Shown: positions 1-40,071 of the stretch, one piece after another
How positions within the stretch are numbered: position 1 is the stretch's first letter
Layout: every line of letters starts with the position of its first letter
DNA from: a virus
DNA: 40,071 nucleotides
Virus record (IMG/VR): IMGVR_UViG_3300049919_000183
Location: 1 to 40,071 of that record
Strand: one strand, 5' to 3'
The notes under the pieces: generated by a model
What the model was told of the DNA's origin: nothing
What the model saw: the letters and a program-made list of their open reading frames with translations, nothing else
Databases searched by the model: none
Made by a program: the position numbers and the translations under genes

Positions 1-127
1 AAATAAAATGCTATTTGCAATGATGACAAAGGACTATCACTCATTGGAGTGGGTAAGAAAAAACAAAAGACCCAATGATGTTAACTGGACTTTTAGGAAC
101 CTTAAAAAGAAGTATCCACTAGAGATA
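1..127. repeat. Terminal direct repeat, left copy
   Basis: These 127 bases are identical to 39945-40071, and one open frame (the SF2 helicase) passes through the repeat without interruption. The simplest reading is an assembly overlap of a circular or circularly permuted genome rather than a biological terminal repeat, because 127 is a common assembler k-mer length. A true short terminal repeat cannot be excluded from sequence alone. Confidence 0.95.
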
Positions 128-181
128 TTTAAGCAATTAGTAAAAGTAACCGTAGTGCCAGAACTATTTCTTAAAGACTGA
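2..181 (+). CDS. SF2 helicase, C-terminal end (continues from the right end of the window)
   Basis: This is the tail of the helicase gene that begins at 38716. The frame of the right-hand copy ends exactly on a codon boundary at base 40071, which equals base 127 here. Codons continue from 128 to a TGA at 179-181, giving a full protein of 469 residues. Only 128-181 adds new sequence, 17 residues rich in Val, Lys and Leu. The gene end overlaps the end of the convergent repressor gene by 18 bases. No catalytic motif lies in this part; see the entry at 38716 for the domains. Confidence 0.9.
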   Translation, partial: NKMLFAMMTKDYHSLEWVRKNKRPNDVNWTFRNLKKKYPLEIFKQLVKVTVVPELFLKD

Positions 182-367
182 TAGTAGATCATCAAGAGTA
201 ACCTTGCCCTTAGTACCCTTAACAACTTTCTGAGCTACTGATAGTGAGATATTAGTTCCACGCTCACCAGTCTTTAAACGATAAAGCATAGATGGTGATA
301 GGTCACAGTCTTTAGCGAATTGGCGGTATGTAATTCCAGTCTTTTCAATATATTCAGCGATAGTCAT
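164..367 (-). CDS. Cro/Xre-like HTH repressor, 67 aa
   Basis: This is a small helix-turn-helix DNA-binding protein, probably the control repressor of the phage. Residues about 13-40 fit a lambda-repressor/Cro-type HTH (RQFAKDCDLSPSMLYRLKTG), in which the second helix carries the Ser-Pro-Ser-Met-Leu-Tyr-Arg recognition segment. At 67 residues it has only the DNA-binding domain, like Cro, and no cleavage or dimerisation domain as in CI. It is transcribed away from the early operon from a consensus sigma70-type promoter at 402-430. Its promoter is interleaved with the rightward promoter, and both -35 boxes are the same heptamer in opposite orientation, which suggests autoregulation and control of the early operon. 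That role is inferred. The HTH call is fairly safe, the exact family less so. Confidence 0.8.
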   Translation of the reverse strand: MTIAEYIEKTGITYRQFAKDCDLSPSMLYRLKTGERGTNISLSVAQKVVKGTKGKVTLDDLLSVFKK

Positions 368-386
368 AAATTCCTTTAAAATAGTG

Positions 387-416
387 TTGACATGTTGATT
401 GATTATAATTTATAGT
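387..416 (+). promoter_or_regulatory. Rightward early promoter
   Basis: TTGACA (387-392) is followed after 18 bases by TATAGT (411-416), five of six matches to the -10 consensus. It would drive the recombination operon beginning at 452. Its -35 box is part of GTTGACAT (386-393), whose reverse complement ATGTCAAC stands at 424-431. The inverted octamers, 30 bases apart, are the obvious candidate operators for the repressor at 164-367. Confidence 0.75.
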
Positions 417-430
417 GATTTAAATGTCAA
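402..430 (-). promoter_or_regulatory. Leftward promoter of the repressor gene
   Basis: On the minus strand TTGACA (430-425) and TATAAT (407-402) are separated by exactly 17 bases, a perfect sigma70 consensus. Transcription would start near 395 and read the repressor that begins at 367. The -10 box lies inside the spacer of the rightward promoter, so the two promoters cannot be occupied independently. Confidence 0.8.
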
Positions 431-451
431 CAAGGATAAGGGAGGTATTAG

Positions 452-799
452 GTGAATAATTATGAGAAATGGTTAGAGTTAAAAAGCGAGATTAGAAAGT
501 TAACAGAACAATTGCATGAGGTAGAAAGTGATATTTATATCGAGGCAAGAGATGGCAATAATTTAAATCTAAATGGTAGTAAGACGTTTAATGATGGCGA
601 GTACAAGATCACAATTAAGCACACAGAAAGTTACAAAGTTGATCAGGAAAAAGCTGCTGCATTCCCGGGTTTATTTAAGATGAAGTATGAGTTCGACAAG
701 ACCATGTACAAGACTCTTAACGGAACTGCGAAAGAAGCTGTAGATGAGGCAATTACAATTACACCAGGAAAGCCTGGATTTACTGTGGAAAGACTGTGA
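452..799 (+). CDS. Conserved-type phage protein of the recombination operon, 115 aa
   Basis: This is the first gene of the rightward early operon. The start is GTG at 452, chosen because a strong GGAGG (441-445) stands six bases upstream. Residues 1-35 are a charged, likely coiled helix. The rest has a compact beta-type pattern ending in a PGKPGF segment. It resembles in outline the short proteins found beside ATPase and ssDNA-binding genes in phage recombination modules, but I cannot name a family with certainty. Its TGA overlaps the next start as GTGA, so the two are translationally coupled. Confidence 0.7.
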   Translation: MNNYEKWLELKSEIRKLTEQLHEVESDIYIEARDGNNLNLNGSKTFNDGEYKITIKHTESYKVDQEKAAAFPGLFKMKYEFDKTMYKTLNGTAKEAVDEAITITPGKPGFTVERL

Positions 800-1302
800 G
801 GGCGAAAGCTATAGACATAGAGCATGTTAATAAAATGCTATCGTATGACCCCCTGACAGGACTATTTACTAGGATATTTTCTGTGACTAGGAAAGACCTC
901 ATAGGGAAAACGGCTGGAGCTAGGAATAGACTTGGTTATATCTGTATAAGAATCGGGGAAAGTGATTTTTTGGCACATAGGCTGGCATGGTCAGTTTGCA
1001 ATGGTCCAATACCTGAGGACATGTATGTTGATCATATAGATGGAAATCCGAGCAACAACAAGATTTCAAATCTGAGACTTGCTTGGCAGTATGAGAATAT
1101 GCAAAATCTGAAGAGGTCTCATGCGGATTCTTTAAGTGGAGTGATGGGTGTTACTATATTAAAAACACACAAGAGAAAGAAATACATGGTTCAGATAAAC
1201 AGAAAGTCAAAAAAGATATGCAAGTTGTTTTACACACTAGAGGAAGCGGGCCAGTTTTACATAGAAGAAAAAAGAAGAATGCACGAGTTTAATACACTAT
1301 AG
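796..1302 (+). CDS. HNH homing endonuclease with AP2-like DNA-binding tail
   Basis: This is a 168-residue free-standing HNH endonuclease, probably a homing enzyme that cuts alleles lacking it. The HNH core lies at about residues 58-100: AHRLAW, then VDHIDGNPSNN with the His of the metal site, then ISNLRLAW. Residues about 112-165 look like the small AP2-type DNA-binding domain that often follows phage HNH cores (GVMGVT, then KKYMVQI and a LEEAGQFY helix). The start is a GTG overlapping the previous stop as GTGA. It sits between two genes of one pathway and has no obvious part in it, as expected for a mobile selfish gene. A second, unrelated HNH gene lies at 3112. Confidence 0.88.
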   Translation: MRAKAIDIEHVNKMLSYDPLTGLFTRIFSVTRKDLIGKTAGARNRLGYICIRIGESDFLAHRLAWSVCNGPIPEDMYVDHIDGNPSNNKISNLRLAWQYENMQNLKRSHADSLSGVMGVTILKTHKRKKYMVQINRKSKKICKLFYTLEEAGQFYIEEKRRMHEFNTL

Positions 1303-1311
1303 GGAGTTTGT

Positions 1312-1998
1312 ATGAGTTTACTGCAAAAAGCAGAGGATTATGAAATTAACAGAGCAGCCGTATTGGTTGTTGGAGAGTCTGGATGTGGTAAAACATCTCT
1401 GGCCAGATATTTCCCAAATTCAGCATTTTTATCAATGGAAGCAGGAGAGCTGTGTTTAAAAAAATACGGATTTAAACCAGCGCTTAGAGCATCAATCTCA
1501 TCATCAGATGACCTATCGTCTGTTTTTGGAGAGCTGGTGGATGGAATTGAAGGAATAGATACTGTCTTTATAGATAGTCTTACAGAAATGGGAGATATGG
1601 TGCTGGCTGAATTAAAGGCTGACCCTAAGTATGCTGATCCAAAACAAACCCTAAAAATGTATGGAGCCTACAATGAGATCATGACAAAAATAATTAAGTC
1701 ATATAGGAACCTTGATAAGTATACTGTTATCTTTACATGCCTAGAAGAAAAGGTCAAAGACGGACTAGAGTCTTACGAGGACTATAACATTCCTGGAAAC
1801 TCAGTAAAAAATATGCTGAAGTCTTATTTTGATGTCGTTCTTCATATGAAAAGCTATAAGGACGAAGAGGGGAGTGATAAGAGGGTTTTTCTTACAAGCT
1901 CATCGTTATCAAGATTGGCAAAAGACAGGTCAGGATTATTAGAAGAAGTTGAAGATGCTCATTTGGGCATGGTAGTTAATAAATTATTAGGAAAATAA
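1312..1998 (+). CDS. RecA-fold ATPase, Sak4-like / AAA_24 phage recombinase
   Basis: This is a P-loop ATPase of 228 residues. The Walker A is GESGCGKTS at residues 21-29, and a Walker B-like TVFIDSL has its Asp at 88. This length and layout fit the phage nucleotide-binding AAA_24/Sak4 group, RecA-like single-strand annealing or strand-exchange proteins that work with a phage ssDNA-binding protein. That protein is probably the next gene, nine bases downstream. The ATG has a GGAG six bases upstream. The recombinase role is inferred from family and neighbourhood; a loader-type ATPase is the alternative. Confidence 0.82.
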   Translation: MSLLQKAEDYEINRAAVLVVGESGCGKTSLARYFPNSAFLSMEAGELCLKKYGFKPALRASISSSDDLSSVFGELVDGIEGIDTVFIDSLTEMGDMVLAELKADPKYADPKQTLKMYGAYNEIMTKIIKSYRNLDKYTVIFTCLEEKVKDGLESYEDYNIPGNSVKNMLKSYFDVVLHMKSYKDEEGSDKRVFLTSSSLSRLAKDRSGLLEEVEDAHLGMVVNKLLGK

Positions 1999-2007
1999 GG
2001 AGTATTT

Positions 2008-2451
2008 ATGGGTATTAGTTTTAAAGCATCAGAAGTTCCAGCAGGTAATGATTATTCACCAATTACACCAGGTGTGTACAATGTTCAAATGGACACTGTA
2101 GAAGAGAAGCAAACTTTAGCTGGTGGTGTATCTTGGAATCTAAAGATGAAGATTATATCAGACAAGTTCACAGGTAGAACTTTCTTCTTGAGCTACAATG
2201 TAGAGAACGCAAACAAGACAACTCAGGATATTGCTAGGAGAGAGATCGCACAGATTGCAGAACTTGTTGGCGCAGGTGATGATATTTCAATCGAGTCGAT
2301 TAAGACAAATGCTATTTTTACAATTACTCTTGAGCAAAGACCAGTTGGCGATAAGGTCTATTACAATGCTAAGTCGTGGGTTCTTGCTGATAAGAAAACA
2401 GTAGCAGCGGCCCCAAGCACAACAACTAAAGCAAAACCTTGGCAAAAGTAA
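2008..2451 (+). CDS. DUF669-like ssDNA-binding protein, 147 aa
   Basis: This protein resembles the DUF669 family, which is encoded next to phage recombination ATPases and is believed to bind single-stranded DNA. The N-terminus (GISFKASEVP, then a PITPGVYNVQM strand) and the segment with LKMKIISDKFTGR are typical of that fold. The C-terminus is a flexible Ala/Thr/Lys tail ending in Lys-Pro-Trp-Gln-Lys, comparable in kind to SSB tails that recruit partners, though not acidic. The start has GGAG upstream. The stop overlaps the next ATG as TAATG, suggesting coupled translation with the nuclease. Confidence 0.78.
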   Translation: MGISFKASEVPAGNDYSPITPGVYNVQMDTVEEKQTLAGGVSWNLKMKIISDKFTGRTFFLSYNVENANKTTQDIARREIAQIAELVGAGDDISIESIKTNAIFTITLEQRPVGDKVYYNAKSWVLADKKTVAAAPSTTTKAKPWQK

Positions 2452-3140
2452 TGGAAGATCTAATTAAAAGGATCGACGATGCAATTATTGCAAGAGCAGA
2501 TAGCAGGGCCTCGAGGAAATACCTCGGGGCCAGCTCCCTTGGAGAAGTTTGCGATAGAAAATTATGGTACTCATTCCATCAACCAACAAAAATATTGGAT
2601 GCAAGAGTTAATAGAATTTTTGATCTTGGAAACTTGATTGAGGACTATTTGGTAAAGCTATTAAGAGATGCCGGATATACTGTTCACGATAAAGACGAAG
2701 AAGGAAAGCAGTTCGGATTCGAGGATGGAATTATCGCTGGTAACAGTGATGGTGTTATCGTAGTCGATGGTGTGCCAATGCTTCTGGAGTTCAAGTCATA
2801 CAACACAAAGAGATTCGCCGAGCTTAAAAAGTCCGGAGTACAGTCGAGTGATCCTAAGTATTATGGGCAAGTTAATGTCTATATGAAATACCTAGAGTTA
2901 GATCAATGTTTATTTATAGCTATGGACAAAAACACATCAGAGTTATATTTTCAAACAGTCAAATATGACCCTATAGAGGCTCACTATTTAGTCAATAGAG
3001 GAAAGGGTATTGCCGAAGAATTAAATGTTGAAAATATATCAAAGAAGTACAGCCATATATCTAGCTTTGGTTGTAAGTTTTGCGATTATAGAAAAATCTG
3101 CTGGAGAGGCGATGAAGAAACCATTTCTAAAGATACCTAG
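2451..3140 (+). CDS. Cas4/RecB-like PD-(D/E)XK nuclease with probable Fe-S cluster
   Basis: This is a 229-residue exonuclease of the PD-(D/E)XK fold. Visible active-site residues are E64 in GNLIE, D100 in NSDG, and E113 and K115 in LEFKS, followed by a YYGQV segment with the usual Gln. C34 near the N-terminus and a C-terminal triad (CKFC, then KIC about seven residues on) form the four-cysteine pattern of Cas4 and AddB-type Fe-S nucleases. I chose the ATG at 2451, which overlaps the previous stop as TAATG. A TTG at 2439 would add four residues but has no ribosome-binding site. It probably trims DNA ends for the recombinase and ssDNA-binding protein upstream. Confidence 0.85.
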   Translation: MEDLIKRIDDAIIARADSRASRKYLGASSLGEVCDRKLWYSFHQPTKILDARVNRIFDLGNLIEDYLVKLLRDAGYTVHDKDEEGKQFGFEDGIIAGNSDGVIVVDGVPMLLEFKSYNTKRFAELKKSGVQSSDPKYYGQVNVYMKYLELDQCLFIAMDKNTSELYFQTVKYDPIEAHYLVNRGKGIAEELNVENISKKYSHISSFGCKFCDYRKICWRGDEETISKDT

Positions 3141-3606
3141 TTTTGATCACGTGAAGTTAATTTCTAAATCCATTATTAATAAAGATAACGAGTGCTGGGT
3201 ATGGCAAGGAAGAGTTAGGCCAAAGGGTAGTCCGTATGGTTTATTTCACATTAAAGGTCGCGCATACCAGGCACATAGAGCCTCTTATGATTTATTCTAT
3301 GGAATAAAGGATCTAACAAATGTAATTGATCACAAGTGTAGAAATTCTAGGTGTATAAACCCGGAGCACCTAAGAGAGGTAACAGCCACTGTGAATGCCC
3401 TAGAGAACTGTAGCTCTCCGTGCGCTATTAATGCTACTAAAACCCACTGTAAAAATGGACACGAGTTTAATGAGGAAAATACGAGAGCGGTTGGTAGAAT
3501 AAAAAAAAGAAGATCGTGCAAGATTTGCTCTAGGGCTGACTATCATAAAAATAAAAATCTAAGCAAAAGAAATGCTAAATATGCAGCAAAGAAGGCCGGT
3601 AAATAA
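3112..3606 (+). CDS. HNH homing endonuclease with zinc-knuckle tail, 164 aa
   Basis: This is a second HNH endonuclease, of a different subtype from the one at 796. The core has a Trp-rich N-terminal segment (CWVWQGR), AHRASYDL, then VIDHKCRNSRCINPEHL with the HNH His and paired Cys. The tail has THCKNGHEF and SCKICSR, a likely second zinc site. The ATG at 3112 is preceded by GGAG and starts inside the last 29 bases of the nuclease gene. A further in-frame ATG at 3025 lies deep in that gene and is not credible. Its stop overlaps the exonuclease start as TAATG. The gene is probably a mobile insertion that has adapted to the operon's coupling style. Confidence 0.88.
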   Translation: MKKPFLKIPSFDHVKLISKSIINKDNECWVWQGRVRPKGSPYGLFHIKGRAYQAHRASYDLFYGIKDLTNVIDHKCRNSRCINPEHLREVTATVNALENCSSPCAINATKTHCKNGHEFNEENTRAVGRIKKRRSCKICSRADYHKNKNLSKRNAKYAAKKAGK

Positions 3607-4331
3607 TGTCTAGCCTCCTCTTCATCGACCTCGAAACCTCAGCACTAGGCGACAAAGCAGCTGTACTTGAGATCGCCCTAATTCCCGTTATTAACGGCGA
3701 AAGGAAAGAGCCCTTTGTGAGTTATGTAAAACCCCACATCGGGGCTTACATCGACCCTGAGGCCCTTAAAATCAACGGAATTAACCCCAAGGACTTCGAC
3801 TCATTTCCGGAGCTGGAAGATGTCGTAAAAAAGGTTATTGAATATGTAGATCAGTTCGAAACTGTTTTTAGTCTTGCCGGTCATAATGCTGTTAAGTTTG
3901 ACGTACCTCATTTTTACAAAATGTTTTGTAGGACAATGAACTACGGTAATTATTTGGTGAGGTTTGGCTCGAACACAGTCGATACTCTCATAATGGCGAA
4001 AGAAGTTTTTAAACATAAAAGAGAAAAGCCTGAGAAATTTAACCTTGGAGCTCTTTGTAAGTATTTCAGCATAGAGCTTACCAATGCCCATACCGCACTG
4101 GGTGACTTAGTTCCCACTGTTGAGCTATATGAAAGGCTTCAGACCATGATGCCAAAGCTGATTCCAGTAGTTAATAACATGACTTATCATCAAAAAAGAA
4201 CTAAGTATATGTCTGCGGATTACTTAACTGTAAATCCTGAAGGTGACATTTATATACACTGTAAGGCAACAAAAGATCCAGATGCAATGCTATTCGTCTT
4301 GAATGAGCTCTGGAGACTCCATATCAAATAG
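3606..4331 (+). CDS. DnaQ-like 3'-5' exonuclease (DEDDh)
   Basis: This is a 241-residue exonuclease of the DnaQ/RNase T family. Motif I is FIDLETS with D8 and E10, motif II is the GHNAVKFDVP segment near residue 100, and motif III is HTALGDL with the His and Asp of the DEDDh subtype. It would remove nucleotides from 3' ends, either for proofreading or for end processing in recombination. The ATG overlaps the preceding TAA. It is the last gene of the rightward operon, and its 3' end overlaps the convergent minus-strand gene by 42 bases. No DNA polymerase gene is present, so its partner would be the host polymerase or the phage recombination proteins. Confidence 0.88.
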   Translation: MSSLLFIDLETSALGDKAAVLEIALIPVINGERKEPFVSYVKPHIGAYIDPEALKINGINPKDFDSFPELEDVVKKVIEYVDQFETVFSLAGHNAVKFDVPHFYKMFCRTMNYGNYLVRFGSNTVDTLIMAKEVFKHKREKPEKFNLGALCKYFSIELTNAHTALGDLVPTVELYERLQTMMPKLIPVVNNMTYHQKRTKYMSADYLTVNPEGDIYIHCKATKDPDAMLFVLNELWRLHIK

Positions 4332-4484
4332 CCATTCGTCCTCCATTATAGGTCGAATGACCTCCTTTTCAGGTTGTTCAGTAATAAGCTCACAGCTGTA
4401 AACATCATTATGCACATCGCAAATATAGGTTTCTAGCAAGGTAGCTGACGCGCATAATATAATTGCATACAGTATATACTTCAT
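4290..4484 (-). CDS. Small exported or membrane-anchored Cys-pair protein, 64 aa
   Basis: No family is recognised. Residues 1-17 (MKYILYAIILCASATLL) form a signal peptide or anchor. C11 is preceded by Ile-Ile-Leu, which is not a good lipobox. The exported part has a Cys pair, CDVHNDVYSC, then an acidic tail rich in Glu and Pro. The start overlaps the previous stop as ATGA, so it is the last coupled gene of the leftward block. It overlaps the exonuclease gene tail-to-tail. It shares the short hydrophobic leader plus aromatic-residue/Cys-pair design with four other small proteins of this genome (19694, 5722, 33875, 34336). Confidence 0.6.
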   Translation of the reverse strand: MKYILYAIILCASATLLETYICDVHNDVYSCELITEQPEKEVIRPIMEDEWLFDMESPELIQDE

Positions 4485-4759
4485 TTGACTTTCATCATCT
4501 GCATTACCAGTACAGCTGTATTCTCTGCCATCATCTCCATCATTTCCCTGCTGATTGCCTGATTAAAAGCTAGAGAGAATTGCATGGCATGAATTGCTTC
4601 ATGTATATATGTTCCTATCATTTGTTCTTTTGATTGATGTATGTCTAGATATATTGTCTTCTTTTGCATGTCACAGAGGCCGGCAAACATTCCACCAGAG
4701 TCGACAAATTTAATCTTATAGACTGTGCCGAATACGTTTAGCTTTTTAGGAATTTTCAT
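4481..4759 (-). CDS. Small HExxH zinc metallopeptidase-like protein, 92 aa
   Basis: HEAIH at residues 53-57 is the zinc-binding HExxH motif, preceded by a hydrophobic helix start (MIGTYI). A downstream MAENTAVLV helix offers the third ligand Glu. This is the minimal core seen in phage ImmA/SprT-like gluzincins. Substrates of such phage proteins are unknown; cleavage of a repressor or host factor is possible but not shown. I place the start at 4759, where ATG overlaps the previous TGA as ATGA and AGGA stands upstream. An upstream ATG at 4777 would add six residues. It lies between a phosphoesterase and a small exported protein. Confidence 0.75.
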   Translation of the reverse strand: MKIPKKLNVFGTVYKIKFVDSGGMFAGLCDMQKKTIYLDIHQSKEQMIGTYIHEAIHAMQFSLAFNQAISREMMEMMAENTAVLVMQMMKVK

Positions 4760-5463
4760 ACTCTTGTTCCTATCCATCTATTGTTTTCGTCTACGGCCAT
4801 CGGGATTAGTCTTGGCTCTGAGTTTTCAATTACAGTTACACCAATGATAGGTCTGGTCTTATGAAGTTTGTTATAGGCAAATGCCATTGATGTATCGTCA
4901 ATTAGGCATCCGCTTGTGACTCCGAAATGTAGTCCGGCTCCGGCATCCCAGTATCTAAGTTCAAATAACGAATGATGGTGACCTTGGACCAAGGACATTC
5001 CGATTGACTGACTAGCGGCAAGTATATTTGACGAAATACCATGCACAAATTTACACTTTCTGCCGTTTGGAAGCGTAAGTATGATCTCTCCATGCCAACT
5101 CCAGTCATCTGTTGGTACTCCTAAAACATCGTTATAAGATTTTAATAAGTGTCGAGGCATTCCTGCGTTCTTTGCCTTGCGATATGCCATGGATCCATGA
5201 TTAGAGTGAAGTAATTGCATTTTTGGGAACATTTCATGAAGGGTATCTATATACCCTAAACCCAGGACTAGTTCGCGTCCTGAGCTATCTAGATCGGGGT
5301 CGGAGTCGTGGAACGACATGGCATGATAGTCGAGTTCGTCGCCTAAACATATGATTTTGGTTGGATTTATATTCTTTTTGATTTTGTGAAGGAAGTCTAG
5401 CGCATCCATGTGACAAAATGGGAAATGAAGGTCTGGGATAATAAGTATGCATGAATTGTCCAT
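4756..5463 (-). CDS. Calcineurin-like metallophosphoesterase, 235 aa
   Basis: The full two-metal phosphoesterase signature is visible: D11-x-H13 in PDLHFP, GDELD at 41-45, N88-H89 in SNHG, H141 in FVHG, and GHHH at 161-164. It should hydrolyse phosphomono- or phosphodiesters, with nucleotides, nucleic-acid ends or signalling nucleotides as possible substrates. The third motif reads NHG rather than the usual GNHD/E, a modest deviation. The ATG has GGAAG just upstream. Its end overlaps the HExxH gene as ATGA, so the two are made together at the very end of the late block. Confidence 0.88.
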   Translation of the reverse strand: MDNSCILIIPDLHFPFCHMDALDFLHKIKKNINPTKIICLGDELDYHAMSFHDSDPDLDSSGRELVLGLGYIDTLHEMFPKMQLLHSNHGSMAYRKAKNAGMPRHLLKSYNDVLGVPTDDWSWHGEIILTLPNGRKCKFVHGISSNILAASQSIGMSLVQGHHHSLFELRYWDAGAGLHFGVTSGCLIDDTSMAFAYNKLHKTRPIIGVTVIENSEPRLIPMAVDENNRWIGTRV

Positions 5464-5518
5464 TCTACTTCCATGTAAAAGGTGGGCAATATATTCTTAT
5501 TTGGATATTATGGACTAA

Positions 5519-5734
5519 TTATTGAAATTGTGCAACTTTACGTTGTTCATGCATAAAATCTTTTCTAATCTCTAGATCTTGTCTTATTTCTGGAAATCTA
5601 TTCAAGTAATTAGAGACTGTTCTTCTGTCAATTCCCAATATCTTTGCTGTTTGAGCAGAGTTTCCAAATGTGAATAAGTAGACATCTCTGACATACTCAG
5701 CCAGGACTTGATCTAGTGTCTTTATCTGTCCCAT
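5519..5734 (-). CDS. Fis-type HTH DNA-binding protein, 71 aa
   Basis: Residues about 22-46 (GNSAQTAKILGIDRRTVSNY) match the HTH_8/Fis-type helix-turn-helix found in Fis and in the C-termini of sigma54 activators, where it recognises DNA. The rest is charged and helical. It could be a late-gene regulator, a nucleoid-type protein or a packaging accessory factor; the sequence does not decide. It starts inside the last 13 bases of the lipoprotein gene upstream. A 55-base gap without a clear terminator separates it from the phosphoesterase. Confidence 0.75.
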   Translation of the reverse strand: MGQIKTLDQVLAEYVRDVYLFTFGNSAQTAKILGIDRRTVSNYLNRFPEIRQDLEIRKDFMHEQRKVAQFQ

Positions 5735-6033
5735 GAATCAATATCCACGTTGCATTTGTATTTTTTGCATTGCTTAATCATATAGGCTTTAATTTTTGCC
5801 CAGGATTCTGCGGGCATTGAAAGAGTTCTTATTCTCATATCAAACCAAGTTTGACCTTCTAATGGGTGATCATCATCTACTATAACATTGGTTCCGGATA
5901 CTGTTTTGGTGCAAATACCTTTAGACATACTTATTTCAGCGCAGACATAAACATCAGGAACACTAGCGCATGAGGTGAACAAAAGTATTAGTAGCAATAA
6001 TAAGTTCTTTTTCAGCGATACTTTTTTCATCAT
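5722..6033 (-). CDS. Lipoprotein, possible outer-membrane spanin, 103 aa
   Basis: The N-terminus has Lys residues, a hydrophobic stretch (LLLLLILLF) and the lipobox FTSC, so the protein should be lipidated at about Cys22 and anchored to a membrane facing the periplasm. The mature part begins ASVPDVYV and has two Cys pairs (CAEISMSKGIC, and CKKYKC near the end). Its start lies about 70 bases inside the preceding gene in another frame, the arrangement seen in spanin pairs. It has neither the small size nor the proline-richness of Rz1, so the spanin role is only a candidate. Two adjacent ATGs (6033, 6030) are possible starts. Confidence 0.72.
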   Translation of the reverse strand: MMKKVSLKKNLLLLLILLFTSCASVPDVYVCAEISMSKGICTKTVSGTNVIVDDDHPLEGQTWFDMRIRTLSMPAESWAKIKAYMIKQCKKYKCNVDIDSWDR

Positions 6034-6310
6034 TTGTACCTTTTAATTGGGCATTATGATTTTTAATCATTGCTGATACGAAATCCTTGCCCTGCTCATT
6101 GACTCTATAATCTATGTGCTTAAAGAATAGCATTAATTCACCTCTCTCCGCTAATTCTTCCGCTAATTTTGTTGCTAATTTTACGGCCACAAAGTTAAAT
6201 GGACCAGAAACTAAGAAAGGAAGCCACTTGATAAATGTTCCCATTAAGGCTTCCTTTATCATGATAATTCCAGCTTGCTTTACTAGCTCGACATTCTCAC
6301 TATGTTTCAT
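5963..6310 (-). CDS. Membrane-associated small phage protein of the lysis-like cluster, 115 aa
   Basis: No family can be named with certainty. Residues about 22-50 include a long hydrophobic to amphipathic stretch (FIKWLPFLVSGPFNFVAVKL), followed by charged helices through to the end. This pattern fits a protein with one membrane segment or a membrane-associated helix bundle. AGGAG precedes the ATG at 6310. Its 3' end contains the start of the lipoprotein gene in another frame, so the two might be an inner/outer pair acting across the periplasm. The 39-residue membrane peptide upstream overlaps it by 11 bases. Confidence 0.65.
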   Translation of the reverse strand: MKHSENVELVKQAGIIMIKEALMGTFIKWLPFLVSGPFNFVAVKLATKLAEELAERGELMLFFKHIDYRVNEQGKDFVSAMIKNHNAQLKGTNDEKSIAEKELIIATNTFVHLMR

Positions 6311-6419
6311 CTCGCTCCTTCTTCTTCAGACGATAATAGTCGATGGCAACTCCCAACAGTGGAATCACAGTTTTCACAAGGATCCAGGTTAGGACGCCAG
6401 CGACTACTCTCTGAATCAT
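6300..6419 (-). CDS. Single-TM micro-protein, 39 aa, holin candidate
   Basis: This short gene reads MIQRVVAGVLTWILVKTV, then IPLLGVAIDYYRLKKKERDE and Thr. It has one hydrophobic segment (about residues 5-27) and a positively charged C-terminal tail, so the tail should stay in the cytoplasm. The ATG overlaps the stop of the previous gene as TAATG and the end overlaps the next start by 11 bases, which supports real translation. Size and topology fit a small class III-type holin or a lysis regulator, but no homologous family is recognised. Confidence 0.65.
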   Translation of the reverse strand: MIQRVVAGVLTWILVKTVIPLLGVAIDYYRLKKKERDET

Positions 6420-6628
6420 TAGATTTTAGCGATTTGCTTTTTTACTAATTCTTTAAGTTGAGGCACAAGAATTGGTAACAGGATACCAGCTGCTGCATCG
6501 TCGAACTTGTTTGAAGAATCAGCGGCGATCTTGTTAATTTCTGCAACAACTGCATCAATAACAACATCAGAAGCTTTTTCAATGTCAATACATGCCAATA
6601 GATCTTTTCCGATTAATTTTACGTCCAT
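6419..6628 (-). CDS. Unknown small helical protein, 69 aa
   Basis: No family is recognised. The protein is predicted to be largely helical: residues 1-40 are acidic and amphipathic. The end (AAAGILLPILVPQLKELVKK) is hydrophobic then basic, possibly a membrane-interacting helix. AGGA stands just upstream of the ATG. It lies in a run of tiny leftward genes whose neighbours are single-membrane-span proteins, so a role in lysis or in membrane passage during entry is possible but unsupported by motifs. Confidence 0.6.
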   Translation of the reverse strand: MDVKLIGKDLLACIDIEKASDVVIDAVVAEINKIAADSSNKFDDAAAGILLPILVPQLKELVKKQIAKI

Positions 6629-6640
6629 AAGTCCTCCTGA

Positions 6641-6838
6641 CTATTTTGTTACTTCGATATATATTTTATCGACTGTTTCCTTAATTGCATCAATTTTTGA
6701 TTGTTGAACTGCGCCCGCTTCTCTTAAAGAGAATATAGCAAGAACGATCCATATGAAAAAACCAATAATCGCATAAAACACCTTCATTTCGTGTTCAGCT
6801 ATTAACTCAATGATAACGCTCTTATCTGCCTTCTTCAT
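6641..6838 (-). CDS. Single-TM protein with C-terminal helix, 65 aa, holin or spanin candidate
   Basis: Residues about 19-38 (KVFYAIIGFFIWIVLAIFSL) are a clear membrane span, preceded by a short charged N-terminus. It is followed by an amphipathic helix (QQSKIDAIKETVDKIYIEV) that could form a coiled coil. This is the plan of XhlA-like or small class III holins and of short inner-membrane spanins. I take the ATG at 6838 because GGTGAG lies upstream; a GTG at 6853 has no such site. The start overlaps the previous gene by 17 bases. The lysis role is inferred from topology and neighbours only. Confidence 0.65.
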   Translation of the reverse strand: MKKADKSVIIELIAEHEMKVFYAIIGFFIWIVLAIFSLREAGAVQQSKIDAIKETVDKIYIEVTK

Positions 6839-7019
6839 AAATGACAATCTCACCGTTAATCAGTTTGCCGTTAAACTTCATACAGATTTCGTCAATTTCT
6901 GATATATCTAAACCCAAAGGTGTTATGGTGATTATACCATTTTTTTGCTTGTATGCTATAGGTAATTTATTAGCAGCAACAAATTCGGCAATTTTATCCA
7001 CCATAGTATTTGTTACCAT
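6822..7019 (-). CDS. Unknown small protein, 65 aa
   Basis: No family is recognised. It is a soluble-looking small alpha/beta protein with an N-terminal helix (VDKIAEFVAANKLPIAY), two short strands and an acidic C-terminal helix and strand (DISEIDEICMKF, then GEIVIYEEG). The start at 7019 overlaps the end of the large ejection-type gene by 26 bases; an ATG at 7004 is an equally possible start. No good ribosome-binding site is seen, so translation probably depends on the upstream gene. Confidence 0.55.
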   Translation of the reverse strand: MVTNTMVDKIAEFVAANKLPIAYKQKNGIITITPLGLDISEIDEICMKFNGKLINGEIVIYEEGR

Positions 7020-8928
7020 TAATCAACAATTGCATTTGTTTTGCACCCTCAATGGAAGATGGCTGATTGTTTATGATCTGCTCAATAGCTTTTTGTTTAA
7101 GGATGGGATCAAAGATCGTACCATCAAATCGTCCATATTCATCAGCCTGGAACATCTCTGGTTTCACTAGTTCCATTTGCTGAAGAATTGTAGGTAGCAT
7201 TTTAGGATTCTTGATTGCCTCTTGGAACATTACTACACCTTTGGGGCCTAGCTCCTTTAATAACTTGTCTGCCACTAGGTCTTGCTCTGCTAGTATTTGT
7301 TCTGAGGATCTAGGTATAAGATACGCCTGAAGATTTACACCTGACATTTTAGCTCCTTGAGCACCGTAAGTAACTCCTGCTCTTTTCATAGCATCACTGG
7401 CCCTGTGGGCATATGGTAATCCATATTCATCCATCATATTGATAGCGCTTCTAACAGTACCTCTTATGATTCCCCCTTGAGGAATTGGGGCACCTGAGCT
7501 GGTAGCCGATCTTTGCTTAGACATTAAATCTCTAAGAGCAATCTTGTTTGATAATTCTTTATTTGTTTCATTATATAAAGCCACCTTATCTGATGGTAAC
7601 TCTGATAAGCCATAGGCTAAATTATCACTCGCTGTAGACTCAAGGATAGACCCAGCATGGTGACGGGCTTTTATGTCCAATGGATTCTCAAGTGGAGAAA
7701 ATTCAGACATGTAGACATTACCACGCTTTCTGATTCTGTTCATATCACCCATGGTTCCCATGTTTCTATCCTGAATCATTTGCTTATACTTATCCACGCT
7801 AGTCATTGTGGGGTCTATGTTCTGATCTACAAATTCTTGTAATGAATTTCTTTGCTTTAAGTTTTTAACAGAAGAAACGGCTTGAGTTGCAATTTCATTT
7901 GATATCTTATCAATGTCCAACTGTGCCTGATTCACTTTGTTTATCTTGTCTATTTTAGACTGATCAAAGTCCATGGTCTTAATGACATCATCAATAATTC
8001 TCTCGGCAGTTGCTACTTGGTTACTATCAAGTCCCTTCTGAGCCAATTTTTGCTTGGCAGAATTAGCCATGTCAACCATGTCAACTTCGTAGGAACCCCT
8101 AGGGATCTCTTCTATGATCATATCTTGTTGAGCACCTAGTTTTCCTAGGTCACCCTTTTTAGTTTGCCTAACATTTGATATTAATCCCGTCTCTTCATTT
8201 AGGACTGGAATTACCGGTCCATCGAGAACATCAAGAACACCTTCCTTATTAAAAGGCTGGATATACTTATTGGTATTAGCACCAACCATTTGCTCAAGGT
8301 CTTTGATTTTGCCCGACTCTTGCATCTCTTGGTAAAGAGGTTTGTTTTTAGATGTTGCTCTCAGGTACTTTTGAACCATTGACTCTTTAGACAAGGCCTT
8401 TGGTAGAGGTATTTCATTAAATACTTCTAAGCTTGGCGCTGGTAGTTTCGATCCAGCCACTATATCTGTTGTAACACCGGCAATGTTTGCAGGCATAGAA
8501 AGATTGTTAATCATTGCAGCTGCTTTAGGAAATTCTTCTGATTGAATGTCTAGTATGGGCTTATTTTCAATACCAAATGCATTGTTCACATCCTGCATGA
8601 GCAGTGATGTTCCTGCTCTATCCGAAGGAGTCAGTGTTCTAAACTCTGCCGCAGTATCAATCGGTGGTGTTTGTGATGTATTCTCACCAACGTTTTCAGC
8701 AATGTATTTGGGAATAGATCTAACTGCTTCAGTGATTGGAGTGGTTAGTATTGTGATTGGCTTTGCAAGGTATCCTAGTTTTTCAAATCCCTTGTAAACC
8801 TGGTCTAAATATTGGCTTTCTAATGATGACTCTTTATCTGGTAGTTGATCTATGGCAGCTGATACCTTTTCTAGATCCTCTATTGTTTGAGCTTCAGTGA
8901 CCATCCTGGCCAGTTCGTCCTTTGTCAT
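6994..8928 (-). CDS. Large internal virion / DNA-ejection protein candidate, 644 aa
   Basis: No enzymatic motif is seen. The protein is long, helical, rich in Gln, Lys, Asp and Met, and has no membrane span or signal peptide. Its place beside two further low-complexity structural proteins, between the tail hub genes and the lysis-like cluster, matches the ejection proteins of podoviruses such as P22 gp16/gp20 or T7 gp15/gp16, which leave the capsid ahead of the DNA and build a conduit through the cell envelope. No lytic transglycosylase signature was noticed. The assignment rests on position and composition, not on recognised homology. Confidence 0.6.
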   Translation of the reverse strand: MTKDELARMVTEAQTIEDLEKVSAAIDQLPDKESSLESQYLDQVYKGFEKLGYLAKPITILTTPITEAVRSIPKYIAENVGENTSQTPPIDTAAEFRTLTPSDRAGTSLLMQDVNNAFGIENKPILDIQSEEFPKAAAMINNLSMPANIAGVTTDIVAGSKLPAPSLEVFNEIPLPKALSKESMVQKYLRATSKNKPLYQEMQESGKIKDLEQMVGANTNKYIQPFNKEGVLDVLDGPVIPVLNEETGLISNVRQTKKGDLGKLGAQQDMIIEEIPRGSYEVDMVDMANSAKQKLAQKGLDSNQVATAERIIDDVIKTMDFDQSKIDKINKVNQAQLDIDKISNEIATQAVSSVKNLKQRNSLQEFVDQNIDPTMTSVDKYKQMIQDRNMGTMGDMNRIRKRGNVYMSEFSPLENPLDIKARHHAGSILESTASDNLAYGLSELPSDKVALYNETNKELSNKIALRDLMSKQRSATSSGAPIPQGGIIRGTVRSAINMMDEYGLPYAHRASDAMKRAGVTYGAQGAKMSGVNLQAYLIPRSSEQILAEQDLVADKLLKELGPKGVVMFQEAIKNPKMLPTILQQMELVKPEMFQADEYGRFDGTIFDPILKQKAIEQIINNQPSSIEGAKQMQLLINGNKYYGG

Positions 8929-8941
8929 GATTATTACCCAG

Positions 8942-10153
8942 CTATTTAGTTTGTAGTTTTTTTAAAATTTCTTGTTTCAATTGATCCATCTTACTATCAT
9001 CCGCCATATTTCCGCCACCCATAATAGTATTGATTTTTGCTTGGCCACGGGCCGGCAGTGTATTATCAGGAACAAAGTGCAATCTAGTAGACTGAAGCTC
9101 TCTTTGCTTAGATTGGATAGTAGATTTTGCAACCTCTATGTATGCCTTAATGATTCTAGGATTAATTTCACCAAGAATTTTACCATCAGCAAAATCTTCA
9201 AATTGACGAACATATGATTTAAATTCAGTTCCTCTGGCATTTGCATAATCAGAGTCTGAAAGCCTTTCTCCATTGTTTGCCTTAATAATAGCAAAAATAC
9301 CACTTGCAGCCTCTTCAGGGGTAATATTTGGCTTCTCTAGGATCGTAATAGATCTTTTTGCACCCTCAATTGCTTCAAGCTGTTTGTATGACTTCTCTTT
9401 TCCTTTTTTGGCTGAGTCAATAGCCGCCATGGCTTCTTCTTTGGAAACTCCACCCATCTCATTACCAATTCCTGATTGCGAACTGATTGTTTTAATATTT
9501 CCAGTAAGCTGATCTCTTGCCTTAGCAACTGATCCACCTTGAACTGTTTTTTCTCTCAATATTTGATCAGATTTAAAACCTAGCCATTCGGGTCCAAGCA
9601 GTTCATTAGTATCAACTGTCTTATATCCCTGACCTGTAACGATTGCAGGAAGAACTTCACCTGTTCTGATATTCTTAACGGTCACTGGAGCAAATTCTTT
9701 TCCACCACGACCATTTATTCCACCAAGCTTGGTTTGGTAATATGGCTTCTTTCCAATAACATCTCTTGATCTAATATTAACTGGCTGGCCGTCAACATCA
9801 ATTACAGATGTATTAGCTTTTGTAATTTCTTCTTGAGCTCCACGAGCACGAGCATATTTATCACCCTTGTCGAATAACGAGCTAACTACAGCTGGTGATC
9901 CTCCACCTAGAAGTGATAGCAATGCAGGTCCGGCTGATGCTATAGCATCTCCAATATACATTGCTGATTGACCATCCATTCCACCGTACTCTTCTTTTGC
10001 CTCAGATGTTTCTGCAAGCTCTCTTGCTGGTTCTTCTTGAGCTTCTTCAGGATAATCTGTGATAGGCAGATTTTGCCCGTCAAACATAAACTGTGGCTTA
10101 ATCTGTTCAACTGCCAATCTTTTTTTAATTGCTTCATATGTGTCTGGCATCAT
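8942..10153 (-). CDS. Internal virion / ejection protein candidate, 403 aa
   Basis: No family is named with confidence. The first 60 residues are acidic and Pro/Glu-rich. A short hydrophobic Gly/Ala segment follows (AIASAGPALLSLLGGG, about residues 69-84), after which the protein is mixed and Lys/Gln-rich to a basic C-terminus (ILKKLQTK). A hydrophobic Gly/Ala patch in an otherwise soluble virion protein is common in ejected proteins that insert in membranes. The start has AAGGA eight bases upstream. It abuts the 113-residue gene with no gap and is followed by the 644-residue candidate, suggesting one ejection module. Confidence 0.58.
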   Translation of the reverse strand: MMPDTYEAIKKRLAVEQIKPQFMFDGQNLPITDYPEEAQEEPARELAETSEAKEEYGGMDGQSAMYIGDAIASAGPALLSLLGGGSPAVVSSLFDKGDKYARARGAQEEITKANTSVIDVDGQPVNIRSRDVIGKKPYYQTKLGGINGRGGKEFAPVTVKNIRTGEVLPAIVTGQGYKTVDTNELLGPEWLGFKSDQILREKTVQGGSVAKARDQLTGNIKTISSQSGIGNEMGGVSKEEAMAAIDSAKKGKEKSYKQLEAIEGAKRSITILEKPNITPEEAASGIFAIIKANNGERLSDSDYANARGTEFKSYVRQFEDFADGKILGEINPRIIKAYIEVAKSTIQSKQRELQSTRLHFVPDNTLPARGQAKINTIMGGGNMADDSKMDQLKQEILKKLQTK

Positions 10154-10495
10154 TTATGATTTCCTTGTCGGATATAGTAGATCTTGTATATTTTTTACAT
10201 TTTCTGGAGGATCAATAACTAACGGTGCGTCCTCTTGTTTTTTGAAAAAATTCTGTAAATAATCTTCACTTTTAATTATATACTCTTCTGGTGTTTTGAA
10301 TGTATCCATCATTGCCGGAAGCATAACCTTTTGATTGACCTCTTCATCATATCCCGTTGGAATGTAGTTGGGATGCGAGCCACCAGAATAAAAAGTTTTT
10401 GATGGATAATTACCGTTTTCCTGGATAAACCTATCCATTTGTTCATTCATTGCCTTGGCCATCAAGACTCTTTTGATATCGTCCACGCTAGCCAT
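10154..10495 (-). CDS. Unknown structural-region protein, 113 aa
   Basis: No family is recognised. It starts with an amphipathic helix (DDIKRVLMAKAMNEQMDRFI), continues with an aromatic, Pro/Gly-containing middle (YPSKTFYSGGSHPNYIP) and ends with acidic and Pro-rich stretches. The ATG overlaps the stop of the 210-residue gene as TAATG and its own stop abuts the next gene, so it is embedded in the ejection-protein module. It may be a small virion component or a chaperone of the neighbours. Confidence 0.55.
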   Translation of the reverse strand: MASVDDIKRVLMAKAMNEQMDRFIQENGNYPSKTFYSGGSHPNYIPTGYDEEVNQKVMLPAMMDTFKTPEEYIIKSEDYLQNFFKKQEDAPLVIDPPENVKNIQDLLYPTRKS

Positions 10496-11127
10496 TAAAC
10501 AAACCCACTAAAAATAGAACCAATAAGTCCTGGTTTATAATTCGTCTGTGGTTGCTTCATCTGAGCAATGGCAAGTGCCATCTCAGAGTTATCAATTTTG
10601 TTAGCACCCTCAATTCTATTAGAGATTGAAGATCCATACACATCTAATGCCTGTCTTTTTGCATCTTCATTTATTGCAGCTGCACCGAAAGAAGCATTTC
10701 TACGACCCTGCTCATTCATAGCTGATGTATCAACACCAGAAAGTCCTGCACGAGCATTGTCTAGCGATCTTTGTTGTCCTGCTTGCTGATTGTATAAATC
10801 AGCCTTGGCTACATTTTTATCTAGATTGCCCTTAAGTCTACCAACGTAATCTTCAGTCTCTCCACCAAGTCCACTTAGGGTACTTCCGTAATATTGTGAT
10901 TTTTTATTAGCGGCATCTGTTTTTGCTTGATTAGATAGACCCTGATTATATATATCCATTCCTGCATTCGGATCGACTTCTTTTTCAGAAGATCCACCAG
11001 TAAACATATTGAATCCTTTTCCGATTCCGTACTGAATAGGATTAACCGCTGCTCCGGTCATTCCCGGTAATAGTGATGTTCCACCACTGGCCAGCGTAGA
11101 ACCAATATCTTTAAAACTAAACCCCAT
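10495..11127 (-). CDS. Gly/Ala/Gln-rich internal virion protein candidate, 210 aa
   Basis: The N-terminal third is Gly/Ser/Thr-rich with moderately hydrophobic stretches (TLASGGTSLLPGMTGAAV). The middle is Gln/Asn/Ala-rich and probably helical (LYNQQAGQQRSLDNARAGL). The C-terminus ends in a hydrophobic GLIGSIFSGFV. This plan recalls the smaller ejected proteins of podoviruses (T7 gp14, P22 gp7), although sequence identity cannot be judged here. AGAGG stands upstream of the ATG at 11127. Confidence 0.58.
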   Translation of the reverse strand: MGFSFKDIGSTLASGGTSLLPGMTGAAVNPIQYGIGKGFNMFTGGSSEKEVDPNAGMDIYNQGLSNQAKTDAANKKSQYYGSTLSGLGGETEDYVGRLKGNLDKNVAKADLYNQQAGQQRSLDNARAGLSGVDTSAMNEQGRRNASFGAAAINEDAKRQALDVYGSSISNRIEGANKIDNSEMALAIAQMKQPQTNYKPGLIGSIFSGFV

Positions 11128-11170
11128 AAATTACCTCTTCCAATATATTAAGTTCAATTCAGAAAAAAGT

Positions 11171-11551
11171 CTATAAAAAGACACGTATCTCATAGCTAAC
11201 ATTACCAGCAATCAATCCACGATTAGTAAGACTGATATTGGTTGCATCCCAGCCAGTTCTCTGCAAAATACCAAGAGCCGATGGAGTTGATGCCACATTG
11301 TCAATAACGATCCACCCAGAAGGAACTTGACCCAGGTTGTGAGCGAGGGTGGCAGATGCATTGTCAGCTATTGTAAATGATATATCCACAAAAGTTATAA
11401 CACCGGGAATTGTTGAATCTACCGTCGAACTACTAGCAATATCCCTAAATGTAGAATTTAGAGTTTTAGCAGTATAGTTAAATTTTTCAACCATATCTTC
11501 AGCCGTATCCGCATAAGGTATCTTTACACCTAATAATGGCTTATTTAACAT
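11171..11551 (-). CDS. Small beta-rich tail protein, fibre-tip-like, 126 aa
   Basis: Residues 1-35 are helical. From about residue 50 the protein is beta-rich and has the HNLGQVPSGWIVIDN pattern, often seen in C-terminal domains of short phage tail or head fibre proteins, ending in a hydrophobic strand (YEIRVFL). It overlaps the end of the tail hub gene by 11 bases. It is likely a minor tail or decoration protein, but the exact location in the virion is not shown by the sequence. Confidence 0.6.
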   Translation of the reverse strand: MLNKPLLGVKIPYADTAEDMVEKFNYTAKTLNSTFRDIASSSTVDSTIPGVITFVDISFTIADNASATLAHNLGQVPSGWIVIDNVASTPSALGILQRTGWDATNISLTNRGLIAGNVSYEIRVFL

Positions 11552-13625
11552 TTTTATCTCTAAGCTGAATTACTGTTGTTGATACTTCATATCCACTAAT
11601 ATTTAAGTCTTGATCTACTACGTTGTTTGCGAATCTAAATGAAAATGATTGGTTTTGTATTACATCGAGGTTTTTATGTATTGTCTTTGTATTTTCTGAA
11701 GACATATCTGCCGTGTATGGACCTTTAAATAAAGAGTCAGACCAATCAAGGAAATATGTAAGCTGGATTATCTGGCCAGCATTGTTGAAAGAATAGATTC
11801 TTATATCTGTTGCTTTTTTAAGAAGACCTGGCTCCTGAAGATCAAACCATGCTGTATCGATATATGCATCTATGGCTTCACCAGAGTCGTTTTTAGCTTC
11901 TACAAACTTACGAGCTTTAGTTGGGCTAAAGAATCTAATTTCTCCAGAGTTATCAGTTGTAATGCCTGCAGAAGCATTTATGGCATCCCATATAAATAGC
12001 TTTTTGTATTCATAGTTAAAAACTACTATTCCCTTATCTGTCCAGAATAAATACTGGTCTAGTGTATTATTCATGGTTGATCTAGTTAGCGAAGGATCGA
12101 TAGTTTTGAAAAATGGATCTAGCTCAGTAGATGCCTTTACGCATGTGAAACCATTTGTGGCATAGACTCCGTCGTGTCCTTGAAACATAACAAGCTTATC
12201 TACTGATAAAATTGATTTAAATGATAGACACCCTGTTTCATTGGTTTCAACTTTTCTTAGTGAGTATTGCCCTGGTATTAAGATTCCATCTAAAGTAAAT
12301 ACAGACTTATCCTTAAATACAATCATGGAATCTTTAACTCTTTCTAGTCCTGTTATTTTTCCGTCATAGGTATTTCCTATTAACTGTCTATTTGACTCTG
12401 TAAAGTTAAAACCTAAATCACCGGTAGATAAATCAGAGTACATGACAATGTCGTTATTTATGTAATTTGTTTCTTGATTTTCAAAGTCAAAAAAAGAAAT
12501 AACATTACCGCAAACAACTTGATATCCATATGTGCAAATAAATTCGCATGTTGGAGGTCTTAATTTAGAAGTTGTTATATCATAAAAATCTGAAAGGAGT
12601 ATGTCTCTATCTAGAGCGTATGTAGCTTGGCCAGTTTGAGTGGCTAAAGAATTATCAACAAGAAAGCCATTAAGAGAGCTAATATTTGTTGTATACCCTG
12701 TCGTCTCTGACTCTGAAAACAACACCCTTAAAACAACAGCCCCATGGATATTTACAATAACTGGAGGACCAATAGTAATTGAAATTGATATCTGCTTAGT
12801 GTTAAAAGACAATGATGTAAATGTAATTTCTTTCAAAAGAGTATCTACACTATCAATTGTTAATATTATAAATTCATCGGAAAAAGATCTAGATGGGGTG
12901 GCTAGGTCACTAATGACTATTCCCACACCTCTATTTCTAAAGACAACCTTTGCACCGGCTACAATGTCGGCTGATATTGTATCATAGGGCAAAACAAGTG
13001 ATGTTGAATTTAAAACTATTGGAGTAGTGCTTATTTCAGATCTTATATATGATCCGTTAAATCCAAGATTGCTTGGTGGTTTGATGGTTATATCATTCAC
13101 GCCAGTAGAGCAGGTGTTTATATTCGATGGTCCGTAAATAATATTACCTGCAGCATCTATGTATTCAAAAAAAGTTAAAACATAACCATCGGATCCACCA
13201 GGAGAAATGCTGGTTTCTGGTGTAGGAAGACCAGCTCTATATATAGAATTTCCGTCATAAACAGCTGTTCCAACCTGGCCAGATATATGAGTAAAAATAA
13301 AATCATTTAAATATTCGGCACCAGAAATTAAACTTGTAGGAGAAGTACTTGGATCAAAGAACTTGGTAATAGTTTTTCTTACGCCATTTTTAACTGAAAT
13401 ATAGTTAGAACCAAGCCTATAAAAATACTCACCAAGAGATTTAATAAAAATAACATCTGTGTATGTATCAACAAAGGAAGTATCTTCAGCCGTCCCAGGT
13501 CTTTTGACATACTCGCCATTAATGTTAATCATAACATTCTTGGCATCTCTCAGCTGTTCTGGATCACGAAGAAGGTTGTTTGATTTTTGATCAATACCAC
13601 CAGCTCCAAATATTTTTAAGCCCAT
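11541..13625 (-). CDS. Tail hub/nozzle protein, P22 gp10- or T7 gp12-like, 694 aa
   Basis: This is a long beta-rich protein whose start (KIFGAGGIDQKSNNLLRDPE, then a KNVMININGEYVKRPGT segment) is typical of podovirus tail hub/nozzle proteins, in which the gene product lists DNA-channel loops and states a 'rough' N-terminal beta-propeller. It has no signal peptide, membrane span or coiled coil. It follows directly the adaptor gene, overlapping it by 10 bases, the order seen in P22-like and T7-like tails. Family membership is judged from the pattern of the first 60 residues and from position. Confidence 0.75.
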   Translation of the reverse strand: MGLKIFGAGGIDQKSNNLLRDPEQLRDAKNVMININGEYVKRPGTAEDTSFVDTYTDVIFIKSLGEYFYRLGSNYISVKNGVRKTITKFFDPSTSPTSLISGAEYLNDFIFTHISGQVGTAVYDGNSIYRAGLPTPETSISPGGSDGYVLTFFEYIDAAGNIIYGPSNINTCSTGVNDITIKPPSNLGFNGSYIRSEISTTPIVLNSTSLVLPYDTISADIVAGAKVVFRNRGVGIVISDLATPSRSFSDEFIILTIDSVDTLLKEITFTSLSFNTKQISISITIGPPVIVNIHGAVVLRVLFSESETTGYTTNISSLNGFLVDNSLATQTGQATYALDRDILLSDFYDITTSKLRPPTCEFICTYGYQVVCGNVISFFDFENQETNYINNDIVMYSDLSTGDLGFNFTESNRQLIGNTYDGKITGLERVKDSMIVFKDKSVFTLDGILIPGQYSLRKVETNETGCLSFKSILSVDKLVMFQGHDGVYATNGFTCVKASTELDPFFKTIDPSLTRSTMNNTLDQYLFWTDKGIVVFNYEYKKLFIWDAINASAGITTDNSGEIRFFSPTKARKFVEAKNDSGEAIDAYIDTAWFDLQEPGLLKKATDIRIYSFNNAGQIIQLTYFLDWSDSLFKGPYTADMSSENTKTIHKNLDVIQNQSFSFRFANNVVDQDLNISGYEVSTTVIQLRDKNVK

Positions 13626-14470
13626 TCTGTGTACTCAATAATTGGAGGCATAAAAGAGTCTCCTGAGTTATCTGAAAACATTTCTGCAATTTGATCTAGT
13701 TGTTCTTTTGATAGTATCGATCCGATGTTTATATCAGAACTAGAAATTCTAGCCTGTATAAGTTTTTCCAACATAAAAATTAAAGAAGATTCACACTCAT
13801 CTGGAAGTTCCGAGTGTGTACTGGTATATTCACCAGGAACCACGATCATTCCGGCCGTCATTCCAGTTGTTGATGCTACTGTCAGCAAGCTGTCTGTTTG
13901 AACAAAACCAATGTTTTTTACAATAATATTACCAGCAGAATCAACCACAGTAAGAGAGTCGGCAATCGATGACATATCTATATAGTCGTCGTTTAAGCTA
14001 ATTACAGTAGGTGATACCGATAATATACTTCCATAGCTAACTGATAGCTTGGGTAGTTTTTTTGTATAAGAAATTAAAACATTAGTTAGGTATGTCTGAT
14101 AAGGAGAAAAGATAATTTGCTTTTTAGCAACAAAATACCCCTGTTTAAGGCCTCTATCTTTCTCAGATATCTGTCTAACTGGGTTAAATGATTTCTGAGC
14201 ACCAGCACCTAAAATCTGCTGAACAGAAGAAAGTGCATTTACTGCATAAATGTCAAAAGGAAGATCGTAGGTATCAACACCCGGGGTGATCGTTAGTTCC
14301 TCTGTTCCCCTAAAAATATTAGACTTGATGTTTCTGTTATAAAGCTCGCCCATGATAAAATCTTGTGAACGATTAAGAAGCTGACAGCATAATAAGTCAG
14401 TAATTGCTTCGGCATCTACTGTGTTTGTATTGGTCTTGGCTTCGTTAATAAGATATTTTGTTTGTCTCAT
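13616..14470 (-). CDS. Head-to-tail adaptor (gp4/gp11-like), 284 aa
   Basis: The N-terminal 60 residues are helical and contain a CCQLLNRSQDFIMGEL segment. They are followed by beta-rich sequence with TPGVDTYDLPFDIYAV, a strand-turn pattern common in podovirus tail adaptor and tubular A proteins. Such proteins form a ring between portal and nozzle. Its length of 284 residues and its place just upstream of the hub/nozzle gene support this. GGAG stands five bases before the ATG, overlapping the end of the preceding gene. Confidence 0.72.
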   Translation of the reverse strand: MRQTKYLINEAKTNTNTVDAEAITDLLCCQLLNRSQDFIMGELYNRNIKSNIFRGTEELTITPGVDTYDLPFDIYAVNALSSVQQILGAGAQKSFNPVRQISEKDRGLKQGYFVAKKQIIFSPYQTYLTNVLISYTKKLPKLSVSYGSILSVSPTVISLNDDYIDMSSIADSLTVVDSAGNIIVKNIGFVQTDSLLTVASTTGMTAGMIVVPGEYTSTHSELPDECESSLIFMLEKLIQARISSSDINIGSILSKEQLDQIAEMFSDNSGDSFMPPIIEYTEWA

Positions 14471-14875
14471 TTAAACTCCGAAGCTTTGGTTTGCCATATT
14501 AGCGTAAGCCGCCTGAGTTTTTGCCATTCTTATTTTTTCATTATCGATTTTTTCTTGTTCTGCTGCTGCTTTAGCTTTTTGAGCCGCTTCAATCTGAGAT
14601 AGGATTAATCCGCCTGCTACGGCGTAAGGCCCTCCACCGGACATTCCTGCTGGTCCTAGCATTGATGTAACACCACCAGAAGTTAATGCACCTGATAGCC
14701 CGCCAGACTGAGCACCGTAAGCAGTAGCTCTTGCGACATCAGGGGATAAAAATGGTTCTTTCGTTTCTGGCTCGGACTCTGGTTTCTTAGAATACGATTG
14801 CTGAAAAGCAGGTAAATCCATAATAGAATTGTATTGAAGATCTTGTTTCTTTAAATCTGGCGTGTAATAGGCCAT
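14471..14875 (-). CDS. Gly/Ala-rich internal virion protein candidate, 134 aa
   Basis: The first 45 residues are polar and Pro/Glu-rich. The middle is Gly/Ser/Ala-rich with mild hydrophobicity (SGGLSGALTSGGVTSMLG), and the end is an Ala/Lys/Glu helix (AAQKAKAAAEQEKIDNEK). This composition resembles the 210-residue protein at 10495 and fits a small ejected or capsid-internal protein. AGAGG precedes the ATG, and a candidate extended -10 promoter lies just upstream at 14900-14908. Confidence 0.55.
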   Translation of the reverse strand: MAYYTPDLKKQDLQYNSIMDLPAFQQSYSKKPESEPETKEPFLSPDVARATAYGAQSGGLSGALTSGGVTSMLGPAGMSGGGPYAVAGGLILSQIEAAQKAKAAAEQEKIDNEKIRMAKTQAAYANMANQSFGV

Positions 14876-14899
14876 CCGTAACCTCTTTTTTTTTATTTT

Positions 14900-14908
14900 A
14901 TTATAACA
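14900..14908 (-). promoter_or_regulatory. Candidate extended -10 promoter within the late block
   Basis: On the minus strand the sequence TGTTATAAT (TGn plus a perfect -10) lies between the stop at 14916 and the start at 14875. No convincing -35 stands 16-18 bases upstream. It could give extra transcription of the ejection and tail genes. Confidence 0.35.
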
Positions 14909-14915
14909 ATAAGCT

Positions 14916-15278
14916 TTACAAAGTAGAAGCTAAATTCCATAAATCGTCTATGTTTTCTGGTGTTAAACCAATCGAGGCACCGATCATGTTAACTGTGTCT
15001 GATGATCTTTCAAATACCGTCGAGTACTCCCACGCAACATGAGCCAGCGTCTTCAGTGGCTCCTCTTGGGCGTCTATTGCAGTATCTATTAGACCCAATG
15101 ATAACCCAGAAAGAACCAGTGCCTGTCTCAATTGCCTTGGGCTTACGTCTGGAATCTTGATATTTGGGGCCATTGCATATATTGCCAATTCCTTATTAAT
15201 GACATCCTCGGATGTTCCATCAGGAAATTCCAATTCGCCTATCTTAACGCCTTCATAATTTAAAATATCCCTAATCAT
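14916..15278 (-). CDS. Tail-fibre companion protein, 120 aa
   Basis: The C-terminal half (SPRQLRQALVLSGLSLGLID, then a PLKTLAHVAWEYSTVFERS segment) is the well-known helical module that stands at the end of, or next to, many phage tail proteins. Its role may be in tail assembly, but this is not established. I take the ATG at 15278, which has AGGA six bases upstream and lies seven bases after the fibre gene stop; a further in-frame start at 15329 would lie inside the fibre gene. The N-terminal part (KIGELEFPDGT) is strand-like. Confidence 0.68.
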   Translation of the reverse strand: MIRDILNYEGVKIGELEFPDGTSEDVINKELAIYAMAPNIKIPDVSPRQLRQALVLSGLSLGLIDTAIDAQEEPLKTLAHVAWEYSTVFERSSDTVNMIGASIGLTPENIDDLWNLASTL

Positions 15279-15285
15279 ATTTTTC

Positions 15286-18042
15286 CTATAGTGATACGTT
15301 GCAAATACCCGCAGCTCCACCAGTTCCACCAGTGATACCCACGTTTAAACCACCAGTCCCACCAGCCGCTCCAACTGTTCTGCTTCCCGTAGAGGTAGAA
15401 ATATTGAAAAGCTCTATAGCTCCACCAGTTCCACCACCACCGCCTCGTCCACCGAGTCCAGTTCCGAATCCGTTACCGGCATTTCCACCAGTTCCACCAT
15501 TCGCAGTTATAAGATTGGTAATAGTTGGTCCTGTTTTATTTGCATACATTATATAAACATATCCACCACCGGCACCAGCTCCACCGCCTCCACCGCCAAC
15601 GTTTCCTGCTCCACCGTTCGCACCATTTCCACCATTTCCGCCATTGCAGACAATTACACCAGAAGCAGTCGATGCACTAGTTATTATATTTTGTGCGTAG
15701 ATAGCGATGATACCACCACCAGCTCCACCTCCGCCTCCGCCTCGGCCATTGTTTACACCGTCACCGCCGCCAGCTGAACCGCCAGGAGCACCAGCTCCAC
15801 CGCTTATTAGAACCTGACCTCTAAGTATATCGTAGGCAATTCTGTTAAATTCTACGCCTGTTGTTGCTGTACTAGCCGCTCTTGAGGCACCCCCGGCGTT
15901 TGGAGTTCCAGCTCCACCTTGCCCGCCGGCTCCAGAGCCACCACCGTTGGCGTTTACAAGAGTACCGGAAGCACCAGCCTGAGCACCAACGCCCGTTGTA
16001 CCAGTAGCACCGGCACCACCATTGGCGCTACCCCCAAGAGTAGCACTGGCTAATGCACCAATAAGGCCAGCTCCAGCTTGAGTTATTGTACTGTTACCAT
16101 TACTTCCACTTCTACGTATTGCATTCGCAGGAGCATTTGAAAGGTTTAATGTTTTACAAAAAATTCTATATCCTGCCGTTGTCAAAGCGGCTCCAGCATT
16201 AAGAGTGAGGGTGTTATAGAAAACATCCTGAGTTAGTGTAAGTGGGCCAGAAAGAGTTAAGTTTCCATTTGTACCGGAACCAAAAAACTCTTCCCATGTT
16301 GGTGCGATATTATCTACGTAAGCTGTTGTTGCAATCTTTGTTGAGTTATCACCTGGAGACTGAGTTGTTGCAGTCGCTCCAGCCGTTGAAGACCAGTCGA
16401 TAACAGGAGTAGATCCATCATTAGCAAAAAGTCTTCTGTCTATGTAGTCTAATGCTAAGACCTCACTATCGTCTGCCAAATATCTTGATTGCCAATTTAC
16501 AGACTCAGTTCCAGCGATATCTAACAGTGCCCTTGTGTCATATTGAACAGAAGTTAGCGAAGCGCTGTCTTTTAACAATCTAGCTTCAAAATCTATCGAC
16601 TCTTCATTGGCACCGTCAAACATCATCTTTGAATCTAAATTAATAGCAGTTCCGCCATCATATCCAATAGTCTTTGCTCTTATATTGTTCCAGTTCTGCC
16701 CACTGGCACCGATATCATAAACACCATCCGTGTCGGGAAGTAATGTTTGATTAATAGATGTTCCAGTAAGGTTAGAAAGAGCATCGTTTGCAGGAGTATA
16801 TCCAAGTAATGGTTGGTAAGCCGCCAAATAGCCAACTAGGGCATCAAAAATAGCTTTTACGGTTGGAAATAAAATATTGCTTCCAGTGTTACCCGTGAAG
16901 TTTGTAGTTTTATTTGCAGAATTTTCTTTTAAATTTATAGCTGTTTGTTGAGCTGTAGAAACAGGTTTGTTCGCGTCACTTGTGTTATCCACGTTAGATA
17001 GACCGACATCGTTTTTATCTAAAATTACAACGCCAATCTTGCCAGCAACGGAACTAACGGCATCAGTGTTCGGAATTCTTTCCCAAACAGAGCCGTTGTA
17101 AATGACATAATCACCAAGAGCAAATGTTTGTGGCCCAGATCCAAGGTTTTGCGTACCAGGAACGCTTACTATGTATTGATCTTTATTTGTACCAATACCA
17201 TCTGCTAATGTCGGAGTATTAGTAGTCGCATTCCATGCACCAAGGTATGTAAAAATAGTTGTAGGTATTTGTGATACCGGAACCTGACCAGCACCATTCA
17301 ATGAGGCATACCCACTTGGTACTCCCTTATTGGCAGTGTCTTCCTTTAGGTTTAATGCTGTTTGAGTAGCTGTTGAAACTGGCTTATTCAGGTCAGAAGT
17401 ATTGTCTACATTGGCCAAGCCAACGTCTGCCTTTACAATACCAGTTGGAGAATTAATCACAGGAGAAGTTAAAGTTTTATTTGTGAGAGTCTGTACGCCT
17501 GTTAGAGTTACTGCACTTGAGGCATCCTGCTTAAGATCTAGAGCTGTTTGAGTAGCAGTAGATATAGGTTTTGCAAGGTCTGAGGTATTATCCACATTTC
17601 CAAGCCCAACCATTGATTTAGTTATTCCTGAAACTGTTCCAGTAAAAGTAGGAGATGCTAGGTTAGCTTTTAAATCTAAAGCTGTTTGTTGGGCTGTGCT
17701 GACTGGTTTATTGGCATCAGATGTATTATCCACACTACCTAAACCAACCTGTGCTTTAGTTACACTATGAGGATTGGCCGTGCTCGCGATATGTGAGTCA
17801 ATATTTACGTGTGTATTTACTCCGATATTAGAGAGCAAAGTGTGGTCTGATGGGGCGTTAGAACCAGGAGGTCCCTGTGGGCCAGTGGCTCCGGTTGCGC
17901 CCGTTGGACCCTGAGTACCCACGGCAGCTATTGTAACATCGTTTGCAGCCCCTTGTAATACGGTTACTTCAATAGGAGCATCTTGCTGTACAGTTACCTC
18001 ATTAGGTGGCGTGGCCGTTACTATGACTACAGTATCGCTCAT
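15286..18042 (-). CDS. Tail fibre with collagen-like stretch, repeats and Gly-rich tip, 918 aa
   Basis: Probable receptor-binding tail fibre. Residues about 42-60 are collagen-like Gly-x-y triplets. Four copies of a motif with VGLxxVDNTSDxxKP and a following STAxQTAxxLK lie at about 94-126, 140-171, 203-234 and 342-373; this motif is usual in phage fibres, as is the DNSTKIATTAYVD segment further on. From about residue 690 to the end the chain is very Gly-rich with runs of six Gly. Such stretches can pack as polyglycine II helices, as in the tip adhesins of T-even-like phages. The start overlaps the previous stop as ATGA. The repeats differ in DNA mostly at third codon positions. Confidence 0.88.
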   Translation of the reverse strand: MSDTVVIVTATPPNEVTVQQDAPIEVTVLQGAANDVTIAAVGTQGPTGATGATGPQGPPGSNAPSDHTLLSNIGVNTHVNIDSHIASTANPHSVTKAQVGLGSVDNTSDANKPVSTAQQTALDLKANLASPTFTGTVSGITKSMVGLGNVDNTSDLAKPISTATQTALDLKQDASSAVTLTGVQTLTNKTLTSPVINSPTGIVKADVGLANVDNTSDLNKPVSTATQTALNLKEDTANKGVPSGYASLNGAGQVPVSQIPTTIFTYLGAWNATTNTPTLADGIGTNKDQYIVSVPGTQNLGSGPQTFALGDYVIYNGSVWERIPNTDAVSSVAGKIGVVILDKNDVGLSNVDNTSDANKPVSTAQQTAINLKENSANKTTNFTGNTGSNILFPTVKAIFDALVGYLAAYQPLLGYTPANDALSNLTGTSINQTLLPDTDGVYDIGASGQNWNNIRAKTIGYDGGTAINLDSKMMFDGANEESIDFEARLLKDSASLTSVQYDTRALLDIAGTESVNWQSRYLADDSEVLALDYIDRRLFANDGSTPVIDWSSTAGATATTQSPGDNSTKIATTAYVDNIAPTWEEFFGSGTNGNLTLSGPLTLTQDVFYNTLTLNAGAALTTAGYRIFCKTLNLSNAPANAIRRSGSNGNSTITQAGAGLIGALASATLGGSANGGAGATGTTGVGAQAGASGTLVNANGGGSGAGGQGGAGTPNAGGASRAASTATTGVEFNRIAYDILRGQVLISGGAGAPGGSAGGGDGVNNGRGGGGGGAGGGIIAIYAQNIITSASTASGVIVCNGGNGGNGANGGAGNVGGGGGGAGAGGGYVYIMYANKTGPTITNLITANGGTGGNAGNGFGTGLGGRGGGGGTGGAIELFNISTSTGSRTVGAAGGTGGLNVGITGGTGGAAGICNVSL

Positions 18043-18410
18043 CGCGTGACCTCAGGACTTATATTTGCAGTTCCCTCTAGCCATCTATAAACAGTACCGG
18101 CAATCTCGCTTTCAATGTCGTATGACATTGGCACATCGGCTCTCGTAACTGTTCTTTGAGCAGGTAGAGATATAGCCATGGTGTCGGCAGGATCTAATGT
18201 GACCACAACCTTACCTGTATCAGTAATCTGATTAAGTATATTGAAAGTAAATGAAGCTTGAATTACTGGATCAGAAATAGTTCTTCTGATCTGACCTCGG
18301 AAAACATGGCCAGTTAGATCAATTGGCACATTGAGACTGTCTTCAATAGTTAACTGCAAACTGAAGCTTGAACCCTGTTCAATAGCCATTGTATATGTAC
18401 CAGCACTCAT
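18039..18410 (-). CDS. Small beta-rich tail/fibre-attachment protein, 123 aa
   Basis: The sequence looks like an Ig-like or BppU-type N-terminal tail domain: SSFSLQLTIEDS, then PIDLTGHVFRGQIRRTI, and a DPADTMAISLP segment. Such domains attach fibres or decorate tails. I start it at the ATG at 18410, which has GGGGAG upstream and lies just after the preceding stop; an in-frame ATG at 18446 lies in the upstream gene. Its end overlaps the tail fibre start as ATGA, which implies a direct partnership. Confidence 0.65.
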   Translation of the reverse strand: MSAGTYTMAIEQGSSFSLQLTIEDSLNVPIDLTGHVFRGQIRRTISDPVIQASFTFNILNQITDTGKVVVTLDPADTMAISLPAQRTVTRADVPMSYDIESEIAGTVYRWLEGTANISPEVTR

Positions 18411-18411
18411 A

Positions 18412-19059
18412 TCACTCCCCGAATAATGGAAACTCAGGTTTTTCACCTGTAAAATATATTTTCCTAAGCTCTAGTTTATAGTTTTTACCGTATTGTTCAA
18501 TCATTTTGTTTTCATATATTTCCAGCAACCAAGAATTTAGCATGGTTTTTGGCATAGAATTAAGCTCTAGTCCGTAAATTATCTTAGAAGATGTTTCTCC
18601 AACTTCCTTGTTTATAGCTATAATCATATTTGCTAAATAAAAAGGAAAAAACACCCTACTCAACATTGAGTAATTATAAGAACCCCAAGCATAATAGTTG
18701 GCCAGATTATACGGTAATCTGTCTGTCCAATCACTAACAACAGCCGGATATGCGCCCCAATTTTGCTTTAACTGCCCCCATATAATTTTATGATGAACGG
18801 TATTGTAGATAAAACTAGATGCCATCATTCCGCTTATTTCGTCATGAGAAACGCCCCTCTCTGTATGGTGAAACGATCTAAGATATAAACCATTTGGCAA
18901 TTTTGATCTTTGCATTTTTTCTAGGAAATAAGTCATTCCCTTTGCATTTCTCTTGTCCAATATATACTGAGCAAGAAATAACCCAGAATTTTCAGTGGTC
19001 TGGTCAGACTCTGTAACGATACCAAACCCAGGCTTGAAGTATTCCACTAAGCTCCCCAT
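18412..19059 (-). CDS. Unknown protein between endolysin and fibre genes, 215 aa
   Basis: No family is recognised with confidence. It is rich in aromatic residues (Tyr, Trp, Phe) and His, with a conserved-looking RSFHHTERGVSHDEISGMM segment near residues 61-80 that could hold acidic and His active-site residues, and a helical C-terminal half. There is no signal peptide. The composition would fit an alpha-helical glycan-handling enzyme, but this is only an impression. It overlaps the amidase gene by 13 bases and precedes the fibre-attachment gene, so it may act at the cell envelope. Confidence 0.5.
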   Translation of the reverse strand: MGSLVEYFKPGFGIVTESDQTTENSGLFLAQYILDKRNAKGMTYFLEKMQRSKLPNGLYLRSFHHTERGVSHDEISGMMASSFIYNTVHHKIIWGQLKQNWGAYPAVVSDWTDRLPYNLANYYAWGSYNYSMLSRVFFPFYLANMIIAINKEVGETSSKIIYGLELNSMPKTMLNSWLLEIYENKMIEQYGKNYKLELRKIYFTGEKPEFPLFGE

Positions 19060-19694
19060 TGCCTTAACTGTTTAATTAGGAATTTTAAATATTCTTCTTT
19101 GGGTATAAAGTCTGAGATGTTCCCTATAAAGAATGGTTCGACCAATATTTTAGGACAAAACTTAGATATCCTTAGGGATTTAACACCTCTGTCGCTTTCA
19201 TCTAGTATTTTTTTACCCTTAGTCGCAGGTCTTCTTATTTTCTTGTTAAAATCTTTATTTAAATTAGCGGCAAACTCTTCGGCAAAAACATAAGATTCCT
19301 TATCGCCATCGACAACTAGCACCTCGCAACCATTTGCTGTGGGTGTATCTGCATCATTCAAGTGCATCTGGATAATTAAGTCTGGATTGGTGGCCATTGC
19401 TGATAACATTGATTCGACACTACTAGAGCCATAGTGGCACGAAATGTTTAATCCTGCTTTTTCTAGTCCCCTCATAACCCAAGTGTTATATTCCACTTCA
19501 GTTGTACCATTCCCCTTAGCACCAGAGTCATTTCCCCCATGTCCACGAGCTATGGCTATTTTCATTTTCTTAGTTGGAAAATTATCAACTTCTTCCTTTG
19601 TTGGAACCTCTTGAACTGGTGGTGCCGGTGGAGTTTTTGTCACCTGAGTGTCATCTGAACGTCGTCTGAATAGTTTTTTAATCCAGTTCCACAT
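19047..19694 (-). CDS. N-acetylmuramoyl-L-alanine amidase (Amidase_3), endolysin
   Basis: This 215-residue zinc amidase cuts the bond between MurNAc and L-Ala in peptidoglycan. Zinc ligands are H52 in ARGHGGND, E66 in TTEVEYN and H111 in QMHLND; the catalytic Glu is E186 in ILVEPFF. Residues 1-45 are a basic amphipathic start (MWNWIKKLFRRR) and a Pro/Thr-rich linker, with no classical signal peptide, so a holin is probably needed for release. The ATG overlaps the stop of a 35-residue lipoprotein as TAATG. It lies far (over 12 kb) from the cluster of small membrane proteins that includes the holin candidates. Confidence 0.9.
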   Translation of the reverse strand: MWNWIKKLFRRRSDDTQVTKTPPAPPVQEVPTKEEVDNFPTKKMKIAIARGHGGNDSGAKGNGTTEVEYNTWVMRGLEKAGLNISCHYGSSSVESMLSAMATNPDLIIQMHLNDADTPTANGCEVLVVDGDKESYVFAEEFAANLNKDFNKKIRRPATKGKKILDESDRGVKSLRISKFCPKILVEPFFIGNISDFIPKEEYLKFLIKQLRQWGA

Positions 19695-19801
19695 TATCTT
19701 GTCTCACATTTGTAAAGGTTAGCGTCCACCAACTCACAGTCTTCAACATAGATAGTTGATGAACATGAAGATAGAATTAAGAGTAGGATTAAATATTTCA
19801 T
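19694..19801 (-). CDS. Minimal lipoprotein, 35 aa
   Basis: This gene reads MKYLILLLILSSCSST, then IYVEDCELVDANLYKCETR. The lipobox is LSSC with Cys13, so the mature part would be only 23 residues, with one Cys pair (CELVDANLYKC). Start and stop both overlap neighbouring genes by a single base (TAATG at 19799-19803 and at 19692-19696), which strongly supports translation. Its place next to the amidase suggests a lysis helper such as a very small outer-membrane spanin, but it lacks the Pro-rich region of Rz1. It belongs to the group of small Cys-pair exported proteins of this genome. Confidence 0.8.
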   Translation of the reverse strand: MKYLILLLILSSCSSTIYVEDCELVDANLYKCETR

Positions 19802-21375
19802 TAATATGATCCTTGGCAGATAAGTGTCCCGAGCACGTCACTCTGGGCTCCATTTCTTCCTTGAGATCCAAAGTTTAAGCTCGAGCAGTTTTCGCATCTG
19901 TAGGCATTTGTTGCGTTGGTATAAAAGACTGGCTCTAGCGAAAGATTATTGTAGGCAACATTGCATTTAAGCTTTGTATAAGTCCTAACGGTATTCAATG
20001 AGTATTGACCTGCAGATGCTCTAGTAATACTTGAAACTGCCGTTCCAATCTGATCTATAAAACATGGGGAGCTGGAGCATATTGTCTCTAAATCAGTCGT
20101 CCCAAAACTTACACTAAAGGTATCGACCCTTCCGGCATACCCTGGTACATTTGGAGTACCAGCAAATGTACCAATGATAAATGGGCTATGAGCTGCAGTG
20201 TAATCTGTAGATGATTTTTGACAAACAATAGAAGTTGGCCCAGTAGTATTTGCACCACTGTCATTTTGAGCATACCAAGCAAGAGTAGTACTATTCATTG
20301 TATCAGTTAGATAAGTTAATCTTTGAGCTGCTCCGGAGTGAGTAAATTCACAATTTGGAGCTGTTGTAAAGATTCCTGCTTGAAAAGTACAGCTATAAGG
20401 AACAGATACAGTACAGTTGCCGTTTATCCAATCAACATTTTCTCCACTAACAACACCAGCTGCATCAACCCTTGCACTGAAAACAGTGGTAGTAGCAATA
20501 GGGCTTGAGTTAGCTTGAACCCATGCGGATGTGTTTGAGGATAGTCCAAGAATAGGAATTCTTATTTGATCAGTTGAAAATATTGCACCGGGAGCATATA
20601 GGCCAACGAGAGTTGTAGTTGGAGTTAGGTTGGGCGCACTTGATGTTAATCCTGCATGGTAAAAATTAGTTAAACTTGTAGCTGGTGCCGTTACAAATGC
20701 ATTTGTATTTGAACCGTTTCCATCTGCCTGCCCAAATCCAACCTTGTCTCCTGGTGCAGATGTAGTGTTTTGCAAAATTAATCTTGAAGCGTCTATTGTA
20801 TATCCCGAAGGAATAGATATGAAAGAAGTTCCAGCTGCCGGTGTACCTACGGCAAAGCTGCATTTAATTAACATATCGGCACCGATCAGCTTCCATTTAC
20901 ACTGGTTGCTTGCTGGTGAAACAGTCCCAAATGCTGTACCGATGGATGGTGTATATGATACCCAATCTGTTCCAGTTGATAAATTCCCAAACCCATAAGT
21001 CCAAGCAGTTCCATTATAAGTAGCGATTGAATTAAGATCCGTATTATAAATCGTTAAACCTGTCGCAGGAGCAGCAATTGCATTCATCTGTGCAGTCGTC
21101 ACTCTTGGAGTTAAAATACCTTGAGTAGTAGACTGTGCATCGAAGATTGCCGAAGCAGCCCTAGTTCCTCCAAGAACAAGTGATGTTCCAGATGCAGCTC
21201 CTATCCCGCTTAATGTCAGCGTGGTTCCTGCTCTAGTGCCAGTAAATGAACCATAATTAGTTTTAAACGTTGTGGGGAAAGTGGACTCCCCGCTAACTCT
21301 AGATGATGTTGGAGGAAGACCTGCGGTTAGCGAAGTTGTCCAAAATAACAATACACTTAATAAATATCTTTTCAT
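19801..21375 (-). CDS. Secreted fibre-like Cys-rich protein, 524 aa
   Basis: The protein begins with a Sec-type signal peptide (MKRYLLSVLLFWTTSLTA, cleavage expected after Ala18), continuing GLPPTSSRVSGES. Residues about 40-130 are fibre-like, with the TTQGILTPRVTTAQMNAI motif and TATYNGTAW-type repeat sequence common in phage and bacterial trimeric fibres. The rest is beta-rich and contains 12 Cys in pairs or clusters (for example ICSSSPC and RCENC), as expected for a protein that folds in the periplasm. I take the ATG at 21375, with GGAG upstream; a TTG at 21387 is poorer. It is coupled by TAATG to the 35-residue lipoprotein. A virion role outside the cytoplasm or a cell-surface role is possible. 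Confidence 0.78.
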   Translation of the reverse strand: MKRYLLSVLLFWTTSLTAGLPPTSSRVSGESTFPTTFKTNYGSFTGTRAGTTLTLSGIGAASGTSLVLGGTRAASAIFDAQSTTQGILTPRVTTAQMNAIAAPATGLTIYNTDLNSIATYNGTAWTYGFGNLSTGTDWVSYTPSIGTAFGTVSPASNQCKWKLIGADMLIKCSFAVGTPAAGTSFISIPSGYTIDASRLILQNTTSAPGDKVGFGQADGNGSNTNAFVTAPATSLTNFYHAGLTSSAPNLTPTTTLVGLYAPGAIFSTDQIRIPILGLSSNTSAWVQANSSPIATTTVFSARVDAAGVVSGENVDWINGNCTVSVPYSCTFQAGIFTTAPNCEFTHSGAAQRLTYLTDTMNSTTLAWYAQNDSGANTTGPTSIVCQKSSTDYTAAHSPFIIGTFAGTPNVPGYAGRVDTFSVSFGTTDLETICSSSPCFIDQIGTAVSSITRASAGQYSLNTVRTYTKLKCNVAYNNLSLEPVFYTNATNAYRCENCSSLNFGSQGRNGAQSDVLGTLICQGSY

Positions 21376-21376
21376 T

Positions 21377-23098
21377 TTATGCTCCAAAAGTTACGCTCAC
21401 AACTTGGTTGGTTCCTGCCTCTGCAATTACAGATAAGTTTCCAGCAACCGCAAAGTCCTCTGCTCTAGAGGGTTCCATTTTTATCCCCGAAGTAATTGTT
21501 GCTACTCCTCCGAGCTTAATTCTAATATTTTCTACGTTATCCCCGTCAGCCGATACCTTCATCCATTTAGCATTGGCAGGTGCCGTAAATGTTTGTGCAA
21601 CGGTAGTTAGGTTTGTAATTTCTTGGTATGAGGCAGCGAGTGCCCCTGGAGTTACCGGAACAGGTGCCTGATTAGATGCCAGGGTTACCGATAAAGAATT
21701 GGCAGCCGTCTGTATTCCGAGGGTCGCTGGAAGTTGAGCAATAAGAGAAGTCAATCTTTGTGCGATTCTTTGCAATCTTCCGTTTAGCCCTGAAGATGCC
21801 GTATCGGTTGCTGGAGCTGTTTCTGTAACTGCACCAAGAAGCACACCGTTGGCTGTTTGAGTAGTCTCAAGGGAAAACCCCGTAATAGCTGCTGGTGGTG
21901 TAATTGCGGCTAGCTGTAGAGCCGTAAGAACCACAGGAACAGATGCGGCTTCAAGGGCCTGACCTAATGCAGGGGTCTTTGTATCAATCGATTGTACGGC
22001 AGTTTCGACATCTAATTGAGTAGTTTCAAGTGCAAAGCCCGAGATTGCAGCTGGAGGAGTTATGGCAGCTATTTGAGCTGCTGTTAAAACAACCGGAACT
22101 GAAGCCGCCTCAAGAGCCTGTCCAAGTACGGGTGTTTTTAAGTCTATAGATTGAACCGCTGTCTCTACATCAAGCTGAGTTGCCTCTAGGGCAAAGCCAG
22201 TAATCGCCGCAGGAGGTGTTAATGTAGCTATTTGGGCAGCTGGTAATACCACAGGAGTAGATGCTGCCTCTAGTGCTTGTCCTAGTGCAGGAGTTTTTGT
22301 ATCGATAGATGCATCAATAACTCTAATCTGCTCTGCTTTTGCTAAGAGGTCTGTATCGTGAACCAAAGCTTCATCGTTTGCATTTACGCCAATGTAGTTA
22401 CCAGATCCATCCCCAATTCTCATTGAGTCAAAACTTGCACCCATATCTGTTGTCTGGATATTTATATCTCCAGCAGTAATATTAATTTCTGTACCTGAAG
22501 CGGCCACAATCTCCACTGGAACTGCAGCTGTATTACCTGGAACGCCAGTGTCTTTATTAACAGGAACTACTACGCCGTCTTTTTGAAAGAATAATTTAGA
22601 AGGAAGTGGCTCGTTATTAGATGGATCCGCAGTGTCTTCTTCTACAGTCGTAACAATACTATCCTTAAGGAATGTTGTTGGTCCGGCGCTTACACTTAGG
22701 TCACCATCTGACGAATATTTTGGAGATACTGATCTTAAAATATCAAATGTATCTGCTATCGCTATTGGAAATTCTGCTGATATAATAAATGTATCAGCGT
22801 CTACTATTTTAATAATTGAAATTTCTTCTCTATCAGAAGCTCCAGATGTCATTCTCATGAACCATCCCTGCTTTGCTCCGTGTGCAGTAGACTTAATCAG
22901 CTTTCTAACCGATCCAGCCTCTATTGCATGAGCTAGAGATACTTCTGTTATACCGTGGATCATTACATCGGCAGCACCTTTCTTTCCAGAAATTTCCTGA
23001 ATTGATAAATGTTGCATACTATCGCCCGAATTTTCAATATCCGGTACTGGTGCGTTACTGTAAAGAAAAGATTTAGATCCTTTGATTGATTCTGACAT
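21377..23098 (-). CDS. Virion-associated repeat protein, 573 aa
   Basis: The function is unknown; it is probably structural. Residues about 1-125 form an N-terminal domain. From residue 264 a 53-residue unit is repeated: 264-316, 317-369 and a shorter third copy 370-414, each starting SIDxKTP, then LGQALEAAS, PVVL, TPPAAI and ending QLDVETAVQ. The rest is Ala/Thr-rich and beta-like, ending VVSVTFGA. It begins the sub-block that follows the capsid terminator and so may depend on its own promoter in 23099-23280. AAGGAG stands about ten bases upstream of the ATG. Confidence 0.7.
   Translation of the reverse strand: MSESIKGSKSFLYSNAPVPDIENSGDSMQHLSIQEISGKKGAADVMIHGITEVSLAHAIEAGSVRKLIKSTAHGAKQGWFMRMTSGASDREEISIIKIVDADTFIISAEFPIAIADTFDILRSVSPKYSSDGDLSVSAGPTTFLKDSIVTTVEEDTADPSNNEPLPSKLFFQKDGVVVPVNKDTGVPGNTAAVPVEIVAASGTEINITAGDINIQTTDMGASFDSMRIGDGSGNYIGVNANDEALVHDTDLLAKAEQIRVIDASIDTKTPALGQALEAASTPVVLPAAQIATLTPPAAITGFALEATQLDVETAVQSIDLKTPVLGQALEAASVPVVLTAAQIAAITPPAAISGFALETTQLDVETAVQSIDTKTPALGQALEAASVPVVLTALQLAAITPPAAITGFSLETTQTANGVLLGAVTETAPATDTASSGLNGRLQRIAQRLTSLIAQLPATLGIQTAANSLSVTLASNQAPVPVTPGALAASYQEITNLTTVAQTFTAPANAKWMKVSADGDNVENIRIKLGGVATITSGIKMEPSRAEDFAVAGNLSVIAEAGTNQVVSVTFGA
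21857..22309 (-). repeat. 53-residue tandem repeats in the 573-aa protein
   Basis: Two full copies of 159 bases and one partial copy of 135 bases encode nearly the same amino acids. Comparing the first and second spacer-matched copies base by base, most differences fall at third codon positions, so the copies were kept alike in protein but not in DNA. Confidence 0.85.
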
Positions 23099-23280
23099 AT
23101 CCCTTGTGCTCCTTCTTCGGCGTCTTAGTGGATTAAGATCTGTGATGGTGCCACATCCGAGGCACCTTTATTCACAGGTATTTTAATATAGAACTAGATA
23201 ATGGTATCATAAGTTAAATAAAAGACAAGAACCCAGATGCGATTATTGTTCCAGTAGTAGTATAGTCTTCATTTAAAGTC
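23099..23280 (-). promoter_or_regulatory. Leader of the repeat-protein sub-block with weak promoter
   Basis: There is no gene here. On the minus strand TTGTCT (23228-23223) and TACCAT (23206-23201) are 16 bases apart with TGA just before the -10, a plausible extended-type promoter. A hairpin with arms GGTGCC/GGCACC (23147-23152, 23161-23166) lies in the leader before the 573-residue gene. Either could set expression below the capsid terminator. Confidence 0.35.
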
Positions 23281-23308
23281 AAAAAAAGGGAGGTGTTTTA
23301 AGCCTCCC
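23281..23308 (-). terminator. Rho-independent terminator after the capsid gene
   Basis: Minus-strand reading gives GGGAGG, a nine-base loop, CCTCCC and then seven T. It lies 15 bases beyond the stop at 23324. It would limit transcription from the capsid into the tail and lysis genes, keeping capsid mRNA high. Confidence 0.85.
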
Positions 23309-23323
23309 AATTGCTATTTTAAA

Positions 23324-24643
23324 TTATACAGCTAAATTCTTTAGGTGGCCGTGGTAATTCGGGGAGATTTGACACTCACCGTACATCGCATAACGAGCTT
23401 CGTATGAATCTTCGTTAGTAACGCGTAGGAAAGTTGTTCCATCTTCAGTTGCCCATTCAGCTCCACCTGGACGAAGTCTGTACTCGATGTAGTTCTTGTT
23501 TAAGAACCAGATTTCATCTTTCTGAATCATTCTGTCTGGGATAACTGGAACTGGACCAGTTGAAGTCATGTATTCTACAGCTTCGAAACCATAGTTAGCT
23601 TTTTTGAATGATGAATTCGCTGGAGCTACCATAGTGTATCTTTTTTGATCTTCTGAAAGATCTAAAAGCTTTTGGAATTGAGTGTATGAACAAGCAAGCA
23701 TAGTAACTGTCTTACCAGTACGAGACTCGATAGTTACGGCCATATCGTTTAGAAGTGGCTTAGTAAGAGCAGCAGCAGCCGCGTCCTTAACATACATTCT
23801 CCAACGTCTTTGCATAGGAATGTTGTACAGTGATAGACCTGTTGTACCAGCGTCGAAAGCAGCTGATAGTTTAGATACTAGTCTTAGACCAGTTAAGTCT
23901 GTCATGTATGAAGATTGCATACAGATAGCTGCAGCAGCTCCAAGTGGGTCTGTAGAAGCAACAAGAGCAGCTAGAGCTGGTGAAGTACCAACAAGGCTGA
24001 TTGTTCTAGCAGAAGGATTGATTGCAACAACTTCTAAAAGGTTAGTTTGTGCAGTTCCACCTTCAGCTGTACCACCAGATCCATCTACTAGAGATGTGAT
24101 CCCTGTAACAACTTGAACATAATCTTTTTCTTCGAAGTTAGCTTCGTTGAACTTAGATGCTGCGAAAGTTACGATGTATGGAGTAGCAGTTGAACCGTTT
24201 CCTGTTACGTCTGCAGCAGCTGCATCACCGTAACCAAGGATACCAGAACCGTCACCAAAGAACTGACGAGACTTGTTTCTATCGAAAGAGTCTAGAGCGT
24301 CTTTTACTGGACGATCCATGAATTTAAAGAACGCACCTTCTGAAGTAGAAGAAGCTTTCATTGATTCACGGTCTACAACTACAGTAGCGTAGTTCTTTTT
24401 TGGTAGCAAAATTGAGTTTACGTATGAAGCTACGTTAGACTTTGGAAGAACACCTGAACCAACTGATCCAGAGAACCCTAATGGATTGTCTTCTACTAAC
24501 GACTTACCTACGAAGTCTTGTTTTACTGAAATTTGCATTGTGATTGGGTTACCAGCGTTGAATACCTTGTCAGCTAGTTTACCATATTTAATTTTGAACG
24601 AGTCGTTTGCCGAAGCAATTGACCAAGCGATATTTGCAGCCAT
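23324..24643 (-). CDS. Major capsid protein candidate (HK97-type), 439 aa
   Basis: The position just after the scaffold, followed by a strong terminator, and the length of 439 residues fit a major capsid protein. The sequence is a mix of strands and helices, with an extended N-terminal arm, a Gly/Ser/Thr/Ala-rich middle (about residues 140-240) that could be an inserted domain, and a C-terminal strand-rich part (RVTNEDSYEARYAMYGE). Asp, Lys and Ala are frequent and codons look cleaner than in neighbouring genes, as expected for the most highly made protein. AAGGAG precedes the ATG. No enzyme motif is present. Confidence 0.85.
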   Translation of the reverse strand: MAANIAWSIASANDSFKIKYGKLADKVFNAGNPITMQISVKQDFVGKSLVEDNPLGFSGSVGSGVLPKSNVASYVNSILLPKKNYATVVVDRESMKASSTSEGAFFKFMDRPVKDALDSFDRNKSRQFFGDGSGILGYGDAAAADVTGNGSTATPYIVTFAASKFNEANFEEKDYVQVVTGITSLVDGSGGTAEGGTAQTNLLEVVAINPSARTISLVGTSPALAALVASTDPLGAAAAICMQSSYMTDLTGLRLVSKLSAAFDAGTTGLSLYNIPMQRRWRMYVKDAAAAALTKPLLNDMAVTIESRTGKTVTMLACSYTQFQKLLDLSEDQKRYTMVAPANSSFKKANYGFEAVEYMTSTGPVPVIPDRMIQKDEIWFLNKNYIEYRLRPGGAEWATEDGTTFLRVTNEDSYEARYAMYGECQISPNYHGHLKNLAV

Positions 24644-24679
24644 CCTGGCGCTCCTTGTGTTAAGTTTTGTTTAAAGTTA

Positions 24680-25840
24680 CTATCTACGTCTAAATGAATT
24701 CCAAAGCTCATCGCTTTCGTCATCATCCGCTTTTTTAACTGCCGACTTCTTAGGAGCTTTCGCTGCCAATTGATCAACAATCTTTTTTTCCTCCTGAGCC
24801 TTATAGCCAAGCTGTTCAAGCATCCATTCATCAGTAGTGTCAGGAAACTCTAGAAGAATCCTAGCAATCTTGTGAACATCAGCACCTTGAACTTTTTGTG
24901 CCATACTCTCAGCGCGTGTGTAGAAAGGTTTAACCTTGTGCCATTCTAATACCTGTTCCGTTTTAAGGTCTTTCAGGTTAGTCTTAGCCGCAAGTTCCTC
25001 CTTTAGTTCCGAAAACAACTCTTCTGAAACACCAGCTTGTCGCTTTAATGAGTTTTCTTGTTCGAGTTTAGCCCTGGTTTCCTGGACTTCTCTTTCTTGA
25101 CCCTTAATAGCGTCCTGTTTTTTCCTAAGCCATTCGTTCTCTCGTCCTAAGAGAAATGCATCCCTTTCCGCGTCACCCATATCTAAAAACTTCGCAGCCT
25201 CAGGCAGGTGATGGAAAAATAGCGCTTTCTCAAATTGTGCGGTATCTAGGCCCATCTTGTCAAGTAAATTATATATTGACTTTGCAGGATTTCCTTTAAC
25301 CATACCATTTGTTTTAAATTCTTCGATGTCTTTAGAGAAAGAATCTCTAAGTGAGCCCATTTCAGATTTAACATAATTTACTGTTTCGTTTGCTTCTTGT
25401 TCTTTTTGTAGAACTTGTTTTTTCTGCTGATCTAGCTCTGTAAATCTCTTTTGAATTGCACGAGACCCAGACAATCGACTCTTTAGTTCTTCGTCTGTAA
25501 GTTCTTCCTCAACATCTTCACCGTCAGCTTTATACGCATACTTCTTCTTTTCTGCTTCAGCCTTTTTTTCTTCTTTCTTCTCTTCTTTTTCTTCTTTCTC
25601 TTTTGGTTCAGGTTTTTTCTCTTCCTTCTTTTCTTCTTTTTCCTCTGGATCCGCCTTTGAGTTTAATGGAGCTTCATTTTTTACCCCATCGTCTTCTGGG
25701 TCTTCAACTTGTTCAGCGGTATCGTAATCCATATCCATGATAGAGTTAATTCTATCTTGACCTGTAGATTTTGTTGTAGACGACTCAGCTTCCACCGAGT
25801 CATCGTCCATGTTCATAATATTTTGTAAATGCTCAGACAT
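24680..25840 (-). CDS. Scaffolding protein, 386 aa
   Basis: The N-terminal third is extremely Glu/Lys-rich with long runs of charged residues (about residues 60-105); the rest is helical and likely coiled (for example KRFTELDQQKKQVLQKEQEA). It ends in a basic patch (LWNSFRRR), which in podovirus scaffolds binds the coat protein. It lies exactly between portal and capsid, the standard place. Start and portal stop overlap as TAATG, with GGGAGG just upstream. No protease domain is visible. Confidence 0.85.
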   Translation of the reverse strand: MSEHLQNIMNMDDDSVEAESSTTKSTGQDRINSIMDMDYDTAEQVEDPEDDGVKNEAPLNSKADPEEKEEKKEEKKPEPKEKEEKEEKKEEKKAEAEKKKYAYKADGEDVEEELTDEELKSRLSGSRAIQKRFTELDQQKKQVLQKEQEANETVNYVKSEMGSLRDSFSKDIEEFKTNGMVKGNPAKSIYNLLDKMGLDTAQFEKALFFHHLPEAAKFLDMGDAERDAFLLGRENEWLRKKQDAIKGQEREVQETRAKLEQENSLKRQAGVSEELFSELKEELAAKTNLKDLKTEQVLEWHKVKPFYTRAESMAQKVQGADVHKIARILLEFPDTTDEWMLEQLGYKAQEEKKIVDQLAAKAPKKSAVKKADDDESDELWNSFRRR

Positions 25841-27939
25841 TAATTACCTCCCATTGGTACTTCGTTTTTCATTGCTTGTTGATCTGCCATCTCTGCATTA
25901 TTAGATTCCATCTTTCCTACAGTGTCTGTGCCAGATGCTTGAGGACCTGCGGCCGCCATTGCTGGTGCCATTAGAGGAATTTTGTAAAATGCCGGATAAT
26001 CAGAGAACATCATCGCTTTCTGCATGAACATAGGGTTCATTTGGGCCTTCTTCCACATCTCAAATTCCATACCAGTGATGTAGTTAATCAATGCTTCCAT
26101 TACAGACGGCTCTTCACCTTTAAACTCACGTTGGCGTATTGCTTGCATGAATACTGGGTACTCAACCAGGAAGTCATCGAATGATCTTGGTTCCGGCGAT
26201 GGTTCACCATTAAGAATCTTCTGAAGCTTGAATTGAGCTGCCTTAAGAGCAGATGTATTCTGAATTTTAAATCTTCTATCGTTCCCAAGGTCTAACATTT
26301 GAGCAATAGCTTCCTTGTTAAACATTGGATCCGCCTGAGTGGCTGTGTTAAGATCTAATATAGCTGCAATTTTACCAGTTTTAGAGTCTGGAAGTGAAGA
26401 TGAGTTCTCAATTTTAATATCGTACTCGCCAGAGATATCCATGGTTGAGAAATCGCTTACAAGGTAAGAGTTGTCTTCCCCAAGATACTTGAAAATACGC
26501 CCATCTTCCGGTGTGTAAAACTGTTGCATAAGAGCAAGAGACATCTCATAGATGTTAATAATTCTACGCTGGCGTTTTGCCATACCGCGAGACTCTCTTT
26601 GCATCTCTTGCTCATCTAAGAACTGGAGCGCTACCGCTGCTTTGATCCCTTTAGGTGGCTCCCCTCTTGAGATACCATAGACAGACGAAGCTTTCTCGAT
26701 ACCCTTCTCCGACCACGCCAGAATATCCAACGAAGCACTAGGTACACCATTAAAAGATGCAAGCTGAGGAGCCACAGGACCTTTAAACTCAAGGCTAGAG
26801 TATTGATTAGTAAGCTTATTTGCATCAATAGATCCCTTGGCATATAGCCACTTTGGAGAGTTCGCAATAGCAAATCCTCGTGCCATAGAAGCTGACGTCA
26901 TATCATGTAGACGTTGTAGCTTTTCAATGTTTGCTGTAAATGGACGACCAGTGATCTCTCCTTGAGAGTCAATATCTGTATCAAATACAACTGGTAGCTG
27001 ATTGTGTTTATATGGATATCCATCAAGCTTAACTTCTAATAGACAACCTGGTGTAAATTTAACATAAGCGCCATTTGGCATAAATCTAGTAGGACGACAG
27101 TAGTACTCTACAACCAATGCGTTGTACTCATAATCATTTCTGTTATAGCTATCAAAATACTGAGAGTAATATCCTTCAGAAGCCTGAATATCTCCTGCTT
27201 TCTCTGGATAGTCTGCTTTTAACTCATCAACATGAACCCATCCGCAAATGTTAAGATCATTAACATCTTCCCATCTACGAGGGCCAAGCTGATGGTAGCA
27301 TCTATCAGGGCCTAAGATCTCAATATCAATATCGCCCTTATACACAACTGGCATAGGAGTACCATCTTCATACTTAAGCTCTACGCCTTGATCTAAAGCT
27401 TGCTTATAAAGCGGATCAATACCACCGATATTCTTATTCCATCTAACGTAACTATAGGACTCTCCAGATAAGAAATTTATCTTATCTCCGTCTGATATTA
27501 ACTTATCCAGGTTAATCTCTTGTGCCTTAGATGTTAATAATGTCTTAACAGTTTCTGCACGATTCTCATCATCAGTATTAATGTTGTTTGGAATTACGGC
27601 AATAGCTGGTTTGAATCTAGACCTCTGAGAAACCTTAGCTTCTACCATCTCATTAATGAAGTTATAGATGGACTTAGGTCTACGAAGACCAATCTGCTCA
27701 TCAAGATCATTAATATTATTCCCACGATTGTTTACATCGTAAGGAAGGCCCTTGAACATTGCATCTAACCTTCTAATTGTCTCGTTCCTGCTAGATCTTG
27801 ATCTGAACTTAGATTCAATATCTTTAACTAACCAATCTAGTAGCTCTGTCTCGTCTTGGTGGTTGATGAATGGAAACTGATGCTCATTCATGTTCCCAGA
27901 AGGCTGGTCGTCGAATGCATCTAAAATCTGTTGTCGCAT
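25840..27939 (-). CDS. Portal protein (P22-like size), 699 aa
   Basis: This protein forms the twelve-membered ring through which DNA is packaged. Length (P22 portal is about 725 residues), position between TerL and scaffold, an N-terminal region with acidic and Trp residues (DETELLDWLVKDIESKF) and a helical, Gln/Met-rich C-terminus (about residues 600-699) fit this family. The middle holds the Asp/Gly-rich wing/clip sequence. AGGAG stands five bases before the ATG. The assignment is based mainly on position, length and general pattern. Confidence 0.82.
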   Translation of the reverse strand: MRQQILDAFDDQPSGNMNEHQFPFINHQDETELLDWLVKDIESKFRSRSSRNETIRRLDAMFKGLPYDVNNRGNNINDLDEQIGLRRPKSIYNFINEMVEAKVSQRSRFKPAIAVIPNNINTDDENRAETVKTLLTSKAQEINLDKLISDGDKINFLSGESYSYVRWNKNIGGIDPLYKQALDQGVELKYEDGTPMPVVYKGDIDIEILGPDRCYHQLGPRRWEDVNDLNICGWVHVDELKADYPEKAGDIQASEGYYSQYFDSYNRNDYEYNALVVEYYCRPTRFMPNGAYVKFTPGCLLEVKLDGYPYKHNQLPVVFDTDIDSQGEITGRPFTANIEKLQRLHDMTSASMARGFAIANSPKWLYAKGSIDANKLTNQYSSLEFKGPVAPQLASFNGVPSASLDILAWSEKGIEKASSVYGISRGEPPKGIKAAVALQFLDEQEMQRESRGMAKRQRRIINIYEMSLALMQQFYTPEDGRIFKYLGEDNSYLVSDFSTMDISGEYDIKIENSSSLPDSKTGKIAAILDLNTATQADPMFNKEAIAQMLDLGNDRRFKIQNTSALKAAQFKLQKILNGEPSPEPRSFDDFLVEYPVFMQAIRQREFKGEEPSVMEALINYITGMEFEMWKKAQMNPMFMQKAMMFSDYPAFYKIPLMAPAMAAAGPQASGTDTVGKMESNNAEMADQQAMKNEVPMGGN

Positions 27940-27948
27940 AATTACTCC

Positions 27949-28137
27949 TTAAATATCAAATTCATTTAAATCTTGGTCTCTTAGTGGTTCATGTTTTAAT
28001 GCTGGAGAGTCTCCTAATGGTACATACTCAATCTTATGAGTAGACTTCATAAAAGATCTCAGTTCTACCCATGCAGAACCAGCAACTGTAATGCTAACAA
28101 GCATACAAATAACATTAATCAAGGTCAAAATCTCCAT
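27949..28137 (-). CDS. Small single-TM protein between TerL and portal, 62 aa
   Basis: The N-terminus is one membrane span (MEILTLINVICMLVSITVAG), followed by a soluble tail with Lys, His and acidic residues. I take the ATG at 28137, which has GGAGAGG upstream. A more distal in-frame start (28179) would lie in the terminase gene. The protein overlaps the terminase end by 23 bases. It may be a membrane protein used in lysis or host takeover; nothing ties it to packaging except its address. Confidence 0.68.
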   Translation of the reverse strand: MEILTLINVICMLVSITVAGSAWVELRSFMKSTHKIEYVPLGDSPALKHEPLRDQDLNEFDI

Positions 28138-29668
28138 AGCCCTCTCCTGATGGTTTAGCACGGTACTCATCTTGCTCAAATGTTCCGCGCTGATGTTTAA
28201 TTTTAAAATCTATCGGTTTAGCATCTTCAATTGTATAGTAACTGGCAAGATTTAAAATATATCTAAAACAATCAATTAAGTGATCGTTCTCTTTCTTCAG
28301 TTTGCCCTTGTCATCCAGCTTGTACTCGTCACACTCTTTGTAAAAGTTTACGGCCCTATCACTGATAGTTAACAAACTCCCATCAGCAGTTCCAATCATA
28401 ATGTCCTTAATCAACCCAAGTTTATTCTCTTTGTCCTTCAAGTCCTTCGTGCACGGGAACAAGCTGTATTCATAATCAGGAAATTCAGACATAATGTCAG
28501 ACGCAAACCAAGCAGCCGCATAGTCATAGCCTTGTGACCAATCATCCTTAGATTTGTTGATCTCATCACAGATTTTAATTGATCGAGGTACAATCTTTTT
28601 GGTAGTATTCTCACCCATTTTCTTTTCATATATCTCATCAAGAACAACAACGTGCTTACTGTATCTGTGAATAGCAACAAATAATACTCCAAAGCACTTA
28701 GCAGAACCAGGGTCAAACATTGTGTAAAAGTCAAAGTCTTTTCTGAACTTATGAACATAATCCATAAGGTCTACATGTGGTACAATCATCTTTCTATTAA
28801 TCATTGGAAAAATATATTTCTTCCCAACCTTAACTCTCTTCGCCCCATATTCAATCTCGTAAATATCAGAGTCACCCCGAGCAGCGTACTCAATACGCTT
28901 CTTCTCTAAGAACTCATGGCTGATGTGAGGATTTATGTTTGAGGGAAAGTTAAATGCCGCCCCATATGGAGTTAAAAGAGCGGCATCAAACAACTTAGTC
29001 AATAGAGCTTGCTCATCACCCGGAGTTCCCATTGCAAGCAAGGGAGAGTTATTAGTAGCTCTATTGGGGTCAAATGCATCATGAAACATTGGGTGAAAGT
29101 CCTTTGTTTCATCATATATCTGCAATCCGTTAGCTGTATAACCACGAGCCTTATTGTATGAATCCGATCCATCACATCTGATAAATGATCCGTTTTTAAA
29201 GTTAATACGAAACTCTGACTTAGTTGGCTCACCATCAAGATATTTGCGCTTTAAATGTAGTGGCAGAAAGTCAGGTAGCCTTCCATTTGCCCAGATAATA
29301 TCTGAAATCTGATCTTTGATCGGAACAAAGTAATAATTAAATGTTTTTGGATGAATAATCGCCCAGCGATGCTGGCAGTATGGACCAAGTTCTGACTTGC
29401 CAAACTTACGACCGCATTCAACGATGATATCAGACTTGCCATCGATAAATATTGCCTTACCAACTAAAACCTGACCACGGTGAGGTGTCCAGAACGAAAG
29501 ATCCTTTACAACTTCGGCTGAGAATCGCATCTTGCGCTCTAAGAGTTCAAGGTCAGAATAGGCTGAGTCTGGTGCCATATATTGGTCTTTGCCTTGAAGC
29601 TTCTCAGACATGAATCTTTTATTAGGATCGACTTGATTGTTTGAAATACTTACTCCGAGTCCCTTCAT
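28115..29668 (-). CDS. terL: Terminase large subunit (TerL)
   Basis: This is the DNA-packaging motor ATPase and nuclease, 517 residues. The ATPase has a Walker A of the variant form ECGRKFGKSE (residues 84-93) and a Walker B with D186-E187 in LQIYDET. The RNase H-like nuclease domain has D319 in MFDPGSAK, D344-E345 in VVLDEIYE, and D466 in HLIDCFRYI as the three acidic positions. It opens the structural block just after a sigma70-type promoter at 29767-29795. No strong ribosome-binding site stands before the ATG at 29668; ATG at 29611 is a less likely alternative. Confidence 0.92.
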   Translation of the reverse strand: MKGLGVSISNNQVDPNKRFMSEKLQGKDQYMAPDSAYSDLELLERKMRFSAEVVKDLSFWTPHRGQVLVGKAIFIDGKSDIIVECGRKFGKSELGPYCQHRWAIIHPKTFNYYFVPIKDQISDIIWANGRLPDFLPLHLKRKYLDGEPTKSEFRINFKNGSFIRCDGSDSYNKARGYTANGLQIYDETKDFHPMFHDAFDPNRATNNSPLLAMGTPGDEQALLTKLFDAALLTPYGAAFNFPSNINPHISHEFLEKKRIEYAARGDSDIYEIEYGAKRVKVGKKYIFPMINRKMIVPHVDLMDYVHKFRKDFDFYTMFDPGSAKCFGVLFVAIHRYSKHVVVLDEIYEKKMGENTTKKIVPRSIKICDEINKSKDDWSQGYDYAAAWFASDIMSEFPDYEYSLFPCTKDLKDKENKLGLIKDIMIGTADGSLLTISDRAVNFYKECDEYKLDDKGKLKKENDHLIDCFRYILNLASYYTIEDAKPIDFKIKHQRGTFEQDEYRAKPSGEGYGDFDLD

Positions 29669-29766
29669 GGGCTTATCAGTAAATTGATGGGACTTGATTA
29701 GCGAGTGGTCCCAAACTCGTATCCCCCAACCTAGGGAATAATGTGCATTAAGTTTTAATATAGTCC

Positions 29767-29795
29767 ATTATTACTAGGTCAGTAAAATGTGTCAA
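29767..29795 (-). promoter_or_regulatory. Promoter upstream of terL with GTTGACA motif
   Basis: On the minus strand TTGACA (29795-29790), preceded by G, is followed after 17 bases by AATAAT (29772-29767), five of six matches. Transcription would start about 90 bases before terL. The -35 sits at the last codon of the preceding gene. Confidence 0.6.
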
Positions 29796-30311
29796 CTATT
29801 TCTTTTTCTTGGCTGATTTCACTGTCCCTACATTTGCAGGACTAGCCTCATACTCAACGGAAAACTTCTCGGTCTCTACTGGGGGGGTGTAATTCTTCAC
29901 CATCTCTTCAAATGCCTTCATCTCTTCATCAAGTTTAGCCTGCTTGCTAGCAATAGACTTCGCCTGATCATTAAGCATCATACGCTCTAGATCGTTCTTC
30001 ATGTCCATTAGATATGTAACAGATTTACCCTTAACTGCTGTCAGTACATGACCCTTCATACGCTCAAACAACTCTGTCTCAATCAACTGAGCAACAAGAT
30101 CTGGATGCATGTGAACATGGGCTGCATTACACACTTCTACTAGCTCACGATTAGCAGTATGCTTAAAATCTTTACTAGTAAGTGCATGCTTGAACTCAAA
30201 GTGATATTCTTCTGAATATTCCTTATGAGCTAGTGCCTCGTTAAGATATCTCTTTTTTTCTTCTAGTTCGTTTAACTCGTGTTGCATCTGACTTAGTGAC
30301 TTCTGTCCCAT
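29796..30311 (-). CDS. Unknown coiled-coil protein beside the terminase, 171 aa
   Basis: No family is recognised. Residues 1-40 are a charged coil (LNELEEKKRYLNEALAHKEY). The middle has His-rich helices, and residues 100-140 a second coil. The C-terminus is Lys-rich (KSAKKKK). It overlaps the 86-residue gene by 71 bases and has GAGAAG upstream of the ATG. Position between the TerS candidate and terL suggests an accessory packaging or early-late transition role. Confidence 0.55.
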   Translation of the reverse strand: MGQKSLSQMQHELNELEEKKRYLNEALAHKEYSEEYHFEFKHALTSKDFKHTANRELVEVCNAAHVHMHPDLVAQLIETELFERMKGHVLTAVKGKSVTYLMDMKNDLERMMLNDQAKSIASKQAKLDEEMKAFEEMVKNYTPPVETEKFSVEYEASPANVGTVKSAKKKK

Positions 30312-30501
30312 GTGGCACTTCTCCGTTTTGTAATTTTGTTCTTATGTCGTTAATTAATATATAGCTGATAAACTTTAGCGCATCTGTCATAGAGCAACCC
30401 TGGTCTGCCATATAGTCCTTGGCCAGGCGAATAACCTCGGGATGCATCGGCTGGTTAGCATATTTATTCTCTGTCTCTAGACCACTGATACAACAAATCA
30501 T
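30241..30501 (-). CDS. Unknown basic-tail protein, 86 aa
   Basis: No family is recognised. The C-terminus is strongly basic (KRTRRKK). The middle (EVIRLAKDYMADQGCSMTD) is helical, and the first 12 residues have two adjacent Cys. The ATG overlaps the previous TGA as ATGA and has AGAGGGTG upstream, so it is coupled to the TerS candidate. The basic tail suggests nucleic-acid contact. Confidence 0.55.
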   Translation of the reverse strand: MICCISGLETENKYANQPMHPEVIRLAKDYMADQGCSMTDALKFISYILINDIRTKLQNGEVPHGTEVTKSDATRVKRTRRKKEIS

Positions 30502-31043
30502 ACTTCACCCTCTTTATCTAACCATGGCAACTTGGTCTCAATTTCTTTAAACTCCGCCTCTACTGCAAAAGGATCTGCCTGAAGAAGCTCTCTCGCTTCC
30601 GCCACAGTCAAGCCCAGATGCTGTACATGCTCAGTAGCCTTCCCAGTCTCTAGTCTTACAATCTTGTCCAGGTTACCTAGAATATCAGTCAGAGTCTTCA
30701 ACTCAACAACATTCAGCTCCTTACTGCCATCAAGCACCTGCTTGTTAAGATCATCCAGCCCCTTGCTGATAATATTGGCTGTAACACCAGCAATACGATC
30801 AAGCACAGAGGCTCGGTCTATAAGAAAGCTGGAGATAGCAGTGCTACTCATCTTGCGTTTGATCTGATACAACGAAGTAGGACTCTCGCCCTTTCCATCA
30901 ACACCAAAGATAAAAAAGCGGACAGTTTCGGGCTCTATATTAAGCTTGGCTGCAATATCTGTAACTTCATAGTTACCTAGATATAACCAGCGGATAGATT
31001 CCTTCTGTGACTTAGTTAGCTTCTGTATAGTAATATCATTCAT
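30498..31043 (-). CDS. Terminase small subunit candidate, 181 aa
   Basis: Residues about 10-45 contain a helix-turn-helix (YEVTDIAAKLNIEPETVRFF) in a protein of a size normal for small terminase subunits, followed by long helices (about 75-150) that could oligomerise and an acidic C-terminus. The gene lies two genes upstream of terL in the same direction, the usual order, and a promoter and non-coding stretch lie beyond it. TerS binds the packaging site on DNA and brings it to TerL. The name rests on HTH, size and position. Confidence 0.68.
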   Translation of the reverse strand: MNDITIQKLTKSQKESIRWLYLGNYEVTDIAAKLNIEPETVRFFIFGVDGKGESPTSLYQIKRKMSSTAISSFLIDRASVLDRIAGVTANIISKGLDDLNKQVLDGSKELNVVELKTLTDILGNLDKIVRLETGKATEHVQHLGLTVAEARELLQADPFAVEAEFKEIETKLPWLDKEGEV

Positions 31044-31061
31044 TTATATTAGATTAGTCGA

Positions 31062-31418
31062 TTAGATTAAACTGTCAATAATTATCTGCATGTCAGATTC
31101 TTCTCTGACCATGAAGTACATGCCACCATTAGACTCGATCATACGCTGAAAGTTCTTCTGGTCCCCAGACTGCCTGCCTGCACCTGTTTTAACCTCAATA
31201 CCGACAAACTGACCGGTTTTGCTGAGTCCTATGATGTCTGAGCTACCCTTGAGGCCATAGCGCTGAAAATGGCCTTTAACTGTCTTTACAGCACCTGTAT
31301 TGTTCGCCCAGAATCTGCCGAGCTTATTGCTGTGTAAGAGGATAAGGATGCGATTGACTAGCTCATTGTGATTGCTGTAACGAAGATCTTGAATATACCA
31401 CCACCCAACCACACACAC
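31062..31418 (-). CDS. VRR-NUC domain nuclease, 118 aa
   Basis: The stand-alone VRR-NUC domain (restriction-like PD-(D/E)XK) is recognisable: GLKGSSDIIGL with the Asp, then VGIEVKTG with E-x-K, then GDQKNFQRMI with the Gln. Such phage enzymes cut branched or structured DNA, for example Holliday junctions before packaging. It is the first gene after the consensus promoter at 31460-31488. The start at 31418 is GTG; a nearby GTG at 31412 is also possible, and no strong ribosome-binding site is seen for either. Confidence 0.85.
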   Translation of the reverse strand: MCVVGWWYIQDLRYSNHNELVNRILILLHSNKLGRFWANNTGAVKTVKGHFQRYGLKGSSDIIGLSKTGQFVGIEVKTGAGRQSGDQKNFQRMIESNGGMYFMVREESDMQIIIDSLI

Positions 31419-31459
31419 GGTTCTTAATTGTTAATAAAATAAAGGATGATGGTAGAGGA

Positions 31460-31488
31460 ATTATATGTCAACAGATATAGAGTGTCAA
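31460..31488 (-). promoter_or_regulatory. Consensus leftward promoter with tandem GTTGACA
   Basis: On the minus strand TTGACA (31488-31483), 17 bases and TATAAT (31465-31460) make a perfect sigma70 promoter. A second CTGTTGACA (31474-31466) fills the spacer just before the -10, repeated at a 17-base interval. The second copy has no -10 of its own and is therefore more like an operator. It reads towards the nuclease and terminase genes. Confidence 0.75.
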
Positions 31489-31660
31489 CAGGTAAAAATA
31501 AGGGATAAAGGTGTAACATATAGAGCCGGCACATACCCCTGGTCGAGCAGTACTTTCATACCCCCCCATCACGACACATCAACATCCACTCCACATATAC
31601 GCGCATCGCATGCCACACATAGCATCTAACTCGCTACGCTCGTGACATGCAGTAAACAAG

Positions 31661-31680
31661 ATGCATCATCCATGACGCAT
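31661..31680 (-). terminator. Hairpin after the 189-aa gene, weak terminator candidate
   Basis: The 20 bases form an 8-pair stem (one G-U pair as RNA) around a TGGA loop, starting seven bases after the stop of the gene at 31687-32256. No good T run follows (CTTGTTT), so termination may be weak. Confidence 0.4.
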
Positions 31681-31686
31681 ACAGTA

Positions 31687-32256
31687 TTAATATGTCCTGA
31701 TGAACTTTTGTCTACGCACTGAGCTGGGATATGCTACAGATATCAGCTTAAGGAATTGAATAGGTGTCCCGTAAAGCTTATCTATTGATGCATCATAAGT
31801 CGGAAGCTTCGCGATATCTTTTGGGCATAGTGCAGGTAGGCTAATTTTAGTATGCATAACTCTATGCTGAAGTGTTCTATAATAATCATTTAGTGCTGAT
31901 GATGGACTTTGTAGTATTTGGTCATTTATTATGGTCTCTATATTTTCCGCTACTCGCTGAACCATTTCTATTCTTTTATCATATGGCATAATCCTATACC
32001 AATGATCCATGGGTATATTAATTTCTCTTGTTTTCTTTTTTAGTCTCTTTAATGCAAGCTGCGACTTATAAGCAGTCGTTACCATCTCATTCAATCGTTC
32101 CATGCTGATATGTTTAAAGTTTTCATGCATCTCACAGGCATTGCTCATGTCGGCTGTTTCCAATGTCCCATCTTCGTTAATAAAAAATATGCGACTATTA
32201 ACCTTTACACATCTACTAGTCCCCCAATCGTACGCCCTGCTAAATTTAAATTGCAT
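31687..32256 (-). CDS. Orphan unknown protein, 189 aa
   Basis: No family is recognised. The N-terminus is beta-like (KFSRAYDWGTSRCVKVNSR), the middle is a strongly basic helix (KSQLALKRLKKKTREI) and the rest is helical, ending with Arg-rich sequence. GGAG stands five bases before the ATG. The gene is isolated: a hairpin and the non-coding stretch follow it, and a plus-strand block starts beyond its promoter region. It may be an early leftward gene for host takeover, but no motif says so. Confidence 0.65.
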   Translation of the reverse strand: MQFKFSRAYDWGTSRCVKVNSRIFFINEDGTLETADMSNACEMHENFKHISMERLNEMVTTAYKSQLALKRLKKKTREINIPMDHWYRIMPYDKRIEMVQRVAENIETIINDQILQSPSSALNDYYRTLQHRVMHTKISLPALCPKDIAKLPTYDASIDKLYGTPIQFLKLISVAYPSSVRRQKFIRTY

Positions 32257-32619
32257 AAGTTCTCCAAGTATGACCTCAACTATTCAAGGTTCAGATAGAA
32301 ATTAAAGTACCATTGTTTCTAAGTTAAGATCAACAATAAAACTAAGGATAAGGTATATACTATCAAAAATAAACTATATTATATTATAATAACAATGGGT
32401 TATAAAATAGAGAAATATTCAACAGGGTTCGATATTAACTTGGAAACACCAGTACTTGAATTTCTATACGAAACGCTGGCACATTATCTACTTACTTAAG
32501 ATACTATTATAACTCGAAAACACTTAAATAACTTAAATAATAGTTTTGATACTGTTGACAGATTAAAACACACATCATATCTTATGTTCATTGAATCAGC
32601 CAAAACATGGGGGGGGATA
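32257..32619. other. Intergenic region between divergent blocks
   Basis: This 363-base stretch is very AT-rich, with overlapping TATATTATATTATAAT sequence near 32376-32390. It carries the plus-strand promoter at 32555-32583. A short frame at 32395-32499 (34 codons, starting MGYKIEKYS) lies immediately after a TATAAT (32385-32390) and lacks a ribosome-binding site, so it is not called. Minus-strand promoter sequence for 31687-32256 is probably in the AT-rich part but no clear -35 is seen. Confidence 0.7.
32555..32583 (+). promoter_or_regulatory. Rightward promoter of the microgene block
   Basis: CTGTTGACAG (32552-32561) contains TTGACA at 32555-32560, followed after 17 bases by TATCTT (32578-32583), four of six matches. 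Transcription would begin near 32590 and read the string of small genes from 32620. Confidence 0.6.
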
Positions 32620-32856
32620 ATGACTCAATATATTTCATCAATAATTCACAGGTATGGCGATATGCCTAATACACAAGGTGATGCAGTAATATTAAGAGAT
32701 ATTTTGAATCGTCAGGGTACTATTTTTTTAACTGATGTAATTGCCGATCATATTGGACTGATGGCGATTAAGAATAATTTAGGCATTGATGAATCTAAAT
32801 ATTTGCTAGATAAAATTGTAGGGGATTTAAAAGGGGCGACATATGAGCGAATTTAG
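32620..32856 (+). CDS. Unknown small protein, first of the microgene block, 78 aa
   Basis: No family is recognised. It is a helical protein (LRDILNRQGTIFLTDVIADH, then a LLDKIVGDLKG helix). I take the ATG at 32620, because the promoter would start transcription near 32590 and a further in-frame ATG at 32584 lies upstream of it. The ribosome-binding site is a run of eight G (32609-32616), four bases before the ATG. It overlaps the next gene by 14 bases. Confidence 0.6.
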   Translation: MTQYISSIIHRYGDMPNTQGDAVILRDILNRQGTIFLTDVIADHIGLMAIKNNLGIDESKYLLDKIVGDLKGATYERI

Positions 32857-33040
32857 TTACGAGTTATATATTAACGACACCGATCAATTAACCTGTCAGG
32901 CTCTTTATTTTGACTGTGAATATCAGGCTCGTGATATTGCTGATAAATTGAGATTTTTCTTAGATAGTAAATATCATATTTCATTAGATAGAATTGAACA
33001 TAGTGGAGATTGTAGAATACATAAAGAATGGGAGTTTTAA
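32843..33040 (+). CDS. Unknown acidic small protein, 65 aa
   Basis: No family is recognised. The protein is acidic, with an N-terminal strand (FSYELYINDTDQL), a helix with aromatic residues (ARDIADKLRFFLDS) and two Cys near residues 18 and 25. A GGGGCG precedes the ATG within the upstream gene. It resembles in size and charge the many small inhibitors made early by phages, but nothing identifies a target. Confidence 0.55.
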   Translation: MSEFSYELYINDTDQLTCQALYFDCEYQARDIADKLRFFLDSKYHISLDRIEHSGDCRIHKEWEF

Positions 33041-33041
33041 A

Positions 33042-33092
33042 ATGAAGTTAAATGAATTTATCAATAATGAGGGTGATGGTGATGAAAATTAG
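33042..33092 (+). CDS. Possible 16-aa leader peptide
   Basis: A frame MKLNEFINNEGDGDEN has a good GGAG seven bases upstream of its ATG. It contains the ribosome-binding site of the next gene and stops ten bases into it. It could be a leader that controls the next start, or an evolutionary remnant; real translation is unproven. Confidence 0.35.
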   Translation: MKLNEFINNEGDGDEN

Positions 33093-33234
33093 ATATAAAA
33101 CATGGTACTGGGGAAAGTTTATTTTATCAGGTCAAACTTTAGATAATACTAGATTTACAATTAATAGTGAAGGCTTTGAAGAGTATATCGAGGAACTTCA
33201 TGGTTGGCATAATTCAGAGGAATATAAAAAATGA
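33082..33234 (+). CDS. Unknown small protein, 50 aa
   Basis: No family is recognised. It is aromatic-rich at its start (KIRYKTWYWGKFILSG), then acidic (EGFEEYIEELHGW). I take the ATG at 33082, six bases after GAGGGTG; ATG at 33076 and a more distal 33052 are alternatives. Its end overlaps the next gene as ATGA. Confidence 0.5.
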   Translation: MKIRYKTWYWGKFILSGQTLDNTRFTINSEGFEEYIEELHGWHNSEEYKK

Positions 33235-33503
33235 AAATAAAAATACTAGGCGATAAGAAAAAAATGTCTAAGGAACTAAAAGTGACAGCGTTATTAAAGG
33301 CTGAGGCAATTAAACAGCACTTTAAGGTTAGTGATGAGGAGATTCGCCTCGACCTGTCGGATTATCACGATGAGTTTGAACTATGTCTCGCTACGGGCGT
33401 GTGGATTCCTATTGAGGTCATTCATCTATCAGAACTTAACGACATTGATACATTGGTAGACTATTCATCTATGGGTGATCGGTATCTGTGGAGGTGGCTA
33501 TGA
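33231..33503 (+). CDS. Unknown small protein, 90 aa
   Basis: No family is recognised. The basic N-terminus (KIKILGDKKKMSKELK) is followed by a helix and an acidic region (DLSDYHDEFE), then a Trp-rich end (YLWRWL). The ATG overlaps the previous TGA as ATGA. An internal ATG at 33264 (MSKELKV) is an alternative. The end overlaps the next gene as ATGA. Confidence 0.55.
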   Translation: MKIKILGDKKKMSKELKVTALLKAEAIKQHFKVSDEEIRLDLSDYHDEFELCLATGVWIPIEVIHLSELNDIDTLVDYSSMGDRYLWRWL

Positions 33504-33673
33504 GTAAAAAATATATCAGCTTTACAGCTTTAATAAATGATGAACCTGTACGCTTAACGGCTACCATTGGAGATTTTGAAATTATTTCAAATGACAATAG
33601 CAAGAGCTATGATGTGGAACGATATGCAGATCAATTAGAGGGTATAGAATTTCAAGAGGTATATGATGAATAA
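33500..33673 (+). CDS. Unknown small beta-type protein, 57 aa
   Basis: No family is recognised. Alternating residues suggest a small beta protein (KKYISFTALINDEPVRLTAT), with an acidic C-terminus. I take the ATG at 33500, which overlaps the upstream stop as ATGA and has GGAGGTGG just before it; a GTG at 33488 is less likely. Confidence 0.55.
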   Translation: MSKKYISFTALINDEPVRLTATIGDFEIISNDNSKSYDVERYADQLEGIEFQEVYDE

Positions 33674-33878
33674 AACAGAATTTATCTTATCAGTCCTATT
33701 GCCTGAATATGAAAAGGCTATAGTAATCCCATTCAGCAGTAGGCATGATGCCCTAGTAGCATGGTCACAAATGAAAGCTGTAATGACTAAGGCAGTTGGT
33801 GAACTTCACACGGAAGAGTACAAGATAGATGGGATTATTAACATCATGACCCATAAAAGTAAGGAGACATTAAAATGA
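33666..33878 (+). CDS. Unknown small protein, 70 aa
   Basis: No family is recognised. It has a hydrophobic strand (FILSVLLPEYEKAIVIPF) and a following helix with Trp and Met (ALVAWSQMKAVMTKAV), a plan often seen in small alpha/beta phage proteins. Of two adjacent ATGs (33663, 33666), the second is six bases after GAGG and is chosen. It overlaps the previous gene and ends as ATGA with the next. Confidence 0.55.
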   Translation: MNKTEFILSVLLPEYEKAIVIPFSSRHDALVAWSQMKAVMTKAVGELHTEEYKIDGIINIMTHKSKETLK

Positions 33879-34054
33879 AGAAGTTGTTCGATATATCGTG
33901 GCTATTATCAGCGGTAATTTTGTCGCTACTTATATCTTTTGTGGCAGGTACTAGTTGGAAGAGTAAAAAGCTATGTCACGCGCGAGGGTCTAGTTATCAA
34001 TATAGCTATGACCTAGACTTATGTGTGAAAGTGGGGGGCATCAATGTTAAGTAG
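33875..34054 (+). CDS. Single-TM Cys-pair protein, 59 aa
   Basis: This short gene reads MKKLFDISWLLSAVILSLLI with SFVAGTSW following, a clear membrane span with Lys at its cytoplasmic start, then an exported tail with LCHARGSS and YQYSYDLDLCVKV, that is one Cys pair 16 residues apart. The ATG overlaps the previous TGA as ATGA. It has the same plan (hydrophobic leader, Tyr-rich loop, Cys pair) as the proteins at 4290, 5722, 19694 and 34336. Function unknown. Confidence 0.65.
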   Translation: MKKLFDISWLLSAVILSLLISFVAGTSWKSKKLCHARGSSYQYSYDLDLCVKVGGINVK

Positions 34055-34241
34055 TTATAAGAATCTTTACAGCTATTATGTCAGCCATACACGCGCGCGA
34101 GGCTATGAAACTGTCTTGAAGTACAACCGTCACGACTGTCAGTATAGTGTGACTTACTTTAAAGATTTTGTATGTATGAGAGAATTTAATACTAACGATT
34201 GTTACCTGGCTAAGCAGGTTTTTAGGGAGTGGATATGTTAG
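34044..34241 (+). CDS. Unknown Tyr/Cys-rich small protein, 65 aa
   Basis: No family is recognised. It is rich in Tyr (about a sixth of the first 45 residues) and has four Cys (DCQYS, FVCM, DCYL and a C-terminal Cys), possibly a small zinc or disulfide-bearing protein. No signal peptide is present. GGGGGG stands about six bases before the ATG, which overlaps the preceding gene by 11 bases. Confidence 0.55.
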   Translation: MLSSYKNLYSYYVSHTRARGYETVLKYNRHDCQYSVTYFKDFVCMREFNTNDCYLAKQVFREWIC

Positions 34242-34327
34242 ATCTTCTTATCAGCATTGCCATTATCATTACTTTATTTTGGCTGTTGCCATTCTGGATT
34301 GTGTTCTTTATACTTATTTTATTTTAG
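34235..34327 (+). CDS. Hydrophobic micro-peptide, 30 aa
   Basis: The gene encodes MLDLLISIAIIITLFWLLPF followed by WIVFFILILF, almost entirely hydrophobic. GGAGTGG just before the ATG and the overlap with the previous stop support translation, and its own stop sits in the ribosome-binding site of the next gene. It would insert fully in the inner membrane; phage peptides of this type act as toxins, holin modulators or partners of membrane proteins. The lipoprotein gene follows eight bases on. Confidence 0.6.
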   Translation: MLDLLISIAIIITLFWLLPFWIVFFILILF

Positions 34328-34335
34328 GAGAATCT

Positions 34336-34548
34336 ATGCGTTATTTGTTATTGTCTATATTGCTTGTCAGTTGTGCCCATAAGCCGTCTTATACGCGCTC
34401 GGAGTATTACAGGCGTGACATTACTACCCTTGGTGTTAAATGTCCTAATAACTACTATTACAGCGTCTCAGGCATGTGCATCCCGATGGGCTACCAGTAC
34501 AGTGGTGTTGTTGAGATGGGTGAGACTGATGTTAAGGTGAGACGATGA
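34336..34548 (+). CDS. Lipoprotein with Cys pair, 70 aa
   Basis: The signal is MRYLLLSILLVSC with lipobox LVSC, so it should be lipidated at Cys13 and face the periplasm. The mature part, starting AHKPSYTRSEYYRR, holds one Cys pair (CPNNYYYSVSGMC) and a basic, Val-rich end. AGGAG stands five bases before the ATG at 34336; an upstream in-frame start at 34279 has no such support and would break the signal. It overlaps the next gene as ATGA. A superinfection-exclusion lipoprotein is a reasonable guess. Confidence 0.7.
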   Translation: MRYLLLSILLVSCAHKPSYTRSEYYRRDITTLGVKCPNNYYYSVSGMCIPMGYQYSGVVEMGETDVKVRR

Positions 34549-34805
34549 AAACTAGAGACTTTTATATCAGTGATGACGACTTTAATCAATTATGCGATAG
34601 TAGCAAGTATCCTACATTACACTTATGGGACGGTGAGCGCGATGGAAGGTATCCCAATAAGATTGTTATTAGTGATGATAGTAACAAAGTAAAGGCACTG
34701 AATAAGCTAATCTTTATCATGGGATATTTAGGGGTAAATATTGTAAGTGAGCTTGAGTATGAATTTAATGTGGTTAGAGAATATATAGAGGGCGAGGGTA
34801 TATGA
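34545..34805 (+). CDS. Unknown acidic small protein, 86 aa
   Basis: No family is recognised. It is acidic overall (ISDDDFNQLCDSS near the start, ending EYIEGEGI) with a hydrophobic middle helix (ALNKLIFIMGYLGVNIV). ATGA overlaps couple it to both neighbours. Confidence 0.55.
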   Translation: MKTRDFYISDDDFNQLCDSSKYPTLHLWDGERDGRYPNKIVISDDSNKVKALNKLIFIMGYLGVNIVSELEYEFNVVREYIEGEGI

Positions 34806-34846
34806 GAAAGGAATATACAGAAGAAGAAAAAGCAAAAATGGTCTAG
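34802..34846 (+). CDS. Micro-ORF ending in a hexanucleotide repeat, 14 aa
   Basis: Starting at the ATGA overlap, this frame reads MRKEYTEEEKAKMV then TAG inside the repeat. It looks like the start of a gene whose frame was broken, or a coupling peptide for the next gene. One base back, the repeat is open in the frame giving Gly-Leu units, ending KQLNEASNEEK before a TGA near 34902. Confidence 0.4.
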   Translation: MRKEYTEEEKAKMV

Positions 34847-34863
34847 GTCTAGGTCTAGGTCTG
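34840..34863 (+). repeat. Hexanucleotide tandem repeat (GGTCTA) about 4 copies
   Basis: Three exact units of GGTCTA and a fourth unit GGTCTG are followed by GGTAAG. In one frame the repeat codes for alternating Gly and Leu; in the frame of the upstream micro-ORF it gives an immediate stop. Runs of A stand just upstream. It is the only short tandem repeat of this type noticed in the window. Confidence 0.9.
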
Positions 34864-34888
34864 GGTAAGCAACTGAACGAGGCAAGCA

Positions 34889-35137
34889 ATGAAGAAAAGT
34901 GATCTTGTAAAAGAACTAAGACAACAGATAGCAGAAGATGGCGATATGTATCTACTTCGCTATGAAGTGACAGATGAGTTTAGCACAGATGCCAGATACA
35001 TGCTTAGCCCACATAGAAGAAATAAAAATGGCGAAAGATGTAAAATGAACTGGAAAGAGTTCAGATTCTTTTTAGATACTCTTAATGAGTTTGAATATTT
35101 ATTTATTGGCGGGAAACTGAACGAGGGGGAGAGATGA
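34889..35137 (+). CDS. Unknown basic small protein, 82 aa
   Basis: No family is recognised. Helical start (KKSDLVKELRQQIAEDGD), then strand-like sequence with Arg and aromatic residues (HRRNKNGERCKMNWKEFRFF). GAGG stands seven bases before the ATG. Its end overlaps the next start as ATGA. Confidence 0.55.
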   Translation: MKKSDLVKELRQQIAEDGDMYLLRYEVTDEFSTDARYMLSPHRRNKNGERCKMNWKEFRFFLDTLNEFEYLFIGGKLNEGER

Positions 35138-35298
35138 GAGTTATAAATATAAAATTAGATACAGGTAAAACTATAATGGATGCGAAAAGCAACAAGGGCA
35201 GTGAGGGGTGTTTGCTGAATGCAATGCCAATTATATTACTCAAGTCACTTGTAGAGCATATTCAGAAAATTATCGAGTTTAAAGAGAGTGCTAAATGA
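35134..35298 (+). CDS. Unknown small protein, 54 aa
   Basis: No family is recognised. Two strands at the start (MRVINIKLDTGKTI), a Gly/Ser linker and a C-terminal helix (IILLKSLVEHIQKIIEFK). ATGA overlaps couple it to both neighbours, and a purine-rich GAGGGGGAGAG lies just before the ATG. Confidence 0.55.
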   Translation: MRVINIKLDTGKTIMDAKSNKGSEGCLLNAMPIILLKSLVEHIQKIIEFKESAK

Positions 35299-35480
35299 AA
35301 ACAAAGACAGAGTTAACAGAAAAAGTCTGGACGTATTTCAACAGCGACCTATTCCTAGTCGTCACAACTGGCGACCTAATAGATGTCTATGCGAATGATT
35401 ATCTTGTCAGTGTACTTGAGAGTGGCGAACTTGAATTAAAGGATGTTTTATTTGTGTCGGAATGCTTGGGGGATTTGTGA
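35295..35480 (+). CDS. Unknown small protein, 61 aa, shares start sequence with the next gene
   Basis: No family is recognised. The start MKTKTELTEKVW resembles the next gene's MKTELTDEQK; 17 bases are identical (35304-35320 and 35480-35496). The rest is acidic and hydrophobic by turns (LFLVVTTGDLIDVYANDYL). The ATG overlaps the previous stop as ATGA. Confidence 0.55.
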   Translation: MKTKTELTEKVWTYFNSDLFLVVTTGDLIDVYANDYLVSVLESGELELKDVLFVSECLGDL

Positions 35481-35671
35481 AGACAGAGTTAACAGATGAG
35501 CAGAAGGATGTTCTGTGTCACATATGGCTATCAGTTCCACCTGAAGATACTAGGTGGCTAATGTTTTACGGTGAAAGTGAATCTAATAATACGCTTGTTC
35601 CAGTTAACCAAGATACTCTGCCAGTGATTAGGGCCTACTTAGATTTAATAGAGGAGAAGTGCAATGGTTAA
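35477..35671 (+). CDS. Unknown small protein, 64 aa
   Basis: No family is recognised. I take GTG at 35477, overlapping the previous TGA as GTGA with GGGGGA upstream; ATG at 35462 is also possible. It has an aromatic middle (TRWLMFYGESES) and a C-terminal helix (IRAYLDLIEEKC). It overlaps the coiled-coil gene by eight bases. Confidence 0.55.
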   Translation: MKTELTDEQKDVLCHIWLSVPPEDTRWLMFYGESESNNTLVPVNQDTLPVIRAYLDLIEEKCNG

Positions 35672-36086
35672 CGATGAATTAATGAAAATGTGGCGCGAGG
35701 AATTTGTAAAATATCTACATGATAACACCTTCATACCAAACAATAAACATGATGATCCTGCCTTTATAGATTTTCATTATCGCAGGGAGTGGTTGGTCTA
35801 TCTAACAGCCCGTGAAAACGCTCAAGTTGAAATAGAATCACTTAAAAAAGAACTACACCAACAGCGATTCAATAATAAGCACAACCTGAGCATAGATCAG
35901 AAGGTTAGTGATGAAATTGAATCACTTAAAGAAAGAATCGCGCACCTTGAGTTTGAAATCGTCAAGCGAGATAGGTTGCTTGAGAGGGCGAAACATATGG
36001 TTGATTTCTATCAAGACGTAACCATGAGTGTAAGCAAATGGGATGAATGCGAACAGTGGCTGAAGGAATACGGAGAATTAAAATGA
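35664..36086 (+). CDS. Coiled-coil protein of the microgene block, 140 aa
   Basis: No family is recognised. Residues about 51-115 form a charged coiled coil (IESLKKELHQQRF, then EIESLKERIAHLEFEIVKRD), flanked by aromatic segments. Such proteins often serve as dimeric scaffolds or inhibitors. GGAG stands seven bases before the ATG, and the end overlaps the next gene as ATGA. Confidence 0.6.
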   Translation: MVNDELMKMWREEFVKYLHDNTFIPNNKHDDPAFIDFHYRREWLVYLTARENAQVEIESLKKELHQQRFNNKHNLSIDQKVSDEIESLKERIAHLEFEIVKRDRLLERAKHMVDFYQDVTMSVSKWDECEQWLKEYGELK

Positions 36087-36232
36087 ATAAATGGGTCAAT
36101 GCACCACTGCAACCAAAGAGATCAAAGATAATGAGAATGGCGAGCAATTGGGCTTTTTGGATGATGGTAACACCAGGAATCATAACGCTAAAATCATTGG
36201 GCGAGAGTATTATTTTGATAATGAGAAAGTAG
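36083..36232 (+). CDS. Small membrane-type protein, 49 aa
   Basis: Basic start (MNKWVNAPLQPKRSK), then a hydrophobic stretch with Trp and Met (WAFWMMVTPGIITL) and a second short one (SIILIM), ending Arg-Lys. One membrane span is likely. I take the ATG at 36083 with the ATGA overlap. It is the last gene before the promoter of the primase-helicase. Confidence 0.5.
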   Translation: MNKWVNAPLQPKRSKIMRMASNWAFWMMVTPGIITLKSLGESIILIMRK

Positions 36233-36236
36233 TTAG

Positions 36237-36265
36237 TTGACATTGTCTAAAGCTAAGCAAACAAT
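36237..36265 (+). promoter_or_regulatory. Candidate promoter of the primase gene with GTTGACA
   Basis: GTTGACA (36236-36242) overlaps the end of the small membrane gene by no more than a few bases. After 17 bases AACAAT (36260-36265) matches the -10 at four positions. The weaker -10 suggests low or regulated use. Confidence 0.45.
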
Positions 36266-36289
36266 TATAGCTCTACATTAATAAAAAGG

Positions 36290-38620
36290 GTGCAAACTTT
36301 GTTACAAGAAATAATTTCCAAGTATCAGGATAGATACGCAGTCATACCTGTCAATAGAAAGATTCCTATTATTGCAGACTGGAATAGCAAGACAGTAGAA
36401 GAGTTGTCAGAGCTAGATATTCCTTCTCATGCTACAGGCTTTGGTATCCTTATCGGTCAAAAGTACAATAGAAGACTTGCCTGTATAGATGTCGATAGCA
36501 ATGATCCGGAAATATGCGAGAGACTTATAGCGCACTTCCCACTGGCAGTTAGATGCTACGGTGCCAAGGGGTTTAAGGCTTACTTTCTGACTGATGGTGA
36601 GCAATCCAAGTCAATGTACAAATATTCCTGTCCTGGCGGTGGCTTCGTAGAGATCTTCTATGAGAACAAGCAGACAGTAATTCCTCCATCACTACACTCA
36701 GATGATCTTTACTATACTTGGGATGACGATGCCGCGACATTGTTAACAGTCGATTACGATGATCTCCCAGTAATACCATTTGCACAAATTGAAACTATCC
36801 CGATGCTAATTAACTCTCCGACTGTGGGATTTGCAAATAAGAACCTCCCTTCACAGCTTCAATACAGCACAGATGATATAGCCGATGGACGTTACGCTGT
36901 TATGATAGCTCAGCTAGGGAGATTGTTTAAGAAGTATAATAATAGGCCAAAGTTCAGTCAGGTCTTATCAGAGATGCTGGAATTTGATGCTATCCACTGC
37001 CCAAGGAACTCATTCTTTCTTCATGAGTTTAATAAGAAAAGAGCTGAGATAAAAACTAATGACAGAGGTATAAATGCATCTGCATGGATAGCTTCAGTAG
37101 CTAGAACTTTCTTGCAGAACTCTGGTGCAACATTCGCTGAGGAATCAGAAACACTCTCAACAGAGTCAATATCGTTTAACCCACTAATGCCTTTAGAAAA
37201 AGAAGTTAAGGTCGATAAAGAAGAGTTTAATGTAAATTTAATTCCTAAGATATGGCGAAAGATGATAGTTGAGATGTCAGAGGCAACAGGTGTTAAACCA
37301 TACCCAATTTTCATGGCCTTTCTTGCTTCATTAGGTGCGTGTGCCCAAACAAAATACAAGATACAACCCAAGCCATTGGATGAGTTTCACCAGTACCCAA
37401 ACATGGCAATTTGTATGGTAGCCAACTCAGGAAGTAAAAAGTCTGACATAACTATGATGGCAAATAGACAATGCAGGGTACTCAATAAAGAAATTAAAAG
37501 ATCAAACCATAGATCACTGTTAGACGAGGAGCAAAGAATCCAGGCAAGAATAGAAGCTCTCTATAAGGAAGCTAAAAACCTAGCAGCCAAAGGAGAGATG
37601 GATCAATCTGAAGCTACACAAAAGGAAATCGCTGATCTACAAATTGAACTGGAAGGATTAAATCTCGTTCAAACAGAGTGGATGGTAGAGATGTCGTCTA
37701 TTCAAAAGATCACTCTAGATGCAAAGAATAATCAGAACAATGGGTTATACTTTGATCTAGATGAGTTTAAGCAGTTGGACGCATTAATAAGAAAAAAAGG
37801 AAATGAAGAAGCTAGAACCTTCTTTATGAAAGGTGTGGATGGAAACAAAGACTATAGTTATAGTACTCTTGCACGGGGAAAAGACTATATAGAACGTCAT
37901 ATTGTTTCCATTCTCACCTCTATTCAACCAGACGTATTGAGTTGTCATATTCAAGATATGCACAACCCAAGACTAAGAGAGAATGATGGATTCTATCAAA
38001 GATTCATTTACTGTGCCTTTGGCGAACCGTCTCACGAGAGAATTAAAGATGTAAACTACAATAGATATACTAAAGAGTATCAGATCTATAATGATGTATT
38101 TCATCATCAGTCAGGTGTTATCCACATTGGTATGGAAGCATCTCATACTTATGATGAAGTTAGGCATGATATTAGACGTAGAGCTATGCCATACTCTGGT
38201 ACTCCTATAGGATCTTCTTTGTTTAAACATGAAGGCTTGCTGTGCAGGTTTGCTTGTCTGTATCAGATACTTCTCAGTGAGGGGCAAAGACCTAGGGAGA
38301 TTGGCAGAGATGCTGTGGTAATGGCAGATGATCTATTAAAGTTCATAGCTCAAGATATGAAAGATATATTCCAGACTTCTCAAGATGCTCTTAATAGAGG
38401 TGAGATTGAAAGACTGGTTGAGCTGATGAAGACCCAGACTTTGAAGTCTGGTGAGACAATCGCCCAGTGGAATCAAAGCTGGAGACAACATGGAAGCAAA
38501 ACGTCTTCGTTAATGAAGATGGTAGATGACCTTGAGATGAGAGGTTATATTGCGAGTATTACTAATAGAAGCAACGGAAGGATATTGATAGTGAATCCTT
38601 TAATCTGGATTGATGGATGA
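36290..38620 (+). CDS. Prim-Pol / DUF3987 primase-helicase, 776 aa
   Basis: This is the main replication protein. The N-terminal 180 residues are a bifunctional primase-polymerase (AEP) domain: D67 and D69 in LACIDVDSND, RCYGAKGFKAYF at 88-99, and H136 in IPPSLH. The C-terminal part from about residue 310 is DUF3987-like: a degenerate Walker A ANSGSKKSD (378-386) and a Walker B-like GLYFDLDEF with D489 and D491, with a charged coil between (about 400-470). It would make primers and unwind or load at the origin. The start is GTG at 36290 or TTG at 36299; the second has AAGGGTG six bases upstream. Confidence 0.85.
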   Translation: MQTLLQEIISKYQDRYAVIPVNRKIPIIADWNSKTVEELSELDIPSHATGFGILIGQKYNRRLACIDVDSNDPEICERLIAHFPLAVRCYGAKGFKAYFLTDGEQSKSMYKYSCPGGGFVEIFYENKQTVIPPSLHSDDLYYTWDDDAATLLTVDYDDLPVIPFAQIETIPMLINSPTVGFANKNLPSQLQYSTDDIADGRYAVMIAQLGRLFKKYNNRPKFSQVLSEMLEFDAIHCPRNSFFLHEFNKKRAEIKTNDRGINASAWIASVARTFLQNSGATFAEESETLSTESISFNPLMPLEKEVKVDKEEFNVNLIPKIWRKMIVEMSEATGVKPYPIFMAFLASLGACAQTKYKIQPKPLDEFHQYPNMAICMVANSGSKKSDITMMANRQCRVLNKEIKRSNHRSLLDEEQRIQARIEALYKEAKNLAAKGEMDQSEATQKEIADLQIELEGLNLVQTEWMVEMSSIQKITLDAKNNQNNGLYFDLDEFKQLDALIRKKGNEEARTFFMKGVDGNKDYSYSTLARGKDYIERHIVSILTSIQPDVLSCHIQDMHNPRLRENDGFYQRFIYCAFGEPSHERIKDVNYNRYTKEYQIYNDVFHHQSGVIHIGMEASHTYDEVRHDIRRRAMPYSGTPIGSSLFKHEGLLCRFACLYQILLSEGQRPREIGRDAVVMADDLLKFIAQDMKDIFQTSQDALNRGEIERLVELMKTQTLKSGETIAQWNQSWRQHGSKTSSLMKMVDDLEMRGYIASITNRSNGRILIVNPLIWIDG

Positions 38621-38694
38621 AAGAGGCAAGACAAATACCAGAAATTAAAGATCACGATAGGTTTTATTCAAAAGTAGAAAAAACAAAAAGTTGA
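38617..38694 (+). CDS. Possible 25-aa peptide between primase and helicase
   Basis: A frame starting MKEARQIPEIKDHDR overlaps the primase stop as ATGA, as with true genes of this genome, and ends at TGA 38692. It is charged and has no motif. Its length makes it uncertain; it could serve only to carry ribosomes to the helicase start. Confidence 0.35.
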   Translation: MKEARQIPEIKDHDRFYSKVEKTKS

Positions 38695-38715
38695 ACGATA
38701 GAGCTAAGGTCAAAA

Positions 38716-40071
38716 ATGCAAATAAAACTTAGATCGTACCAAAAAGACGCTATTGATAAAATAGATGATGAGTTTCGCAAGGGAAACCGCAGAGGGATTC
38801 TATACTCTGCCACTGGATCTGGAAAAACTACAATGGCAAGTTGGATGATCAAAAGAGCGCAGGATTATAAATATCCAGTTCTTTTTGTCGTAAAGGGAAG
38901 AGAGTTGGTAAAGAATATATCTCAAACTTTAGATAGATACGGTATAGATCACAGCGTAGCAATGGCCGGACATTATAGATATAATCAGAAGAAAATAATT
39001 CAAATTGCTTCATCTGACACAATGAGGGCTAGAAAGTTATTTCCATTTAAAGAGCAAGAGCCATTAATATTTATAGATGAGTGTCATTTAGATTACAGTA
39101 AAATAATAGAAGAATATCCAGATGCATTTATTCTTGGATTGTCCGGAAGTCCACACTCAGATAACTCATGGGCACAGTTTGTAGTAAATCCAATACATGC
39201 GTTTGAAATTCGCGATCAAGGTTACTTAGTCCCAGAAAAAATATATTGCCCCCATTTAATTGATCTTTCTAATGTAAAAATAGTAGCCGGAGACTTTGAG
39301 AGAAAAGAAATAGATAAAGTAATGTCTGACTCTAAAATTGTAGGAGACATTGTATCGGACTGGCTTCAGTATGGACAGAGAAGGCCCACGTTATGTTATG
39401 CGGTTAGTGTCGAGCATTCTTTAAGATTAAAGCAGGAATTTTGCGACAGAGGAATACGTGCAATCCATGTTGATGCCGAAAGTAGCGAGCAGGAGAGAGA
39501 CTTTGCAAAGTCTGGATTAATTAGTGGTAAGGTTGAGGTGGTTTGCAATGTAAATTTACTAAGTACCGGATGGGATTGTGTGCAGGTAGGTTGCATTATA
39601 CACGCTAGACCAACATGGTCACTAATATGGCATCTTCAAACGATAGGCAGGGGGCTGAGGTCTGCACCAGGAAAAGAAAACTGCATCATCATAGACAGTG
39701 CCGGAAACGTCCACAGACATGGGATCCCCTACAGGATTAGAGAAATATCATTAGAAAAACCAGAAAAGCGCAAGTCAAAAAAAATGGATCAAAAAGTTTG
39801 TACTTGTGAAGAGTGTTTCTTTGTATTCGATCCAGAAGAAAATGAATCATGCCCTGAATGTGGGTGGGTAAAACCTAAGGTTGTTCGTGAAGTAAAAAGC
39901 GTAGCTGGGCAATTAACAGAGTACTTTGAGAGTGAAGAGGAAAGAAATAAAATGCTATTTGCAATGATGACAAAGGACTATCACTCATTGGAGTGGGTAA
40001 GAAAAAACAAAAGACCCAATGATGTTAACTGGACTTTTAGGAACCTTAAAAAGAAGTATCCACTAGAGATA
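38716..40071 (+). CDS. SF2 DEAD/DECH helicase with C-terminal zinc finger (partial, wraps to 2-181)
   Basis: Superfamily 2 helicase, 469 residues when the wrap is included. Motif I is ATGSGKTT (32-39), motif II is DECH (121-124), motif III is LSGSP (142-146), and motif VI is QTIGRGLRS. Near the end C364-x2-C367 and C379-x2-C382 form a zinc finger, with an extra Cys at 362. It unwinds DNA or remodels forks with the primase just upstream; its UvrB/RecG-type relatives work in replication restart or repair. AAGG stands six bases before the ATG. The window edge, not a mutation, cuts the gene. Confidence 0.92.
   Translation, partial: MQIKLRSYQKDAIDKIDDEFRKGNRRGILYSATGSGKTTMASWMIKRAQDYKYPVLFVVKGRELVKNISQTLDRYGIDHSVAMAGHYRYNQKKIIQIASSDTMRARKLFPFKEQEPLIFIDECHLDYSKIIEEYPDAFILGLSGSPHSDNSWAQFVVNPIHAFEIRDQGYLVPEKIYCPHLIDLSNVKIVAGDFERKEIDKVMSDSKIVGDIVSDWLQYGQRRPTLCYAVSVEHSLRLKQEFCDRGIRAIHVDAESSEQERDFAKSGLISGKVEVVCNVNLLSTGWDCVQVGCIIHARPTWSLIWHLQTIGRGLRSAPGKENCIIIDSAGNVHRHGIPYRIREISLEKPEKRKSKKMDQKVCTCEECFFVFDPEENESCPECGWVKPKVVREVKSVAGQLTEYFESEEERNKMLFAMMTKDYHSLEWVRKNKRPNDVNWTFRNLKKKYPLEI
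39945..40071. repeat. Terminal direct repeat, right copy
   Basis: Identical to bases 1-127. It lies wholly inside the helicase gene, whose reading frame continues in the left copy, supporting a circular map. Confidence 0.95.

Follow-up and report, generated by a model that had tools for sequence, protein, structure and literature searches.

The window, meaning the whole stretch of DNA analysed here, is a 40,071-base IMG/VR contig from an uncultured, short-tailed phage. Pfam-family matches among its genes include an SU10-type major capsid protein, an SU10-type adaptor and a P22-type portal, and it carries no tRNA genes. The adaptor is encoded at 13616-14470 and a nozzle-type protein at 11541-13625. 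One of its loci encodes a fibre-like protein with a predicted Sec signal, followed by a very small lipoprotein and an endolysin. The features of this locus and its neighbours are as follows:

21377-23098, minus strand: structural-type gene of 573 aa, upstream of the fibre; 17 of 20 contigs have a homologue near their exported fibre.
21382-21385, minus strand: Shine-Dalgarno GGAG, 6 nt before the fibre ATG, read from the sequence.
19801-21375, minus strand: predicted Sec-exported fibre, 524 aa, 12 Cys; an open reading frame with relatives at the same locus.
21322-21375, minus strand: signal peptide MKRYLLSVLLFWTTSLTA, predicted by rule, with predicted cleavage before GLPPTSS; its sequence varies and its character is kept.
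21001-21321, minus strand: conserved mature N-terminal segment and stem, residues 19-125, from alignment with L047.
20506-20970, minus strand: 'TDWVSYTP' fibre module, about residues 136-290, common to the Sec-less fibre of G008/L016.
20164-20487, minus strand: 'SGENVDWINGNC' (SGEN) module, about residues 297-404, a modelled beta domain with pLDDT about 85.
19804-20142, minus strand: C-terminal cap, about residues 412-524, with six conserved Cys and a C-x-G end; it also caps a T7-like virion tail fibre.
19694-19801, minus strand: 35-aa lipoprotein with a TAATG junction on either side; its mature part, CSSTIYVEDCELVDANLYKCETR, contains C-x9-C; from the sequence and relatives.
19047-19694, minus strand: endolysin, Amidase_3, no signal peptide, basic amphipathic N-terminus (PF01520, PHROG).
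18412-19047, minus strand: next gene, no assigned function; probable GTG start in a TAGTG junction, not the ATG at 19059.
15286-18042, minus strand: separate Sec-less tail fibre, 918 aa, 3 Cys, from the open reading frame and its annotation.

The first-pass annotation had described a 524-residue, 12-Cys fibre-like protein with a Sec signal, and this description is borne out. The N-terminus, MKRYLLSVLLFWTTSLTA followed by GLPPTSS, has two basic residues, a hydrophobic core, zero acidic residues and Ala at -1, which is a start of the cleavable type. Prediction of signal peptides used only simple rules (n-, h- and c-regions, with a small residue at -1); as far as sequence can show, the start of this protein is a real Sec-type signal. 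The phage's own tail fibre at 15286-18042 has no such signal and only three Cys, as had been claimed. Phage particles are built in the cytoplasm and are normally fitted with fibres there, which makes an exported phage fibre odd.

Relatives were collected through the major capsid protein, the 21377-23098 gene or the fibre, and a search with the post-signal segment added more. A Sec-type start is found on the fibre of 20 IMG/VR contigs (the window, G001-G007, G009-G011, G013-G020 and L053), and the proposal of a fibre that passes through the Sec system is supported, the predicted signal being conserved far beyond the window phage. The exported fibre usually comes right after the homologue of 21377-23098 and upstream of the lysis genes, the homologue being directly or one gene upstream in 17 of the 20. 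When open reading frames of at least 150 aa in 11 related contigs were screened by the signal rules, 18 of 265 were flagged and all ten fibres of this kind (10/10) were among them, which exceeds chance. The signal is followed immediately by a '[GNS]LPPT(S/T/A/G)S(K/R)' segment in 13 fibres, all of which have a signal of 15-23 aa with zero acidic residues; in eight of these the search pattern had itself required the Ala at -1, which is unbiased in the other five. Mean identity among these 13 is 0.45 in the signal versus 0.60 in the following segment. Shine-Dalgarno-like sequences stand at the fibre start in 18 of the 20 contigs. Three matches to the anchor pattern (L052, L062 and L063) were dropped as not being fibres with the '[GNS]LPPT' segment.

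Signal-less counterparts also exist. The close relative G008 has a signal-less fibre at the same locus, sharing a module with the window fibre, and has no exported fibre. The cultured phages 11b, DLP_6, phiRKBJ001 and Lbo-JY46 carry related modules without a Sec-type start. Neither INPHARED nor PLSDB contains a match to the fibre N-terminal segment, and GTDB genomes scanned with the fibre and its module gave none. An additional Sec-less fibre accompanies the exported one in the window, G004 and G005, and further appendage-like genes, shorter or lower-scoring, are present in G001, G003, G013 and G014. By composition and homology, no other long fibre is encoded in G002, G007, G009 and G016, which are nearly full-length (37-42 kb) contigs that are possibly incomplete and in which a short or unrecognised receptor-binding protein could be overlooked. 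Two relatives show variations on the theme. G018 (L075) encodes two fibre-like proteins with signal-type starts, at 7746-9878 (710 aa) and 14570-15481 (303 aa, 10 Cys). G010 (L035), whose capsid identity is only 36%, encodes a 292-aa fibre-like protein at 2143-3021 (minus strand) with a signal-type start and a different N-terminal segment, VKALKDNFDVNGKIQFLTGTVDP.

The window fibre itself has no Pfam, PHROG, NCBIfam or PDB family match, and a PDB sequence search returned chance-level matches, mostly to maltose-binding protein tags, with nothing MAT-like among them. It is tied to the tail-fibre class through relatives: the fibres of G007 and G009 match PHROG tail-fibre families, and the window and G007 fibres have the N-terminal segment, the SGENVDWINGNC module and the C-terminal cap in common. 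Part of the G007 fibre matches tailspikes and tail fibres of Streptomyces and Stenotrophomonas phages, and those examined are signal-less. The clearest link is found in the T7-like phage L042, whose 1322-aa tail fibre (2362-6330, plus strand) begins with the T7 gp17 N-domain (PF03906, E 2.7e-22) and has a body 62% identical over 933 columns to residues 60-979 (920 aa) of the G007 fibre. The same body is therefore found in two settings, joined to a signal-less base of the virion type and following a signal and short segment. Profile searches found neither PF03906 nor another known virion-attachment N-domain in the window fibre, which has the 'GLPPTSS' segment there instead; these failed tests lower the case for a T7-type fibre, not for a protein that binds receptors like one. 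By the matches of its relatives, the body of the exported fibre is a genuine receptor-binding fibre. The L042 tail fibre can be described as a chimera, the T7 gp17 N-domain joined to a body seen on the exported fibre of an SU10-like phage.

The shortest relative, L047 (251 aa), consists of signal, stem and cap only. It is 54% identical to the window fibre over residues 1-125 and 38% over residues 403-524, and the window fibre follows the L047 plan with two inserted modules. Between the window and G005 the major capsid proteins are 93% identical and the fibres 35%. Judged from these alignments, stem and cap are kept and the middle is exchanged, making the body modular and fast-changing. The full-length AlphaFold model was too poor (pLDDT 38), and the C-terminal model was usable for about the first 100 residues. 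In Foldseek comparisons the modelled SGEN module has weak similarity to tail-fibre tips, tailspike ends and H-type lectins, the best E-values being 0.08 in PDB and 1.6e-4 in BFVD.

The 12 Cys of the window fibre lie at positions 159, 172, 321, 329, 342, 385, 433, 438, 471, 494, 497 and 520. The Cys count of the mature part is even in 18 of the 20 exported fibres. In copies of the SGEN module C342 and C385 are invariant, and C321 and C329 are both present in seven copies, both absent in two and never single. C159 and C172 occupy mirrored positions of a predicted hairpin (by eye), where the Sec-less G008 fibre has F and G. This pairing pattern speaks for disulfides in the exported fibres. The signal-less T7-like fibre of L042, however, keeps the same six Cys in its cap, so disulfides alone do not explain export, and the even Cys count, which the first-pass annotation had offered as a sign of periplasmic folding, is not supported as evidence in that form.

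Downstream of the fibre, both expected TAATG junctions were confirmed, the first joining the fibre stop to the lipoprotein ATG and the second the lipoprotein stop to the amidase ATG. Overlaps of stop and start by one base are widespread among compact phage operons and unremarkable by themselves. The proposed coupling of the fibre to a genuine mini-lipoprotein and the endolysin is kept in relatives: G014 has both TAATG junctions, G006 has the first with an ATGA overlap as the second, and G005 and G007 have the same fibre-lipoprotein-amidase order with looser junctions. In the window and these four contigs (G005, G006, G007 and G014) the mini-lipoprotein lies directly downstream of the fibre gene; the window copy has a lipobox-like LSSC. 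Its 23-aa mature part is identical in the window and the nearest relative, G005, with 9 synonymous and 0 amino-acid changes, and these synonymous-only differences mark it as a genuine gene under strong purifying selection, in which the C-x9-C is kept; the comparison with G006 gives 12 synonymous and 3 amino-acid changes. The mini-lipoprotein is absent from G009 and G013, both of which have the same fibre N-terminal segment, and a role as the fibre's obligate partner or anchor was rejected for this reason. An Rz1-type o-spanin was also rejected, as the mature 23 aa contain no proline and the neighbours are a fibre and an amidase. The window encodes a second lipoprotein (5722-6033, minus strand; 103 aa, 5 Cys), overlapping the gene at 5963-6310, and its start, CASVPDVYVCAEISMSKGIC, has a lipid-Cys and then C-x9-C as in the mini-lipoprotein. 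Homologues of it, or similar lipoproteins, occupy a comparable place in most relatives.

The endolysin is identified by PF01520 (E 6.9e-14) and a PHROG endolysin family (E 1.3e-21). This signal-less enzyme has a basic amphipathic start, MWNWIKKLFRRR, which recurs in the otherwise diverged enzymes of relatives (MKIINWIKNLFKK, MKWLIRLLEALF, MKWLIKLIRSLFK) and is possibly a membrane-binding or export-related helix. The gene that follows, 18412-19047, probably starts at the GTG of the TAGTG overlap with the amidase stop, since its homologue in L013 starts there with MEYFSP. On the other side of the fibre, the product of 21377-23098 contains internal near-repeats (ALGQALEAAS.PVVLTAAQ...) and a kept C-terminal domain, and is the best candidate for the exported fibre's virion partner. 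In L047 a GIY-YIG homing endonuclease-like gene (2219-2776, plus strand; by eye) separates the 21377 homologue from the exported fibre, as an insertion.

The sequence strongly supports a cleavable-type signal, a conserved docking-type segment ('GLPPTSS...'), virion-fibre modules and translational coupling to lysis genes; predicted export, a receptor-binding body and late co-expression with the lysis genes are well supported. The reading ranked first, to which we give a probability of about 40%, is that this is an exported receptor-binding fibre that becomes attached to virions at lysis. It corresponds to one of three fates that the first-pass annotation had offered, the others being attachment in the periplasm and display on the infected cell. 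The fibre would leave through the host Sec pathway late in infection, oligomerise (probably as a trimer) and oxidise in the periplasm, and remain in that compartment, away from the virions in the cytoplasm. Once the envelope is breached by the amidase and its partners, the fibre would dock on the tail via its N-terminal segment, probably together with the 21377-23098 product, and act as the main or a second receptor-binding fibre. The 35-aa lipoprotein would have its own role in the envelope as part of the lysis cassette, or would mask receptors in the manner of T5 Llp, and the fibre would be independent of it. Docking on the virion is favoured by the signal-less replacement in G008 together with the genomes that have no other long fibre, by the position of the fibre locus between capsid-side and adaptor/nozzle genes and next to the 21377 homologue, and by a kept N-terminus with variable tips, as the contrast between capsid and fibre identity in the window and G005 illustrates. 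Export is the new element in an otherwise known kind, the phage receptor-binding fibres. Several points count against attachment at lysis. No precedent for a Sec-travelling virion fibre was found in the open-access literature searched, and in the proposed scheme virions and exported fibre would be separated by compartment up to the moment of lysis. A receptor-binding protein may already be present on the virion, since the window, G004, G005 and others encode a Sec-less fibre, and the company of lysis and lipoprotein genes fits an envelope role as well.

Receptor masking is a doubtful explanation but the next in rank. Here the exported fibre would bind the newly made receptors of its own host, LPS glycans or outer-membrane proteins, from the periplasmic side or during lysis, and thereby keep the dying cell and its debris from trapping progeny or accepting other phages; the mini-lipoprotein may help, in the way Llp does for T5. 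The body is of the kind that binds a host receptor on the T7-like virion of L042, one module is lectin-like (by weak model similarity), the fibre gene is coupled to lysis genes, and a receptor-binding protein followed by a small lipoprotein is the T5 pb5-Llp gene order. Expression late and with the lysis genes, however, would exclude few superinfecting phages, and G007, G009 and similar genomes would be left with no recognisable virion fibre. Moreover, the lipoprotein is not matched to the fibre's receptor, because its mature part is unchanged between the window and G005 while the fibres are 35% identical.

Display of the fibre on the infected or lysogenic cell, for cell-cell or cell-surface adhesion, is unlikely. 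A signal peptide, a conserved N-terminal end and variable tips are also the design of MAT fibres (PMC10769870), and PblB, a tail-type protein of prophages for which a signal peptide is predicted, functions as an adhesin (PMC4508584). Against these parallels, the gene is late and lysis-coupled, no integrase was recognised among the annotated window genes, the fibre has no lipid, LPXTG or barrel anchor and no MAT-like PDB match, and the close match between a relative's body and a T7-like virion fibre indicates the phage's own host as the target. An ordinary cytoplasmic tail fibre with a chance hydrophobic N-terminus, the alternative named in the first-pass annotation, or else a never-cleaved hydrophobic virion anchor, has in its favour the rule-based signal prediction and the Sec-less fibres with shared modules (G008 and the T7-like L042), yet it is very improbable given Sec-type starts in 20 contigs and in all 13 '[GNS]LPPT' fibres, Shine-Dalgarno-like sequences at 18 of 20 fibre starts, and a signal less conserved than the next segment, the reverse of what an embedded anchor would lead one to expect. 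The probability that these four readings leave over belongs to explanations not considered.

The accepted view is that the virions of tailed phages are finished in the cytoplasm. Export of a conserved receptor-binding fibre would either break this rule or represent a new form of phage receptor management at lysis, and in both cases some of the proteins by which uncultured phages recognise their hosts would be catalogued as secreted proteins without assigned function. The combination of signal and segment is a signature by which such exported fibres can be found. If attachment at lysis is true, the last step of tailed-phage assembly would be extracytoplasmic. An N-terminal segment this short would also give studies of fibre attachment a portable handle. 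The wider proposal, a class of short-tailed phages that finish the virion outside the cytoplasm at lysis with the short N-terminal segment as docking tag, is put forward tentatively and should be held a little more loosely than the reading of this one fibre.

The exported fibre can be compared with several known systems. The major capsid and adaptor proteins of the window match Pfam families of SU10 (Kuravirus), in which long and short tail fibres are fixed to the adaptor and nozzle of the virion (PMC9509320). No homology between SU10 fibres and the window fibre was found, and the available part of that source reports no export (PMC9509320). T7-like tail fibres (PF03906; L042) resemble the exported fibre of G007 in a body that is 62% identical over 920 aa and in six C-terminal Cys; they differ in that the T7-type attachment domain is replaced by a signal peptide and short conserved segment in the exported fibres. 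By analogy, the nearest kinds are the Bdellovibrio MAT fibres, PblB and the T5 pb5-Llp gene order. MAT fibres are Sec-exported, phage-type fibres with a kept base, an N-terminal domain of about 130 aa and swapped tips (PMC10769870). The window fibre likewise has a predicted signal peptide, a kept base and swapped tips, but MAT fibres are encoded by bacterial genes, whereas phage genes and a segment of about 40 aa kept between distant members are found here. No sequence match was found between MAT fibres and the exported fibre, and Peptidase_S74, the tip of one of the two MAT subfamilies, is absent from the window genome. Bdellovibrionota were considered as host because of the MAT resemblance, and no supporting evidence was obtained. 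PblB of streptococcal prophages is similarly a tail-type phage protein that combines a predicted signal peptide with a role at the host surface (PMC4508584), but it is a Gram-positive prophage protein of unrelated sequence and an adhesin to human cells (PMC4508584). T5 Llp is a periplasmic lipoprotein with a Cys11-Cys58 disulfide (PMC9586334). Like the superinfection-exclusion lipoproteins T5 Llp and Cor, the window lipoprotein lies directly downstream of a receptor-binding protein gene, falls in the small size class and has paired Cys; its mature part is 23 aa rather than 61, and the resemblance is a likeness without demonstrated homology.
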